Below are positions 1 through 41,736 of a stretch of DNA of 41,736 bases, piece by piece. A program made the translations under genes and the position numbers. The stretch covers positions 1 through 41,736 of the forward strand of contig NZ_NMZM01000014.1 in the NCBI RefSeq assembly GCF_002751875.1, read 5' to 3'. The stretch's first letter is position 1. The number at the start of each line of letters is the position of its first letter. The notes beneath the pieces were generated by a model. The model had not been told where the DNA came from, searched no databases, and worked only from the letters and a program-made list of their open reading frames with translations. This DNA comes from Oceaniglobus indicus. GTDB taxonomy: Bacteria; Pseudomonadota; Alphaproteobacteria; Rhodobacterales; Rhodobacteraceae.

Positions 1-77
1 CGGCACGGCCTGGAACGAGACCGGCAATACCAGCGGCAACCCCTACATCTCGATGCAGATCGATGTCGGCCTCGGCC
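1..77. repeat. Terminal redundancy, left copy (circle junction)
   Basis: These 77 bases are identical to the last 77 bases of the window (41660-41736). An exact overlap of this size at the two ends of a contig is the usual signature of a circular molecule assembled with a 77-base word length. A coding frame runs through the overlap without interruption. Removing one copy gives a circle of 41,659 bp. A true 77-bp direct repeat in a linear molecule is the alternative, but it would have to fall exactly at both ends. Confidence 0.95.
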
Positions 78-553
78 CGTTCCGGGTCAACGCGGTGCAG
101 ACGAAAGAGGCGCGCGCGGCCCAGAGCGACGCGTTCGAGATCATCCCGCTGGTCTCGAACGGCCTGATGAAATCCGGCTCGATCTCGGGCGAGCTCACCG
201 CCATGGACGCCGACAACGCCTTCACCGGATACATCGCCAACATGATGTTCGATCTGGAGTTCATGCTGATCGAGAATAGCTACAAATCCGAGGAGACCCA
301 CCCCGATTACCGCATCGAGGTCAGCTCGCCCCGGGGCACACCGATCCGCGTTGGCTCGGCCTGGATGGCCAAAAGCAGCCGCACGGGCAATGACTACCTG
401 TCGCTGCTGATCAACACGCCTGATGGCGACCTGCGCGTCAACGCCGTGCAGAACGAAGAACAGCGCGGCGGGCAGACCTTCTCGATCATCCCGTTCATCG
501 ACAGCGGTGAGCAGCCGCAGGACGCGGGCGCGGGGCTGTCGCTGGTCGCATGA
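1..553 (+). CDS. Tandem DUF736 protein, C-terminal part (gene crosses the circle junction)
   Basis: This is the rest of the gene that begins at 41484; codons fall on position 2, 5 and so on. Joined across the junction it encodes 242 residues made of two copies of the DUF736 fold. Each half shows the same order of features: FTG followed by I, a PDY motif, then R(I/V)G(T/S)AW, a GN-Y-(I/L)S strand and RVNAVQ, and each ends in an IIP(L/F) strand. DUF736 proteins are common on alphaproteobacterial plasmids and integrative elements, usually as single-domain proteins of about 100 residues, and have no established function. A strong terminator follows the stop codon. The context is plasmid backbone rather than metal resistance. 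Confidence 0.85.
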   Translation, partial: GTAWNETGNTSGNPYISMQIDVGLGPFRVNAVQTKEARAAQSDAFEIIPLVSNGLMKSGSISGELTAMDADNAFTGYIANMMFDLEFMLIENSYKSEETHPDYRIEVSSPRGTPIRVGSAWMAKSSRTGNDYLSLLINTPDGDLRVNAVQNEEQRGGQTFSIIPFIDSGEQPQDAGAGLSLVA

Positions 554-582
554 CCAACGCGCGAGATTAGACGATCCGCACC

Positions 583-618
583 GAAAGGGGAGCCGTGGGA
601 TCACGGTTCCCCTTTTTC
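583..618 (+). terminator. Rho-independent terminator after the DUF736 gene
   Basis: A long stem, AAAGGGGAGCCGTG pairing with CACGGTTCCCCTTT around a four-base loop (one G-T wobble), is followed by a T run. It starts 30 bases after the stop codon of the DUF736 gene. Because it is flanked by A and T runs, it could also stop minus-strand transcription. Confidence 0.9.
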
Positions 619-708
619 CATGTCCGCTTGCGTGAAGGACGCCACCCGCTTGCGATCAGGTGCAAATGCGATACAATAATATATTAACGCAATATCGAGG
701 GCGGGCGC

Positions 709-1245
709 GTGGCGGCTAGATCAGGGACGGTTCCATGGTTCGAGAGCTTTGATGTTGAGGCAGAGGTTGAAGATCTCCTCGCCCATATCGAGCGCTGCAC
801 CGGATTCGCGCTACCCGCCCGACAACGCGCCGTCATCATGTCCCATGCAAGGTCAAAGCTCGACAGGACAAAGCAGGCATATCTGGAGGCCAAGGCGGTG
901 GGAAAGCCGGTGTCCACATCGCGGCGTGCGTATCTGACCGACCTGCAGGACACGATCTTCATGGCGATCCCGGAAGAGAACCTCGCGCGGATGCCGCTAA
1001 GCGAACAGGTCCTGAACGACCCTTCATTTTACGCGGACGCTATGCACAGTGCCGCTGCGATCAGCAAAGATGAGCTTTTCATGGCGTTGTCCTCATCGCT
1101 GAACGATATGACGGTCCAAGACGCTCGGGCGTTTGTCTCGAAGCTGTGGCACAGCACGATCGATGACAATTCCCGCAAATTCGCCGAAGCCCTGAAGCGC
1201 CCCGAGCGTGAACCGCAGCCCTTTCGCCCGGGGAACACCGTGTAA
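709..1245 (+). CDS. Protein of unknown function, 178 aa
   Basis: I do not recognise this gene. The open frame begins at a GTG (GTG-GCG-GCT-AGA) with no clear ribosome binding site, and an AT-rich stretch with an ATAATATATTAA core lies about 30 bases upstream as a plausible -10 region. The protein is soluble, charged and mostly helical in composition, with no signal peptide or membrane segment and a basic, proline-containing C-terminus ([13 protein letters not shown]). There are single cysteines only. It stands alone between the DUF736 terminator and the rhomboid gene. The codon pattern looks like real GC-rich coding sequence, but the start and the function are both uncertain. Confidence 0.55.
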
Positions 1246-1375
1246 GATCGGAGCCATTCTCTTGGCTTGAGCCGTACCGAAGTTGGCCGCCTCGAACCCC
1301 CTTTCCTGGAGGTGGCATCCTGTGCAGCGTGCGAAAGCCGTTGAAGGTGCTGTGGTGACGTCTACTGTCGCCAAC

Positions 1376-1975
1376 ATGATGAACCGGGATCACATGCGCG
1401 CCTTCTTGCGGCGCGCCGCAGCGCTTGCCGCTTTTGTCGCACTGCTCTGGGCGGTCCAAGTCGTCAATTGGATCACCGGCTACGGCTTGAACCCGGCCTT
1501 CGGCCTGATCCCCCGGCACGTCAGCGGATTGGATGGTGTCATCACCATGCCCCTCCTGCATGGAAGCTTCGCGCACCTTATGGCCAATACGCCGCCGCTC
1601 TTGGTGATGGGTGGGCTGCTGGTGGCCACGACCACGAGGGCCTTGCTGCCGGTGAACGCAGTGGTGATCGGCCTCGGCGGCGGACTCGTCTGGCTGTTCG
1701 GAAGCTCCGCCATCCATATCGGTGCGTCAGGGTTGGTCTTCGGCTGGTTTGGCTTCCTCGTCGCGCGCGGCTTCGTGGATCGCTCATTGATCACGCTGGG
1801 CGCGGCACTGGTGGTCGGTGTTCTCTATGGCTCCCTTCTCTGGGGCGTTCTTCCGGGCCAACCCGGCGTCTCGTGGGAGGCGCATCTCTTCGGCGCCATC
1901 GCGGGCGCGGACGCTGCGTTCCTAATCCGAACGCATGTACATGCGCCGCGCCTCGGCGGCGTCGATCTGGACTGA
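1376..1975 (+). CDS. Rhomboid-family intramembrane serine protease
   Basis: Rhomboids cut transmembrane substrates inside the membrane with a Ser-His pair. The 199-residue protein has about six hydrophobic segments. It carries H62-GSFAH67-LMAN71 in the second helix (the family's HxxxxHxxxN), the catalytic GxSG as IGASG with Ser118, and the catalytic histidine in the last helix as EAH170-LFGAIAG. Two adjacent ATGs (1376, 1379) follow a weak leader. A longer frame from a TTG at 1283 would add residues unlike any rhomboid N-terminus, so I prefer the ATG. It lies next to the metal island, but nothing in the sequence ties it to metals. Substrate unknown. Confidence 0.9.
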
Positions 1976-2188
1976 AGCCGTACGCCAGACGTGGTCGGCC
2001 CATTGCCGACCTTGAGACAGAGCGGTCTCGCTGCGGCGCAGTTTCACCGAAGCGGTCTTTCATGCGTCGCGCAGCATTTTCCGACGGCCGACGTCGGCTG
2101 AGCGGACAAAGCGCCATTTTGCTGCGGCTGCGCAAATGGCTGCTTTAGGCCTGGCGCACCAATAGAACATTGCAGCAGGACACGTCGG
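1976..2188. other. Non-coding spacer with dyads
   Basis: No convincing gene is visible between the convergent rhomboid and arsR genes. The stretch holds the 12-base palindrome GCCGACGTCGGC at about 2088-2099. It also holds a larger imperfect dyad at 2108-2146, whose arms AAAGCGCCATTT and AAATGGCTGCTTT pair around a GC-rich centre. That dyad could act as a bidirectional terminator for the two converging genes. Similar GC-rich stretches also occur at 3500-3530, so it may be an imported chromosomal intergenic fragment. Confidence 0.4.
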
Positions 2189-2551
2189 TTAATCCGTATA
2201 GCTTCGGCAGGCATCGACCCCTACGGCTGTCGAGGCAAGTAGTTGATCTGCGTCGCGGATGAGATCAGCGATCCGCCTGTCCGCAAGGCGATACCGGACG
2301 AACCGACCTTCGTTCCTGCGACTGACCAGACCGCAATCCAAAAGGCAGCGCAGATGGTTCGAGACATTGGGCTGACCAAGCCCTGTTTGGGTAACGATTT
2401 CCTGCACGCTGCGTTCGTCCGACAGTAGCGCATCGAGGATCGCAAGACGGCTGGGGTCGCCGAGACCCCGGAAGAGCTTTGCCCGCGGCTCAAGGGTGTC
2501 AGCTGCCGAAAGATCGTCTTGAATGTTTTGCAATGTCATATCATTATCCAC
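2189..2551 (-). CDS. ArsR/SmtB-family metal-responsive repressor, CmtR-like
   Basis: This is a winged-helix repressor that leaves DNA when it binds metal. The recognition region reads GLGQPNVSNHLRC-LLDC-GLV, followed by the wing EGRFVRYRLAD. Three cysteines sit where the Cd/Pb sensor CmtR of mycobacteria has its ligands. C69 and C73 are four apart in the recognition helix (CmtR Cys57/Cys61), and C115 is near the C-terminus (CmtR Cys102, almost the same spacing). A Cd(II)/Pb(II) sensor is therefore the best guess. It is divergent from the HMA-CDF exporter, 51 bp apart, and a TATCA-N8-TGATA dyad covers its start. The longest frame uses GTG at 2551; ATG at 2539 is equally possible and gives 116 residues. 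Confidence 0.85.
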   Translation of the reverse strand: MDNDMTLQNIQDDLSAADTLEPRAKLFRGLGDPSRLAILDALLSDERSVQEIVTQTGLGQPNVSNHLRCLLDCGLVSRRNEGRFVRYRLADRRIADLIRDADQLLASTAVGVDACRSYTD

Positions 2552-2556
2552 TGATA
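2539..2556. promoter_or_regulatory. Putative ArsR operator dyad
   Basis: TATCA and TGATA form an inverted repeat separated by eight bases, right at the start of the arsR gene and inside the 51-bp divergent region. Its position fits autoregulation and control of the divergent exporter gene by the CmtR-like repressor. The arms are short, so the call rests mostly on position. Confidence 0.5.
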
Positions 2557-2602
2557 CGTTAGCGGCGACTTCTTTCGCACGCTACCTTCAAGAGGATCGC
2601 AT

Positions 2603-3454
2603 ATGAGCCGAGCAGATAACACCACATTGCCTACAACGTCTTTGCCGATCCGGATGCGGGTGCATGGCATGGACTGCGCCAAGGATGCCGCCGAGATCGA
2701 ACGGGCCGCTCGGTCTGCGGGCGTGGCTGAAGGCGATGTGAAGGTGTCTGCCGCAACCCATGTCATGACATTGCGGATCGCCGAAGACGACTTGCCGAAA
2801 GTGCGTCCAGCACTGGACGCAACCGGCTATGGCTTTGAGCTGATCAAGAGCGGGGATACATCGTCCGATCCGGCTTACAAAGACCCGAGCTATCGCCGCG
2901 CGCTCTGGATCGTGGTCCTGCTCAATCTCGGCTACGGGGTGATCGAGATGTTCGGCGGGTTCCTGTCCGGATCGCAAGCTTTGAAAGCAGATGCCCTGGA
3001 TTTTTTGGGCGACGGCGCAATCACCTTTCTGGGCCTGCTCGCTATCGGTTGGAGTCTGACATGGCGGGCGCGGTCGGCGATGATCCAGGGCGTGTTCTTG
3101 GGATTTCTGGGGCTTGGCGTTGTCGGCAGCACAATCTGGCGTGTCCTGAATCAGACGACACCAGAGGCCGGGTTAATGGGAGCCTTCGCCGTGGGCGCGC
3201 TGATCGTAAACATTCTTGCGGTGCTGCCGCTGCTAAAACACCGCAAGGGCGACGCCAACATGCGGGCCGTATGGCTGTTCTCCCGGAACGACGCCATCGG
3301 CAACCTCGCCGTGGTGATCGCTGCCGGACTGGTCGCCTGGCTCGGCAGTGCCTGGCCTGACCTCATCGTTGCTTTCGCCATCGCAGGGCTGTTCCTGCAT
3401 TCGTCATGGATGATCATCCGGGATGCGCGGAGTGATCTGTCAGAAACCGAGTGA
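2603..3454 (+). CDS. Cation transporter: N-terminal HMA domain fused to a CDF-like membrane domain
   Basis: Predicted exporter of divalent metal. Residues 14-90 form a heavy-metal-associated (HMA) domain whose binding loop, GMDCAKD (22-28), has only one of the usual two cysteines. The rest is a six-helix cation-diffusion-facilitator (CDF) membrane domain without the usual C-terminal cytoplasmic domain. The second membrane helix carries D133-xxx-D137 as in YiiP-type CDFs. The fifth helix, where CDFs have HxxxD, reads FSRND (F226, D230), so one ligand of the transport site is missing or replaced. The start ATG follows AGAGGA with good spacing. It is divergent from, and probably repressed by, the CmtR-like ArsR protein. 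Zn, Cd and Pb are all possible substrates. Confidence 0.85.
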   Translation: MSRADNTTLPTTSLPIRMRVHGMDCAKDAAEIERAARSAGVAEGDVKVSAATHVMTLRIAEDDLPKVRPALDATGYGFELIKSGDTSSDPAYKDPSYRRALWIVVLLNLGYGVIEMFGGFLSGSQALKADALDFLGDGAITFLGLLAIGWSLTWRARSAMIQGVFLGFLGLGVVGSTIWRVLNQTTPEAGLMGAFAVGALIVNILAVLPLLKHRKGDANMRAVWLFSRNDAIGNLAVVIAAGLVAWLGSAWPDLIVAFAIAGLFLHSSWMIIRDARSDLSETE

Positions 3455-3553
3455 TCTGGCGGAAAAGCTGACGTGCGAACCGGAAACCGACATTCGCCAC
3501 TGCGCAGCGAGTCCGGAACTTTGGGCTCAAAGCCGACCTCGGATGCGGCGCAG

Positions 3554-3570
3554 CATCATATGGTATGATG
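3554..3570. repeat. Inverted repeat upstream of the recombinase remnant
   Basis: CATCATA and TATGATG form a perfect 7-base inverted repeat around TGG, 56 bases before the start codon of the tyrosine-recombinase remnant. It could be an operator or an old attachment or arm-binding site. The 3455-3626 spacer around it holds no other gene that I can support. Confidence 0.4.
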
Positions 3571-3626
3571 TCTTGTCAACGTCGGGTTGTCGATGTGGGA
3601 GGGCGTGGTGGATCGGAGGATCCATC

Positions 3627-4134
3627 ATGGAAACATCAAACTTACCGGCCATCCGCGCCTTACGCCCAGCCTGGAACAAAGGCCGGATCGTCGGCCAGAA
3701 AAGGCCGCTCAAGCCCAAACACGTCTGGGCGATCAGGGTGCGGCTGGAATTGGCCGAGAACCACCGTGATCTGGCCCTCTTCAATCTTGCCATCGACAGC
3801 AAGCTGCGCGGCTGCGATCTGGTGAAAATGAGGGTGGTCGATGTTATGGCATCCGGCCAAATCAGAGAACGCGCGTCGGTTCTTCAGAGCAAGACCCAGA
3901 AACCTGTGCGCTTCGAAATCTCCGAAGGTACCCGTGCATCGCTGGCAAGATGGATGCGGGAGCCGCTGATGGTCGGATCCGAATACCTCTGGCCTGGGCG
4001 TTTTCACGAACGGCTTCACATCTCTACCCGCCAGTACGCGCGCATTGTGCGTGACTGGGTGACATCCATTGGTCTGGAGGCAAGCGCCTATGGCACGCAC
4101 TCGATGCGGCGAACGAAAGTCACGCAGATTTACA
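3627..4134 (+). pseudogene. Tyrosine recombinase/phage-type integrase, C-terminus lost at an IS
   Basis: The start ATG is well placed behind a GGAGG. About 169 codons remain, ending at the left end of the insertion sequence. The catalytic domain is recognisable: the first arginine in SKLRGCDL, a lysine in SKTQKPVRF, and the HxxR box as THSMRRT. The segment that should follow, with the second His/Trp and the nucleophilic tyrosine, is absent. It is not found on the far side of the IS either, so this is a deletion and not a simple insertion. Without the tyrosine the protein cannot recombine DNA. The frame reads straight on into the transposase, giving an artificial long fusion frame. Confidence 0.85.
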
Positions 4135-5822
4135 GGCTCTGCCTCACTTTGTGTGGCGGAACTATCCTGAAACTGGAAAATTCAGGAGGGATAGTTGTGA
4201 GTTCGAAGAAGCACTGGTCGCCTGGGGGCGAAGTTTCGATTCAAAGCGTCGAACGAAGTGATTCCGGCGGGTGGATTGTATCGGGCAGTCTGACACCAAA
4301 CGGCATCTGCCCAGACTGTGGATTGCATTCACGCCGACGTCACGGCTGGCGGCGTCGGCGGCTGCAGGATTATCCCGCGCATGGAGACGAGGTAACGGTT
4401 GATCTCGCAATTTGCCGTTGGCGATGTCAGGCACCCGCTTGCCCACGCCGGACATTCTCAGACCAAATCGCCTCGATTGCGCGTCCATTTGCACGTCGTA
4501 CTTCGCGTGTCGGGGAGATTGTCACCCATCTTGGGCATGCGACCGGCGGACGGCCAGCCGAGCGGTTGTTGCATCGTTTGGGCCTTGGAGTCAGCGATGA
4601 CACGGTGCTTAGGCAGCTGAAGAACCGTGCCCAAGACAGTGGCGAGTCGCCGACAGTCATCGGGATCGACGACTGGAGTTGGCGGAAATCGCAAACCTAC
4701 GGCACGATCATTGTGGATCTGGAGCGTCGCGTGGTGATCGACATTCTTGAGGATCGAGATGTCGTCAGCTGCACCAACTGGCTGAAGCGACACCCCGAGG
4801 TGGAAGTGATCAGCAGAGATCGCTGCGGTCTCTACGCCCAGGCAGCACGGCAAGGGGCACCGCAGGCGAAGCAGGTCGCTGACCGGTTCCATATCGTACA
4901 AAACCTGCGGCAGGCCATCGAGGAGCAAATGAACCTTCACGGCCGTGCGACCGGCAGGGCGCTGCTGTCCGACGCCGACAACATCACCGCAGCCGGCAGC
5001 CTTCTGAAGTCACGCCTGGCGCATAGGACGTCTCGGGAAGAGATTTTCACCACCATCCATGCGCTCCGAAATCAGGGGCTTTCCTGCAGCGAGATCGGGC
5101 GGCGAACAGGGTTCCCGCGTCGCAGCATCGCGAAATGGCTGCAGTTCGAGACACCTCCGGACCGCAGGCGGGCAGCTTTGAAGCGGACTTCGCCGTGGTA
5201 CTTTGAAGAGTTCCTGCGCCAGAGCTGGAAGGACGGAATTCGAAACGGAAGCGCCCTGTTCCGTATGATCCAAGAGCGTGGTTACGAGGGGAGTCAGTCG
5301 CATCTGCAGCGGTTGCTGGCGGGTTGGCGCAGAGCCGAAAAGCAAACGAAGGGCCCCGCCGTGGAACACCAGATCCTGGAGCCGGTCCGGGATCCGGAAA
5401 CGGGGCACGCGATTTCCCCGGTCATCGCAGCCGCGCTGTGCATCAAACCCCGCGGAAAGCTCACCCCGGATCAAGCGCGGAAAGTCGACGCGCTCAAGGC
5501 CGGTTCTCCCGCCTTCGCAACGATGCGAAGTCTCGCCATGCGGTTCAACGGTATCCTGCGCGGCCGCCAAGCAGACCCGCTCCCAGCATGGATCGACAAC
5601 GCGATCGAAACCGATCTGGCGCCCATCGTGCGCTTTGCCCGCACATTGAACCGGGACTTCGATGCAGTCAAAAACGCCATCGAGATGCCATGGAGCAACG
5701 GCCAAGCAGAAGGTCAGATCAATCGCCTGAAGACGCTCAAACGCGCCATGTACGGTCGAGCCGGTCCAGAATTGTTGCGGGCGAGAATGCTACCGTTCCG
5801 CCACACAGATTGAGGCAGAGCC
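4135..5822 (+). mobile_element. ISL3-family insertion sequence, 1688 bp
   Basis: The element is bounded by 28-bp terminal inverted repeats that match at 26 of 28 positions. The left end (4135-4162) and the complement of the right end (5795-5822) both start GGCTCTGCCTCA and end GTGTGGCGGAAC. It carries one transposase gene whose stop codon lies inside the right repeat. ISL3-family elements normally make 8-bp target duplications. Here the flanks are GATTTACA on the left and CATTTAAG on the right; they share only ATTTA, so a clean duplication is not present. Together with the truncated genes on both sides, this suggests a deletion or recombination at the element. Confidence 0.9.
4197..5813 (+). 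CDS. ISL3-family transposase
   Basis: The enzyme of about 538 residues moves the surrounding element by cutting and joining at its inverted repeats. The N-terminal zinc ribbon has two cysteine pairs (CPDC, then CRWRCQAPAC). The DDE catalytic residues lie in VIGIDDWSWRK, in VISRDRCGLY and in the C-terminal NGQAEGQINRLK box. A helix-turn-helix stretch (LSCSEIGRRTGFPRRSIAKWL) lies between the second and third. A GTG at 4197 behind AGGAGG is the likely start; anything earlier would begin outside the element or in its end repeat. No frameshift or stop is visible, so the element may still be active. Confidence 0.9.
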   Translation: MSSKKHWSPGGEVSIQSVERSDSGGWIVSGSLTPNGICPDCGLHSRRRHGWRRRRLQDYPAHGDEVTVDLAICRWRCQAPACPRRTFSDQIASIARPFARRTSRVGEIVTHLGHATGGRPAERLLHRLGLGVSDDTVLRQLKNRAQDSGESPTVIGIDDWSWRKSQTYGTIIVDLERRVVIDILEDRDVVSCTNWLKRHPEVEVISRDRCGLYAQAARQGAPQAKQVADRFHIVQNLRQAIEEQMNLHGRATGRALLSDADNITAAGSLLKSRLAHRTSREEIFTTIHALRNQGLSCSEIGRRTGFPRRSIAKWLQFETPPDRRRAALKRTSPWYFEEFLRQSWKDGIRNGSALFRMIQERGYEGSQSHLQRLLAGWRRAEKQTKGPAVEHQILEPVRDPETGHAISPVIAAALCIKPRGKLTPDQARKVDALKAGSPAFATMRSLAMRFNGILRGRQADPLPAWIDNAIETDLAPIVRFARTLNRDFDAVKNAIEMPWSNGQAEGQINRLKTLKRAMYGRAGPELLRARMLPFRHTD

Positions 5823-5832
5823 CATTTAAGGG

Positions 5833-5961
5833 CTACGCGACATATCTGTTTGGAGGCCAGATGCACTTGGACGGGCGGGCGATCGACCAAAAGAGCGCAC
5901 CAATCAAAACCAGACCGGACAGCAGGCCTACGACCACTAGTATGCCTTGGGCAATCGTCAT
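5833..5961 (-). CDS. Small membrane ORF of 42 aa, probably the stump of a longer gene
   Basis: The start codon overlaps the stop of the upstream CDF gene as ATGA, a typical coupled arrangement. The peptide is one hydrophobic helix (GILVVVGLLSGLVLIGALFW) followed by a basic tail with CIWPP. A helix followed by a WPP motif resembles the beginning of isoprenylcysteine-carboxyl-methyltransferase-like membrane proteins, which are often found beside CDF genes. That assignment is only a guess. The frame stops 10 bases before the right end of the IS. The most economical reading is a gene truncated when the IS-linked deletion occurred. A genuine small membrane protein remains possible. Confidence 0.5.
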   Translation of the reverse strand: MTIAQGILVVVGLLSGLVLIGALFWSIARPSKCIWPPNRYVA

Positions 5962-6875
5962 GAGCGGTGTCCGAACACCTGCGCCTCCTGATGCGCATTG
6001 TCGGTCGCTTCGAATTCAAGCGTGGAATGCTCGATTGAGAAACGTTCATGCAGCACCGATTTGACGTTTTCTTTAATTTTGTCGGCCTCACCCATCCGGT
6101 CGCGTTCGACAACAATATGGCAGTCCAATGCCGCAGTGTTCTCCTGCATTTGCCACAGGTGGACATGATGCACGTTCACAACGCCATCGACACTCTGGAT
6201 CGCTCTGACCACGTCATTTCCATCAATATCTGGTGGGCTCCCAAGCATCAGGGTTCGAATTGGGCCCCCTATTTCGGTGAAGGACAGATACAGGATGTAG
6301 AGCGCGATGCCGATGGTGATGGCCGGATCCACCCAACGCATATCATAAAGTATAATGAGCGTCCCGCCGACTATGACGGCCACTGAAGCCAACGCGTCCG
6401 AAAGGTTGTGGAGAAACAGCGCGCGGATGTTCACGCTCCCCTTCTGCATCGAATAGGTCAGCATTGCGGTCAGCGTGTCGACCACAAGCGCAATTCCACC
6501 GAGAATGACGACGGTCCACCCCATGACTTCGGGTGGATCAATCATGCGCATGCCACCTTCGTAGATCAGGTAGAAGCCGATCACGATCAGGGTGGTGTAG
6601 TTGATCAGGGCAGCGACGATTTCGACCCGGCCATAGCCGAAAGTCATGCGCTCATCGGCCGGGCGGCGCGCGATCTTGCGCGCGGCGAAGGCAATGACAA
6701 GCGAGGCCATATCGGAAAAGTTGTGCAGCGCATCGGCGATAAGTGCTAGACTGCCCGACAATATGCCCCCGACGATTTGCGCAACAGTAAGTAGCCCATT
6801 CGCCCAGATCGCGATCGCAACCCGTCGATCCCCAGAATTCGGATCGATATTCGCGTGCCCGTGATCATGCGGCAT
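5958..6875 (-). CDS. CDF-family divalent metal exporter (CzcD/DmeF type)
   Basis: This 305-residue proton-coupled exporter moves Zn, Co, Cd or similar ions from the cytoplasm to the periplasm. It is a canonical CDF: a His-rich N-terminus (MPHDHGHANID), six membrane helices, HxxxD in helix 2 (H51-NFSD55) and in helix 5 (H156-NLSD160), and a C-terminal cytoplasmic domain containing HHVHLWQM. I chose the ATG at 6875 because AGGAG lies seven bases before it; an upstream ATG at 6890 lacks such a site. The start lies inside the end of the transglutaminase-like gene (11-base overlap), so the two are translated from one message that probably starts at the MerR-type promoter at 7656-7686. Confidence 0.92.
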   Translation of the reverse strand: MPHDHGHANIDPNSGDRRVAIAIWANGLLTVAQIVGGILSGSLALIADALHNFSDMASLVIAFAARKIARRPADERMTFGYGRVEIVAALINYTTLIVIGFYLIYEGGMRMIDPPEVMGWTVVILGGIALVVDTLTAMLTYSMQKGSVNIRALFLHNLSDALASVAVIVGGTLIILYDMRWVDPAITIGIALYILYLSFTEIGGPIRTLMLGSPPDIDGNDVVRAIQSVDGVVNVHHVHLWQMQENTAALDCHIVVERDRMGEADKIKENVKSVLHERFSIEHSTLEFEATDNAHQEAQVFGHRS

Positions 6876-7626
6876 TGGCAGGCTCCTCATGCGCGTGTGT
6901 CGCGCGTCGGTCAGTCTTCAGGCGGCCGCTGCGGAAACCACGTACGCGCGCATTCATCCAGTGGCGTATTATATGACGGTAAAGGGCACCACGCAGCCTT
7001 CCAAAGGATTGCTCATGGGACAAATAGAAGGCGTCGGGCGTATCGTACACGCCGAAATCTTGCACGATGCCGGTTTTCTGAATGTAGGTATCTTCTCCGT
7101 TCCAGGCGACGGGAGGTGCGCCAAGGCAATCTGTGCCCGCGCCATAACCGCAGAGACTGTCCGTGTCCGAGAACGATCTTTGCAGGACTTCGAAGAAAGC
7201 GTCATCCAGGATGAAGCCTTCAAGGTTGATCCAGGCCCCTTGAAATTCGATCTCTACCCACGAATGGAGAATTTCCTCTGGAGCAAGCGGATACACCAAC
7301 TCTGGGACAACACCGCGCTGCAAGCCTTTGTGGATCGTAAACCCATGCAACCGGCAACGAACGCCAACACCACGCAGCAGCGCCATTAAGAGCGTGCCTT
7401 TCGTATTGCACTGCCCGTAGCCGTCGGAAAGTACCTCGGATGCGGGGATGTCGTCAGCTCGATTGTATCCGAACGAGATTTCATTTCGAACGAAATCATA
7501 GGCAGCTCCGATCCGATCGTATTCGGATAAGTCGCGCCAGCTGCGGCTCTCTATTAGATGCGCAAGAGGCGCGGCATCAAAATCCAGTAGTTTGGTGGGT
7601 GCAAGTAGGGGGTTGGTTATCTGCAA
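6865..7626 (-). CDS. Transglutaminase-like (papain-fold) protein
   Basis: The protein of 253 residues contains the transglutaminase-like core: the nucleophile C73 in GYGQC-NTKGTLLMALLR, then H121 in LHSWVEI. At the usual position of the catalytic Asp there is W-I-N-L-E (E136). There is no signal peptide, so it should act in the cytoplasm. Members of this superfamily act as peptidases or as amide-forming or amide-breaking enzymes; the substrate cannot be told from the sequence. It is first in a minus-strand operon with a CDF exporter and a small membrane ORF, directly behind a MerR-type promoter. That makes a role in metal stress likely but unproven. Confidence 0.8.
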   Translation of the reverse strand: MQITNPLLAPTKLLDFDAAPLAHLIESRSWRDLSEYDRIGAAYDFVRNEISFGYNRADDIPASEVLSDGYGQCNTKGTLLMALLRGVGVRCRLHGFTIHKGLQRGVVPELVYPLAPEEILHSWVEIEFQGAWINLEGFILDDAFFEVLQRSFSDTDSLCGYGAGTDCLGAPPVAWNGEDTYIQKTGIVQDFGVYDTPDAFYLSHEQSFGRLRGALYRHIIRHWMNARVRGFRSGRLKTDRRATHAHEEPANAA

Positions 7627-7655
7627 CGGAGTCGCTCCTCGAATCGTCTTGGAAC

Positions 7656-7686
7656 AGACTAGTCTCTATAGTTACTGCAGCTTCAA
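7656..7686 (-). promoter_or_regulatory. MerR-type promoter/operator site 1 (transglutaminase-CDF operon)
   Basis: Read on the minus strand: TTGAAG (-35), the dyad CTGCAGTAACTATAG, four bases, then TAGTCT (-10-like). The -35 to -10 distance is 19 bp, longer than the normal 17, as expected for promoters that MerR-family activators untwist. The geometry is base-for-base the same as in three other sites in the window. It ends 30 bases before the start codon of the transglutaminase-like gene. This is the weakest dyad of the four. Confidence 0.65.
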
Positions 7687-7715
7687 CCCCTTCTTTTAGA
7701 AACGATCTCTCGCAA

Positions 7716-8351
7716 CTACTTGTCCGTGTGAACTGCTTTGTGGTGTTCACCGTGTGCGTCGCGTAGGATATTGACGCCGCCCCAGGCCGCGATCCCGGCG
7801 ATAATCACACCGACGACTAGGTCGGGCCAGTTCGTTCCCAGCCAGGCAACGAGGCCACCTGCGACCACGATTCCGAGGTTTGCCGCAAAGTCGTTCCAGC
7901 TGAAAGTATTGGCCGCGCGGATGTTGACGTCCGGATCTTTGAGCCGAGCGAGCAACCAGACACAAACTGAGTTGATGGCCGCCGCGCTCAGCGCCATGAC
8001 GATCATAACGGTGCCAAGGGGATCCGACCCACCGACATAGCGGCGCCAAGCATCATAAAGGATCCCGATGGCGAACACGATCAGCAAGCAGCCCGAGACA
8101 TTCGCCGCACCACGTTTCCATTTCGCAGACCGCGACAATGCAAACAGACTGATTGCGTAGACCAAGCTGTCTGAAAGGTTGTCGAGCCCGTTTGCGATCA
8201 GGGCACTGGAATCCCCGAAGGCCCCGGTCGCAAAAAAGGCCATGGCAAGACCCACGTTTAGACCGAGAACAATCCAAAGGGTGCGTCTTTCGCTTGCTCC
8301 TTTTCCTGCAGTCATACTTCCCATTCCGCTTGGTCGACTATGATCCTTCAA
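7716..8351 (-). CDS. Short CDF-like cation transporter
   Basis: A six-helix membrane protein of 211 residues with no C-terminal cytoplasmic domain and a His-containing tail (HGEHHKAVH). Helix 2 has D57-NLSD61. Helix 5 has FSWND (F150, D154) in place of the family's HxxxD. It thus belongs with the membrane half of the HMA-CDF fusion near the arsR gene: both share the DxxxD plus F-x-x-x-D pattern and the closing LVAWLG-x-x-WPDL segment. Likely a metal exporter, substrate unknown. Two later ATGs (GMGSMTAG) could be the real start, since no strong ribosome binding site precedes the first. It does not have the MerR-type promoter seen at other genes here. Confidence 0.8.
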   Translation of the reverse strand: MKDHSRPSGMGSMTAGKGASERRTLWIVLGLNVGLAMAFFATGAFGDSSALIANGLDNLSDSLVYAISLFALSRSAKWKRGAANVSGCLLIVFAIGILYDAWRRYVGGSDPLGTVMIVMALSAAAINSVCVWLLARLKDPDVNIRAANTFSWNDFAANLGIVVAGGLVAWLGTNWPDLVVGVIIAGIAAWGGVNILRDAHGEHHKAVHTDK

Positions 8352-8513
8352 CCTCTCGGGCAGATCAGAGTTCCGGATTGATTAATAATGGTCAGTTCCA
8401 TTTACGACCGCCGGGAGCTGTCAGTCAGGCGTCTCAACCAAAGTAGAGTATAGCCCTTTTTATGGGGCGATGAGATCGCGATTTGAGACGGTTTCAAGTT
8501 CAAACCATAAAGT

Positions 8514-8849
8514 TCAATTGGTTCGTGGCGCGGCCAGTATTATAGCTGCGCCGAGCAAGCAAACGGCTGTGCCAAGCGTATCCCACCTGTCCGGTCTGTG
8601 ACCCTCTGCAAGCCACATCCACAGTACCGAAGCCGCAATGTAGACTCCGCCATAGGCGGCAAAGGCGCGGCCCGCAGCAACCGTTTCGACTTGCGCCAGA
8701 AGCCACCCGAATACCACCAAGGCTACAATACCGGGTACGAGCCAGGCCGCGGATGCGCCGAGGCGCCACCAACTCCAGATCGCGAAACACCCGGCGATCT
8801 CGGCCAAGGCCGCAAGCGGATAGGCAAGCGCGGCAGGCATCTCAGGCAC
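8514..8849 (-). CDS. ynfA: YnfA family (UPF0060) small membrane protein
   Basis: 111 residues with four hydrophobic helices and the family's conserved stretches: [11 protein letters not shown], then [12 protein letters not shown], then [16 protein letters not shown] near the C-terminus. YnfA proteins resemble small-multidrug-resistance transporters; efflux of toxic compounds has been reported for some, but the natural role is unclear. It overlaps the end of the merR gene by eight bases, so it is co-transcribed and translationally coupled with the regulator. That arrangement suggests a function in the same metal response. Confidence 0.88.
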
Positions 8850-9270
8850 CGATCTCGTCGTGTTCGGTCAAACATTCGGAATGATCCCGCAACACCTCAA
8901 GCACCTTGCAATCGGCGGTACGTCCACCGCTGCATTCGTGAACCATGCGTTTCAGTTCGGTGCGCAGCGCCTTCAGACGGGCCATGCGCTGCTCCACCTG
9001 CTTTAGCTGGCGACGCGCAATCGCGTCGACTTCTTCGCAGGGCCGATTGGGCTGGTCGCTGAGGTCGAGCAGCTCGCGGATCGCATCAAGCGAGAAGCCG
9101 AGTTGTCGCGAATGGCGGATGAAGGACAGTCGGTCGAGCTGTGCATTGTCATAGCGCCTCTGTCCGCCTTCAGTCCGGCCAGGTTCGGGCATGAGCCCGA
9201 TCTGCTCGTAGTACCGAATGGTCTGCACCTTTGTGCCGGTCTTCTTTGACAGAGTGCCGATCGTGAGCAT
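8842..9270 (-). CDS. MerR-family metal-sensing activator (PbrR/CadR/ZntR-like)
   Basis: A dimeric activator that binds between widely spaced -35 and -10 elements and twists the DNA when it holds metal. The N-terminal helix-turn-helix ([25 protein letters not shown]) is textbook MerR, followed by a long dimer helix. C78 at its start, then C113 and C121 in the [11 protein letters not shown] loop, match the three metal ligands of Pb/Cd/Zn sensors such as PbrR and CadR; C133 is extra. I place the start at 9270, since GGAGG lies five bases upstream; the in-frame ATG at 9282 overlaps that site. It is divergent from the SCO-Dsb operon and followed by ynfA. Four MerR-type promoters lie in this window. 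Confidence 0.9.
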
Positions 9271-9374
9271 CTTCGCCTCCATGAAAAGTTACAGTCTGTG
9301 TAGGTTTTGCCGCCTCAATAGACAAGTGCCGGATTCACAGACGCGTGAGTTTAAGCCACAACGTGATTTCGCGC

Positions 9375-9405
9375 TTGAACCTCTAGTAGCTAGAGGATGT
9401 AAACG
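9375..9405 (+). promoter_or_regulatory. MerR-type promoter/operator site 2 (SCO-to-Lnt operon)
   Basis: TTGAAC (-35) is followed directly by the perfect dyad CTCTAGTAGCTAGAG, then four bases and TAAACG (-10-like), a 19-bp spacing. It lies between the merR gene and the divergent ten-gene operon, 24 bases before the first start codon. This is the best palindrome of the four sites and the most obvious target of the adjacent MerR regulator. No second site is evident for merR itself. Confidence 0.8.
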
Positions 9406-9429
9406 CGACAATAATCAAGAATCAAAATC

Positions 9430-10044
9430 ATGCGCGCAGGTTTGTCCCTTACATCGGCACAGAAATTTCTTTGGGTTTTGGCAGGCGTCGCGTCGCTTGC
9501 CTTCGTATGGCTTTTGCTCTGGTCGGACTATCGCGCTGACCGCGCCCGAACCGACAACGATCCAGCGTTTGTCGCTGCATTCGAATTGACGGACCACCAA
9601 GGTGTGGTTCGCACGGAAGAAGACTTTTCGGGGCGTTGGATGTTGGTATTTTTCGGCTTCAGCAACTGCCCCGATGTCTGCCCGACGACACTGTCTGAGG
9701 TCGCGGCGGTGATGGACGGTCTGGGCGACAATGCCGCGAGGGTCCAGCCGATTTTCATAACCATCGACCCCGAACGGGACACGCCCATGGCACTCGCCGA
9801 ATTCGTTCCGCTGTTCGATGCGAACATCATCGGGCTGACAGGTACGCCCGAACAGATCGCCGCTACATCCGAAACGTTTCCGATCTTCTTTGAACGCATC
9901 GAAGAGGCTACAGCTCCGGATGGCTACACAATGGGCCACACGTCACATCTGTTTCTATTCGACCCCGAGGCAGGCTTTGCAGACTCATGGCCCTATGGCA
10001 CGTCCGCTGAAGAGATTCTCGCCGATCTGGAAGAGAGGATCTGA
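9430..10044 (+). CDS. SCO1/SenC/PrrC-family protein, first copy
   Basis: A membrane-anchored periplasmic thioredoxin-fold protein of 204 residues. SCO proteins bind copper through CxxxC plus a histidine and deliver it to the Cu(A) site of cytochrome oxidase or act as thiol reductases. Seen here: one N-terminal membrane anchor (residues about 13-31), C80-PDVC84, the strand TIDPERDTP, and H170 in MGHTSHLF. It opens the operon that contains DsbB, a DsbA-like protein, PCu(A)C and a second SCO. The start has only a weak ribosome binding site in an A-rich leader. Metal-induced expression through the MerR-type promoter upstream is likely. Confidence 0.92.
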   Translation: MRAGLSLTSAQKFLWVLAGVASLAFVWLLLWSDYRADRARTDNDPAFVAAFELTDHQGVVRTEEDFSGRWMLVFFGFSNCPDVCPTTLSEVAAVMDGLGDNAARVQPIFITIDPERDTPMALAEFVPLFDANIIGLTGTPEQIAATSETFPIFFERIEEATAPDGYTMGHTSHLFLFDPEAGFADSWPYGTSAEEILADLEERI

Positions 10045-10049
10045 CCGAC

Positions 10050-10472
10050 ATGAACCGCGTACCCGCAGAAACCGCCCTCGGGCTGGCATGGATCGTTGCC
10101 CTCGTCGCCTCGCTTGCTGTACTTTTCATCGGCGAAGTGATGGGGCAGACACCCTGCGTGCTGTGCTGGTTCCAGCGCGCCTTCATGTTCCCGCTCGCGA
10201 TCATTCTCGGCCTCGGCCTTTGGTGGCGAGACGGCAGCGTCGGGCGCTATGGCATCGCTCTGGCGCTTGGTGGTGGCGTGGTCGCCCTGTGGCACATGGG
10301 CCTCTACGCGGGCCTGATCCCCGAACGCATCCAGCCCTGCACGGCCACCGGCCCCTCTTGCACCGATGATAACCAATTGGTCTTCGGCATTCCGATCCCG
10401 CTGATGGCGCTGGTCGCCTTCGCACTGATCGGGTTCCTGTCGGCACTTTCATTGAAGGAAACACAAACATGA
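10050..10472 (+). CDS. dsbB: Disulfide bond formation protein B family (DsbB)
   Basis: A 140-residue quinone-linked membrane protein that re-oxidises a periplasmic DsbA. It has four hydrophobic helices. The first periplasmic pair is C36-VLC39, followed by W-FQRAF (arginine at the quinone site). The second pair is C97 and C104 in CTATGPSC, spaced as in short DsbB proteins. It begins five bases after the SCO stop codon and overlaps the next, DsbA-like gene by four bases (ATGA), which identifies that protein as its likely partner. Confidence 0.92.
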   Translation: MNRVPAETALGLAWIVALVASLAVLFIGEVMGQTPCVLCWFQRAFMFPLAIILGLGLWWRDGSVGRYGIALALGGGVVALWHMGLYAGLIPERIQPCTATGPSCTDDNQLVFGIPIPLMALVAFALIGFLSALSLKETQT

Positions 10473-11128
10473 ATCGACGCGGCTTAATCCTGTCCGTTCT
10501 CGCCCTCGGCGTTGCCGGTTTCGGCGGAGCCACTTGGTACGCGACTCGCCCCGGCCCCGCGGCCGAAGCAAAAACCGTTGCGCCGGAACTCGCGGACGCG
10601 ATGATCCGCTCTTACTCGCCCATCCTCGGACCTGCCGACGCGCCCGTCACGATTGTCGAATTCTTTGACCCGGCCTGCGAGGCTTGCCGCGCCTTCCATC
10701 CGATCGTGAAGGACATCATGGCACAGCATGGAGATGCCGTCCGCGTCGTTGTCCGCTACACCGCGTTTCATGGCGAGGCATCCGAGGAAGCGATCCGCGT
10801 GCTCGAGGCAGCACGCATGCAAGGCGTTTACGAGCCGGTGCTCGAAGCCGTTCTGCGGGATCAGCCGAGATGGGCGTCGCACGGCGCGCCTGAGCCCGGT
10901 CTGATCCTCCAGATCGCCGCCACTGCCGGACTCGATGCAGAGGCCGCGCGCACGCAAATGCTGGCACCGGATGTCGTTGCGATCCTGAATCAGGATCGTG
11001 CGGACGTCGAAACCGTGGGAGTTCGCCAGACTCCTACTTTCTTTGTAAACGGCAAGTCGCTCGATCCATTCGGGGAGGCAGAACTGCGTCGATTAGTGGC
11101 CGCGGAAGTTGCCGCCGTGCAAAGCTGA
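10469..11128 (+). CDS. DsbA-like thiol oxidoreductase (DSBA/ScsC type)
   Basis: A 219-residue periplasmic protein with an N-terminal membrane anchor or signal (residues 5-23) and a thioredoxin fold of the DsbA/DsbG class. The active site is C70-EAC73 in FFDPACEACRAF, and the cis-proline loop is QTPTFFVNG. It probably introduces or isomerises disulfides with the DsbB encoded immediately upstream (four-base overlap). Metal ions such as Cu and Cd damage periplasmic thiols, so a plasmid-borne oxidation pair inside a metal operon makes sense. It could equally be needed to keep the neighbouring SCO and DUF411 cysteines in the right redox state. Confidence 0.9.
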   Translation: MNRRGLILSVLALGVAGFGGATWYATRPGPAAEAKTVAPELADAMIRSYSPILGPADAPVTIVEFFDPACEACRAFHPIVKDIMAQHGDAVRVVVRYTAFHGEASEEAIRVLEAARMQGVYEPVLEAVLRDQPRWASHGAPEPGLILQIAATAGLDAEAARTQMLAPDVVAILNQDRADVETVGVRQTPTFFVNGKSLDPFGEAELRRLVAAEVAAVQS

Positions 11129-11151
11129 ATGGAAAAGGCAGGACCAAAACG

Positions 11152-11619
11152 ATGAAAAAGATTATTATGACGGGCACACTGGCCGCGCTCTTGACCTTTG
11201 GAGGGCTCTCAGTACCCGCACTAGCCGGACCCGTGGATGTCGTCGTCGAAAGCGCCTGGTCCCGCGCCTCCATAGGGATGAACCGCCCCGGGGCCGTCTA
11301 CATGACGATCCGCAACACTGGCGACGAGCCGGTGACGCTGATTGGTCTTTCAACACCCCTCGCGATGATGCCCGAGATCCACGAGACGAAGACCAATGCC
11401 GAAGGTGTGAGTTCCATGAGCGCGGCAGGTGAGATCGCGATCGCCCCGGGCGAGAGCGTCGCGCTTGAGCCGGGCGGCCTCCACGCGATGTTGATGCGGC
11501 TACAACAACCCATGACGGAAGGGGAAACCTTTCCGCTGACCCTACTTTTTGTCGACGGGGGCGAGGTGACAGTCGAGGTGCCGATCCTTGGCATCGCCGC
11601 ACGCGGACCGGAAGACTAA
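11152..11619 (+). CDS. Periplasmic copper chaperone PCu(A)C
   Basis: A secreted 155-residue cupredoxin-like protein that hands Cu(I) to cytochrome oxidase subunit II or to SCO. A classic signal peptide ends in ALAG (about residue 26). The Cu(I) ligand set of the family, His-Met-His-x-Met, is visible as H77 in MPEIHET, M89, and H111-A-M113, with 21 residues between M89 and H111 as in known members. It is placed between DsbA and a second SCO protein, with which the stop and start share one base. These three gene types often travel together. Confidence 0.93.
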   Translation: MKKIIMTGTLAALLTFGGLSVPALAGPVDVVVESAWSRASIGMNRPGAVYMTIRNTGDEPVTLIGLSTPLAMMPEIHETKTNAEGVSSMSAAGEIAIAPGESVALEPGGLHAMLMRLQQPMTEGETFPLTLLFVDGGEVTVEVPILGIAARGPED

Positions 11620-12245
11620 TGCGACGAAGGACGATCGCAGGATACGGCGCGGCCGGTGCCGGTGCAATTGCCTTGACGCTCTTCGTCGGTTGGTGGCGGG
11701 TCGACGGACCCGGTGCGCCCGAACCTATCGAGCAGCGGCCTATGGCTCTGACCGAGATGGATTTCCGCCTGACTGACCATGAAGGCAACGAGGTCGGGCC
11801 GGAAACCCTGATCGGGCGACCGACGATGGCGTTCTTCGGTTTCACTTACTGCCCCGATGTCTGCCCGACCACGCTCTCGGACATTTCAGGTTGGCTCGAC
11901 GATTTAGGAGACGAAGCCAAACAGTTGAACGTGGTTTTCATCACGGTCGATCCCGAGCGCGATACCGTCGAGGCGATGGCAGAATATGTCAGTTATTTCC
12001 ACCCAGCGATCCGCGGCTGGACGGGACCGGAGGGGCAGATTGCGCGCATCGCGGACGGCTTCCGCGCTGCCTACGAGCGGGTGCCCACGGAAGGCGGCGA
12101 CTACACGATGAACCACACGGCCAGCGTCTTCCTGTTCGGTGCCGCTGGACGGTTCGTCACCATGATTGACTATCATGAACCGAGGGAATTCGCGGTACCG
12201 AAGATCCGCCGCGCGTTGGAAGAAGAAACGGAGGGAGCGACATGA
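11619..12245 (+). CDS. SCO1/SenC-family protein, second copy
   Basis: A 208-residue membrane-anchored thioredoxin-fold protein of the SCO family: anchor at residues 8-26, C78-PDVC82 in FGFTYCPDVCPTT, TVDPERDT, and H166 in YTMNHTASVF. It is clearly diverged from the first SCO in the operon. Its start overlaps the stop of the PCu(A)C gene by one base, and its end overlaps the M23 gene by four bases, so it is tightly coupled to both. With PCu(A)C beside it, this copy is the better candidate for Cu(A) delivery; the first may work with the Dsb pair. Confidence 0.92.
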   Translation: MRRRTIAGYGAAGAGAIALTLFVGWWRVDGPGAPEPIEQRPMALTEMDFRLTDHEGNEVGPETLIGRPTMAFFGFTYCPDVCPTTLSDISGWLDDLGDEAKQLNVVFITVDPERDTVEAMAEYVSYFHPAIRGWTGPEGQIARIADGFRAAYERVPTEGGDYTMNHTASVFLFGAAGRFVTMIDYHEPREFAVPKIRRALEEETEGAT

Positions 12246-13615
12246 GGCTCAGAACTTTTGCGGCAGGTGTCGCGCTTGCGGGGACCGTTTCGGGGGCGGC
12301 TATCGCATTCTTCGATGTTCTGTCGAAAGAACCCGTGCCGCCAGAACTTGCCCAGGCAGGTAGCTGGATGCCCCAGCGTCCTGAAGCTCCCCGGAGCCTG
12401 GATATTCCGTTGTCGCTGCCAGCTACGGCGTGGGTGGAAGATACACCCGGCTTCGGCCCCTTGCCCCTGCTGCAGGCCGCTGTTGTTGACAGGCCGATGC
12501 AGGCCATCGAACCGCCCCTGTTGACTTGGTCTCGCGACATCTCTTCTGGTGAAACGCTCGACTCCTTGCTTTCCGAAGCCGGTCTTGCGGGAGACGACCG
12601 GGCGGAAGTCGCCCTTGCACTTGGCGCGGAATACGATCTGCGACGGTTGCGGCCGGGGAATTCGGTCACTGTTGTTTCGACTATGGATGGCAGCCCCCGC
12701 ACCGTCTCGCTCGCCGTCGAGGACGGGGTGCGGATCGAGGTGCTTTTTGGCGAGCAGGTGTCCACGCAGGTCGTGGCGCCGGATCCGGAGATCGTAACCC
12801 TTGCTGGGGAGGCCGTGATCGACACCTCGATCTTCGCGGCACTCGACAATGCCGGCATCCCCGCCCGATTTGCCGTGGACCTTGCGCAAATGCTGGGTGG
12901 AACCGTGGATTTCCGCCGTGAGATGGCTGGAGGCGAGACACTAAGGCTTCTCTGGCGCGAGACGCGCGTCGGCGATGACAAGATCGGACAGCCGGACCTC
13001 GCCTTCGCCGCACTGGAAATCGGCGATTCGCTTTACGAGATCGTTTGGCCGGACGACGGCAGCGGTCAGGCGACGATCTACGTCGATGGCGAGGTGCTTC
13101 GCGTCTTTGCACAGCCAGTCGAGGGCGCGCGCCTCAGCTCGGTGTTCGGGCGCCGCACACATCCGGTCTACGGAAACGTCCGGATGCACACCGGCGTCGA
13201 TTTTGCCGCGGCAAGCGGGACGCCGGTACGGACGACGGCACCGGGCCGGGTCAGCTTCATCGGCTGGCGAGGCGGTTATGGACGCGTGGTCGAAATCTCC
13301 CATGGCTCCGAGACCATGACGCGCTACGCGCATCTCAGCGCCGTGTCGGAGGGCCTAACACAGGGCCAACGCGTGGCGGCGGGAGATTTGATCGGCCGCG
13401 TTGGCGCAACCGGCACAGCAACAGGTCCCAACCTGCACTACGAAGTCCTCGTAGATGGGCGTCCGACTGACCCTCTCTCTGACGACAGGCTCGCCGAAGC
13501 CGCAGAGAACGAGGTGGATGATGCCGCCGCGCTGTTGCGTCTGACCGAGGCGCGCGCGCTTCTGACTGAAAACCTTGACAGCGAAATTGCCCAGACGACA
13601 ACCGAAAGGCTCTGA
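12242..13615 (+). CDS. M23-family (LytM-like) peptidoglycan peptidase
   Basis: A 457-residue envelope protein with an N-terminal membrane segment, a long helical or beta middle region similar to those of MepM-type DD-endopeptidases (a LysM/OapA-like GETLDSLLSEAGL), and a C-terminal M23 zinc domain. Zinc ligands are H316-xxx-D320 in MHTGVDF and H399; H364 in RYAHLS is in place. The conserved H-x-H pair, however, reads N-L-H (GPNLHYE), so the first, catalytic histidine appears to be replaced by asparagine. If that reading is right, the protein may be a regulator or a weak enzyme rather than an active hydrolase. It overlaps the second SCO gene by four bases. Confidence 0.87.
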   Translation: MRLRTFAAGVALAGTVSGAAIAFFDVLSKEPVPPELAQAGSWMPQRPEAPRSLDIPLSLPATAWVEDTPGFGPLPLLQAAVVDRPMQAIEPPLLTWSRDISSGETLDSLLSEAGLAGDDRAEVALALGAEYDLRRLRPGNSVTVVSTMDGSPRTVSLAVEDGVRIEVLFGEQVSTQVVAPDPEIVTLAGEAVIDTSIFAALDNAGIPARFAVDLAQMLGGTVDFRREMAGGETLRLLWRETRVGDDKIGQPDLAFAALEIGDSLYEIVWPDDGSGQATIYVDGEVLRVFAQPVEGARLSSVFGRRTHPVYGNVRMHTGVDFAAASGTPVRTTAPGRVSFIGWRGGYGRVVEISHGSETMTRYAHLSAVSEGLTQGQRVAAGDLIGRVGATGTATGPNLHYEVLVDGRPTDPLSDDRLAEAAENEVDDAAALLRLTEARALLTENLDSEIAQTTTERL

Positions 13616-13618
13616 CCC

Positions 13619-14074
13619 ATGAAACGCATGACCCAAGCTCTGACCATCGCGCTCGCCCTGTTCCCGGCGGCCCAGGCCCTCGCAGAGGCAACAGCGATAG
13701 ACGTCCGCAAGACCAACGGATGCGGCTGCTGCCTGTCCTGGATGAACCATCTCGAGGAAAACGGATTCGCGCCGACGGGCGAGAACATGTTTGGCGGGTC
13801 GCTGGTTCGTTTCAAGCTCGACAACGGCGTGCCGCAGCGCATGGTCTCCTGCCATACCGCGCTCATAGAGGGCTACGTGATTGAAGGCCATGTCCCGGCC
13901 GCTGATATCCGCCGCCTTCTTGAGGAACGCCCGGACGCCGTCGGCCTCGCCGTTCCGGGAATGCCCTATGGCTCGCCCGGCATGGGGCCGGAAGAAAACC
14001 GTGAAGCTTATGATGTCTTCCTCATCCGCGAGGACGGGTCGACCGAAGTCTTTTCAAGCTACGCCGAAGGATAA
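13619..14074 (+). CDS. DUF411 periplasmic metal-binding protein
   Basis: A secreted protein of 151 residues: signal peptide ending ALAEA (about residue 23), then the family core with C35-G-C37-C38 in NGCGCCLSWMNHLEENGF, a further conserved cysteine in MVSCHTALIEGY, and the GHVPAADIRRLL and GLAVPGMP stretches. DUF411 proteins occur in copper and silver resistance clusters and are thought to bind metal in the periplasm. The gene starts three bases after the M23 stop. A role in binding Cu(I) or a soft metal next to the SCO and PCu(A)C proteins is likely. Confidence 0.92.
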   Translation: MKRMTQALTIALALFPAAQALAEATAIDVRKTNGCGCCLSWMNHLEENGFAPTGENMFGGSLVRFKLDNGVPQRMVSCHTALIEGYVIEGHVPAADIRRLLEERPDAVGLAVPGMPYGSPGMGPEENREAYDVFLIREDGSTEVFSSYAEG

Positions 14075-14086
14075 TCTGGCCCGCTT

Positions 14087-14869
14087 ATGGAAAACCTGTC
14101 TCCGATAATGCTCGGCTTTCTCGGAAGCCTTGCCGCCGGATCGCTCACGGCAGTCGGAGCAATTCCCGTGCTGTTCGGGCGCATCCCGTCGCGGGCGACG
14201 CGCGATCTGTCGCTCGGCTTCGCTGCCGGCGTCATGCTCTCAGCCTCGTTCTTTTCTCTGATCATCCCGGCGTTGGATGCGGCGGAGCCGATGTTCGAGA
14301 ACGGCGCGATGCCTGCGGCCATCGTTTGCGTCTCGATCCTTTTGGGCATGGGGGCCGTTGCATTGATGAATGAAAGGCTGCCGCACGAGCATTTCAGAAC
14401 GGGACGCGAAGGGCCCGAAGCGGCGTCCTTACGGCGGGTCTGGCTGTTCATCATCGCGATCACGATCCACAACTTCCCCGAAGGCCTCGCGGTCGGAGTT
14501 GGCTTCGGTTCCGGAGGTATGGAGGGCGGTCTGCCACTCGCTATCGGCATCGGGCTTCAGAATGCGCCTGAAGGGCTGGCCGTCGCGGTATCCCTCTTGG
14601 GCGAAGGATATCCGAAGCTGCGCGCATGGGGCATCGCCGCGCTAACGGGCATGGTCGAGCCGATTGGCGGTTTGCTCGGGGCGGGCATCATCACACTGTC
14701 GGAACCGCTGCTGCCATGGGGCTTGGCCTTTGCCGCAGGCGCCATGCTCTATGTCATCAGCCACGAAATCATCCCCGAAACCCATCGCAGCGGCCATCAG
14801 AACAAGGCAACGCTCGGCTTGGCCGTCGGGCTCGTTTTGATGCTTTTTCTCGATGTTTGGTTGGGGTGA
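14087..14869 (+). CDS. ZIP-family metal transporter
   Basis: A 260-residue membrane protein with eight predicted helices and the ZIP binuclear site: HNFPEG in the fourth helix, QNAPEG in the fifth and HEIIPE in a later helix. Most ZIP proteins import Zn or other divalent ions. In a resistance operon this looks contradictory, although some bacterial ZIPs equilibrate metal in either direction. The central loop between helices 3 and 4 has only a modest histidine content (HEHF). The start lies 12 bases after the DUF411 stop, and lspA follows four bases after its own stop. Confidence 0.9.
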   Translation: MENLSPIMLGFLGSLAAGSLTAVGAIPVLFGRIPSRATRDLSLGFAAGVMLSASFFSLIIPALDAAEPMFENGAMPAAIVCVSILLGMGAVALMNERLPHEHFRTGREGPEAASLRRVWLFIIAITIHNFPEGLAVGVGFGSGGMEGGLPLAIGIGLQNAPEGLAVAVSLLGEGYPKLRAWGIAALTGMVEPIGGLLGAGIITLSEPLLPWGLAFAAGAMLYVISHEIIPETHRSGHQNKATLGLAVGLVLMLFLDVWLG

Positions 14870-14873
14870 CGCA

Positions 14874-15356
14874 ATGCCAGTGCATAAACTATCTCCGGTG
14901 ATCGGTATTTTTGCGGCGCTTACCGCTTTCGTAATCGATCAGATCACAAAAGCCATTGTTGTGGCGAATGCGGCCTCCTTAAGCACTGGAATCGCCGTGT
15001 TTCCAGGTTTTAACCTTGTCTTTTATCGCAATGATGGCGTCACTTTCGGACTACTTGGCGGCGCACCATGGTGGAGCCTCATAGCTCTCGCTCTTGCCAT
15101 CTGCGGCTGGCTGGGGGTTATGCTGTTTCGCGCCGAAAATGCGGTTGAAACGCTCGCTTTCGGAGCGATCATCGGTGGAGCCTTGGGCAATGTTATTGAC
15201 CGTGTGCGATATCGGGCTGTAACGGATTTCCTGGATTTCTACATCAACTCAACGCATTGGCCTGCCTTCAACATGGCCGATGTATTTGTCGTCAGTGGCG
15301 TGGGGCTCTTGCTGGCCGCACCCTGGATCAGCGCGCGGCGTCCGATCAAGTCGTGA
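14874..15356 (+). CDS. lspA: Lipoprotein signal peptidase (signal peptidase II)
   Basis: An integral membrane aspartic protease that removes lipoprotein signal peptides. The 160-residue protein has four helices and the family boxes: IDQITK, N53-DGVTFG, then GNVIDRVRYRAVTD118-FLDFY and FNMAD136. D118 and D136 are the catalytic pair. I start at 14874, behind TTGGGGTG; a longer frame from 14853 would overlap the ZIP gene. LspA homologues are known in metal operons (PbrC of the lead-resistance operon), so this is probably a metal-linked extra copy rather than the housekeeping gene. Its stop overlaps the next start as GTGA. Confidence 0.93.
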   Translation: MPVHKLSPVIGIFAALTAFVIDQITKAIVVANAASLSTGIAVFPGFNLVFYRNDGVTFGLLGGAPWWSLIALALAICGWLGVMLFRAENAVETLAFGAIIGGALGNVIDRVRYRAVTDFLDFYINSTHWPAFNMADVFVVSGVGLLLAAPWISARRPIKS

Positions 15357-16930
15357 AGCCGGTAATTCTGAACTGCTTCGCTCTGCGCAAACGTCTGCTC
15401 TCGCGGATGACGCTTGGTTTCGCCGCCGGGGCGCTGACCGTCCTAACCTTCCCGCCTTTCTCGATTCTCCTGCTTGCTCCCGTTGCCTATTCTGCGTTGT
15501 TTGTCGGTCTTCGCGACCTCTCCTTCGGGCGTGCCTTTCTCGTCGGCTGGGCGTTTGGTCTCGGCCAGTTCGGTTTCGGGATTTCGTGGATCGCGGAAAG
15601 TTTCTACGTCGAGGCCGAGCGTTTCGGGGCGCTGGCGATCCCGGCCCTCGCGGGATTGTCCGCAGGTCTTGCGATTTTCCCGGCCATTGCCGCCGTGCTC
15701 TTCGTCGAAATCGCGCGGCGCAGAGCCATGGGCAGTCTCCTGGCCTGCCTCCTGTTCGCGACCTCCTGGACCGCGGCCGAGTGGTTGCGCGGTCACGTTC
15801 TGACAGGTTTTCCGTGGAACCTCGCCGGCTACGCTCTTGTTGATTACGCCGCCCTTCGCCAGCACGCCGCCTGGGTGGGAAGTTATGGGCTAAGCTTTCT
15901 CACCGTGTTCGTAGCGGCACTCCCCGGCGCGGCTCTCATGGCGGTCGGGCGACAACGATTGATCATCTCGCTCATGCCGCTGGCCGGCATCGTGACGATG
16001 TGGGCCATCGGCACGCTTCGCCTCCAGTCGGATGCGCCACAGCCACCGGATGTCGACCTGCGCATCGTTCAGGGCAACGTACCCCAAGAGGAGAAATGGG
16101 CGCCCGAGAACCGCGAGGCGACCTTCGCGCGCTATATCGAGCTTTCAACCCAGCCCGGCGATTTCGACGTTCTTCTCTGGCCGGAAACCGCCTTTCCCGG
16201 TTTCCTCGATGAGGATGCCCAGGCGCGATCCCGTATCGCGGCTGCGCTTCCGGACGGCAGCGTGCTGCTCACCGGAGTGCCGGACCGTGTACCGAGTGAG
16301 GATGGCACCCGATATTTCAACACCGTCCAGGCTTTTGACGATAACAGTGAGATCCTGACCGGATACGCGAAACACCATCTCGTGCCCTTTGGCGAATACG
16401 TGCCATTCCGCGGCTGGTTGCCGATCGAGCGGCTGACGGCGGGGCTGGGCGATTTTACGCCCGGACCGGGCCTGCGAACGCTTGCGCTTCCGGGTATGCC
16501 GCTGGTCGCCGTGGCGATCTGCTATGAGATCATCTTCCCAGGCCATGTGGTCGACGACCTGTTCCGGCCTGACTGGATATTCAACGCGACGAACGATGCC
16601 TGGTTCGGCACAAGTATCGGACCCGAGCAGCATCTCGCATCCGCACGTATGCGCGCCGTCGAGGAAGGCCTTCCTGTCATCCGATCCGCCAATACGGGCA
16701 TCTCTGCGGTCATCGACGCGAACGGAGAGATCGTTGCGCGGCTCGATACCGGGGAAAGGGGCATCATCGACGCTGATCTTCCCTCAGCGCAGCCGCCTAC
16801 GCCATATGCGCTTTTTGGGGACTGGATGTTGCTGGCGCTCATCTTGGCTTCGTGGAGCTGGGCTCTGGCGGCCAATGCGACGGCTAACTACCGCCGAATG
16901 AGAAAGACCGTCATGCAAAGATGTGGATAG
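15353..16930 (+). CDS. lnt: Apolipoprotein N-acyltransferase
   Basis: The last step of lipoprotein maturation: it transfers the third acyl chain to the N-terminal cysteine. The 525-residue protein has an N-terminal block of membrane helices and a nitrilase-like periplasmic domain with the E-K-C triad: E278 in LLWPETAF, K340 in GYAKHHLVPFGEY, and C390 in VAICYEIIF. The GTG start overlaps the lspA stop by four bases. Finding lspA and lnt together at the end of a metal operon on a plasmid is unusual. The 3' end overlaps the convergent L,D-transpeptidase gene by 20 bases. Confidence 0.92.
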   Translation: MKPVILNCFALRKRLLSRMTLGFAAGALTVLTFPPFSILLLAPVAYSALFVGLRDLSFGRAFLVGWAFGLGQFGFGISWIAESFYVEAERFGALAIPALAGLSAGLAIFPAIAAVLFVEIARRRAMGSLLACLLFATSWTAAEWLRGHVLTGFPWNLAGYALVDYAALRQHAAWVGSYGLSFLTVFVAALPGAALMAVGRQRLIISLMPLAGIVTMWAIGTLRLQSDAPQPPDVDLRIVQGNVPQEEKWAPENREATFARYIELSTQPGDFDVLLWPETAFPGFLDEDAQARSRIAAALPDGSVLLTGVPDRVPSEDGTRYFNTVQAFDDNSEILTGYAKHHLVPFGEYVPFRGWLPIERLTAGLGDFTPGPGLRTLALPGMPLVAVAICYEIIFPGHVVDDLFRPDWIFNATNDAWFGTSIGPEQHLASARMRAVEEGLPVIRSANTGISAVIDANGEIVARLDTGERGIIDADLPSAQPPTPYALFGDWMLLALILASWSWALAANATANYRRMRKTVMQRCG

Positions 16931-17423
16931 GCGTTCCGTCCTTCACCATTGCATAGATGTCCTCGATCTGCCGATCTGTGACTGCGATGCAGCCAGCTGT
17001 CCAGTCGCGGATGTCCGTCGGGTCGATGCCGGGGCGTGGACCACCATGGATGAAGATGTCGCCGCCGGGGGAAAGGCCCTGCGCTGCGGCAAAGGCGATG
17101 TCGGCCTCATTCGGATAAGAGATGCCAACTGAAAGATGATACGTACTTTCAGGGTTGCGCTTATCGACTATGTAGGTGCCCTCCGGGGTCCGACCGTCTC
17201 CCTCGAATTGCTTGTGACCCTGAGGAGCGAAGCCCAGCCCGATCGGATAGGTTTGCAGCACGCGATCGGATCCGTCGAGAACAAGCAAACGCTGTCCCTT
17301 GTAGAGCCGAAGTCGCGTCACTTCGGGTCCGTCATAGCTGCGGAACTTGCCGGCACAGCCCGACAAAAAGGCCGCTAAGCCACCCAACAGGACGGCGCGG
17401 CGGGGAAATCGGATGGTTTTCAC
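16911..17423 (-). CDS. L,D-transpeptidase (YkuD), predicted lipoprotein
   Basis: A 170-residue periplasmic enzyme that makes 3-3 cross-links in peptidoglycan or attaches proteins to it. A basic N-terminus and hydrophobic stretch end in the lipobox LSGC (C23), so it should be lipid-anchored, a possible client of the LspA and Lnt encoded across the junction. The YkuD domain shows H126 in IHGGPR and the nucleophile C145 in DWTAGCIAVTD. It lies 63 bases downstream of the P-type ATPase gene on the same strand and probably shares its MerR-type promoter. No promoter of its own is obvious. Confidence 0.9.
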   Translation of the reverse strand: MKTIRFPRRAVLLGGLAAFLSGCAGKFRSYDGPEVTRLRLYKGQRLLVLDGSDRVLQTYPIGLGFAPQGHKQFEGDGRTPEGTYIVDKRNPESTYHLSVGISYPNEADIAFAAAQGLSPGGDIFIHGGPRPGIDPTDIRDWTAGCIAVTDRQIEDIYAMVKDGTPIHIFA

Positions 17424-17486
17424 TGCTCGATGCCTCTTTCGTGAGGTCTGATATGGAAATAATGTTACCTTGCAAATGCCGCGTGA

Positions 17487-19841
17487 TCAATGTCCGTGGG
17501 CAAGCGCGGCCTTTGCGATCTGTGGCCCAACCTGCTCGCCACCGGACGGCGGTGCCTTGGCCTCTTGGCTGTTGAGCAGGCGCAGGGCGTTCGCCACCAC
17601 CAGCAATGACACACCCACGTCGGCTGCAATAGCGCCCCACATCGATGCCATTCCGAACGCGGTAGCGACAACGAAAACTCCCTTGGTCGCCAAGGAAATA
17701 CCGATGTTCTGATGGATAATCGACATTGTCCGGCGCGAATGACCGATCAGCCAAGGCACCTTGCCGAGGTCGTCGGTCATAAGGGCAATGTCCGCCGTCT
17801 CGATTGCCGCGTCAGAACCAACCGCACCCATCGCGATGGCATAATGCGCGCGCGCCATTGCGGGTGCATCGTTCACCCCGTCGCCGATCATGGCAACCAT
17901 GTCGTGAGTTTTGACCAGGTCTTCGATGGCTGTCACCTTGTCTTCGGGCAGAAGCTCAGCGCGCACCTCGTCGATACCGACCTCGGCGGCAACGGCGCGC
18001 GCTGTTCGCTCGTTGTCACCGGTCAGCATGACGATGGTCTTCACGCCCTGCGCGTGAAGTTGCGCCACGATGCCCTTGGCATCAGGGCGGATGCGATCGC
18101 GCAGTTCAAGAATGCCCGTCACACCGGATTCATCGCCGACAGCGACAAGGGTGCTGCCGGCGCCTTCGATCCGCTCCCGCAGATCCTTCGGAATGGCGTC
18201 GCCGAAACCCTTCTCCTCGGCAAACCGGTCCGACCCCAGCCAGATCGACCGTCCGTCAGTGCGTCCTTCAAGTCCCCTGCCGGGAATGGTGCGGGTATCC
18301 TCTGCGGCGGACACCTTGACGCCGTCGGCCTCCGCCCGCGCGAGAATGGCACGCGCCAAAGGGTGCGACGAACGTGCCTCCAGTCCTGCGGCGAGGGTCA
18401 TCAGATCTTGCGCTGAAGCCCCGCCCAGCGGGTGCACCGCCGCCACTTCCGGCTGGCCCATGGTGATTGTGCCGGTCTTGTCCATGGCCAGCGCCGTCGT
18501 CCTGCCCGGCGCCTCTACATAGGCACCGCCCTTGATGAGGACGCCCGCCCGCGCCGAAGCGGTGAGCGCTGCGACGATGGAGACAGGGGTCGAGATGACC
18601 AGAGCACATGGGCAAGCGATCACCAGCAGCACGAGGGCATTGTAGAACCAGTAATCCCAGGCTCCGTCGAAGATAAGCGGCGGCAGTAGCGCAATTGCGA
18701 CGGCGAGAGCCATGACGATAGGCGTGTAGATGCGGGCGAACTTTGCCACCCACTGTTCCACGGGCGCGCGGCGGGCATGAGCGTCGCCGACCATGCGGAT
18801 GATCTTGGCCAAGACGGTATCCGAGGCGGCCTTCGTGGCGCGCACCGTTAGTGTACCTTCGCCGTTGATCGTGCCCGCATAGACCTCGTCTCCGGCCTCT
18901 TTGGGTATCAAAGCACTTTCGCCGGTGATCGGCGCCTGGTCGACCGCGCCCGCGCCACCCGTCACCAGGCCGTCGAGCGGGATACGGTCGCCACCGCGTA
19001 CAATAAAGCTTGAGCCTACGGCGACTTGCGCCGCCGGCATGTCGGTCTCGCTTCCGTCATCGCGGATCACGCGCGCGGTGGGTGGCGCAAGATCCAGGAG
19101 CGCCGACACCGCGTTCCGCGCGCGCCCAACGCTCCAGCTTTCGAGAAAGAGGGACAGCGAAAAGAAAAAAGCCACTGTCGCTGCCTCGAAGAATTCACCG
19201 AGCCCGATGGCTCCGGCGACTGCGACAACCATCAGCAGGTTCATGTCGGGCGACAGCCGACGTGCGGACGACCATGCCTTCGGTGCCACAAGCCAAACGC
19301 CGAATAGGATAGCAACTGCAAAAAGCCCTGCCTCGGCCAGCGGCATCGGCGCTTCGCCGTGCCCCGCGAAGAGGCCGAGCGCCCCGCCCATACCTGTCTC
19401 GACGATGTGCCAGAGAAAACCCGCCGCCCAGAAGCCGCCGCTGAGAGCCGTAAACAGCCGCTGTCGTGCAAGATGGGCCGCTTGGTCGACCGACGCGTTC
19501 TCGGCATTCCACGGCTTCGCGGTCATGCCGGTGCTCGCGACAAGTTCCGCAACTTCGTCGTCCGATACACTCTTTGCGCTGTCGAGAATGGTCATCCTCC
19601 CGTTGATCACATCGAACGCGAGATGCTCGGCCCCGCCGATCTGCGGGCCGATTACCTTATTCAAGATCGCGACCTCCTCGGCGCAATCGAGGCCGGACAC
19701 CTGAAAACTGCGCCCGCCGGTTGGGGCGGGCGTCGTCGGTGCGATGTCGCCGCACGTTCCGGCGCTACCACAGCAACTGCCGCCGCTTGCCTGGGCGTCT
19801 TCGGCGTGATCGTGATCGTGGCGGTGGGTGTCGGACGGCAT
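17487..19841 (-). CDS. Zn/Cd/Pb-exporting P1B-type ATPase (ZntA/CadA type)
   Basis: ATP-driven export of soft divalent metals across the inner membrane. The 784-residue protein begins with a His- and Cys-rich tail (HRHDHDHAEDA, GGSCCGSAGTC), then an HMA domain with GLDCAEE. The transport-site CPC is C410-P-C412 in IACPCAL. The phosphorylation site is DKTGT (D454), and SHPLA and MIGDGVNDAPA follow. The last helix has the conserved Asp in ADVGVSLLVVAN, typical of the P1B-2 (Zn/Cd/Pb) class and not of copper pumps. It is driven from the MerR-type site at 19874-19904, and the L,D-transpeptidase lipoprotein gene follows in the same direction. Confidence 0.95.
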   Translation of the reverse strand: MPSDTHRHDHDHAEDAQASGGSCCGSAGTCGDIAPTTPAPTGGRSFQVSGLDCAEEVAILNKVIGPQIGGAEHLAFDVINGRMTILDSAKSVSDDEVAELVASTGMTAKPWNAENASVDQAAHLARQRLFTALSGGFWAAGFLWHIVETGMGGALGLFAGHGEAPMPLAEAGLFAVAILFGVWLVAPKAWSSARRLSPDMNLLMVVAVAGAIGLGEFFEAATVAFFFSLSLFLESWSVGRARNAVSALLDLAPPTARVIRDDGSETDMPAAQVAVGSSFIVRGGDRIPLDGLVTGGAGAVDQAPITGESALIPKEAGDEVYAGTINGEGTLTVRATKAASDTVLAKIIRMVGDAHARRAPVEQWVAKFARIYTPIVMALAVAIALLPPLIFDGAWDYWFYNALVLLVIACPCALVISTPVSIVAALTASARAGVLIKGGAYVEAPGRTTALAMDKTGTITMGQPEVAAVHPLGGASAQDLMTLAAGLEARSSHPLARAILARAEADGVKVSAAEDTRTIPGRGLEGRTDGRSIWLGSDRFAEEKGFGDAIPKDLRERIEGAGSTLVAVGDESGVTGILELRDRIRPDAKGIVAQLHAQGVKTIVMLTGDNERTARAVAAEVGIDEVRAELLPEDKVTAIEDLVKTHDMVAMIGDGVNDAPAMARAHYAIAMGAVGSDAAIETADIALMTDDLGKVPWLIGHSRRTMSIIHQNIGISLATKGVFVVATAFGMASMWGAIAADVGVSLLVVANALRLLNSQEAKAPPSGGEQVGPQIAKAALAHGH

Positions 19842-19873
19842 GAACGGACCTCTGGATTCGGGTGCTTTGTCAT

Positions 19874-19904
19874 GACATAGCCCCTACAGTAGCTAGAGCT
19901 TCAA
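19874..19904 (-). promoter_or_regulatory. MerR-type promoter/operator site 3 (P-type ATPase)
   Basis: On the minus strand: TTGAAG, the dyad CTCTAGCTACTGTAG, four bases, then TATGTC, with 19 bp between the hexamers. The first dyad arm is identical to those at sites 2 and 4. The start codon of the ATPase gene is 33 bases downstream. Control of a Zn/Cd/Pb ATPase by a PbrR/CadR-like MerR protein is the classical arrangement, so this site anchors the reading of the other three. Confidence 0.8.
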
Positions 19905-20023
19905 GAGAAAAGTTCGGTGGTATTTCCGTTTGTTTTCTTGCTAGACGGTCCGACGACAGCCTCAATCACGGCGTTAGGCATAGAAAGCCGATACGAAGAA
20001 AAACAGAAAAGAAAGGAAACTCG

Positions 20024-20308
20024 ATGCAGGTTTTGATGCTGAAGCAAAAAATGATGGTTGCGGTGGCGCTTTTGCTCACGACAGGATGCGCCATCCAGCC
20101 GACAGGGCCGAACGACACGGCAGACCAGACGGGCAACGTTCCCGAAGCCGTGGTTGCGATGGCTGCTCCGGATCAGGATGTTGCAACGGCGCGCCTCATG
20201 CCGGAAGACGGCTGCTATTGGTACGAACACAGCGGGCCGGTCGAAACGACGCTGCTGCCGTTGCGTACGGCGAACGGTAATCCGATCTGCGTGGCACGCG
20301 AAGCTTGA
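20024..20308 (+). CDS. Small predicted lipoprotein of unknown function
   Basis: 94 residues with a signal sequence and lipobox LTTGC (C22), so the mature protein should be lipid-anchored in the envelope. The rest is short and partly disordered (many Thr, Asp, Pro). It has a compact C-terminal part containing CYWYEHSGPVETTLLPLRT and a final NGNPICV, which gives two cysteines that could pair. I do not recognise a family. AAAGGAAA precedes the ATG. It is divergent from the P-type ATPase and convergent with the second L,D-transpeptidase. Lying between two probable MerR-regulated genes it may belong to the same response, but its own promoter shows no such site. Confidence 0.75.
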   Translation: MQVLMLKQKMMVAVALLLTTGCAIQPTGPNDTADQTGNVPEAVVAMAAPDQDVATARLMPEDGCYWYEHSGPVETTLLPLRTANGNPICVAREA

Positions 20309-20356
20309 GGACGCGCCACACGTTGCATCAACGCGCCTCAGACCTACGCACCACAC

Positions 20357-21019
20357 TCAACTTCGCGCGGTGACACTGTCCTCCGCTGAGTACAAATGTG
20401 CCGTCGATTCGATCTCAACGTTGGGATAAAGTTCGTTAATGTGAGCCATGACCATCCGCACGCAACCCGAACTGGCTCGACCGCCGATACTTCGCGGATA
20501 GGGCGTGCCGTGTATTCGAAGATAAGTGTCGCGGTCTCCGACGTACAGATAGATGGCTCGTGATCCCAAAGCGTTTTCGGGGCCGGGTTCCATCCCGTCG
20601 GCCCATCGTGCGTTTTCCGGATCCCGCTCGATCATGTTCTGGGTCGGCGTCCAATGCGGCCACCTCACCTTGCGTTTGATCGTGTAGACCCCGGGCTCAT
20701 ATAGGTTGCCCCGGGCAATGGCCACACCGTAGCGCATTGCGGTCCCGCTCTCCTCGATATGATAGAGATACCGCGCGACTGCATCGACATGGATGTCTCC
20801 TGGCACGAGTCCGGGTTTCGCGACCACGCGCTGGGGCAAAAAGCGCGGGTGTAGGCCCCAAGGGTTTGACGTAGCCGGATCGAATCCGGGCGGCGTGACT
20901 TGCGCGTCCCATTCAGCTTTCTGTGCCTCGGCGGGCCAGGTATCGGCCAACAGGGGGCTGGAAACAGACGCGGAGAATAGCGCCGTTGTTGTTTGAATGA
21001 AGTGTCGTCTTGTCAGCAT
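20357..21019 (-). CDS. L,D-transpeptidase (YkuD), second copy, possible Tat substrate
   Basis: A 220-residue enzyme for 3-3 peptidoglycan cross-links or similar transfer. The N-terminus MLTRRHFIQ followed by a hydrophobic stretch and LLADT looks like a twin-arginine signal. The catalytic box is complete: H170 in RIHGTPYP, SIGGRASSGC186-VRM. It is more canonical than the lipoprotein copy at 16911-17423, and the two are not close relatives. The MerR-type site at 21081-21111 lies 62 bases upstream, so it is probably metal-induced as a single gene. L,D-transpeptidases of E. coli are reported to be inhibited by copper, so extra copies could compensate during metal stress; this is inference. Confidence 0.92.
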   Translation of the reverse strand: MLTRRHFIQTTTALFSASVSSPLLADTWPAEAQKAEWDAQVTPPGFDPATSNPWGLHPRFLPQRVVAKPGLVPGDIHVDAVARYLYHIEESGTAMRYGVAIARGNLYEPGVYTIKRKVRWPHWTPTQNMIERDPENARWADGMEPGPENALGSRAIYLYVGDRDTYLRIHGTPYPRSIGGRASSGCVRMVMAHINELYPNVEIESTAHLYSAEDSVTARS

Positions 21020-21080
21020 GTCTTACCCTTTCGGTTCCCACCAGCAATCTATGGCAAGAACGGTATCTGTTCACTTTGAT

Positions 21081-21111
21081 TAGATAAGACTTCTAGTGGC
21101 TAGAGGTTCAA
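21081..21111 (-). promoter_or_regulatory. MerR-type promoter/operator site 4 (second L,D-transpeptidase)
   Basis: On the minus strand: TTGAAC, the dyad CTCTAGCCACTAGAA, four bases, then TATCTA, again with exactly 19 bp between hexamers. It has the best -10 of the four sites (four of six consensus bases). The only gene it can serve is the second L,D-transpeptidase. On the other side lies a fragment that looks like the beginning of another MerR gene. Confidence 0.78.
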
Positions 21112-21123
21112 GGACATATTTTC

Positions 21124-21318
21124 GTGAACACACACGATCCTTGTGATCCGCAATTTACCATCCGCTACTACGAAAAGATCCGCGCGGCGCCCAGCCTGAC
21201 CCGGCCTGTTCCCGAGTCCACGGTTGCTGCAGAGTCAGATCCTGTCGAAGCTGGCGATGGAGGAGGGCCATATCGCCCGCTTCGCCTGAGCCGCGAACGG
21301 CAGTATGGTGAACTTTGA
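21124..21318 (+). pseudogene. Probable remnant of a MerR-family regulator gene
   Basis: The short frame contains FTIRYYEKIRA, which matches the second helix of MerR-type DNA-binding domains (TIRYYEKIGL). The preceding residues do not form the expected first helix, and everything after residue 20 is unlike any MerR protein. It starts 13 bases from the MerR-type site 4, where a divergent regulator gene would be expected. I read it as a decayed second regulator. The remainder of the frame is not meaningful. Confidence 0.45.
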
Positions 21319-21598
21319 CTTGCACGGTGACGGGGGCAAGCAAAGCAGCAACGACAAACAGGGCCGCGCGGTGTTCAAAATACCGGGCGTCTTGCTCGCC
21401 GCCTTCACCAGTAATCATAGATGGTGAAGGCACAACCGCACGGAAGCGCCGGCCACAGCGACCTTGCGCACTGGCGAGGAGTATCTCCAACTTCGAGCAC
21501 CTTGATTACCAAGGTTCCGGCGGGCTTTGCCTCCTCCTACCGGAACTTTGGCCGACTGGCACGCACCCGTCAGGATACCGAGCGATGACGCTCATCTC
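21319..21598. other. Gene debris, no intact gene supported
   Basis: Short open frames exist on both strands here, including a plus-strand one of 40 codons from 21304 (MVNFDLHGDGGK) and a minus-strand one over 21155-21490, but none has a recognisable domain, a ribosome binding site and a sensible codon pattern together. The stretch probably holds decayed sequence at the right edge of the metal island. It borders the DUF1403 gene of the plasmid backbone. Confidence 0.45.
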
Positions 21599-22696
21599 TT
21601 AGGTCGTGGTGCGCCACATCCGATATCGTCCCTGCCCAGTCACCTCGCGGATCAGGCCTCGCGTTTCCATCCAGGCGAGGTTTCGCTGGACGGCGGCGCG
21701 GCTGGCACCGGTCAGGGTCTCGGCCATTGGGGCGGAGACGACGGGCCATTCGGTCAGCACGGCGCGCAATGCTGGTGGTGTCTTCCCAGAGAGCGGGGCC
21801 ATCATGGTTTCCGCCCGAGCTGACCATGCCTGGATATCGTCGAGGTGTCGCATTGCTGTCAGGCATGCTGTTTCCATTCCCTCGAGCCAACGCTCTAAGC
21901 GCTCAGCCGATGGGCCACTGGCGCGCAGCCCCCCTGCCCCGCGTGTAGCCAGAGGCGCAAAGATGGCCCCCCCATTCGAACTCGGGCCTTCGCTGGCGGC
22001 AATGCGTGCGGCGGTAACCGCCGCTTCCATCCGGTCGCCCTGTTGCCCGAGGCCCGCAAGGCTCCAGAGGTGAAACCCCATGCAGGCGCGTGTGATCGGG
22101 TGCAGGTCGGCGGCTTGCGCCATCAGGTCAAGCCAACCGCCCGCGCGATCCGCAAAGGGCTCGGCTTCATCCGCCATGTTTTCGGGGTCACGGCGATCGA
22201 GGAAAGCGGACAGGTCCACCTCTGGGCCGGGACCGCCTGTCAGACGCCGCACTGCCCATCCGACACGCGCGAGCGCTGCGGTGTCGTCCTGCACACCGGA
22301 CAAGCGCATGGATATCCAGAGCGCCAGCCGATCCGGTCCAATTCGGTCGCCCACAAACCAGCTGAGGTCTGCCGCCTCCATCAGCGCGAGCCTGTGCCGC
22401 CAGCCTTCCGGGCCACGGTGCAGCCGATCGTCTAGCGCGCCGGTCCGGCCAGCCACACGGGCGAGATGGGCGGCATTGCCCGCCTCTGCCTTCCGCCAAT
22501 CGTCGAGGACTGCGGTTTCACGCAGATCTACCCTCGGTCCGGGCGGAAGATAATCCGGCTCCACTTCCATCGGACCGGGCAGGAACCACAGGTCGTCCTC
22601 AGACGTCTCTTCAAGCCCCTCCGAATCCACTAGAGGATCGTCAAAACTATCATACTGCGCAGATACTTGAGGCTTCATATGAGCAAAATACGGCAC
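21599..22696 (-). CDS. DUF1403 family protein
   Basis: A 365-residue soluble protein of the DUF1403 family, which is found almost only in Alphaproteobacteria and very often on their plasmids. The acidic N-terminus is followed by long helical segments (DWRKAEAGNAAHLARVAG; ALMEAADLSWFVGDRIGPD). The C-terminus contains what looks like a winged-helix segment (TLTGASRAAVQRNLAWMETRGLIREVTGQGRYR), so it may bind DNA. The function of the family is not known. It is transcribed away from the serine recombinase and repABC. An alternative start is the Met seven codons in (MKPQVSAQ). Confidence 0.85.
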   Translation of the reverse strand: MPYFAHMKPQVSAQYDSFDDPLVDSEGLEETSEDDLWFLPGPMEVEPDYLPPGPRVDLRETAVLDDWRKAEAGNAAHLARVAGRTGALDDRLHRGPEGWRHRLALMEAADLSWFVGDRIGPDRLALWISMRLSGVQDDTAALARVGWAVRRLTGGPGPEVDLSAFLDRRDPENMADEAEPFADRAGGWLDLMAQAADLHPITRACMGFHLWSLAGLGQQGDRMEAAVTAARIAASEGPSSNGGAIFAPLATRGAGGLRASGPSAERLERWLEGMETACLTAMRHLDDIQAWSARAETMMAPLSGKTPPALRAVLTEWPVVSAPMAETLTGASRAAVQRNLAWMETRGLIREVTGQGRYRMWRTTT

Positions 22697-22856
22697 TTTT
22701 GCATTTTACCCAAGTGTTTTGTCAGGGTGCGCCCACACACCTTATATAGCACGCGCGCGCGGTGGTCTGCGAGATCTCTCTGATCACGCTCAGCGTATGG
22801 AAACCAAGGGATTTTTGATGAGCAGCATCACAGAGAGCGCCCTTGCATCTGTTTAC

Positions 22857-22868
22857 AAACGGTCGTTT
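22857..22868. repeat. Dyad in a possible res site of the serine recombinase
   Basis: AAACG and CGTTT form a perfect inverted repeat around GT, 37 bases before the start of the recombinase gene. Related AAACGG motifs recur at about 22889-22894. Resolvase-type recombinases usually act at paired dyads just upstream of their own gene, so the 22845-22905 stretch is the obvious candidate res region. Only one good dyad is clear. Confidence 0.45.
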
Positions 22869-22905
22869 AGTAACGGTATATGAAATTGCAAACGGCCCCG
22901 TTTTC

Positions 22906-23787
22906 ATGCCCCTGATAGGCTACGCGCGCGTTTCAACAGAGGATCAAACCCCCCTGCCCCAGTCGCAGGCCCTGAAATCCGCGGGCTGCGCCGAGATCCA
23001 TGAAGAACAGGCCTCGGGCGGCAATCGTGCGCGGCCGGTGCTTGCGCGGGTGTTAGAACGCATCGGCAAGGGCGACACGCTGGTTGTCGTGCGGATCGAC
23101 CGCCTCGCGCGATCCCTGTCGCATTTGCTGGAGGTGATCGAACGGCTGGAGGCCAAGGGTGCGTTCTTTCGTTCCATTCAGGACCCGATCGACACCGGAT
23201 CCCCGCAAGGCAAGTTCACGCTGCAGGTCTTGGGCGCTGCGGCCGAGTTCGAGCGCGCCCTGATCCGGGAACGCACCAAGGCCGGCCTCGCCAGCGCGCG
23301 CACAAAGGGCCGCGTGGGCGGGAACCCTGGGCTGCGTGCCAAAGACCCTGCTGCTCTTCGCAAAGTGCGGCTGGCGCGACAGGACGGCTACATGGAGCGT
23401 TTGAACGAGACGGCACAAGATTGGGTGCCCCACGTGCGCCGGTTGCGACCCGACTTGGCTTGGGAGGACGTGCTGCGCATCATCAACGGCCCCTTGCCCG
23501 AGGCGCGTCGCTGGACCCAAAGCCGCCTGCTGCGCGCTGTGAAGGCCTATGTCCGCGACGGCTTCCTGCCTACCGAGGTGCTGGCCCGCGCCGGGCGCCG
23601 CGAAACGGACGATCGCTTGCCCGCCATTATTGCTGGCATCAAGGGCGCAGATCCTGACATCACGCTTCAAGCGATCTGTGAACGGCTGGAATCTATGCGC
23701 GAACGCACGCCCCGTGGCCGAACGAGATGGCAGCCCTCATCGGTCAAGATGCTGTTGGAGCGAGCCGAGAGACTGGGAATGATTTAA
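22906..23787 (+). CDS. Serine recombinase, resolvase/invertase family
   Basis: The N-terminal catalytic domain begins MPLIGYARVSTEDQ with nucleophile S10. It continues with the active-site arginines in VVRIDRLARSLSHL, and the E-helix region AAEFERALIRERTKAGLA follows. The C-terminal half (to residue 293) is much longer than in simple resolvases and contains two repeated helical units (MERLNETAQDWVPHVRRL and LPAIIAGIKGADPDITLQ), so it may carry a duplicated DNA-binding module. I chose the ATG before PLIGYARVS; an upstream TTG would add an unrelated leader. Next to repABC, its likely job is to resolve plasmid multimers. Confidence 0.9.
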   Translation: MPLIGYARVSTEDQTPLPQSQALKSAGCAEIHEEQASGGNRARPVLARVLERIGKGDTLVVVRIDRLARSLSHLLEVIERLEAKGAFFRSIQDPIDTGSPQGKFTLQVLGAAAEFERALIRERTKAGLASARTKGRVGGNPGLRAKDPAALRKVRLARQDGYMERLNETAQDWVPHVRRLRPDLAWEDVLRIINGPLPEARRWTQSRLLRAVKAYVRDGFLPTEVLARAGRRETDDRLPAIIAGIKGADPDITLQAICERLESMRERTPRGRTRWQPSSVKMLLERAERLGMI

Positions 23788-23806
23788 GAGACTCAGATTC
23801 GTTCTT

Positions 23807-24028
23807 TGGAAGCAAAACCGCCTATGTGAATCGGGTACATCTTGCGTTTAAGAGATGGCAGCGACACAAGCACTTGACGCGCTGGATCCGCGAAATAAGA
23901 TAAGTCATTGTAAATAAATGATTTCACCGGATACCGGCCCACCATTTGAAAAAATCCTTGCCTGTCAAACGCTTTCCTGACATTTTTGCGGAAGAACGCT
24001 AACCATCAGTTTCCGGCGGTTTTGCGTT
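23807..24028. repeat. Long-spaced inverted repeat framing the repA promoter region
   Basis: GGAAGCAAAACCGCC near the left edge and GGCGGTTTTGCGTTCC at the right edge are inverse complements except for one inserted base, about 190 bp apart. The copies lie just after the recombinase gene and just before repA. They could bind RepA or mark an old insertion. No gene lies between them. Confidence 0.5.
23874..23921 (+). promoter_or_regulatory. Candidate repA promoter with adjacent operator dyad
   Basis: TTGACG at 23874-23879 and TAAGAT at 23896-23901, 16 bp apart, form a plausible promoter. Directly downstream is the inverted repeat TCATT-N7-AATGA (23905-23921), a good place for RepA autorepression, which is known for repABC operons. 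The leader to the repA start would be about 160 bases. Confidence 0.5.
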
Positions 24029-24069
24029 CCTTCTCAAGATAGACCCGGAAGACGGGCGGCGGGACGGGC

Positions 24070-25257
24070 ATGAACGAGCAGCGGATCAGAATGGATCAAA
24101 AGATCCAAACGATGGCGACACGTCTAAGCAAATCGCTTGATGTGAATATGCGCAAGTCGTTTCTACCTGATGAACGAAAGGCTCTCAGACGCTTCTCATC
24201 CACGGAAGTTGCCCAGATCCTCGGGGTAAGCCAAGATTTTTTGCGGAAGATGTTTTTCGAGGACAAGCTCGATCTCGGTGAAATCGAGACAGACGCCCGC
24301 GGCCGCAGGTTCTACACTGCAGAGCAAATCGATATAGCGCGCCACGAAATAGCCCGGTCAAGCACCAAGTTCCAGCATATCGTTCCTCGTCGTCGGGATG
24401 GGGAGCATATCCAGATCATTTCGATCGCCAACTTCAAAGGGGGCGCTGGGAAGACGACAACGGCGATTCATCTGGCCCAAAAGCTTGCCCTTGATGGTTA
24501 TCGAGTTCTGGCAATCGATCTCGACCCACAAGCCTCCATGACCACCATGTTCGGTTTCCGGCCGGAAATCGACTTCCCTGAGGCCGGAACGGTGTACGAT
24601 GCCCTTCGGTACGAGGACCCTATCCCATTTAGAGACGTTGTGCGCAAAACGTATTTCCACAACCTCGATCTAGCCGCGGCCGGCTTGTTGCTCTCTGAGT
24701 TCGAGACCGAAACCGCACACGCCCTTCGAAACAATATCAGGCCGCCGTTCTATCAGCGGCTTGCCCTTTGCATTAATGAAGTCGAGACAGACTACGACAT
24801 TGTCGTCATCGACTGCCCACCGCAACTCGGGTTTACCACACTATCGGCTTTGGTAGCGTCGACATCCCTAGTCGTCACTGTCATTCCAAGCATGCTTGAC
24901 GTCGCCTCGATGGCCCAATTCCTGCAGCTCACATCCAGCCTCATGGCAACAATTGCTGATGTGGGCGCATCGCCCGACTGGGACTTCATGAGATTTCTAA
25001 TCACTCGTTTCGAGCCCAATGACGGCCCCCAAACCCAGATGGCGGCTTTCCTGCGGACCATGTTCACGGATGACGTTCTTACTCAGCCTTTCCTGAAATC
25101 CTCCGCAGTCTCTGACGCTGGGCTCACGCAACAGACACTGTTCGAGATCGCCAGAACGGATTTTCATCGCCAGACGTACGATCGGGCTATCGAGTCCATC
25201 AACGGGGTTGTGGCGGAGGTCGAAGGGCTCATCAAAACGGCATGGGGGCGTAAGTAA
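24070..25257 (+). CDS. repA: RepA, ParA-type partition ATPase of a repABC plasmid
   Basis: The Walker-type ATPase that drives plasmid segregation with RepB and represses its own operon. The N-terminal region has a helix-turn-helix (FSSTEVAQILGVSQDFLRKMF). The deviant Walker A box is KGGAGKTT with K128, followed by AIDLDPQASMT and VIDCPPQLG. Its 395 residues are normal for the family. The start follows a GGGACGGG leader. The gene end overlaps repB by one base. A parS-like palindrome with one mismatch lies inside the gene at 24554-24569. Confidence 0.95.
   Translation: MNEQRIRMDQKIQTMATRLSKSLDVNMRKSFLPDERKALRRFSSTEVAQILGVSQDFLRKMFFEDKLDLGEIETDARGRRFYTAEQIDIARHEIARSSTKFQHIVPRRRDGEHIQIISIANFKGGAGKTTTAIHLAQKLALDGYRVLAIDLDPQASMTTMFGFRPEIDFPEAGTVYDALRYEDPIPFRDVVRKTYFHNLDLAAAGLLLSEFETETAHALRNNIRPPFYQRLALCINEVETDYDIVVIDCPPQLGFTTLSALVASTSLVVTVIPSMLDVASMAQFLQLTSSLMATIADVGASPDWDFMRFLITRFEPNDGPQTQMAAFLRTMFTDDVLTQPFLKSSAVSDAGLTQQTLFEIARTDFHRQTYDRAIESINGVVAEVEGLIKTAWGRK
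24554..24569. other. parS-like palindrome in repA (one mismatch)
   Basis: A 14-base palindrome, TTTCCGGCCGGAAA, inside a 16-base window that fits the alphaproteobacterial repABC parS form GTTNNNNGCNNNNAAC except that the last base is T. Two perfect relatives lie in repB and repC. Probable secondary RepB-binding site. Confidence 0.55.
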
Positions 25258-26327
25258 TGGCCCGCAAAGTCACATTCGACATTCCCGAGGATGAAGAAAA
25301 GCAGCAGAGCTCGTCGATTTCTCCGACTCGAACCCAGTCACGAGCCCCTGCCCTTTCGGGAATGGCCCGTTCTCTTCAGGATGCGGCACAATCTTCAATT
25401 CAAGAAATCAGTACCGACCTTATTGATGATTCCGAGTTCCAGGATCGTCTGGCCCTGGATGACGAAGATGACATCAGGGAACTGGCTGAAAGCATTGACA
25501 AGCAGGGACAGCTTATCCCGATACTTCTGAGCCCCGAAGGGGGGCGGTACAGGATCATCTATGGGCGCAGGCGATTAGCGGCCCTTCGACTTATTGGCAA
25601 GCCCGCAAAGGCTCTCATCAGAGGCTTGGATGAGGATCAAGCGATTCTTGCACAAGGCCAAGAAAACAGCTTCCGAAAAGACCTCAGCTGGATCGAGAAA
25701 GCCCTGTTTGCACGTTCTCTCATAGAGTCCGGCAAGGATGAGGGACTGGTCTGTGACGCCCTCAACATCGATCAGAAAGCCAGGAAAGCCGGTGACAAGC
25801 TCACGGGACTTGCTCGCATGAAACAAGTCACTTCCTGTATTCCGACTGAACTCATTCAAAAGATCGGGGCGGCACCCGGGGTTGGACGGGATCGTTGGTA
25901 TGCTGCCGCAAAGTCTTATGAGAGCCTTGGCTTCTCTGGAGATGAAGGGTTTCCGGCCGGAAACCGAGAATTCCATGATGCTCTCATGGAATCCAGAGGT
26001 TCAGGCAAGACCTCCGACGAACGCTTTGCGATCTTCGAAGGGCTCCTGAAACAGCACAAGCCCCCTGCCCCATCGGCAATCAAGACAAAACTCGGGATGG
26101 TGAAGGTCACCAAAAGAAACGTGATCATCACCGTCAAGAACGGAGATGACGGGCTTCATAAGTGGATCTCTGAGAATCCAGAGGCCGCTCTTCTCGCGTT
26201 GGCGAACGCGAAGGCCGCTGGTCCAGGGCAGATCATTACCCCGGAGAAAATGGAACCCATGGGTAACCCAGTCTCCGGCAGGGATCAGGATCTTGATGGT
26301 CCTGACATAGACGATAACGAAAACTGA
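25257..26327 (+). CDS. repB: RepB, ParB-type centromere-binding protein
   Basis: Binds parS and works with RepA in partition. The 356 residues include the ParB N-terminal box (DIRELAESIDKQGQLIPILL, then YRIIYGRRRLAALRLIG and AILAQGQENSFRKDLSWIEKA) and a central helix-turn-helix region around CDALNIDQKARKAG. The C-terminus is acidic (DQDLDGPDIDDNEN). It follows repA with a one-base overlap (TAATG). A perfect parS-like palindrome is embedded in its own coding sequence. The gap of about 120 bases to repC carries the antisense RNA. Confidence 0.94.
   Translation: MARKVTFDIPEDEEKQQSSSISPTRTQSRAPALSGMARSLQDAAQSSIQEISTDLIDDSEFQDRLALDDEDDIRELAESIDKQGQLIPILLSPEGGRYRIIYGRRRLAALRLIGKPAKALIRGLDEDQAILAQGQENSFRKDLSWIEKALFARSLIESGKDEGLVCDALNIDQKARKAGDKLTGLARMKQVTSCIPTELIQKIGAAPGVGRDRWYAAAKSYESLGFSGDEGFPAGNREFHDALMESRGSGKTSDERFAIFEGLLKQHKPPAPSAIKTKLGMVKVTKRNVIITVKNGDDGLHKWISENPEAALLALANAKAAGPGQIITPEKMEPMGNPVSGRDQDLDGPDIDDNEN
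25948..25965. other. parS-like palindrome in repB (perfect 18 bp)
   Basis: GGTTTCCGGCCGGAAACC reads the same on both strands and contains GTTNNNNGCNNNNAAC, the consensus for parS sites of repABC plasmids. The 14-base core recurs in repA and repC. Its position inside repB is unusual but fits reports that repABC parS sites vary in location. Confidence 0.75.
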
Positions 26328-26349
26328 GCAGAAAGGAGGACAGGCCAGA

Positions 26350-26403
26350 AAAGGAAAGACCCCCCGAAAGCAGTGCTTCCGAAGGGCCTCGATTAGCTTA
26401 GAC
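26350..26403 (-). ncRNA. Counter-transcribed RNA (incompatibility RNA) between repB and repC
   Basis: repABC plasmids limit RepC synthesis with a small antisense RNA from this spacer. On the minus strand I see TTGAAA (26438-26433), 17 bp, then TATCAA (26415-26410), giving a start near 26403. The transcript of about 54 bases ends in a hairpin whose arms on the plus strand are CCCCCGAAAGC and GCTTCCGAAGGG, followed on the minus strand by GTCTTTCCTTTTC. The sequence around GCAGTGCTTCC is typical of repABC antisense RNAs. The ends are estimates. Confidence 0.8.
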
Positions 26404-26449
26404 ACCTGATTGATACCCCGAAGCCGAATCGTTTTCAACACCGTTCGCG

Positions 26450-27532
26450 GTGAACGGGGAAGCTTTTTCAGCCGACATCATCATGAGACAGGTATTTTCT
26501 CACACACCCGCCTTGGCGGAACGATCTTCTGTACCCGGTACGAACCCGTACAGGGTCATCGAGCCGATCCGAGCGCTTCGCAAAGAACTCGGTCTGACAC
26601 CAAATGACCTGGTAACACTGCAGGCCTTGATCAGCTTCATGCCGAAGAAGGCCGGACAAACAGCTCCAATGACTATCGTCTTTCCCTCAAACGCATCATT
26701 GTCTGAGAGAACGAACGGCCTGAACGAGAGAACGATTCGACGGTGTATCGGACACCTCGTGGATGCCGGGCTGATCCAGCGCAGGGATAGCGCAACCCGC
26801 AAACGGTTCCCTCTTCGCTACGGTGGATTGATCAGAGATGCCTTTGGCTTCGATCTGCAGCCAATGTATGATCGGGAAAGAGAGCTCACCGAACACGCAG
26901 AACAGCTTGTGGGCGATCAGGAAAAGCTACGGTCGCTCAAGGCGGAGGCACTGGCTCTTCGTGTCGAGGCTTTGCGCCAAGCAAAGGATGTTGAGACTGT
27001 CTCATTTCTCCAAAACGTACGAAACATCCTACGCCGTGCAACTCTCAAAGCCGACGAAATCATAGAGCTTATCAAGAGGCTGGCAGAGTTGGTCGGAGCG
27101 ACCATCAGAGAGTTTCCGGCCGGAAACCATGACACTCAGGAAACAATGCCCGACCAAATGTCCGGCGACGACGGACAAAATGTCCGGCACGTAGAACCCA
27201 CAAGATTGAATATAAAAAAGGATAGAGCAGATGCGCAATGCACCTCTGGTTTTCAGGAACGCCGAGATCCGACAATTATGGCTTGGACGGACCTGAAAAA
27301 CGTATCGGACTTCTTCCCGGATGAACCAAGAGATCATCAATCAGTTCTCGAAATATTGGCCGATGTCGGAAAATTGCTAAGAATAGAACAAGGCAGGATC
27401 ATAAAACACCTTAGAGAACGAGGTCCAGGGCAGCTCCTTATTGCACTCGACGAATTAATTTTGAGAGCCAGCACAGGACAGGTGAAAAACAACAACGCCT
27501 ACCTCGACGCTATGATGAGGCAAGGAAACTGA
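26450..27532 (+). CDS. repC: RepC, replication initiator of a repABC plasmid
   Basis: Initiates replication at an origin that, in studied repABC plasmids, lies inside repC itself. The N-terminal domain has the family's conserved order: RVIEPIRALRKELGLTPNDLVTLQAL, then MTIVFPSNASLSERTNGLNERTIRRCIGHLVDAGLI (winged-helix DNA binding), then RRDSATRKRFPLRYGG. A variable hinge follows, and a C-terminal ...DFFPDEP...HLRERGPGQLLIALDE. The first in-frame start is GTG at 26450; ATG at 26483 gives an N-terminus (MRQVFSHTP) closer to known RepC proteins, and neither has a clear ribosome binding site. A parS-like palindrome and an AT-rich stretch lie in the hinge region. Confidence 0.93.
   Translation: MNGEAFSADIIMRQVFSHTPALAERSSVPGTNPYRVIEPIRALRKELGLTPNDLVTLQALISFMPKKAGQTAPMTIVFPSNASLSERTNGLNERTIRRCIGHLVDAGLIQRRDSATRKRFPLRYGGLIRDAFGFDLQPMYDRERELTEHAEQLVGDQEKLRSLKAEALALRVEALRQAKDVETVSFLQNVRNILRRATLKADEIIELIKRLAELVGATIREFPAGNHDTQETMPDQMSGDDGQNVRHVEPTRLNIKKDRADAQCTSGFQERRDPTIMAWTDLKNVSDFFPDEPRDHQSVLEILADVGKLLRIEQGRIIKHLRERGPGQLLIALDELILRASTGQVKNNNAYLDAMMRQGN
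27112..27127. other. parS-like palindrome in repC (perfect 16 bp)
   Basis: GTTTCCGGCCGGAAAC, a perfect palindrome matching GTTNNNNGCNNNNAAC, in the variable hinge part of repC. It is identical to the inner 16 bases of the repB site. Confidence 0.75.
27195..27232. other. AT-rich stretch in repC, candidate origin
   Basis: The sequence around AAGATTGAATATAAAAAAGG is the most AT-rich part of repC and lies in the hinge region, where the origin of repABC plasmids has been mapped in other members. No DnaA box that I would trust is visible. The call rests on family knowledge plus base composition. Confidence 0.4.
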
Positions 27533-27734
27533 TGCTCTTGCCACATAAACTCGACCGGCTGGTGAGTCTGCTTAGCCATCGAAGATCAAGAGACAAATGC
27601 GGCACACTTCAAACCATACGATCATCAAGAAGAAGAATGGTGGTTTGAAGGTTAACCCAGATCACCCGCGTCAGGTGCAGGTCTGGGATGTGATCAACTT
27701 ATCATGAAACAAGAAGCCATTCCAGGTTTGCTAG
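27533..27734. other. Spacer after repC, no intact gene
   Basis: I see no gene that I can support. A short frame at 27703-27789 (MKQEAIPGLLDVHRRLGPGGQPYRR) may be debris. An inverted repeat CCCAGA/TCTGGG at about 27657-27688 could form a hairpin and may serve as the repC terminator, although no T run follows. Confidence 0.4.
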
Positions 27735-28159
27735 ATGTTCACAGACGCCTCGGCCCAGGTGGCCAACCTTACCGCCGTCTTTGTCTGTGTTAATGCTTAT
27801 AACGCTGAGGGTGGCACAATGCTGCTCGATTGGCTGGTGACGGATGAAGAAGCGACCCATACCAAACTACTCTCCGAGTATCAGGCCTTGGAAAACGAGT
27901 ACGCTAGACAAGATGAACTCCCCCCGAGATCGATACGCAGCTTGGCGTGTTGGAAGCAGAGATCCAAAAGATCGAGATCCGGCCGATAGCCTTCAATCCG
28001 ACAGACATCGGGCGGGCAGGGGCCTTCGTCATGTTTGACCGCTACGGCGCGTTGGCAGTCTCTCGCGGCTACGACCACCTGACCTCGGACGAGTCCATTG
28101 AAGACGGCAACACCGCCTATGAGTACACCTACACTGAGACCGTGCGGCGGTTCGGATGA
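27735..28159 (+). pseudogene. Frameshifted C-terminal fragment of a large plasmid ParB-like protein
   Basis: Two overlapping frames together read as one protein piece: the first ends LLSEYQALENEYARQDELPP, and the second continues EIDTQLGVLEAEIQKIE...FNPTDIGRAGAFVMFDRYGALAVSRGY. This is the linker and RAG-x-x-V segment of the large ParB family, also present in the intact ParB of this plasmid (YSAEDLARAGVIASW). The frames join at a run of six C (27920-27925), where one base is missing relative to an open frame. The N-terminal DNA-binding half is absent. It is a diverged relative and not a recent copy of the intact gene, so it probably came from another plasmid. Confidence 0.7.
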
Positions 28160-28184
28160 CACATGGAAGGGCTCAACCCATCTC

Positions 28185-28217
28185 TTGCAGAATATCCAGA
28201 ATGTATGTATATTCTGG
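28185..28217 (+). promoter_or_regulatory. Toxin-antitoxin promoter with operator dyad
   Basis: TTGCAG (28185-28190), 17 bp, TATATT (28208-28213) form a good promoter. The inverted repeat CCAGAAT-N8-ATTCTGG (28196-28217) covers the -10 region. This is what autorepression by an antitoxin or toxin-antitoxin complex needs. The antitoxin start is 19 bases downstream. Confidence 0.8.
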
Positions 28218-28236
28218 ACAAATGGAGACCCTGATC

Positions 28237-28491
28237 ATGCATGAGCTTCCCGAGTTCAAGGCGGCCGACCTGACGCGGCACACAAGTGACCTGTTCGACG
28301 CGGCCATTCGGTCGCCGATTGCGATCACCAAACATCGCAAGCCGAAATTCGTGCTGATGAGCATGGACCAGTACCAGCACCTCACCCGGGGGGCCACGCA
28401 ACAGGCTCATATGGTTGACGAGATGCCCGAGGATCTCAAGGCGCTGATGATTGAAGGGCTCGAGCGGGACTTGACGCGGGCGGATGACTAA
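28237..28491 (+). CDS. Antitoxin, Phd/YefM-like
   Basis: 84 residues. It begins MHELPEFKAADLTRHTSDLFDAA and continues AIRSPIAITKHRKPKFVLMSMDQYQHL. The order of a short N-terminal DNA-binding part and the IT-K-x-x-K-P-x-(F)VL-x-S strand is that of Phd/YefM antitoxins (prevent-host-death family). The C-terminal part (EMPEDLKALMIEGL) should bind the toxin. GGAGA nine bases upstream favours this ATG over the in-frame ATG at 28222. The toxin start lies inside its last codons (eight-base overlap). The promoter has an operator dyad, so autoregulation is expected. Confidence 0.83.
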   Translation: MHELPEFKAADLTRHTSDLFDAAIRSPIAITKHRKPKFVLMSMDQYQHLTRGATQQAHMVDEMPEDLKALMIEGLERDLTRADD

Positions 28492-28900
28492 GCCTGCCGC
28501 TGGAGAGGTTTTCCGCTATCCGTTCCTGTGGAAACGCGAACAGATGGCGGGCGAGACCGAGGGCCGCAAGACGCGGCCTGTCTGTATCGCCGTCACTGTC
28601 GCCAAGTCCGATAGCGAGACCGTGGTGTTCATCCTGCCGATCACCACGCAGCCGCCCTTGCCATCGCGCAAGTTCATCGAGGTGCCACAGATCGAGTCGC
28701 AGCGCGTGGGGTTGGAAACCCATGTTCGCAAATGGGTCATGCTGGACGAGATCAACACCGATATTCTGGAGCGGTCCTATGTCTGGGAGGACCGCACGCC
28801 CATCGGCACGTTCAGTTCAGTCTTCACATCCAAAATCCAGTCCAGCCTGATCGCGCTTGCCAGGTCGGGCGGGGCATCCGTTGTCGATCGGCTGAAGTAA
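28484..28900 (+). CDS. Toxin, probably PemK/MazF-like endoribonuclease
   Basis: A 138-residue protein directly coupled to the Phd-like antitoxin. The segment GETEGRKTRPVCIAVTV, followed by a VFILPITTQPP strand, corresponds to the G-x-E-x5-RP-x-x-V and following strand of PemK/MazF toxins. The C-terminal ...IGTFSSVFTSKIQSSLIALA is consistent. Toxins of this family cut mRNA at short sequences. The family match is moderate, and the N-terminal FRYPFLWKREQ is unlike typical MazF. The pairing with a Phd-type rather than a MazE-type antitoxin is a mixed combination. It serves as a plasmid maintenance module. Confidence 0.7.
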   Translation: MTKPAAGEVFRYPFLWKREQMAGETEGRKTRPVCIAVTVAKSDSETVVFILPITTQPPLPSRKFIEVPQIESQRVGLETHVRKWVMLDEINTDILERSYVWEDRTPIGTFSSVFTSKIQSSLIALARSGGASVVDRLK

Positions 28901-28928
28901 TCTCGATCACTGCAGGGTCTGCCCAGCT

Positions 28929-29222
28929 TCACTTGTTCCCATCGATCCACTTCGACATCAGCTCCTTGTCGCGGAAGCATTCGTCCGGCACGGCGCGGCG
29001 CTTGATGCGGGCGAGGCGCTCGGCAAAGGCGACCTGCTTTGATGTCGGGCGGCTGTCCTGCGCGCCTGGGTTCAGTTTGGCTTGTGCGTCGATCCAGGCG
29101 CTCAGGGACCGCCGATCTTGCTGAACCTCCCACGGCAAAAGCGTCTGGTTGCGCAGGGCCAGCGACCGCGCATAGGCAATCTGCTTTGGCGTCGCGGGCA
29201 GGGCGTAAGTGGTGCTTTCCAT
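28929..29222 (-). CDS. Small two-repeat protein of unknown function
   Basis: 97 residues built of two copies of one helical unit. Copy one reads ATPKQIAYARSLALR then LSAWIDAQ; copy two reads PTSKQVAFAERLARIKR then MSKWIDGNK. The unit resembles short helical tails often attached to plasmid DNA-handling enzymes, but no function is established. A strong promoter precedes it on the minus strand (TTGTAT, 17 bp, TATACT at 29280-29252) and AAGGGAG lies before the ATG, so it is well expressed for a plasmid gene. Its end faces the toxin gene. It may bind nucleic acid (basic, helical), which is inference. Confidence 0.75.
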   Translation of the reverse strand: MESTTYALPATPKQIAYARSLALRNQTLLPWEVQQDRRSLSAWIDAQAKLNPGAQDSRPTSKQVAFAERLARIKRRAVPDECFRDKELMSKWIDGNK

Positions 29223-29251
29223 CAGGGAACTCCCTTCTTAGCTGGGCTTTC

Positions 29252-29280
29252 AGTATAGAACATAACGGGAACAAATACAA
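29252..29280 (-). promoter_or_regulatory. Promoter of the two-repeat protein gene
   Basis: On the minus strand TTGTAT and TATACT (five of six consensus bases) are separated by exactly 17 bp. The start codon is 30 bases downstream behind AAGGGAG. Confidence 0.75.
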
Positions 29281-29389
29281 GCCGCCTGCAGAAATCATGG
29301 GGTTTGAGAGGAAGAGGAGGGCCGGGGGAGGTCAGGCCTGAGGATGCCCGAAAGAGGGTGTCCGGGCCTGATCCTGTTCCTCATTGGGG

Positions 29390-29457
29390 TCTGATGCCAG
29401 AAAGTGCAGGATCCTGCGTTCTCATGAGCTTCGCATTTAACAATCTCCGGCATCAGA
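29390..29457. other. Structured non-coding element between divergent genes
   Basis: The 352-base gap 29223-29574 holds no gene. Within it, TCTGATGCC (29390-29398) and GGCATCAGA (29449-29457) form a perfect 9-bp outer stem. Inside that stem are the palindrome GCAGGATCCTGC (29406-29417) and the smaller palindrome CTCATGAG. Folded as single strand this would be a branched structure. It could be a small RNA, a leader element of the downstream gene, or a single-strand or replication-associated site. A second hairpin, TGAGGG/CCCTCA (29502-29523), follows. Confidence 0.5.
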
Positions 29458-29574
29458 TCCCTAACGAGTGAAAGTGTCCTTCGGGTTTTGTGACTGACGG
29501 ATGAGGGCCTTTGGGGTCCCTCAGATGGGTCCGGGCCGGATTCCGGTCTGTCTTTCCTGATGAAGGGCATTCCG

Positions 29575-30045
29575 ATGCAAACAGGTGTTTTGCGCGTGTT
29601 GCGCGCGACCGCTGCCTGGTGGTGGCGACACAAGGAACTACGCCGAACCGGCCAGACGGGGCAGGCACAACGGCTCGAGCGCGAGACTGTCCTGCGTGAC
29701 CTCGGCTATCTGAAGCAGGCGGCGTCATTGCCAAACGCGCATGTGATCTGCGGAGAGGGTGGAACATTCATCCATCTCGGTTGGACCACCGTGTCGACCT
29801 TCGCGCCCATCGAGCGCTTTCCCTTGGCCGCTCTTGCGGTCGCACGTGGCACGCCGTTCATCGATATCCGACCCGTCACCGATCTCATCACCTTCGCGAA
29901 CCTGCCGCGGGTGGCGCGGGACGGATCGGTCGACCCTGACTCTTCGGGTCCCGGCCAGTCCGTGTCGCTGACCACCTACATCGACATGGTCGAAGCCCTC
30001 GGTGCCAGGATCGCCAACGATCCGCGCCCCTGTCGGTCAACCTAG
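29575..30045 (+). CDS. Protein of unknown function, 156 aa
   Basis: I do not recognise a family. The protein starts MQTGVLRVLRATAAWWWRH (basic, tryptophan-rich, amphipathic) and continues with a soluble mixed region (LPNAHVICGEGGTFIHLGW; FIDIRPVTDLITFANLPRVA). I prefer the ATG at 29575, since AAGGG lies seven bases upstream; an in-frame ATG at 29560 has no such signal. It stands first in the plus-strand backbone series, 40 bases before ardC, so both may share one message. Confidence 0.65.
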   Translation: MQTGVLRVLRATAAWWWRHKELRRTGQTGQAQRLERETVLRDLGYLKQAASLPNAHVICGEGGTFIHLGWTTVSTFAPIERFPLAALAVARGTPFIDIRPVTDLITFANLPRVARDGSVDPDSSGPGQSVSLTTYIDMVEALGARIANDPRPCRST

Positions 30046-30085
30046 TCACCACTCCCTCTCACCAAAACTCGAAAGGAGGCCAGCC

Positions 30086-31027
30086 ATGGCCCGATCCCGC
30101 ACGCCCAAATTCGATGCCTCAGAGGTCATCACAAACGAAATCATCCGCATCATCGAGCGCGGCGTCCTGCCGTGGCGCAAGCCATGGACCGCAGGTGGCA
30201 GCTCTCGTCCCCTGCGCGTGGGCGGAGAACCCTACCAAGGGGTGAACAACTTCCTGCTGACGATGCGGACCGTGATGGCGGGCCACAGCTCTCCCTTCTG
30301 GATGACGCTGCCGCAAGCCAATGCGTTGGACGCAAAGGTCCGCAAGGGCGAGAAGTCCTCTGTCGTCGTTTATTACGGTCAAAGCCGGAAAGACGCGGGC
30401 GCATATGAGCATGACCGCAGCGACGGGGATGATCACTCCGAGGAAGCCCGTATATTCCGCTTCCAGAAATCCTACCGCGTGTTCAATGCCTGCCAGATCG
30501 AGGGCTTGCCCGACAGCTTCTTTCCGGACCCGGAGCCCGTGCCCGAGCATCCGCCGTCCGAGCCCATCCCGCACATGCAGGCGTTTTTCGATGCCATCGA
30601 CATCACGACCGTCTTTACCGGCACGGAAGCCTACTACCTGCCGCCCGTGGACAAGGTCTACATGCCGTCGATCACCCGGTTCCACGACCCGCGCAATTTC
30701 TACGGGGTCTGGGCCCATGAGCTGGCCCATGCCACGAAAGCCCCGCATCGGCTAAACCGCGATTTCGGGCTCTCGAAGTTTGGCAACACGGCCTATGCCC
30801 GCGAAGAGATCGTCGCCGAACTGACCTCGGTTTTTTTGGGTCAGACACTCGGCTTCACGGCCCATACGCTCGAGATGAATGCCGCCTACCTGCACAACTG
30901 GTTGCGTGTCCTTCGCTCAGATAAGGGCGCGATCTTCCGCCACGCCGCGGACGCGCAACGTGCCTGCGACTATCTGATTGCCAGATCAGAGACGGGCAGG
31001 GCCGGGGAGAACGCTGAGGCCGCTTGA
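30086..31027 (+). CDS. ardC: ArdC-like antirestriction protein (ssDNA-binding plus zincin domain)
   Basis: ArdC proteins have an N-terminal single-strand-DNA-binding domain and a C-terminal metallopeptidase-like domain, and protect incoming plasmid DNA from restriction. Here the first part shows GVLPWRKPW, the YQGVNNFLL loop, QANALDAKVRKGEKS and YRVFNACQIEGLP. The zincin motif is H211-ELAH215 in WAHELAHATKAPHR, followed by a glutamate in YAREEIVAELTS. GAAAGGAGG precedes the ATG. It opens the conserved block ArdC, DUF3768, ParB, strawberry notch, in which a role in early plasmid establishment would make sense. Confidence 0.92.
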   Translation: MARSRTPKFDASEVITNEIIRIIERGVLPWRKPWTAGGSSRPLRVGGEPYQGVNNFLLTMRTVMAGHSSPFWMTLPQANALDAKVRKGEKSSVVVYYGQSRKDAGAYEHDRSDGDDHSEEARIFRFQKSYRVFNACQIEGLPDSFFPDPEPVPEHPPSEPIPHMQAFFDAIDITTVFTGTEAYYLPPVDKVYMPSITRFHDPRNFYGVWAHELAHATKAPHRLNRDFGLSKFGNTAYAREEIVAELTSVFLGQTLGFTAHTLEMNAAYLHNWLRVLRSDKGAIFRHAADAQRACDYLIARSETGRAGENAEAA

Positions 31028-31096
31028 GGGGTGTGCGTCAGCAAGAGTGAAAGAAGGCTTTGGGAAGGGTGTTTCAACTTCTCAAAGGAGAGCCCT

Positions 31097-31486
31097 ATGA
31101 CCATTACTGCACAGCCCCAGCCAGACCGTCCGGATCCGACCGTGATCGCGGTGCAGAACGACGCGTTTCGCAAACTTGCATGCCTTGGGGTGCCGCCCGC
31201 GCAACCCATCCAGGGCCGCATGCATGTCACCCGCTCGCTTATGGAGGCCGGCGATGGCTTCATGGCCGAGGCGGTCAAAGCAACCGGTGAGTTTGCCACG
31301 TTCGAGCCTGAGAATGATCCCGAGGGCTGGCACGATTTCGGGGCGGTCGATATCCGGGGAGAGACCGTGTTCTGGAAGATCGATCTGTATGAAGCAGGCT
31401 CGGATTTCCGCTACGGGGCCGAGACCCCGGACAACCCCGCCACCACCATGCGCGTGCTGACCATCATGCTGGCGCGCGACTGGTAA
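31097..31486 (+). CDS. DUF3768 family protein
   Basis: 129 residues with the family's signature: AVQNDAFRK near the start, FEPENDPEGWHDFGAVDI in the middle, and GETVFWKIDLYE then TTMRVLTIMLARDW at the end. DUF3768 proteins are small, soluble and typical of alphaproteobacterial plasmids; no function is known. AAAGGAG precedes the ATG. It lies between ardC and the large ParB gene and is followed by a run of eleven C and a terminator-like hairpin. Confidence 0.88.
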   Translation: MTITAQPQPDRPDPTVIAVQNDAFRKLACLGVPPAQPIQGRMHVTRSLMEAGDGFMAEAVKATGEFATFEPENDPEGWHDFGAVDIRGETVFWKIDLYEAGSDFRYGAETPDNPATTMRVLTIMLARDW

Positions 31487-31528
31487 AGGGGCAGGGGACG
31501 CCCCCCCCCCCTGACATCTCAGACGATG

Positions 31529-31564
31529 AAGGCCCGCTGCCCCTCAAAAGGCAAAGCGGGCCTT
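31529..31564 (+). terminator. Terminator-like hairpin between the DUF3768 and ParB genes
   Basis: AAGGCCCGCT pairs perfectly with AGCGGGCCTT across a 16-base loop, followed by a weak T-rich stretch (CTGTCGTTTTG). A second small hairpin, ATCCCC/GGGGAT, follows at about 31576-31593. The AGCGGGC(C)TT arm recurs at two other gene borders of this plasmid. Confidence 0.65.
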
Positions 31565-31643
31565 CTGTCGTTTTGATCCCCGAAGCCGGGGATTGGTCGC
31601 GCGCGAGCGCGGGCCGCACCATACCCATCGAAAAGGACATCCT

Positions 31644-33626
31644 ATGACCGCAAGTTTCAAACCCGTCTCCGTCGCTATCGGCGATCTGACCGCCCATCCC
31701 GCCAACGTGCGCAGCAACTCCCCGGAAACCTATGACCCCGAGAACATCGCGCATCTCAAAGCCAGCATCGCCGTTCTGGGCCTGCTCCAGCCGCTCCTGG
31801 TCCAGAAGCTTGACGGCAAATACGCCGTCCTCGCTGGTGGCCGGCGCCATGCCGCGCTGAAGGAGCTGGTCGCTGACAAGGTCGCGAAGGGGTTCACCGC
31901 GAAAACCAAGATCGACTGCCGCCTCGTGCCGGACGATTGCGACGTCACCACGGCACTGTCGCTCGCCGAGAACATCACGCAGGCCCCCATGAATGCGATT
32001 GACGAGTTCGAGGCCTTCGCGCGGATGATGGAGGTCGACGGTCAGACGCCTGAGACCATCGCAAAGACTTTCGGCACGACCGTTGCCGCCGTGAAAGGCC
32101 GGTTGCGCTACGGGCTGATCCACCCCGATATCCGCGCCGCCGCTCGGGCGAAGACGATCACGCTCGACACGATGAAGGCCTTTGCCGAGCACCCGAGCCA
32201 GGAGGTTCAGCGCGAGGTCTACGAGGCGCTCACCAAGGAAGACAGCTATCTGCAGGCCTATACCGTCCGGCAAGCGCTCAAATCTCGCGGCGTGCAGGTC
32301 AGCGACGATATCGGAGCCTTCGTGCGCGCGGACTACGAGGCGCGTGGCGGTGCCGTCGCGGCTGACCTTCTGGAAGAGCATTCCGTGCTCGAGGATGCGG
32401 CGCTGGTCGAGACCATCCTGCTCGAGAAGCTCGGGGTCGCCGCCGAGGAGGTTCGCGCGAAACTGGGCTTTGCCTGGGCGGATGCGATGGTCCGCTACGA
32501 TTACGCGACCATGGCGGACTATGGCCGGGTCTATCCCGGCCCGATCGAGCCGGATGAGGCTGCCCAGAAGCGCATCGATGAGATCACCGCCGAGCTTGAG
32601 CAACTGCAACTCGAGACGGAGAACGAAGAGCTCGATGAGGACGCCTACGCCGTGCTCTGCGACCGAGTGGAGGCTCTGGAAGAGGACGCCCGCGACCTGC
32701 AGGAGGCCTATAGCGCCGAGGATCTCGCCCGTGCAGGCGTGATCGCGTCCTGGTCGGGCGGGCAGGTGACGCTCCATGTGGGCCTCTTGCGCCCGGAGGA
32801 CATCGTGAAAGAAGAGGGCGCGCGCGCCGACTCAGCCAACACGACCGGGGAGGAAGCCCCCGACGCCGGCGAAATCACCTACCCGGCCTCGCTGGCCGAC
32901 GATCTCAAGACCGAGCGGGCCATGGCATTGGGGGCCGCGATGGCGCTGCATCCGGAAGCCACGCTCGATCTGACGCTCTTCAAGCTGGTGAGCGACGTTC
33001 TGGCCAGCGGCATGGCCGTGACGCAGGCGATCAAGATCGATGCCCGCAAGGAATACCGCAGCCATGCCAAGATGGACGAGATCGACGAGACCTCGCTCGA
33101 GCAGGTGGCGGCGGCGCATGATGCGCTTGATCTCTCCTGGCTCGATGACACCCGCGCGCCCGCCGATCAGTTCGCGGCGTTTCGCGCGCTGGAGGCCGGC
33201 GAGAAGGCCAAGCTCGTGGCCTATGCCACGGCCAGCACCACGCAGTCCTGCTTCGCGCGGGACCGCCAGCGCGACAGCCTGATGCATGCGTTCGAGATCG
33301 AGATCATGCCCGACATCCGCGCCCACTGGACGCCGAATGCGGCGCTCTTCAACCGCTTCAAGAAGGCTTGGCTCCTGAAGATCCTCGGCGAGGATCTGGG
33401 ATTGGCCCAGGAGGCGGTGACGCTGGCCTCGTCGAGCAAGAAAGAGATCGTCGCCTTCTGCGACAAGCTCTTCGCCGAGCCCTTCGCCACGCTCACGGAC
33501 GCGCAGCGCGCTGCCGTGGTCGCCTGGTGCCCGCCGATGATGCAGACGGCCGGTGTCGCCTGTGATGAGGCGGAGCCCATCGAGGAATCTCCGGAGCCTG
33601 ACAGCGAGGTCGCGCAAGCGGCCTGA
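31644..33626 (+). CDS. Large ParB/RepB/Spo0J-domain protein
   Basis: A 660-residue protein with an N-terminal ParB nuclease-like fold: VAIGDLTAHPANVRSN, then HLKASIAVLGLLQPLLVQ, YAVLAGGRRHAALKEL, and the LSLAENITQAPMNAIDEFEAF box. A helix-turn-helix region follows (TPETIAKTFGTTVAAVKGRLRYGLI). A coiled middle (IDEITAELEQLQLETENEELDEDA) and a long unknown C-terminal domain follow. It is twice the size of RepB and is not part of the repABC partition set. Such long ParBs accompany DUF3768 and strawberry-notch genes on many alphaproteobacterial plasmids. DNA binding is likely; whether it partitions, regulates or protects DNA is unknown. Confidence 0.88.
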   Translation: MTASFKPVSVAIGDLTAHPANVRSNSPETYDPENIAHLKASIAVLGLLQPLLVQKLDGKYAVLAGGRRHAALKELVADKVAKGFTAKTKIDCRLVPDDCDVTTALSLAENITQAPMNAIDEFEAFARMMEVDGQTPETIAKTFGTTVAAVKGRLRYGLIHPDIRAAARAKTITLDTMKAFAEHPSQEVQREVYEALTKEDSYLQAYTVRQALKSRGVQVSDDIGAFVRADYEARGGAVAADLLEEHSVLEDAALVETILLEKLGVAAEEVRAKLGFAWADAMVRYDYATMADYGRVYPGPIEPDEAAQKRIDEITAELEQLQLETENEELDEDAYAVLCDRVEALEEDARDLQEAYSAEDLARAGVIASWSGGQVTLHVGLLRPEDIVKEEGARADSANTTGEEAPDAGEITYPASLADDLKTERAMALGAAMALHPEATLDLTLFKLVSDVLASGMAVTQAIKIDARKEYRSHAKMDEIDETSLEQVAAAHDALDLSWLDDTRAPADQFAAFRALEAGEKAKLVAYATASTTQSCFARDRQRDSLMHAFEIEIMPDIRAHWTPNAALFNRFKKAWLLKILGEDLGLAQEAVTLASSSKKEIVAFCDKLFAEPFATLTDAQRAAVVAWCPPMMQTAGVACDEAEPIEESPEPDSEVAQAA

Positions 33627-33699
33627 GTCCTCACGCGACCCGCGCGAGGCATTCCCCGCGCGGGTCGACCCCTCCCACACCCAACGGAAAGACATCCCC

Positions 33700-34293
33700 A
33701 TGGCTATTCTCAAGTTCTCTGCCTCCGCTGTTGCGGCGCAAATCGCGCATGCGCGCGCCTGCAAGACCTTCCTGCCCAACTGGAACGGGCCCGTGGACAG
33801 GCCCGCCCTGATCCTCATCGTCGGCAATGGTGTGCATCTGCGCTCGAACGGCATCGATGGCACGACCACCCGTATCGTTACCACCGAGCAGGCCGATCCT
33901 TCCTTCGCCTTCGCCGACGGCATGAACCCGTTTCGGGACACCGACTGGATGGCGCAGCGCCGCATGGCGTTTCGTGATCTGACCGGCCAGTTCTACACCG
34001 ACATCCTGGATGACGTGCAGGTGCTCATCGACCGGGGGCGAGGGGCCATCCGGCTCGCCACCGATGGCCACAGCATCCGCGTCTTCGTGCGCCGGGCCTC
34101 GGATTATCTCATCGGCGGAACCTACGAAGTGCCCTCGGGCCTCGGCGGCACCTTCCGGGTTATCCTCAAGGATGCCTGCGACACCTTCGCGATCGTGCAG
34201 AACTGCGGCAACTGCGAGGACTTCGACGCCATGCAGCCCTATCGCGTGCCGCTCGATGCGCTGATGGAAATCGATGACCGGAGGGTGGCGTGA
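33700..34293 (+). CDS. Plasmid backbone protein, N-terminus DUF3085-like
   Basis: 197 residues. The start MAILKFSASAVAAQIAHARACKTF and the following PALILIVGNGVHLRSNGID resemble DUF3085 proteins, which are small plasmid-borne proteins of unknown function. The middle part (QVLIDRGRGAIRLATDGHSIRVFVRR) and the C-terminal cysteine cluster CGNCEDF look different, so the match is tentative. It sits between the large ParB and a DUF6927-like gene, and its stop overlaps the next start (TGATG), so the two are coupled. Confidence 0.7.
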   Translation: MAILKFSASAVAAQIAHARACKTFLPNWNGPVDRPALILIVGNGVHLRSNGIDGTTTRIVTTEQADPSFAFADGMNPFRDTDWMAQRRMAFRDLTGQFYTDILDDVQVLIDRGRGAIRLATDGHSIRVFVRRASDYLIGGTYEVPSGLGGTFRVILKDACDTFAIVQNCGNCEDFDAMQPYRVPLDALMEIDDRRVA

Positions 34294-34949
34294 TGGGATG
34301 GCTCTTCTACACCGACGGCCGCGTCCAGACCTACGCGGATGAGAAAGCAGAAATCACCCGGCTCTGCACCTCTCATGGCGACACGCGCAAAACCGAACTG
34401 GTCAAGGCCTGCAAGGTCGGCTCAACCTGGTATGCGGCGGCAAAGGTCACCAATCTCGACGGCACCCCTGTCGAAGACACGACCTATGTCACCGATGCGG
34501 ATGGCTCCATCACTTTCGGGGCTGTCTTCCTCACCCGATACGATGACGGCTGCTGGGGCTACAAGGACATGGAGGAAAGTGCTGGCCCGAACGAATCTCG
34601 TGCTCCGCTTGGGCTGATCGAGCTTCTCTCCGACCTGAAAGACCCGGACAGCTACGCCCAGGACTGGCGTCAGCGCTGCCGGAATTGGGCTGCGATCCCG
34701 GACTACGAGGAAGGCGACAAGATCAGGCTCGCCACGCCCGTGACGCTCACCGATGGCAGTACATGCCAGATCGTCACCGCGACGCACTACAGGCGGGGCC
34801 GGCAAAAACGCCGCTGCTACCGCATCGAGGAAACCGGTGGGCTCGTACGCCTGTCGAAGGCCTCGCTTGCGGGCTCGGAGCTGCTCAGCTCCGCAAAAGG
34901 CGAGGCCAGTCCTGTGCTGGCGGAGTTCCTGGCGGGGCAGGGTGGCTGA
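34293..34949 (+). CDS. DUF6927-like plasmid protein
   Basis: 218 residues from the ATG that overlaps the upstream stop codon. Starts GWLFYTDGRVQTYADEKAEIT. Contains CKVGSTWYAAAKV, then FGAVFLTRYDDGCWGYKDMEE, which I associate with DUF6927 proteins of Rhodobacteraceae and Sphingomonadales plasmids. The C-terminal half has WRQRCRNWAAIPDY and a basic stretch RRGRQKRRCYRI. No catalytic motif is evident. Function unknown; the company of ParB and the strawberry-notch helicase is conserved in my experience of this plasmid class. Confidence 0.75.
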   Translation: MGWLFYTDGRVQTYADEKAEITRLCTSHGDTRKTELVKACKVGSTWYAAAKVTNLDGTPVEDTTYVTDADGSITFGAVFLTRYDDGCWGYKDMEESAGPNESRAPLGLIELLSDLKDPDSYAQDWRQRCRNWAAIPDYEEGDKIRLATPVTLTDGSTCQIVTATHYRRGRQKRRCYRIEETGGLVRLSKASLAGSELLSSAKGEASPVLAEFLAGQGG

Positions 34950-34999
34950 GTTTCCCGCTGAGACAACACCACGGGACCACGCGCGCACATACTGCCGAC

Positions 35000-35028
35000 T
35001 TGAATTCGTATCTCAAATGAGATACAAC
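35000..35028 (+). promoter_or_regulatory. RelB/DinJ-type toxin-antitoxin promoter with operator
   Basis: TTGAAT and TACAAC are 17 bp apart, and the palindrome GTATCTCAAATGAGATAC (35008-35025) fills nearly the entire spacer and reaches into the -10. A protein bound there would block RNA polymerase, as expected for autorepression by the ribbon-helix-helix antitoxin. Confidence 0.82.
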
Positions 35029-35053
35029 ACTTCCATCAACTGGAGGACCATCC

Positions 35054-35353
35054 ATGCCTGCCCAAACATCCATGCTTCATGTCCGTGTTGACGATCAGCT
35101 GAAAGCACAGGCTTCGGACGCACTTGCGGGCGTCGGTCTGACGCTCTCCGACGCGGTGCGTATTCTTCTGACCCGCGTGGCCGCAGAAGGCGGCTTGCCT
35201 GCCGGATTGACCGCTGATCCGGATGCCTATGACGCCTGGTTCAGGGCGAAGGTACAGGAAGCGCTGGACGATCCAAGGCCCACAACGCCCCATGCCAAGG
35301 CGATGCAAGACGCCCAGGCATTGATTGACGGGAAGCGCCTTGCCAAATCTTGA
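35054..35353 (+). CDS. Antitoxin, RelB/DinJ family
   Basis: 99 residues. The N-terminal ribbon-helix-helix is clear: a short strand SMLHVRVDDQLKAQASDALAG followed by GLTLSDAVRILLTRVAAEGGLP, the classic RelB/DinJ pattern. The C-terminal region (DAYDAWFRAKVQEALDD, then AMQDAQALIDGKRLAKS) should wrap the toxin. A GGAGGACC leader precedes the ATG. It overlaps the toxin gene by 14 bases, and its promoter carries a palindrome. The pair is inserted in an otherwise continuous series of backbone genes. Confidence 0.92.
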   Translation: MPAQTSMLHVRVDDQLKAQASDALAGVGLTLSDAVRILLTRVAAEGGLPAGLTADPDAYDAWFRAKVQEALDDPRPTTPHAKAMQDAQALIDGKRLAKS

Positions 35354-35615
35354 ATGGAAAGCCACGGCCATAGCCGACTTGCTGGCAATCATTGACTACA
35401 TCTCTGACGACAACCCGGATGCCGCCCAAGTTCTCAAAGACGAGATTGAACACAAGACGTCCCTCCTTCCAGAACGCCCTCAGATGTACCGCGCGGGCCG
35501 TGTGGACGGGACTAGGGAGATGGTTGTTCGGCCGAACTACATCGTGGTTTATGCTGAAAGCCCTGAGATGGTGACCATTTTGCGCGTTCTTCATGCTGCG
35601 CAGCAGTGGCCATGA
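35340..35615 (+). CDS. Toxin, RelE/ParE superfamily
   Basis: 91 residues starting at TTG (LPNLEWKATAIADL), with GGGAAG just upstream inside the antitoxin gene. The order is typical: a first strand LEWKATA, helices ADLLAIIDYISDDNPDAAQVL, then YRAGRVDGTREMVVRPNYIVVYAESPEMVTILRVLHAAQQWP. The final R-V-x-H-x-x-Q-x-W/P box is that of ParE/RelE-like toxins. The C-terminal RVLHAAQQWP is closer to ParE-type (gyrase inhibitor) than to RelE-type mRNA interferases. A perfect terminator follows. Confidence 0.9.
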   Translation: MPNLEWKATAIADLLAIIDYISDDNPDAAQVLKDEIEHKTSLLPERPQMYRAGRVDGTREMVVRPNYIVVYAESPEMVTILRVLHAAQQWP

Positions 35616-35644
35616 TCGGGGTGCAGGCCCCCCGCTAAGAAATT

Positions 35645-35683
35645 GCCCGCTCTACGCCTTCAAAGTGTAGAGCGGGCTTTTTG
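35645..35683 (+). terminator. Rho-independent terminator after the RelE/ParE toxin
   Basis: GCCCGCTCTAC and GTAGAGCGGGC form a perfect 11-bp stem around an 11-base loop, followed directly by TTTTTG. The large methyltransferase-helicase gene begins 39 bases later, so that gene must have a promoter in or after this hairpin or depend on readthrough. Confidence 0.92.
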
Positions 35684-35721
35684 TCCTTTGGAACTCAGCC
35701 CCTGATCCAAAGGAATTTCCC

Positions 35722-38700
35722 ATGTCCAAGCCTCTCTCAACGCTCCCCAATCCTGTTGAATCCGACGCTAACCTCACCTCTGCCCTCGCGCAGATCGGCG
35801 CGGAGGTCGACAACCAGCCCCTGCGCAGTTCAGCGCTCGCGCGTATCATGCGCGAGACGTTCCATGGCAGCGATGCCGGCGGTGCCTGGGACTGGCGCAT
35901 GGCATATGACCTGATGCAGGCCGCGGCTGTTCAGGTGCTGCTGCGTGGGGACGGCGCGGCAGGTGACATCGCCGCTGCAAAGCTGCTTGCCTCGCGGCTC
36001 CTGACGGAAACCCGCCGCTCCGAGCAGCAGATCCGGCTGCAGCAGTTTTCCACGCCGCTGCCATTTGCGGCGCTGGTCTTGCAGGCCACGGCGATCCGCA
36101 AGGGCGAGACCGTTCTGGAGCCCTCGGCGGGCACCGGTGCACTGGCCGCTTTCGCCGCCCGGGCCGGTGCCACGCTTGTGCTCAATGAAATCGACCCCTT
36201 TCGACAGCGCCTCCTGCGCGCGGTTTTCGGCGGCGAGGTGACGGGCCATGACGGCGAGCATATCGACGATCTGCTTCAGTCGCCGGTTCTACCCGACGTC
36301 GTGGTGATGAACCCGCCCTTCGCCTCCTCGGTCGACCGCTCCCGAGACAAGCACATCGCGGCCAAACATCTCGTTGCGGCTGCAAAGCGCCTGGCACCCG
36401 GCGGACGGCTGGTGGCGATCATGCCGCCAGGATTCACGCCCGAACGCGATGCCGCGCATTGGTCCCGCGCCTGCGGCCTCCTGACGCCGCGACTGGCGTT
36501 GACGATGCCGGGGCAGGTCTACCGCAAGCTCGGCACCTCTGTCGAAACCCAGCTGATGGTCTTCGACAAGGTGCAGGAGGACGGCGAGATGATCCGCGTC
36601 CCTGTGCGGGATCTGGATGAAGCCTTGGCATATGTCGATGCCGTGGCCGCAACCCGGACCGAGATGCGCCCCGCCCAAAGGGCTGAAGCGATCCCTCATG
36701 CTCGGCCAACCGTTCCATCATCTGCCCCGCGCAAGACCGCTGCCGGTGTTGTCACCGCCTCCAAGCACCGGGCCAATGTCGTTCGCCCGCTCAGCTTCAC
36801 AAACTTTGATGCTCCGCGCGACAACATGCCGGTCTCGGATATCTATGCGCGCTACCGCCCGCAGCGGATCGAGATCGCGGGCGCACAAGAACATCCCACG
36901 CCGCTCGTCGAGAGCATCGCCATGGCCTCGGTTGCCCCGCCCATGCCCTCAAACACGGGCAGTGATGACTTGCGCCTGCCCGCCCGGTTGATCGAGGAGG
37001 GACATCTCTCCGAGGCGCAGCTCGAGACCATCATCATGGCGCATGATGCCCATGGGCGCGACCTGCCCGGTAGGTTCACCATCGATGACGACCAGCCCAA
37101 GCTGACGCGCGCCGATGATGACCCGGATGCACGGGCCTATCGCCTTGGTTACTTTCTCGGCGACGGCACCGGTTGCGGCAAGGGACGCGAATGCGCAGGG
37201 CTCATCCTTGTCAACTGGCTGGCCGGGCGCAGGAAGGCGATCTGGGTCTCCAAATCCGCCACGCTTATCGAGGACGCGATCCGCGACTGGACCGATCTCG
37301 GCGGCTCGCCTGCCGACATTCAGCCGCTTTCCAAATGGAAACCGGACCAGCCCATCCCGATGGGCGACGGCATCCTCTTCGTCACCTACGCCACGCTGCG
37401 GTCCGCGGGCAAATGCAGCACCACGCGGCTCAGCCAGATTCTCGACTGGATGGGCGCGGGGTTCGACGGCGTGCTGGCCTTCGATGAGGCCCATGCCATG
37501 CAGAACGCGGCCGGGTCCGAGCAGGGCAGGGGGGTCAAACCCTCGCAGCAGGGCCTTGCGGGCCTGCGGCTGCAACTGGCAGCACCCCGCGCCCGCGTCT
37601 TCTACATCTCGGCCACGGGTGCCACGAGCGTGCACAACCTCGCCTATGCCGCGCGGCTGGGGCTCTGGGGGCAGGGCCCCGAATACCCCTTCCCAAGCCG
37701 CGAGAGCTTCGTTTCTGCGATGGAAGCCGGCGGTGTCGCCGCCATGGAGGTGGTTGCCCGCGATCTCAAGACGCTCGGCCTCTACACGGCCCGCGCCCTC
37801 AGTTTCGACGGCGTGGAGTATGACGTGCTCGAACACGCGCTCACCCCTGCCCAGATCGAGATCTACGACGCCTATGCGGGCGCGTTTCGGACGATCCATC
37901 ACAATCTCGAAGCGGCGCTGACAGCGACCGGCGTCAACGACGCCTCTGGCGAGACCAATGCCTCGGCCGCACGCGCCTCGGCCAAGTCCCGCTTCGAGAG
38001 CACGAAGCAGCGTTTCTTCAACCATCTCCTGATGGGCATGAAGGCCCCGACCATCATCCGCGCGATCGAGGATGATCTGGCGGCGGGCAACGCATGCGTC
38101 ATCCAGGTTGTCTCGACAGGCGAGAGCCTGCTGAAACGCCGGCTCGAGACGATGGACCCAGAGGATGAGCTCGTCGAGGGCGCGCTGACGCCGCGCGACT
38201 ATGTTCTTGGCTACCTCGAACAGGCCTTCCCGATCCATGCGCAAAAGCTTGTCGAGATCGACGGCAACATGGTGGCTGAACCCTTGCGCGACGCCAATGG
38301 CGCGCTGGTTGTCTCCCGCGAAGCGCTTGCCCTGCGCGATGCGGCCATGATGGAGTTGATGACGCTGGCGCCGATCCCCTCGGCGCTCGATCAGATCCTC
38401 TGGGCTTTTGGCGACGAGGCCGTGGCCGAAGTGACCGGAAGGTCGATTCGACCTCTGAAGGCGGACGATGGCCACCTCTTCATCGAGAAGCGCGCCGCCA
38501 GCAGCAATTCGTCGGAGACCCAAGCCTTTATGGATGGTGAGAAGGACATCCTGATCTTCTCCGATGCGGGCGGGACGGGCCGATCTTACCATGCGGCGCA
38601 AACGGCGAAGAACCAGAAACGACGCCGGCACTACCTGTTGGAGCCCGGCTGGCGCGCCGATGCGGCCATCCAGGGCCTGGGCCGCACCCATCGCTCGGCC

Positions 38701-39984
38701 CAGGTCAGCGCGCCCTTCTTCCGGGTCTGCACCTCGGATGTGCATGGCGAAAAGCGTTTCACCTCGACGATAGCCAAGCGCCTCGACCAGCTGGGGGCCT
38801 TGACCAAGGGTCAGCGCGAGACCGGCTCGCAGGGCATGTTCCGCGAGGAGGACAATCTCGAAAGCCCGATCGCGCGGGCGGCACTGCGTGGGTATTTCGC
38901 CGATCTTGCCGCCGGGCGCGCTGAGGCGATGAGCTACGAGAGCTTCACCGACCGGACGGCCCTGCGGCTGATCGACAAGGACGGGGTGCTCCTTGAGGAG
39001 CTTCCCCCGATCCAGCGGTTTCTCAACCGGGTGCTTGCCCTGCCCATCCACATGCAGAACGCACTCTTTGCCGAGTTCATGCGCCGGATCGCTGATCAGA
39101 CGGAACGGGCGCGCGCGGCGGGCACGCTCGATCTCGGCGTCGAAACCCTGCGCGGCGAAAGGATCGAACAGGTCTCCACAGAGGATCTCTGGACCTGCCC
39201 GAAATCCGGTGCCGTGACGCGGATCATCGGGCTCAAGGTGACGGACCCGGTCCATGTCCTGGGCGCCGAAGAGGCCATATCTCGCAATCCGGACAAGCTG
39301 CCGATGGTCAATCGCGCCTCCGGTCGCGCGGCGCTCATCTCGGCGCGGCCCATGCAGATGTATGACGAGGACATTGTCACGCTGATGCGCAAGGCGGTGC
39401 GGCCAAACGGGTCGAGCTATCTCGAAGAGGCACGGTTTGAGTCCTCGGCTTGGGAAGAGATCGACAGGCCCGAGTTCGCACGTCTTTGGGGTGAAGAGGC
39501 TGCTGCCCTTCCCAAAACCACCACGACCAAGCTCTACCTGCTGACCGGGCTGCTGTTGCCAATCTGGAAGGACATACCGACCACCAATGAGCGCATTTAC
39601 CGCGTCACGCCCGACGGGGCGACCGCGATGATCGGGCGCACGCTGAGCGAGGAAGGGGCGGCCGCGCTGCGCGCCCGCTTCCTCGTCTCAAACCCGCAAA
39701 CACCGCAGGAGATGTTGACCACCGCCCTCGGCACCACCGCGCCTGTCGATCTGGGCCGGGGTCTCACCTTGACCCGTCGCCGTGTCGCAGGCGAGATGCG
39801 CCTCGAGCTGGGCGGCGCGGATCGGGGCATGATCGACGGCCTCAAGGCCCTCGGCTGCTTTACCGAGATCATCGCCTTCCAGCTGCGGGTGTTCCTGCCG
39901 CATGGTGACGGGATCGATACGGGAAGCATTCTGGCCCGGATCGTGGGGCAGGAAGCCGCCAGAGCGGCAGAACAAGCCGCCTGA
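35722..39984 (+). CDS. Methyltransferase-strawberry notch helicase fusion protein
   Basis: 1420 residues. The N-terminal part is a class I SAM-dependent methyltransferase: E133-PSAGTG then N197-PPF, the adenine or glutamine N-methyltransferase signature. From about residue 450 comes a superfamily 2 helicase of the strawberry-notch type: G480-DGTGCGKG (Walker A), D588-EAH (Walker B), YISATGATS, SDAGGTGRSYH and Q984-GLGRTHRSAQ (motif VI). Nothing is broken. Such fusions are found on alphaproteobacterial plasmids and phages; their role is unknown, with DNA modification coupled to remodelling, or protection against host defence, as open options. It is the largest gene on the plasmid and lies between a terminator and a DUF6878-like gene. 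Confidence 0.9.
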   Translation: MSKPLSTLPNPVESDANLTSALAQIGAEVDNQPLRSSALARIMRETFHGSDAGGAWDWRMAYDLMQAAAVQVLLRGDGAAGDIAAAKLLASRLLTETRRSEQQIRLQQFSTPLPFAALVLQATAIRKGETVLEPSAGTGALAAFAARAGATLVLNEIDPFRQRLLRAVFGGEVTGHDGEHIDDLLQSPVLPDVVVMNPPFASSVDRSRDKHIAAKHLVAAAKRLAPGGRLVAIMPPGFTPERDAAHWSRACGLLTPRLALTMPGQVYRKLGTSVETQLMVFDKVQEDGEMIRVPVRDLDEALAYVDAVAATRTEMRPAQRAEAIPHARPTVPSSAPRKTAAGVVTASKHRANVVRPLSFTNFDAPRDNMPVSDIYARYRPQRIEIAGAQEHPTPLVESIAMASVAPPMPSNTGSDDLRLPARLIEEGHLSEAQLETIIMAHDAHGRDLPGRFTIDDDQPKLTRADDDPDARAYRLGYFLGDGTGCGKGRECAGLILVNWLAGRRKAIWVSKSATLIEDAIRDWTDLGGSPADIQPLSKWKPDQPIPMGDGILFVTYATLRSAGKCSTTRLSQILDWMGAGFDGVLAFDEAHAMQNAAGSEQGRGVKPSQQGLAGLRLQLAAPRARVFYISATGATSVHNLAYAARLGLWGQGPEYPFPSRESFVSAMEAGGVAAMEVVARDLKTLGLYTARALSFDGVEYDVLEHALTPAQIEIYDAYAGAFRTIHHNLEAALTATGVNDASGETNASAARASAKSRFESTKQRFFNHLLMGMKAPTIIRAIEDDLAAGNACVIQVVSTGESLLKRRLETMDPEDELVEGALTPRDYVLGYLEQAFPIHAQKLVEIDGNMVAEPLRDANGALVVSREALALRDAAMMELMTLAPIPSALDQILWAFGDEAVAEVTGRSIRPLKADDGHLFIEKRAASSNSSETQAFMDGEKDILIFSDAGGTGRSYHAAQTAKNQKRRRHYLLEPGWRADAAIQGLGRTHRSAQVSAPFFRVCTSDVHGEKRFTSTIAKRLDQLGALTKGQRETGSQGMFREEDNLESPIARAALRGYFADLAAGRAEAMSYESFTDRTALRLIDKDGVLLEELPPIQRFLNRVLALPIHMQNALFAEFMRRIADQTERARAAGTLDLGVETLRGERIEQVSTEDLWTCPKSGAVTRIIGLKVTDPVHVLGAEEAISRNPDKLPMVNRASGRAALISARPMQMYDEDIVTLMRKAVRPNGSSYLEEARFESSAWEEIDRPEFARLWGEEAAALPKTTTTKLYLLTGLLLPIWKDIPTTNERIYRVTPDGATAMIGRTLSEEGAAALRARFLVSNPQTPQEMLTTALGTTAPVDLGRGLTLTRRRVAGEMRLELGGADRGMIDGLKALGCFTEIIAFQLRVFLPHGDGIDTGSILARIVGQEAARAAEQAA

Positions 39985-40106
39985 AAAGTCAAAGCGGGCT
40001 TCCGGTCGGGCGTCGCGGATCTGGGTTTCACCGGTCTGCGCTTTCCGGGCGCGTGCAGACCAATGCCACGCCCGGTCCCCCCAAATTCAGACGAGAGGAC
40101 AGACCC

Positions 40107-40493
40107 ATGACCAATCCCCAAATCGACTATGCCGCAATGGCGGCTCAGTGGCGTGCAGAGCGCGAAACCACCTTGAAGGCATCCAGAGTGGAGCTGCTCG
40201 CGCAACTACGTGCGCTTGGCATCAGCGAGGTCACTGCCGAATATGAAGGCTATGGCGACTCCGGCAATGTCGAGGATGTGACGGTGCGGCCTGCAGAGGT
40301 CAACCTGCCGGAGCCGCTTGTCACAGAAGTTGGCGATTTCGCCTGGTCGCTCGCCTATCACCATCACCCGGGGTTCGAAAACAACGAGGGCGGCTACGGC
40401 ACGCTGACCTGGGACATAGCACTAGACAGCATCACCCTCGATCACGCGGACCGCTATGTCGAATGCTCGCACAGCTATGATGAGGGTCTTTGA
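40107..40493 (+). CDS. DUF6878-like protein
   Basis: 128 residues starting MTNPQIDYAAMAAQWRAER, with LRALGISEVTAEYEGYGDSGNVE and, at the end, ENNEGGYGTLTWDIALDSITLDH. The pattern GYGDSG followed by a W/F-E-NN-G-G-YG box is what I recall for DUF6878, another plasmid-typical family without known function. Very acidic. GAGAGGAC precedes the ATG. One base separates its stop from the next gene, so the two form a unit. Confidence 0.78.
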   Translation: MTNPQIDYAAMAAQWRAERETTLKASRVELLAQLRALGISEVTAEYEGYGDSGNVEDVTVRPAEVNLPEPLVTEVGDFAWSLAYHHHPGFENNEGGYGTLTWDIALDSITLDHADRYVECSHSYDEGL

Positions 40494-40494
40494 G

Positions 40495-40956
40495 ATGGCC
40501 CATCCGCTTCATCATGCTGAAAGCTCTGCCCGGAAATTCGGCGGGGTGCCGTCCGACTATCAAGCCGTCCACGACTGGTTCGACGCCTCGAAAGAGCACC
40601 TCGCGCTCTTCACGCACCGAGCCATGCGCCATCATGCTCAAGGCCTGTTTGAAGCCGAACGTGTCTTCGGCCTGACCCTGACCAATAGCGCTGGTCGGGA
40701 CATACCTGTGCGCTGGATCGGCGAGCAACATGTCCGCGAAGATTGCCAGGGCCGTATCCCGAGCATGGCGGACTGGCTGCGACGGATCCAGCCCGAGCCA
40801 TGGATGGCCAATGGCCATATCGACCGGCATTCTGGCGATGAGCCCTGCGGCGACCCAAGGGTCGCCTGGGCCTCCGAGGTCGCCGCCGGAAGAACGGTTC
40901 TTGGCCTGAAGGATTGGATGGCGGCGCGCGCGACGCAAGCCACGCAAAGCGCCTGA
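40495..40956 (+). CDS. DUF6915-like protein
   Basis: 153 residues starting MAHPLHHAESSARKFGGVPSDYQAVHDWFDASKEHLALFTHRAMRHHAQG in short conserved blocks, then FEAERVFG, TNSAGRDIPVRWIGEQHV and IPSMADWLRRIQPEPWM. The many histidines and the VRWIGEQHV box are characteristic of DUF6915 as I know it. It is often annotated on alphaproteobacterial plasmids and phages; function unknown. A GAGGG lies inside the end of the upstream gene. A terminator hairpin follows. Confidence 0.8.
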   Translation: MAHPLHHAESSARKFGGVPSDYQAVHDWFDASKEHLALFTHRAMRHHAQGLFEAERVFGLTLTNSAGRDIPVRWIGEQHVREDCQGRIPSMADWLRRIQPEPWMANGHIDRHSGDEPCGDPRVAWASEVAAGRTVLGLKDWMAARATQATQSA

Positions 40957-40991
40957 CAGCTCTTGGCCGTTTGCCAAACGAATACTGCATG

Positions 40992-41017
40992 GAAGCCCGG
41001 TTGGACGACCGGGCTTC
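40992..41017 (+). terminator. Terminator-like hairpin
   Basis: GAAGCCCGGT and ACCGGGCTTC pair perfectly over a six-base loop. The T run after it is weak (TTGCGTCGTTT). It sits between the DUF6915-like gene and the next small gene. Confidence 0.7.
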
Positions 41018-41056
41018 TTGCGTCGTTTCCCCACCATTCTTCTTGAGGAGGTTCGC

Positions 41057-41359
41057 ATGACACTCGAAGACATCAAGGCGGCCGTCGATGCCGGCCAGAC
41101 CGTGCATTGGGCCAATACCGGCTACGTTGTCCACAAGGACCGGCTTGGGCAGTACCTGATCACCTATGTGCCGAACGGCAGCTGCATCGGTCTGACCGAC
41201 CAGGAAGGGCAACGGTTGAACGGCAAAGAGGAGGAGTTCTTCATCGCGCGGTCGGAGGACAGCGTTGAAAATCCGGGCAACCAATCAAGACCGGACGGGC
41301 AGGGGAGGAGCGTAGCACCCGGAGGCGCGGGGGCATTCCCACTCGGACGGCAGCGCTGA
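41057..41359 (+). CDS. Small plasmid protein of unknown function
   Basis: 100 residues; the conserved-looking part is the first 65: MTLEDIKAAVDAGQTVHW, then GYVVHKDRLGQYLITYVPNGSCIGLTDQEGQRLNGKEEEFFIA. Similar short proteins occur beside strawberry-notch and DUF736 genes on related plasmids, as far as I recall. The tail (SRPDGQGRSVAPGGAGAFPLG) is low-complexity and may be read-through of a non-coding leader. GAGGAGG precedes the ATG with ideal spacing. No function can be given. Confidence 0.72.
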   Translation: MTLEDIKAAVDAGQTVHWANTGYVVHKDRLGQYLITYVPNGSCIGLTDQEGQRLNGKEEEFFIARSEDSVENPGNQSRPDGQGRSVAPGGAGAFPLGRQR

Positions 41360-41483
41360 CCCGTGGGCGGGGCTGAAAGGAAAGCAGGCTTTCTGATTTG
41401 TGATCCCTCAAGGGGTCGAGAAAGCAATCCCGGATGCGTTGGCAAAAACGTCAGGCACCGGCCAATCCAAAAGGAACCATCCC

Positions 41484-41736
41484 ATGTTCGCAGGAACCCT
41501 CACCCGCAATGTCGAGACCTCAGCCGCCGAGTACACCGGCATGATCCATTCGGCGCGCTTTGACATCGCCATCCAGCTCGAGGCACGGGCCAAGATGTCC
41601 GCTCGCAGCCCGGATTACGACGTGACGGCAGTCAACAAATCAGGCCGCAAGGTGCGTATCGGCACGGCCTGGAACGAGACCGGCAATACCAGCGGCAACC
41701 CCTACATCTCGATGCAGATCGATGTCGGCCTCGGCC
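41484..41736 (+). CDS. Tandem DUF736 protein, N-terminal part (continues at position 1)
   Basis: The first part of the 242-residue gene that continues at the window start; its final 77 bases duplicate positions 1-77. It begins MFAGTLTRNVETSAAEYTGMI, then FDIAIQLEARAK and SPDYDVTAVNKSGRKVRIGTAW, the DUF736 core. Joining 41484-41659 to 1-553 gives 729 bases, exactly 243 codons including the stop, which is an independent check of circularity. AAAAGGAACC lies before the ATG. Confidence 0.88.
   Translation, partial: MFAGTLTRNVETSAAEYTGMIHSARFDIAIQLEARAKMSARSPDYDVTAVNKSGRKVRIGTAWNETGNTSGNPYISMQIDVGLG
41660..41736. repeat. Terminal redundancy, right copy (circle junction)
   Basis: Identical to positions 1-77; see the left copy. 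One of the two should be removed when the circle is closed. Confidence 0.95.

Follow-up and report, generated by a model that had tools for sequence, protein, structure and literature searches.

Four MerR-type promoter-like sites point to a candidate plasmid regulon joining metal efflux with cell-envelope maintenance

Four promoter-like sites of one architecture (S1-S4) are most likely MerR-activated promoters of a single regulon, controlled by a CadR/PbrR-like MerR protein encoded at 8842-9282 and triggered by soft metals. All lie in a 41,736-nucleotide stretch of Oceaniglobus indicus DNA, which was analyzed whole and is referred to here as the window. Four units are the predicted targets: a Zn/Cd-type P1B ATPase and, behind it, the L,D-transpeptidase LDT1; a transglutaminase-CDF unit; a ten-gene unit (SCO-Dsb-PCuAC-M23-DUF411-ZIP-LspA-Lnt); and a second L,D-transpeptidase, LDT2. 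Such a regulon would serve efflux and would also help to maintain lipoproteins, disulfides, peptidoglycan, and the delivery of copper; as read from the DNA, the pumps and the genes for envelope maintenance are very probably switched on jointly by one metal-sensing protein. The sites are as follows.

S1, 7656..7686, minus strand: TTGAAG CTGCAG TAA CTATAG AGAC TAGTCT; predicted MerR-type promoter of the transglutaminase-CDF unit
S2, 9375..9405, plus strand: TTGAAC CTCTAG TAG CTAGAG GATG TAAACG; predicted MerR-type promoter of the ten-gene SCO-to-Lnt unit, divergent from merR
S3, 19874..19904, minus strand: TTGAAG CTCTAG CTA CTGTAG GGGC TATGTC; predicted MerR-type promoter of the P-type ATPase with LDT1 behind it
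S4, 21081..21111, minus strand: TTGAAC CTCTAG CCA CTAGAA GTCT TATCTA; predicted MerR-type promoter of LDT2

The genes of the units and their neighbors, with the evidence for each, are these.

4135..5822, strand not given: ISL3-type element with 28-nt inverted repeats at its ends
5958..6890, minus strand: CDF cation efflux transporter (Pfam Cation_efflux, ZT_dimer; TIGR01297)
6865..7626, minus strand: transglutaminase-like protein, first gene after S1 (Pfam Transglut_core)
7716..8351, minus strand: short CDF-type cation transporter (Pfam Cation_efflux; no dimerization domain matched)
8514..8849, minus strand: YnfA family membrane protein, overlapping merR (NCBIfam NF002586 above cut-off)
8842..9282, minus strand: MerR-family regulator (Pfam MerR PF00376, MerR_1 PF13411, and MerR-DNA-bind PF09278 above cut-off)
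9430..10044, plus strand: SCO1/SenC protein, first gene after S2 (Pfam SCO1-SenC)
10050..10472, plus strand: DsbB-like protein (Pfam DsbB)
10469..11128, plus strand: DsbA-like thioredoxin-fold protein with CEAC motif (Pfam Thioredoxin_4, DSBA; sequence)
11152..11619, plus strand: PCu(A)C copper chaperone (Pfam PCuAC)
11619..12245, plus strand: second SCO1/SenC protein (Pfam SCO1-SenC)
12242..13615, plus strand: M23 metallopeptidase (Pfam Peptidase_M23)
13619..14074, plus strand: DUF411 protein with NGCGCC stretch (Pfam DUF411; sequence)
14087..14869, plus strand: ZIP metal transporter (Pfam Zip)
14853..15356, plus strand: LspA signal peptidase II (Pfam Peptidase_A8)
15323..16930, plus strand: Lnt apolipoprotein N-acyltransferase, start per the L097 annotation (Pfam LNT_N, CN_hydrolase on the longer ORF 15257-16930)
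16911..17423, minus strand: L,D-transpeptidase LDT1, behind the ATPase, TAGC motif (Pfam YkuD; sequence)
17487..19841, minus strand: cadmium/zinc P1B-type ATPase, first gene after S3 (scores above cut-off for TIGR01525 and TIGR01512; CPC, ATK, and ADVG stretches in the sequence)
20357..21019, minus strand: L,D-transpeptidase LDT2, first gene after S4, SSGC motif (Pfam YkuD; sequence)

The initial annotation had proposed sites at these four places, with 19 bp between hexamers throughout, one imperfect arm at the fourth, and a -10 hexamer starting with TA. All four sites are present at those coordinates, the spacer is 19 bp in each, and the right arm of S4 does read CTAGAA. The dyad of each site falls within the promoter spacer, the arrangement (19-20 bp) that marks targets of the metal-sensing MerR family (COG0789). 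For the -10 hexamer the proposal stood in part: TA is present and conserved, but the bases beyond it carry 0.01-0.17 bits per column, and a full -10 consensus was rejected in favor of TA alone.

MerR-type promoters are short and degenerate, and the bare dyad, one mismatch allowed, shows only mild enrichment there (17 matches in the window against a shuffle mean of 10.15, with at least 17 in one of 100 shuffles), both of which favor a chance or compositional likeness with no regulatory meaning. The complete pattern argues so strongly in the other direction that we give this explanation almost no credence. With up to one mismatch, TTGAAS-CTNNAG-N3-CTNNAG-N4-TA matched four times in the window, against a mean of 0.001 and a maximum of 1 in 1000 dinucleotide shuffles; dyad spacers altered to 0-2 or 4-7 gave no matches, and moving TA to distances of 1-3 or 5-7 gave 0-2. 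The initial annotation had suggested a scan for further sites, and across the 3.67-Mb assembly the pattern with TTGAMS (up to one mismatch) returned S1-S4 and one additional site, on contig C3, against two matches for the reversed control. Looser matches in the assembly carry no meaning, because TTGANN with up to two mismatches gave nine against 24 for the control pattern. Loose patterns find chance matches elsewhere too: across 44 genomes they matched 280 times against 65 for the control; these 44 genomes came from 45 of 80 chosen loci, the loci outside the scan being L024, L034, L035, L039, L040, L042, L044-L047, L049, L051, L052, L054-L058, L060-L067, L070-L073, L076, L079, L081, L089, and L092. 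Exact matches numbered 237 in 244 genomes, against three with the reversed pattern, a comparison that contradicts chance; per-genome pattern counts are complete in both the 44- and the 244-genome scans.

The same units carry the site at their heads in relatives, in agreement with the links first proposed to the transglutaminase-CDF, SCO-to-Lnt, ATPase-transpeptidase, and second transpeptidase units. It lies upstream of SCO1 in 60 of 60 distinct upstream regions, of the transglutaminase gene in 47 of 48 distinct copies (one without), and of the ATPase gene in 16 of 17 (one without), all counts that shared ancestry and overlapping loci inflate and that exclude partial, cut-off, or <40%-identity matches (56 for the ATPase, 13 for LDT2, 0-7 for other genes). 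LDT2 is less regular, with a site in 11 of 18 distinct copies at up to one mismatch and 12 of 18 at up to two, leaving six of 18 upstream regions without one even at the looser setting. Across the nine genes inside the SCO unit, just three of 442 upstream regions contain a site, and control patterns gave no matches in the relatives' upstream regions. Searching for the bare dyad recovered the promoter elements, with TTG exactly 6 bp before the dyad in 132 of 136 cases and TA exactly 4 bp after it in 130 of 136. Mean pair identity of the pattern-free site columns was 0.64 (SCO), 0.63 (transglutaminase), 0.59 (LDT), and 0.47 (ATPase), compared with 0.28-0.33 for the flanks on the upstream side and 0.30-0.48 for those on the downstream side. 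Of 105 distinct sites, 44 have variable half-site bases that match as palindromes; shuffling gives 28.4, and two of 10,000 shuffles reached the observed 44. Where islands of relatives are rearranged, the site stays with its gene, in the right orientation, despite the different gene order. Distance from site to downstream ORF was not used as evidence because longest-ORF starts are biased, and 10 sites without a downstream ORF were set aside. Some relatives hold a fifth site, ahead of a third L,D-transpeptidase; both are absent from the island of this plasmid, on the side with the ISL3-type element. The notion that the layout is unique to this MerR was rejected, as the same layout stands before MerT and CDF-type genes in remoter relatives.

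The MerR protein claimed between the sites, with C78, C113, and C121, is there, and that numbering holds if the protein begins at its second Met (window 9270), as it does in the annotation of a near-identical plasmid; counted from the first, its cysteines are Cys82/117/125/137, equivalent to 78/113/121/133. It combines the MerR HTH and MerR DNA-binding domains that define the metal-sensing family (COG0789), and its nearest solved structures are 5gpe and CadR 6jgv. Three of its cysteines align with the CadR metal-site residues C77, C112, and C119 (6jgv), including the discriminator for 2+ ions, as expected of the CadR/PbrR group; these three residues bind Cd in CadR (PMC9909328). They are kept in 42 of 42 distinct homologs of at least 65% identity, a count that leaves out partial MerR matches and those with an internal stop. 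The regulator matches 18 NCBIfam models and reaches the cut-off of none; at 116.7 bits against 151.45 it falls short of the TIGR02047 equivalog for the CadR/PbrR group.

Its highest NCBIfam score belongs to the CueR model, yet that too is below cut-off (123.2 of 147.4), and the ten-gene unit contains SCO, PCu(A)C, and DUF411 genes, so that a copper regulon of CueR type has to be weighed. We consider it improbable, and the copper reading is not favored because of the cysteine at the 2+ position and the type of the ATPase. The regulator has Cys where the CueR group, which senses 1+ ions, has Ser77, the residue that separates the two kinds of sensor, and the ATPase passes the cadmium-type model but scores below the cut-off of the copper model TIGR01511. 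In addition, two C21 sites in the genome resemble the HmrR consensus, given as ACCTTCCAG-(3)-CTGGAAGG (PMC1526738), and are unlike S1-S4.

Sites and regulator travel together. Among 244 genomes, 130 have both the exact site and a MerR of this type, one the site only, nine the MerR only, and 104 neither (Fisher p ~6e-57); 105 of the 244 are without a MerR match. On a P. inhibens plasmid that encodes a 74% MerR, no site is present within 16 kb. Co-occurrence, unit-head sites in relatives, and the near absence of sites from internal genes together support the one-regulon reading. However, contig C3 also encodes a MerR of this type, 68% identical to the first, with its own site of the same kind, located between the paralog and a divergent P-type ATPase gene whose listed ORF extends past the site. 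In its DNA-binding half 55 of 69 residues are identical to those of the window regulator, and the cysteines are retained; this paralog might share or dominate control of S1-S4, making the regulon one of two contigs and two regulators, a possibility we take seriously while holding it the less probable arrangement. Because of this second MerR, cross-talk is possible, and either protein may act at a given site. Against a necessary role for it, at least two sites genome-wide are present in 22 of the 33 genomes that have a close-type MerR but lack another one at E <= 1e-30, so the multi-site pattern does not require a second regulator.

Under control by the window regulator, its dimer would sit on the CTNNAG-N3-CTNNAG dyad within the 19-bp spacer and, without metal, keep the -35 and -10 elements out of phase. 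A divalent soft metal at the three-cysteine site would make the dimer kink and untwist the DNA, allowing RNA polymerase to start. Activation by DNA distortion and the sensing of 2+ ions are both extrapolated from studied MerR proteins. Physiology of C. metallidurans CadR suggests a repressor (PMC11580412), and S1-S4 could accordingly be promoters that are mainly repressed; we regard this as unlikely, given that nearly all sites keep TTG and TA at a distance of exactly 19 bp, a constraint that a simple repressor would not impose, and that PbrR activates at a 19-bp promoter (PMC3431237).

For the envelope genes, one tentative idea, which we think rather less likely to be right than wrong, is that the sensor induces duplicates of thiol-dependent envelope enzymes poisoned by soft metals, alongside efflux. 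Candidates would be Lnt, the transglutaminase-like protein, DsbA/DsbB, SCO, and the L,D-transpeptidases, of which the window encodes two and some relatives have a third. LDT1, LDT2, Lnt, and DsbA have cysteines in the expected motifs, which we take to be catalytic. Copper is reported to inhibit L,D-transpeptidases (PMC8263019, citing Peters 2018). If the idea held, the cell would tolerate metal by making fresh copies of its poisoned targets in addition to pumping.

One plasmid sensor appears to run four or five units made up mostly of envelope-maintenance genes, not transporters. Related DNA occurs in 138 plasmid records, 92 of which are predicted conjugative, and confirmation would connect metal stress on marine plasmids with the maintenance of lipoproteins, disulfides, and peptidoglycan; it would also provide promoters ready for testing. 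The open-licence literature searched, as far as its passages go, yielded no description of a multi-unit regulon of this kind. In Mesorhizobium metallidurans STM 2683 and Mesorhizobium STM 4661, RNA-seq found a P1B ATPase (CadA) induced by Zn and Cd, with a neighboring CcdA-like gene likewise induced in STM 2683, LspA induced by Zn (the Cd effect not significant), and a putative CDF and thioredoxin-like proteins also induced in STM 4661 (PMC3668242). These induced gene types resemble the content of the island, and the passages concerned give no operator or common regulator (PMC3668242).

The CueR, HmrR, and MerR (mer) systems share the long-spacer promoter design, but their half-sites (ACCTTCC..., TCCGTAC 7-4-7) differ from S1-S4 (PMC1526738), and CueR has Ser77 where the window regulator has Cys. 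In some remote relatives a layout like that of S1-S4 precedes MerT genes. The pbr system of C. metallidurans pMOL30 is plasmid-borne too, with a MerR-type 19-bp promoter, a P-type ATPase, and the LspA-like PbrC (PMC3431237, PMC1526738). Its -35, however, is TTGACT rather than TTGAAC/G, and PbrR needs C14 and C134, whereas the window regulator has no Cys in its HTH; the window's Pfam results include the ATPase and LspA and no PbrT-, PbrB-, or PbrD-like matches. Pseudomonas CadR (cadA/cadR divergon) offers the same core dyad CTNNAG-N3-CTNNAG, three cysteines, an ATPase target, and, in most described promoters, a 19-bp spacer (PMC1526738, PMC12301328, PMC9909328). In vitro selection with P. aeruginosa CadR yielded AACCCTGTAGTTACTACAGGGTT, a site that shares the core layout of S1-S4 (PMC12301328), its CT..AG-N3-CT..AG letters matching all four except for one arm base of S4. 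Similarity to the full 23-mer was rejected as evidence, since the 14-15 of 23 positions at which S1-S4 match arise elsewhere in the window by chance, and only the core layout was used. The -35 TTGAAC/G is unlike that of Pseudomonas CadR, and the gene divergent from merR is SCO here but the ATPase gene in the Pseudomonas divergon. A survey of 100 "CadR-PbrR-like" regulators, a group that may not include the window regulator, found 110 sites, about one each (PMC5045206). P. aeruginosa CadR is described with two high-affinity genomic sites (cadA, zrd), whereas the window regulator appears to serve four units that include genes for the envelope and for copper delivery.

All four MerR-type promoter sites (S1-S4) claimed in the initial annotation are present exactly as described when the sequence is reread, each following TTGAAS-CTNNAG-N3-CTNNAG-N4-TA (one arm imperfect at S4) with 19 bp between hexamers. 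The window is the entire contig C5 (41,736 bases) of a 3.67 Mb assembly, and its metal island is 99.3% identical across 15.3 kb to pP71_b of Phaeobacter piscinae, a plasmid predicted to be conjugative. Gene content was assigned by Pfam and NCBIfam.

7656-7686, minus strand: S1, 5' of transglutaminase in merR-ynfA-short CDF-transglutaminase-CDF
9375-9405, plus strand: S2, 5' of SCO in SCO-DsbB-DsbA-PCuAC-SCO-M23-DUF411-ZIP-LspA-Lnt (the SCO unit)
19874-19904, minus strand: S3, 5' of ATPase in ATPase-LDT1 (LDT, L,D-transpeptidase)
21081-21111, minus strand: S4, 5' of LDT2
20024-20308, plus strand: small ORF resembling a lipoprotein gene (LLTTGC), located between ATPase and LDT2, hypothetical in relatives' annotation, its enclosing ORF without a Pfam match
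2603-3454: CDF-type protein whose N terminus matches a heavy-metal-associated domain weakly, below cut-off

With one mismatch allowed, the pattern occurs four times in the window, against a mean of 0.001 and a maximum of 1 in 1000 dinucleotide shuffles, and dyad spacers of 0-2 or 4-7 in place of 3 gave no match there; the bare dyad (CTNNAG-N3-CTNNAG, one mismatch) is only mildly enriched. A scan of the assembly with a near-identical pattern returned S1-S4 and one site on contig C3, against two matches for the reversed control; at two mismatches the control (24) exceeded the matches (9).

The loci compared comprised 80 found by MerR similarity, one near-identical plasmid, ten other annotated plasmids, 20 regions of other genomes and five remoter plasmids. 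Counted over distinct 215-bp upstream segments (at most one mismatch), sites precede the unit heads SCO1 (60/60), transglutaminase (47/48), ATPase (16/17) and LDT2 (11/18), and only 3 of 442 pooled genes inside the SCO unit (DsbB 1/53, DsbA 0/50, PCuAC 0/56, SCO2 0/58, M23 1/44, DUF411 1/59, ZIP 0/40, LspA 0/43, Lnt 0/39), these three belonging to broken-up gene orders: DsbB in Shinella, M23 in Paracoccus and DUF411 in Octadecabacter. CDF2 (4/48) and CDF1 (2/39) rarely carry one; LDT1 (0/35), YnfA (0/21) and MerR (0/70) have none, and reversed and scrambled patterns matched upstream of none of the genes counted. Conversely, 247 of 257 sites (at most one mismatch, L017-L127) have a downstream ORF, which similarity grouping placed as 96 SCO, 78 transglutaminase, 25 LDT, 23 P-type ATPase, 8 CDF and 17 others, in a tally where many loci overlap or are closely related and where ATPase and LDT2 are under-sampled because MerR-fetched loci extend only 10 kb from merR.

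Spacing was also assessed without assuming it, by looking for the bare dyad (at most one mismatch) in the 143 segments upstream of the four unit heads. Among the 136 that contain it, TTG starts exactly 6 bp 5' in 132; 130 have TA exactly 4 bp 3', the runner-up TA offset reaching 16. Conservation in the columns that the pattern leaves free exceeds that of the flanks, and palindromic matches between variable half-site bases are more frequent than in shuffles; shared ancestry inflates both measures.

The pairing of site and gene is kept despite rearrangement in nine of ten annotated relatives (at most one mismatch), with these site-bearing genes:

Salipiger: LDT, ATPase, SCO, transglutaminase
Roseibium (a different taxonomic order): SCO unit (its first gene bearing only the annotation short hypothetical protein), transglutaminase, ATPase
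Tritonibacter: SCO, CcdA, transglutaminase
Octadecabacter: ATPase, DUF411, SCO
P. gallaeciensis: SCO, cation transporter, transglutaminase, two LDTs
Paracoccus: SCO, ATPase, M23
Martelella: SCO, ATPase
Shinella: PCuAC, DsbB, ATPase
Celeribacter: LDT, ATPase, SCO, transglutaminase

The exception, P. inhibens 2.10 pPGA2_239, has no site at up to two mismatches within 16 kb of its MerR (L103 16001-16432, 74% identical to the window MerR), whose annotated neighbours include no named metal-resistance gene.

A scan of 244 genomes of the order returned 237 exact matches to the pattern, spread over 131 genomes, and 3 matches to its reverse, and 139 genomes encode a MerR at E <= 1e-30; site and MerR occur together in 130, site alone in 1, MerR alone in 9 and neither in 104. 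In the 57 genomes whose MerR is close (E < 1e-60), the means are 2.6 sites and 1.49 such genes; in the 82 that have only remoter ones, they are 1.07 sites and 1.15 MerR genes. Of the close-type genomes, 33 encode a single MerR at E <= 1e-30; at least two sites occur in 22 of these, one site in 10 and none in 1. A looser scan of 44 genomes (TTGANN, at most one mismatch) gave 280 matches, and its reversed control 65; an isolated loose match outside the island should therefore not be trusted. Sites of the same layout also precede MerT-type mercury transport genes (L089 3919, L120 1717, L129 5277, L132 2350), and the layout is therefore common to several MerR relatives; in Phaeovulum vinaykumarii (L110 3249) a site lies 5' of an ArsP-type permease gene.

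The solved structures nearest to the window MerR (8842-9282, minus strand) are CadR 6jgv and 5gpe (PbrR691). The protein matched 18 NCBIfam models, all below cut-off, and is therefore named CadR/PbrR-like rather than CadR. Its Cys 82, 117 and 125 are kept in 42/42 distinct homologues of at least 65% identity and align with CadR C77, C112 and C119, the Cd(II) ligands according to PMC9909328. A paralogue 68% identical to it is encoded on C3 (88142-88564), where the site (88041-88067) lies between that gene and a divergently oriented gene for a P-type ATPase (L015 15736-18189) that has an HMA domain. Cross-talk between this paralogue and S1-S4 is possible.

Some relatives carry an extra site 5' of a third LDT-like gene, namely Roseobacter sp. 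MED193 (L108), Phaeovulum (L111) and G174 (L121, in which the gene adjoins merR); among the three, Pfam YkuD was checked in L111 alone. Both site and gene are absent from the window, whose similarity to L108 ends at 5845, beside an ISL3-type element delimited by inverted repeats of 28 nt (4135-4162, 5795-5822); 3' of the LDT-like ORF, L108 carries sequence 91% identical to this element. The repeats enclose the transposase part of ORF 3423-5813, a single long frame that runs from a stretch judged by eye to be recombinase-like into an ISL3-type transposase.

At the comparative level, these patterns support the regulon interpretation of the initial annotation. Read from its gene families, the island would serve efflux and envelope maintenance, and the probable inducer is a soft 2+ ion (Cd, Pb, Zn or Hg). 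Genes comparable to the island's were induced by metal in published Mesorhizobium RNA-seq (PMC3668242). Because copper inhibits LDTs, according to PMC8263019, we tentatively propose that sensor-induced duplicates might replace metal-poisoned envelope enzymes, a reading we consider rather unlikely. By analogy with studied MerR proteins, S1-S4 would operate by the MerR mechanism.
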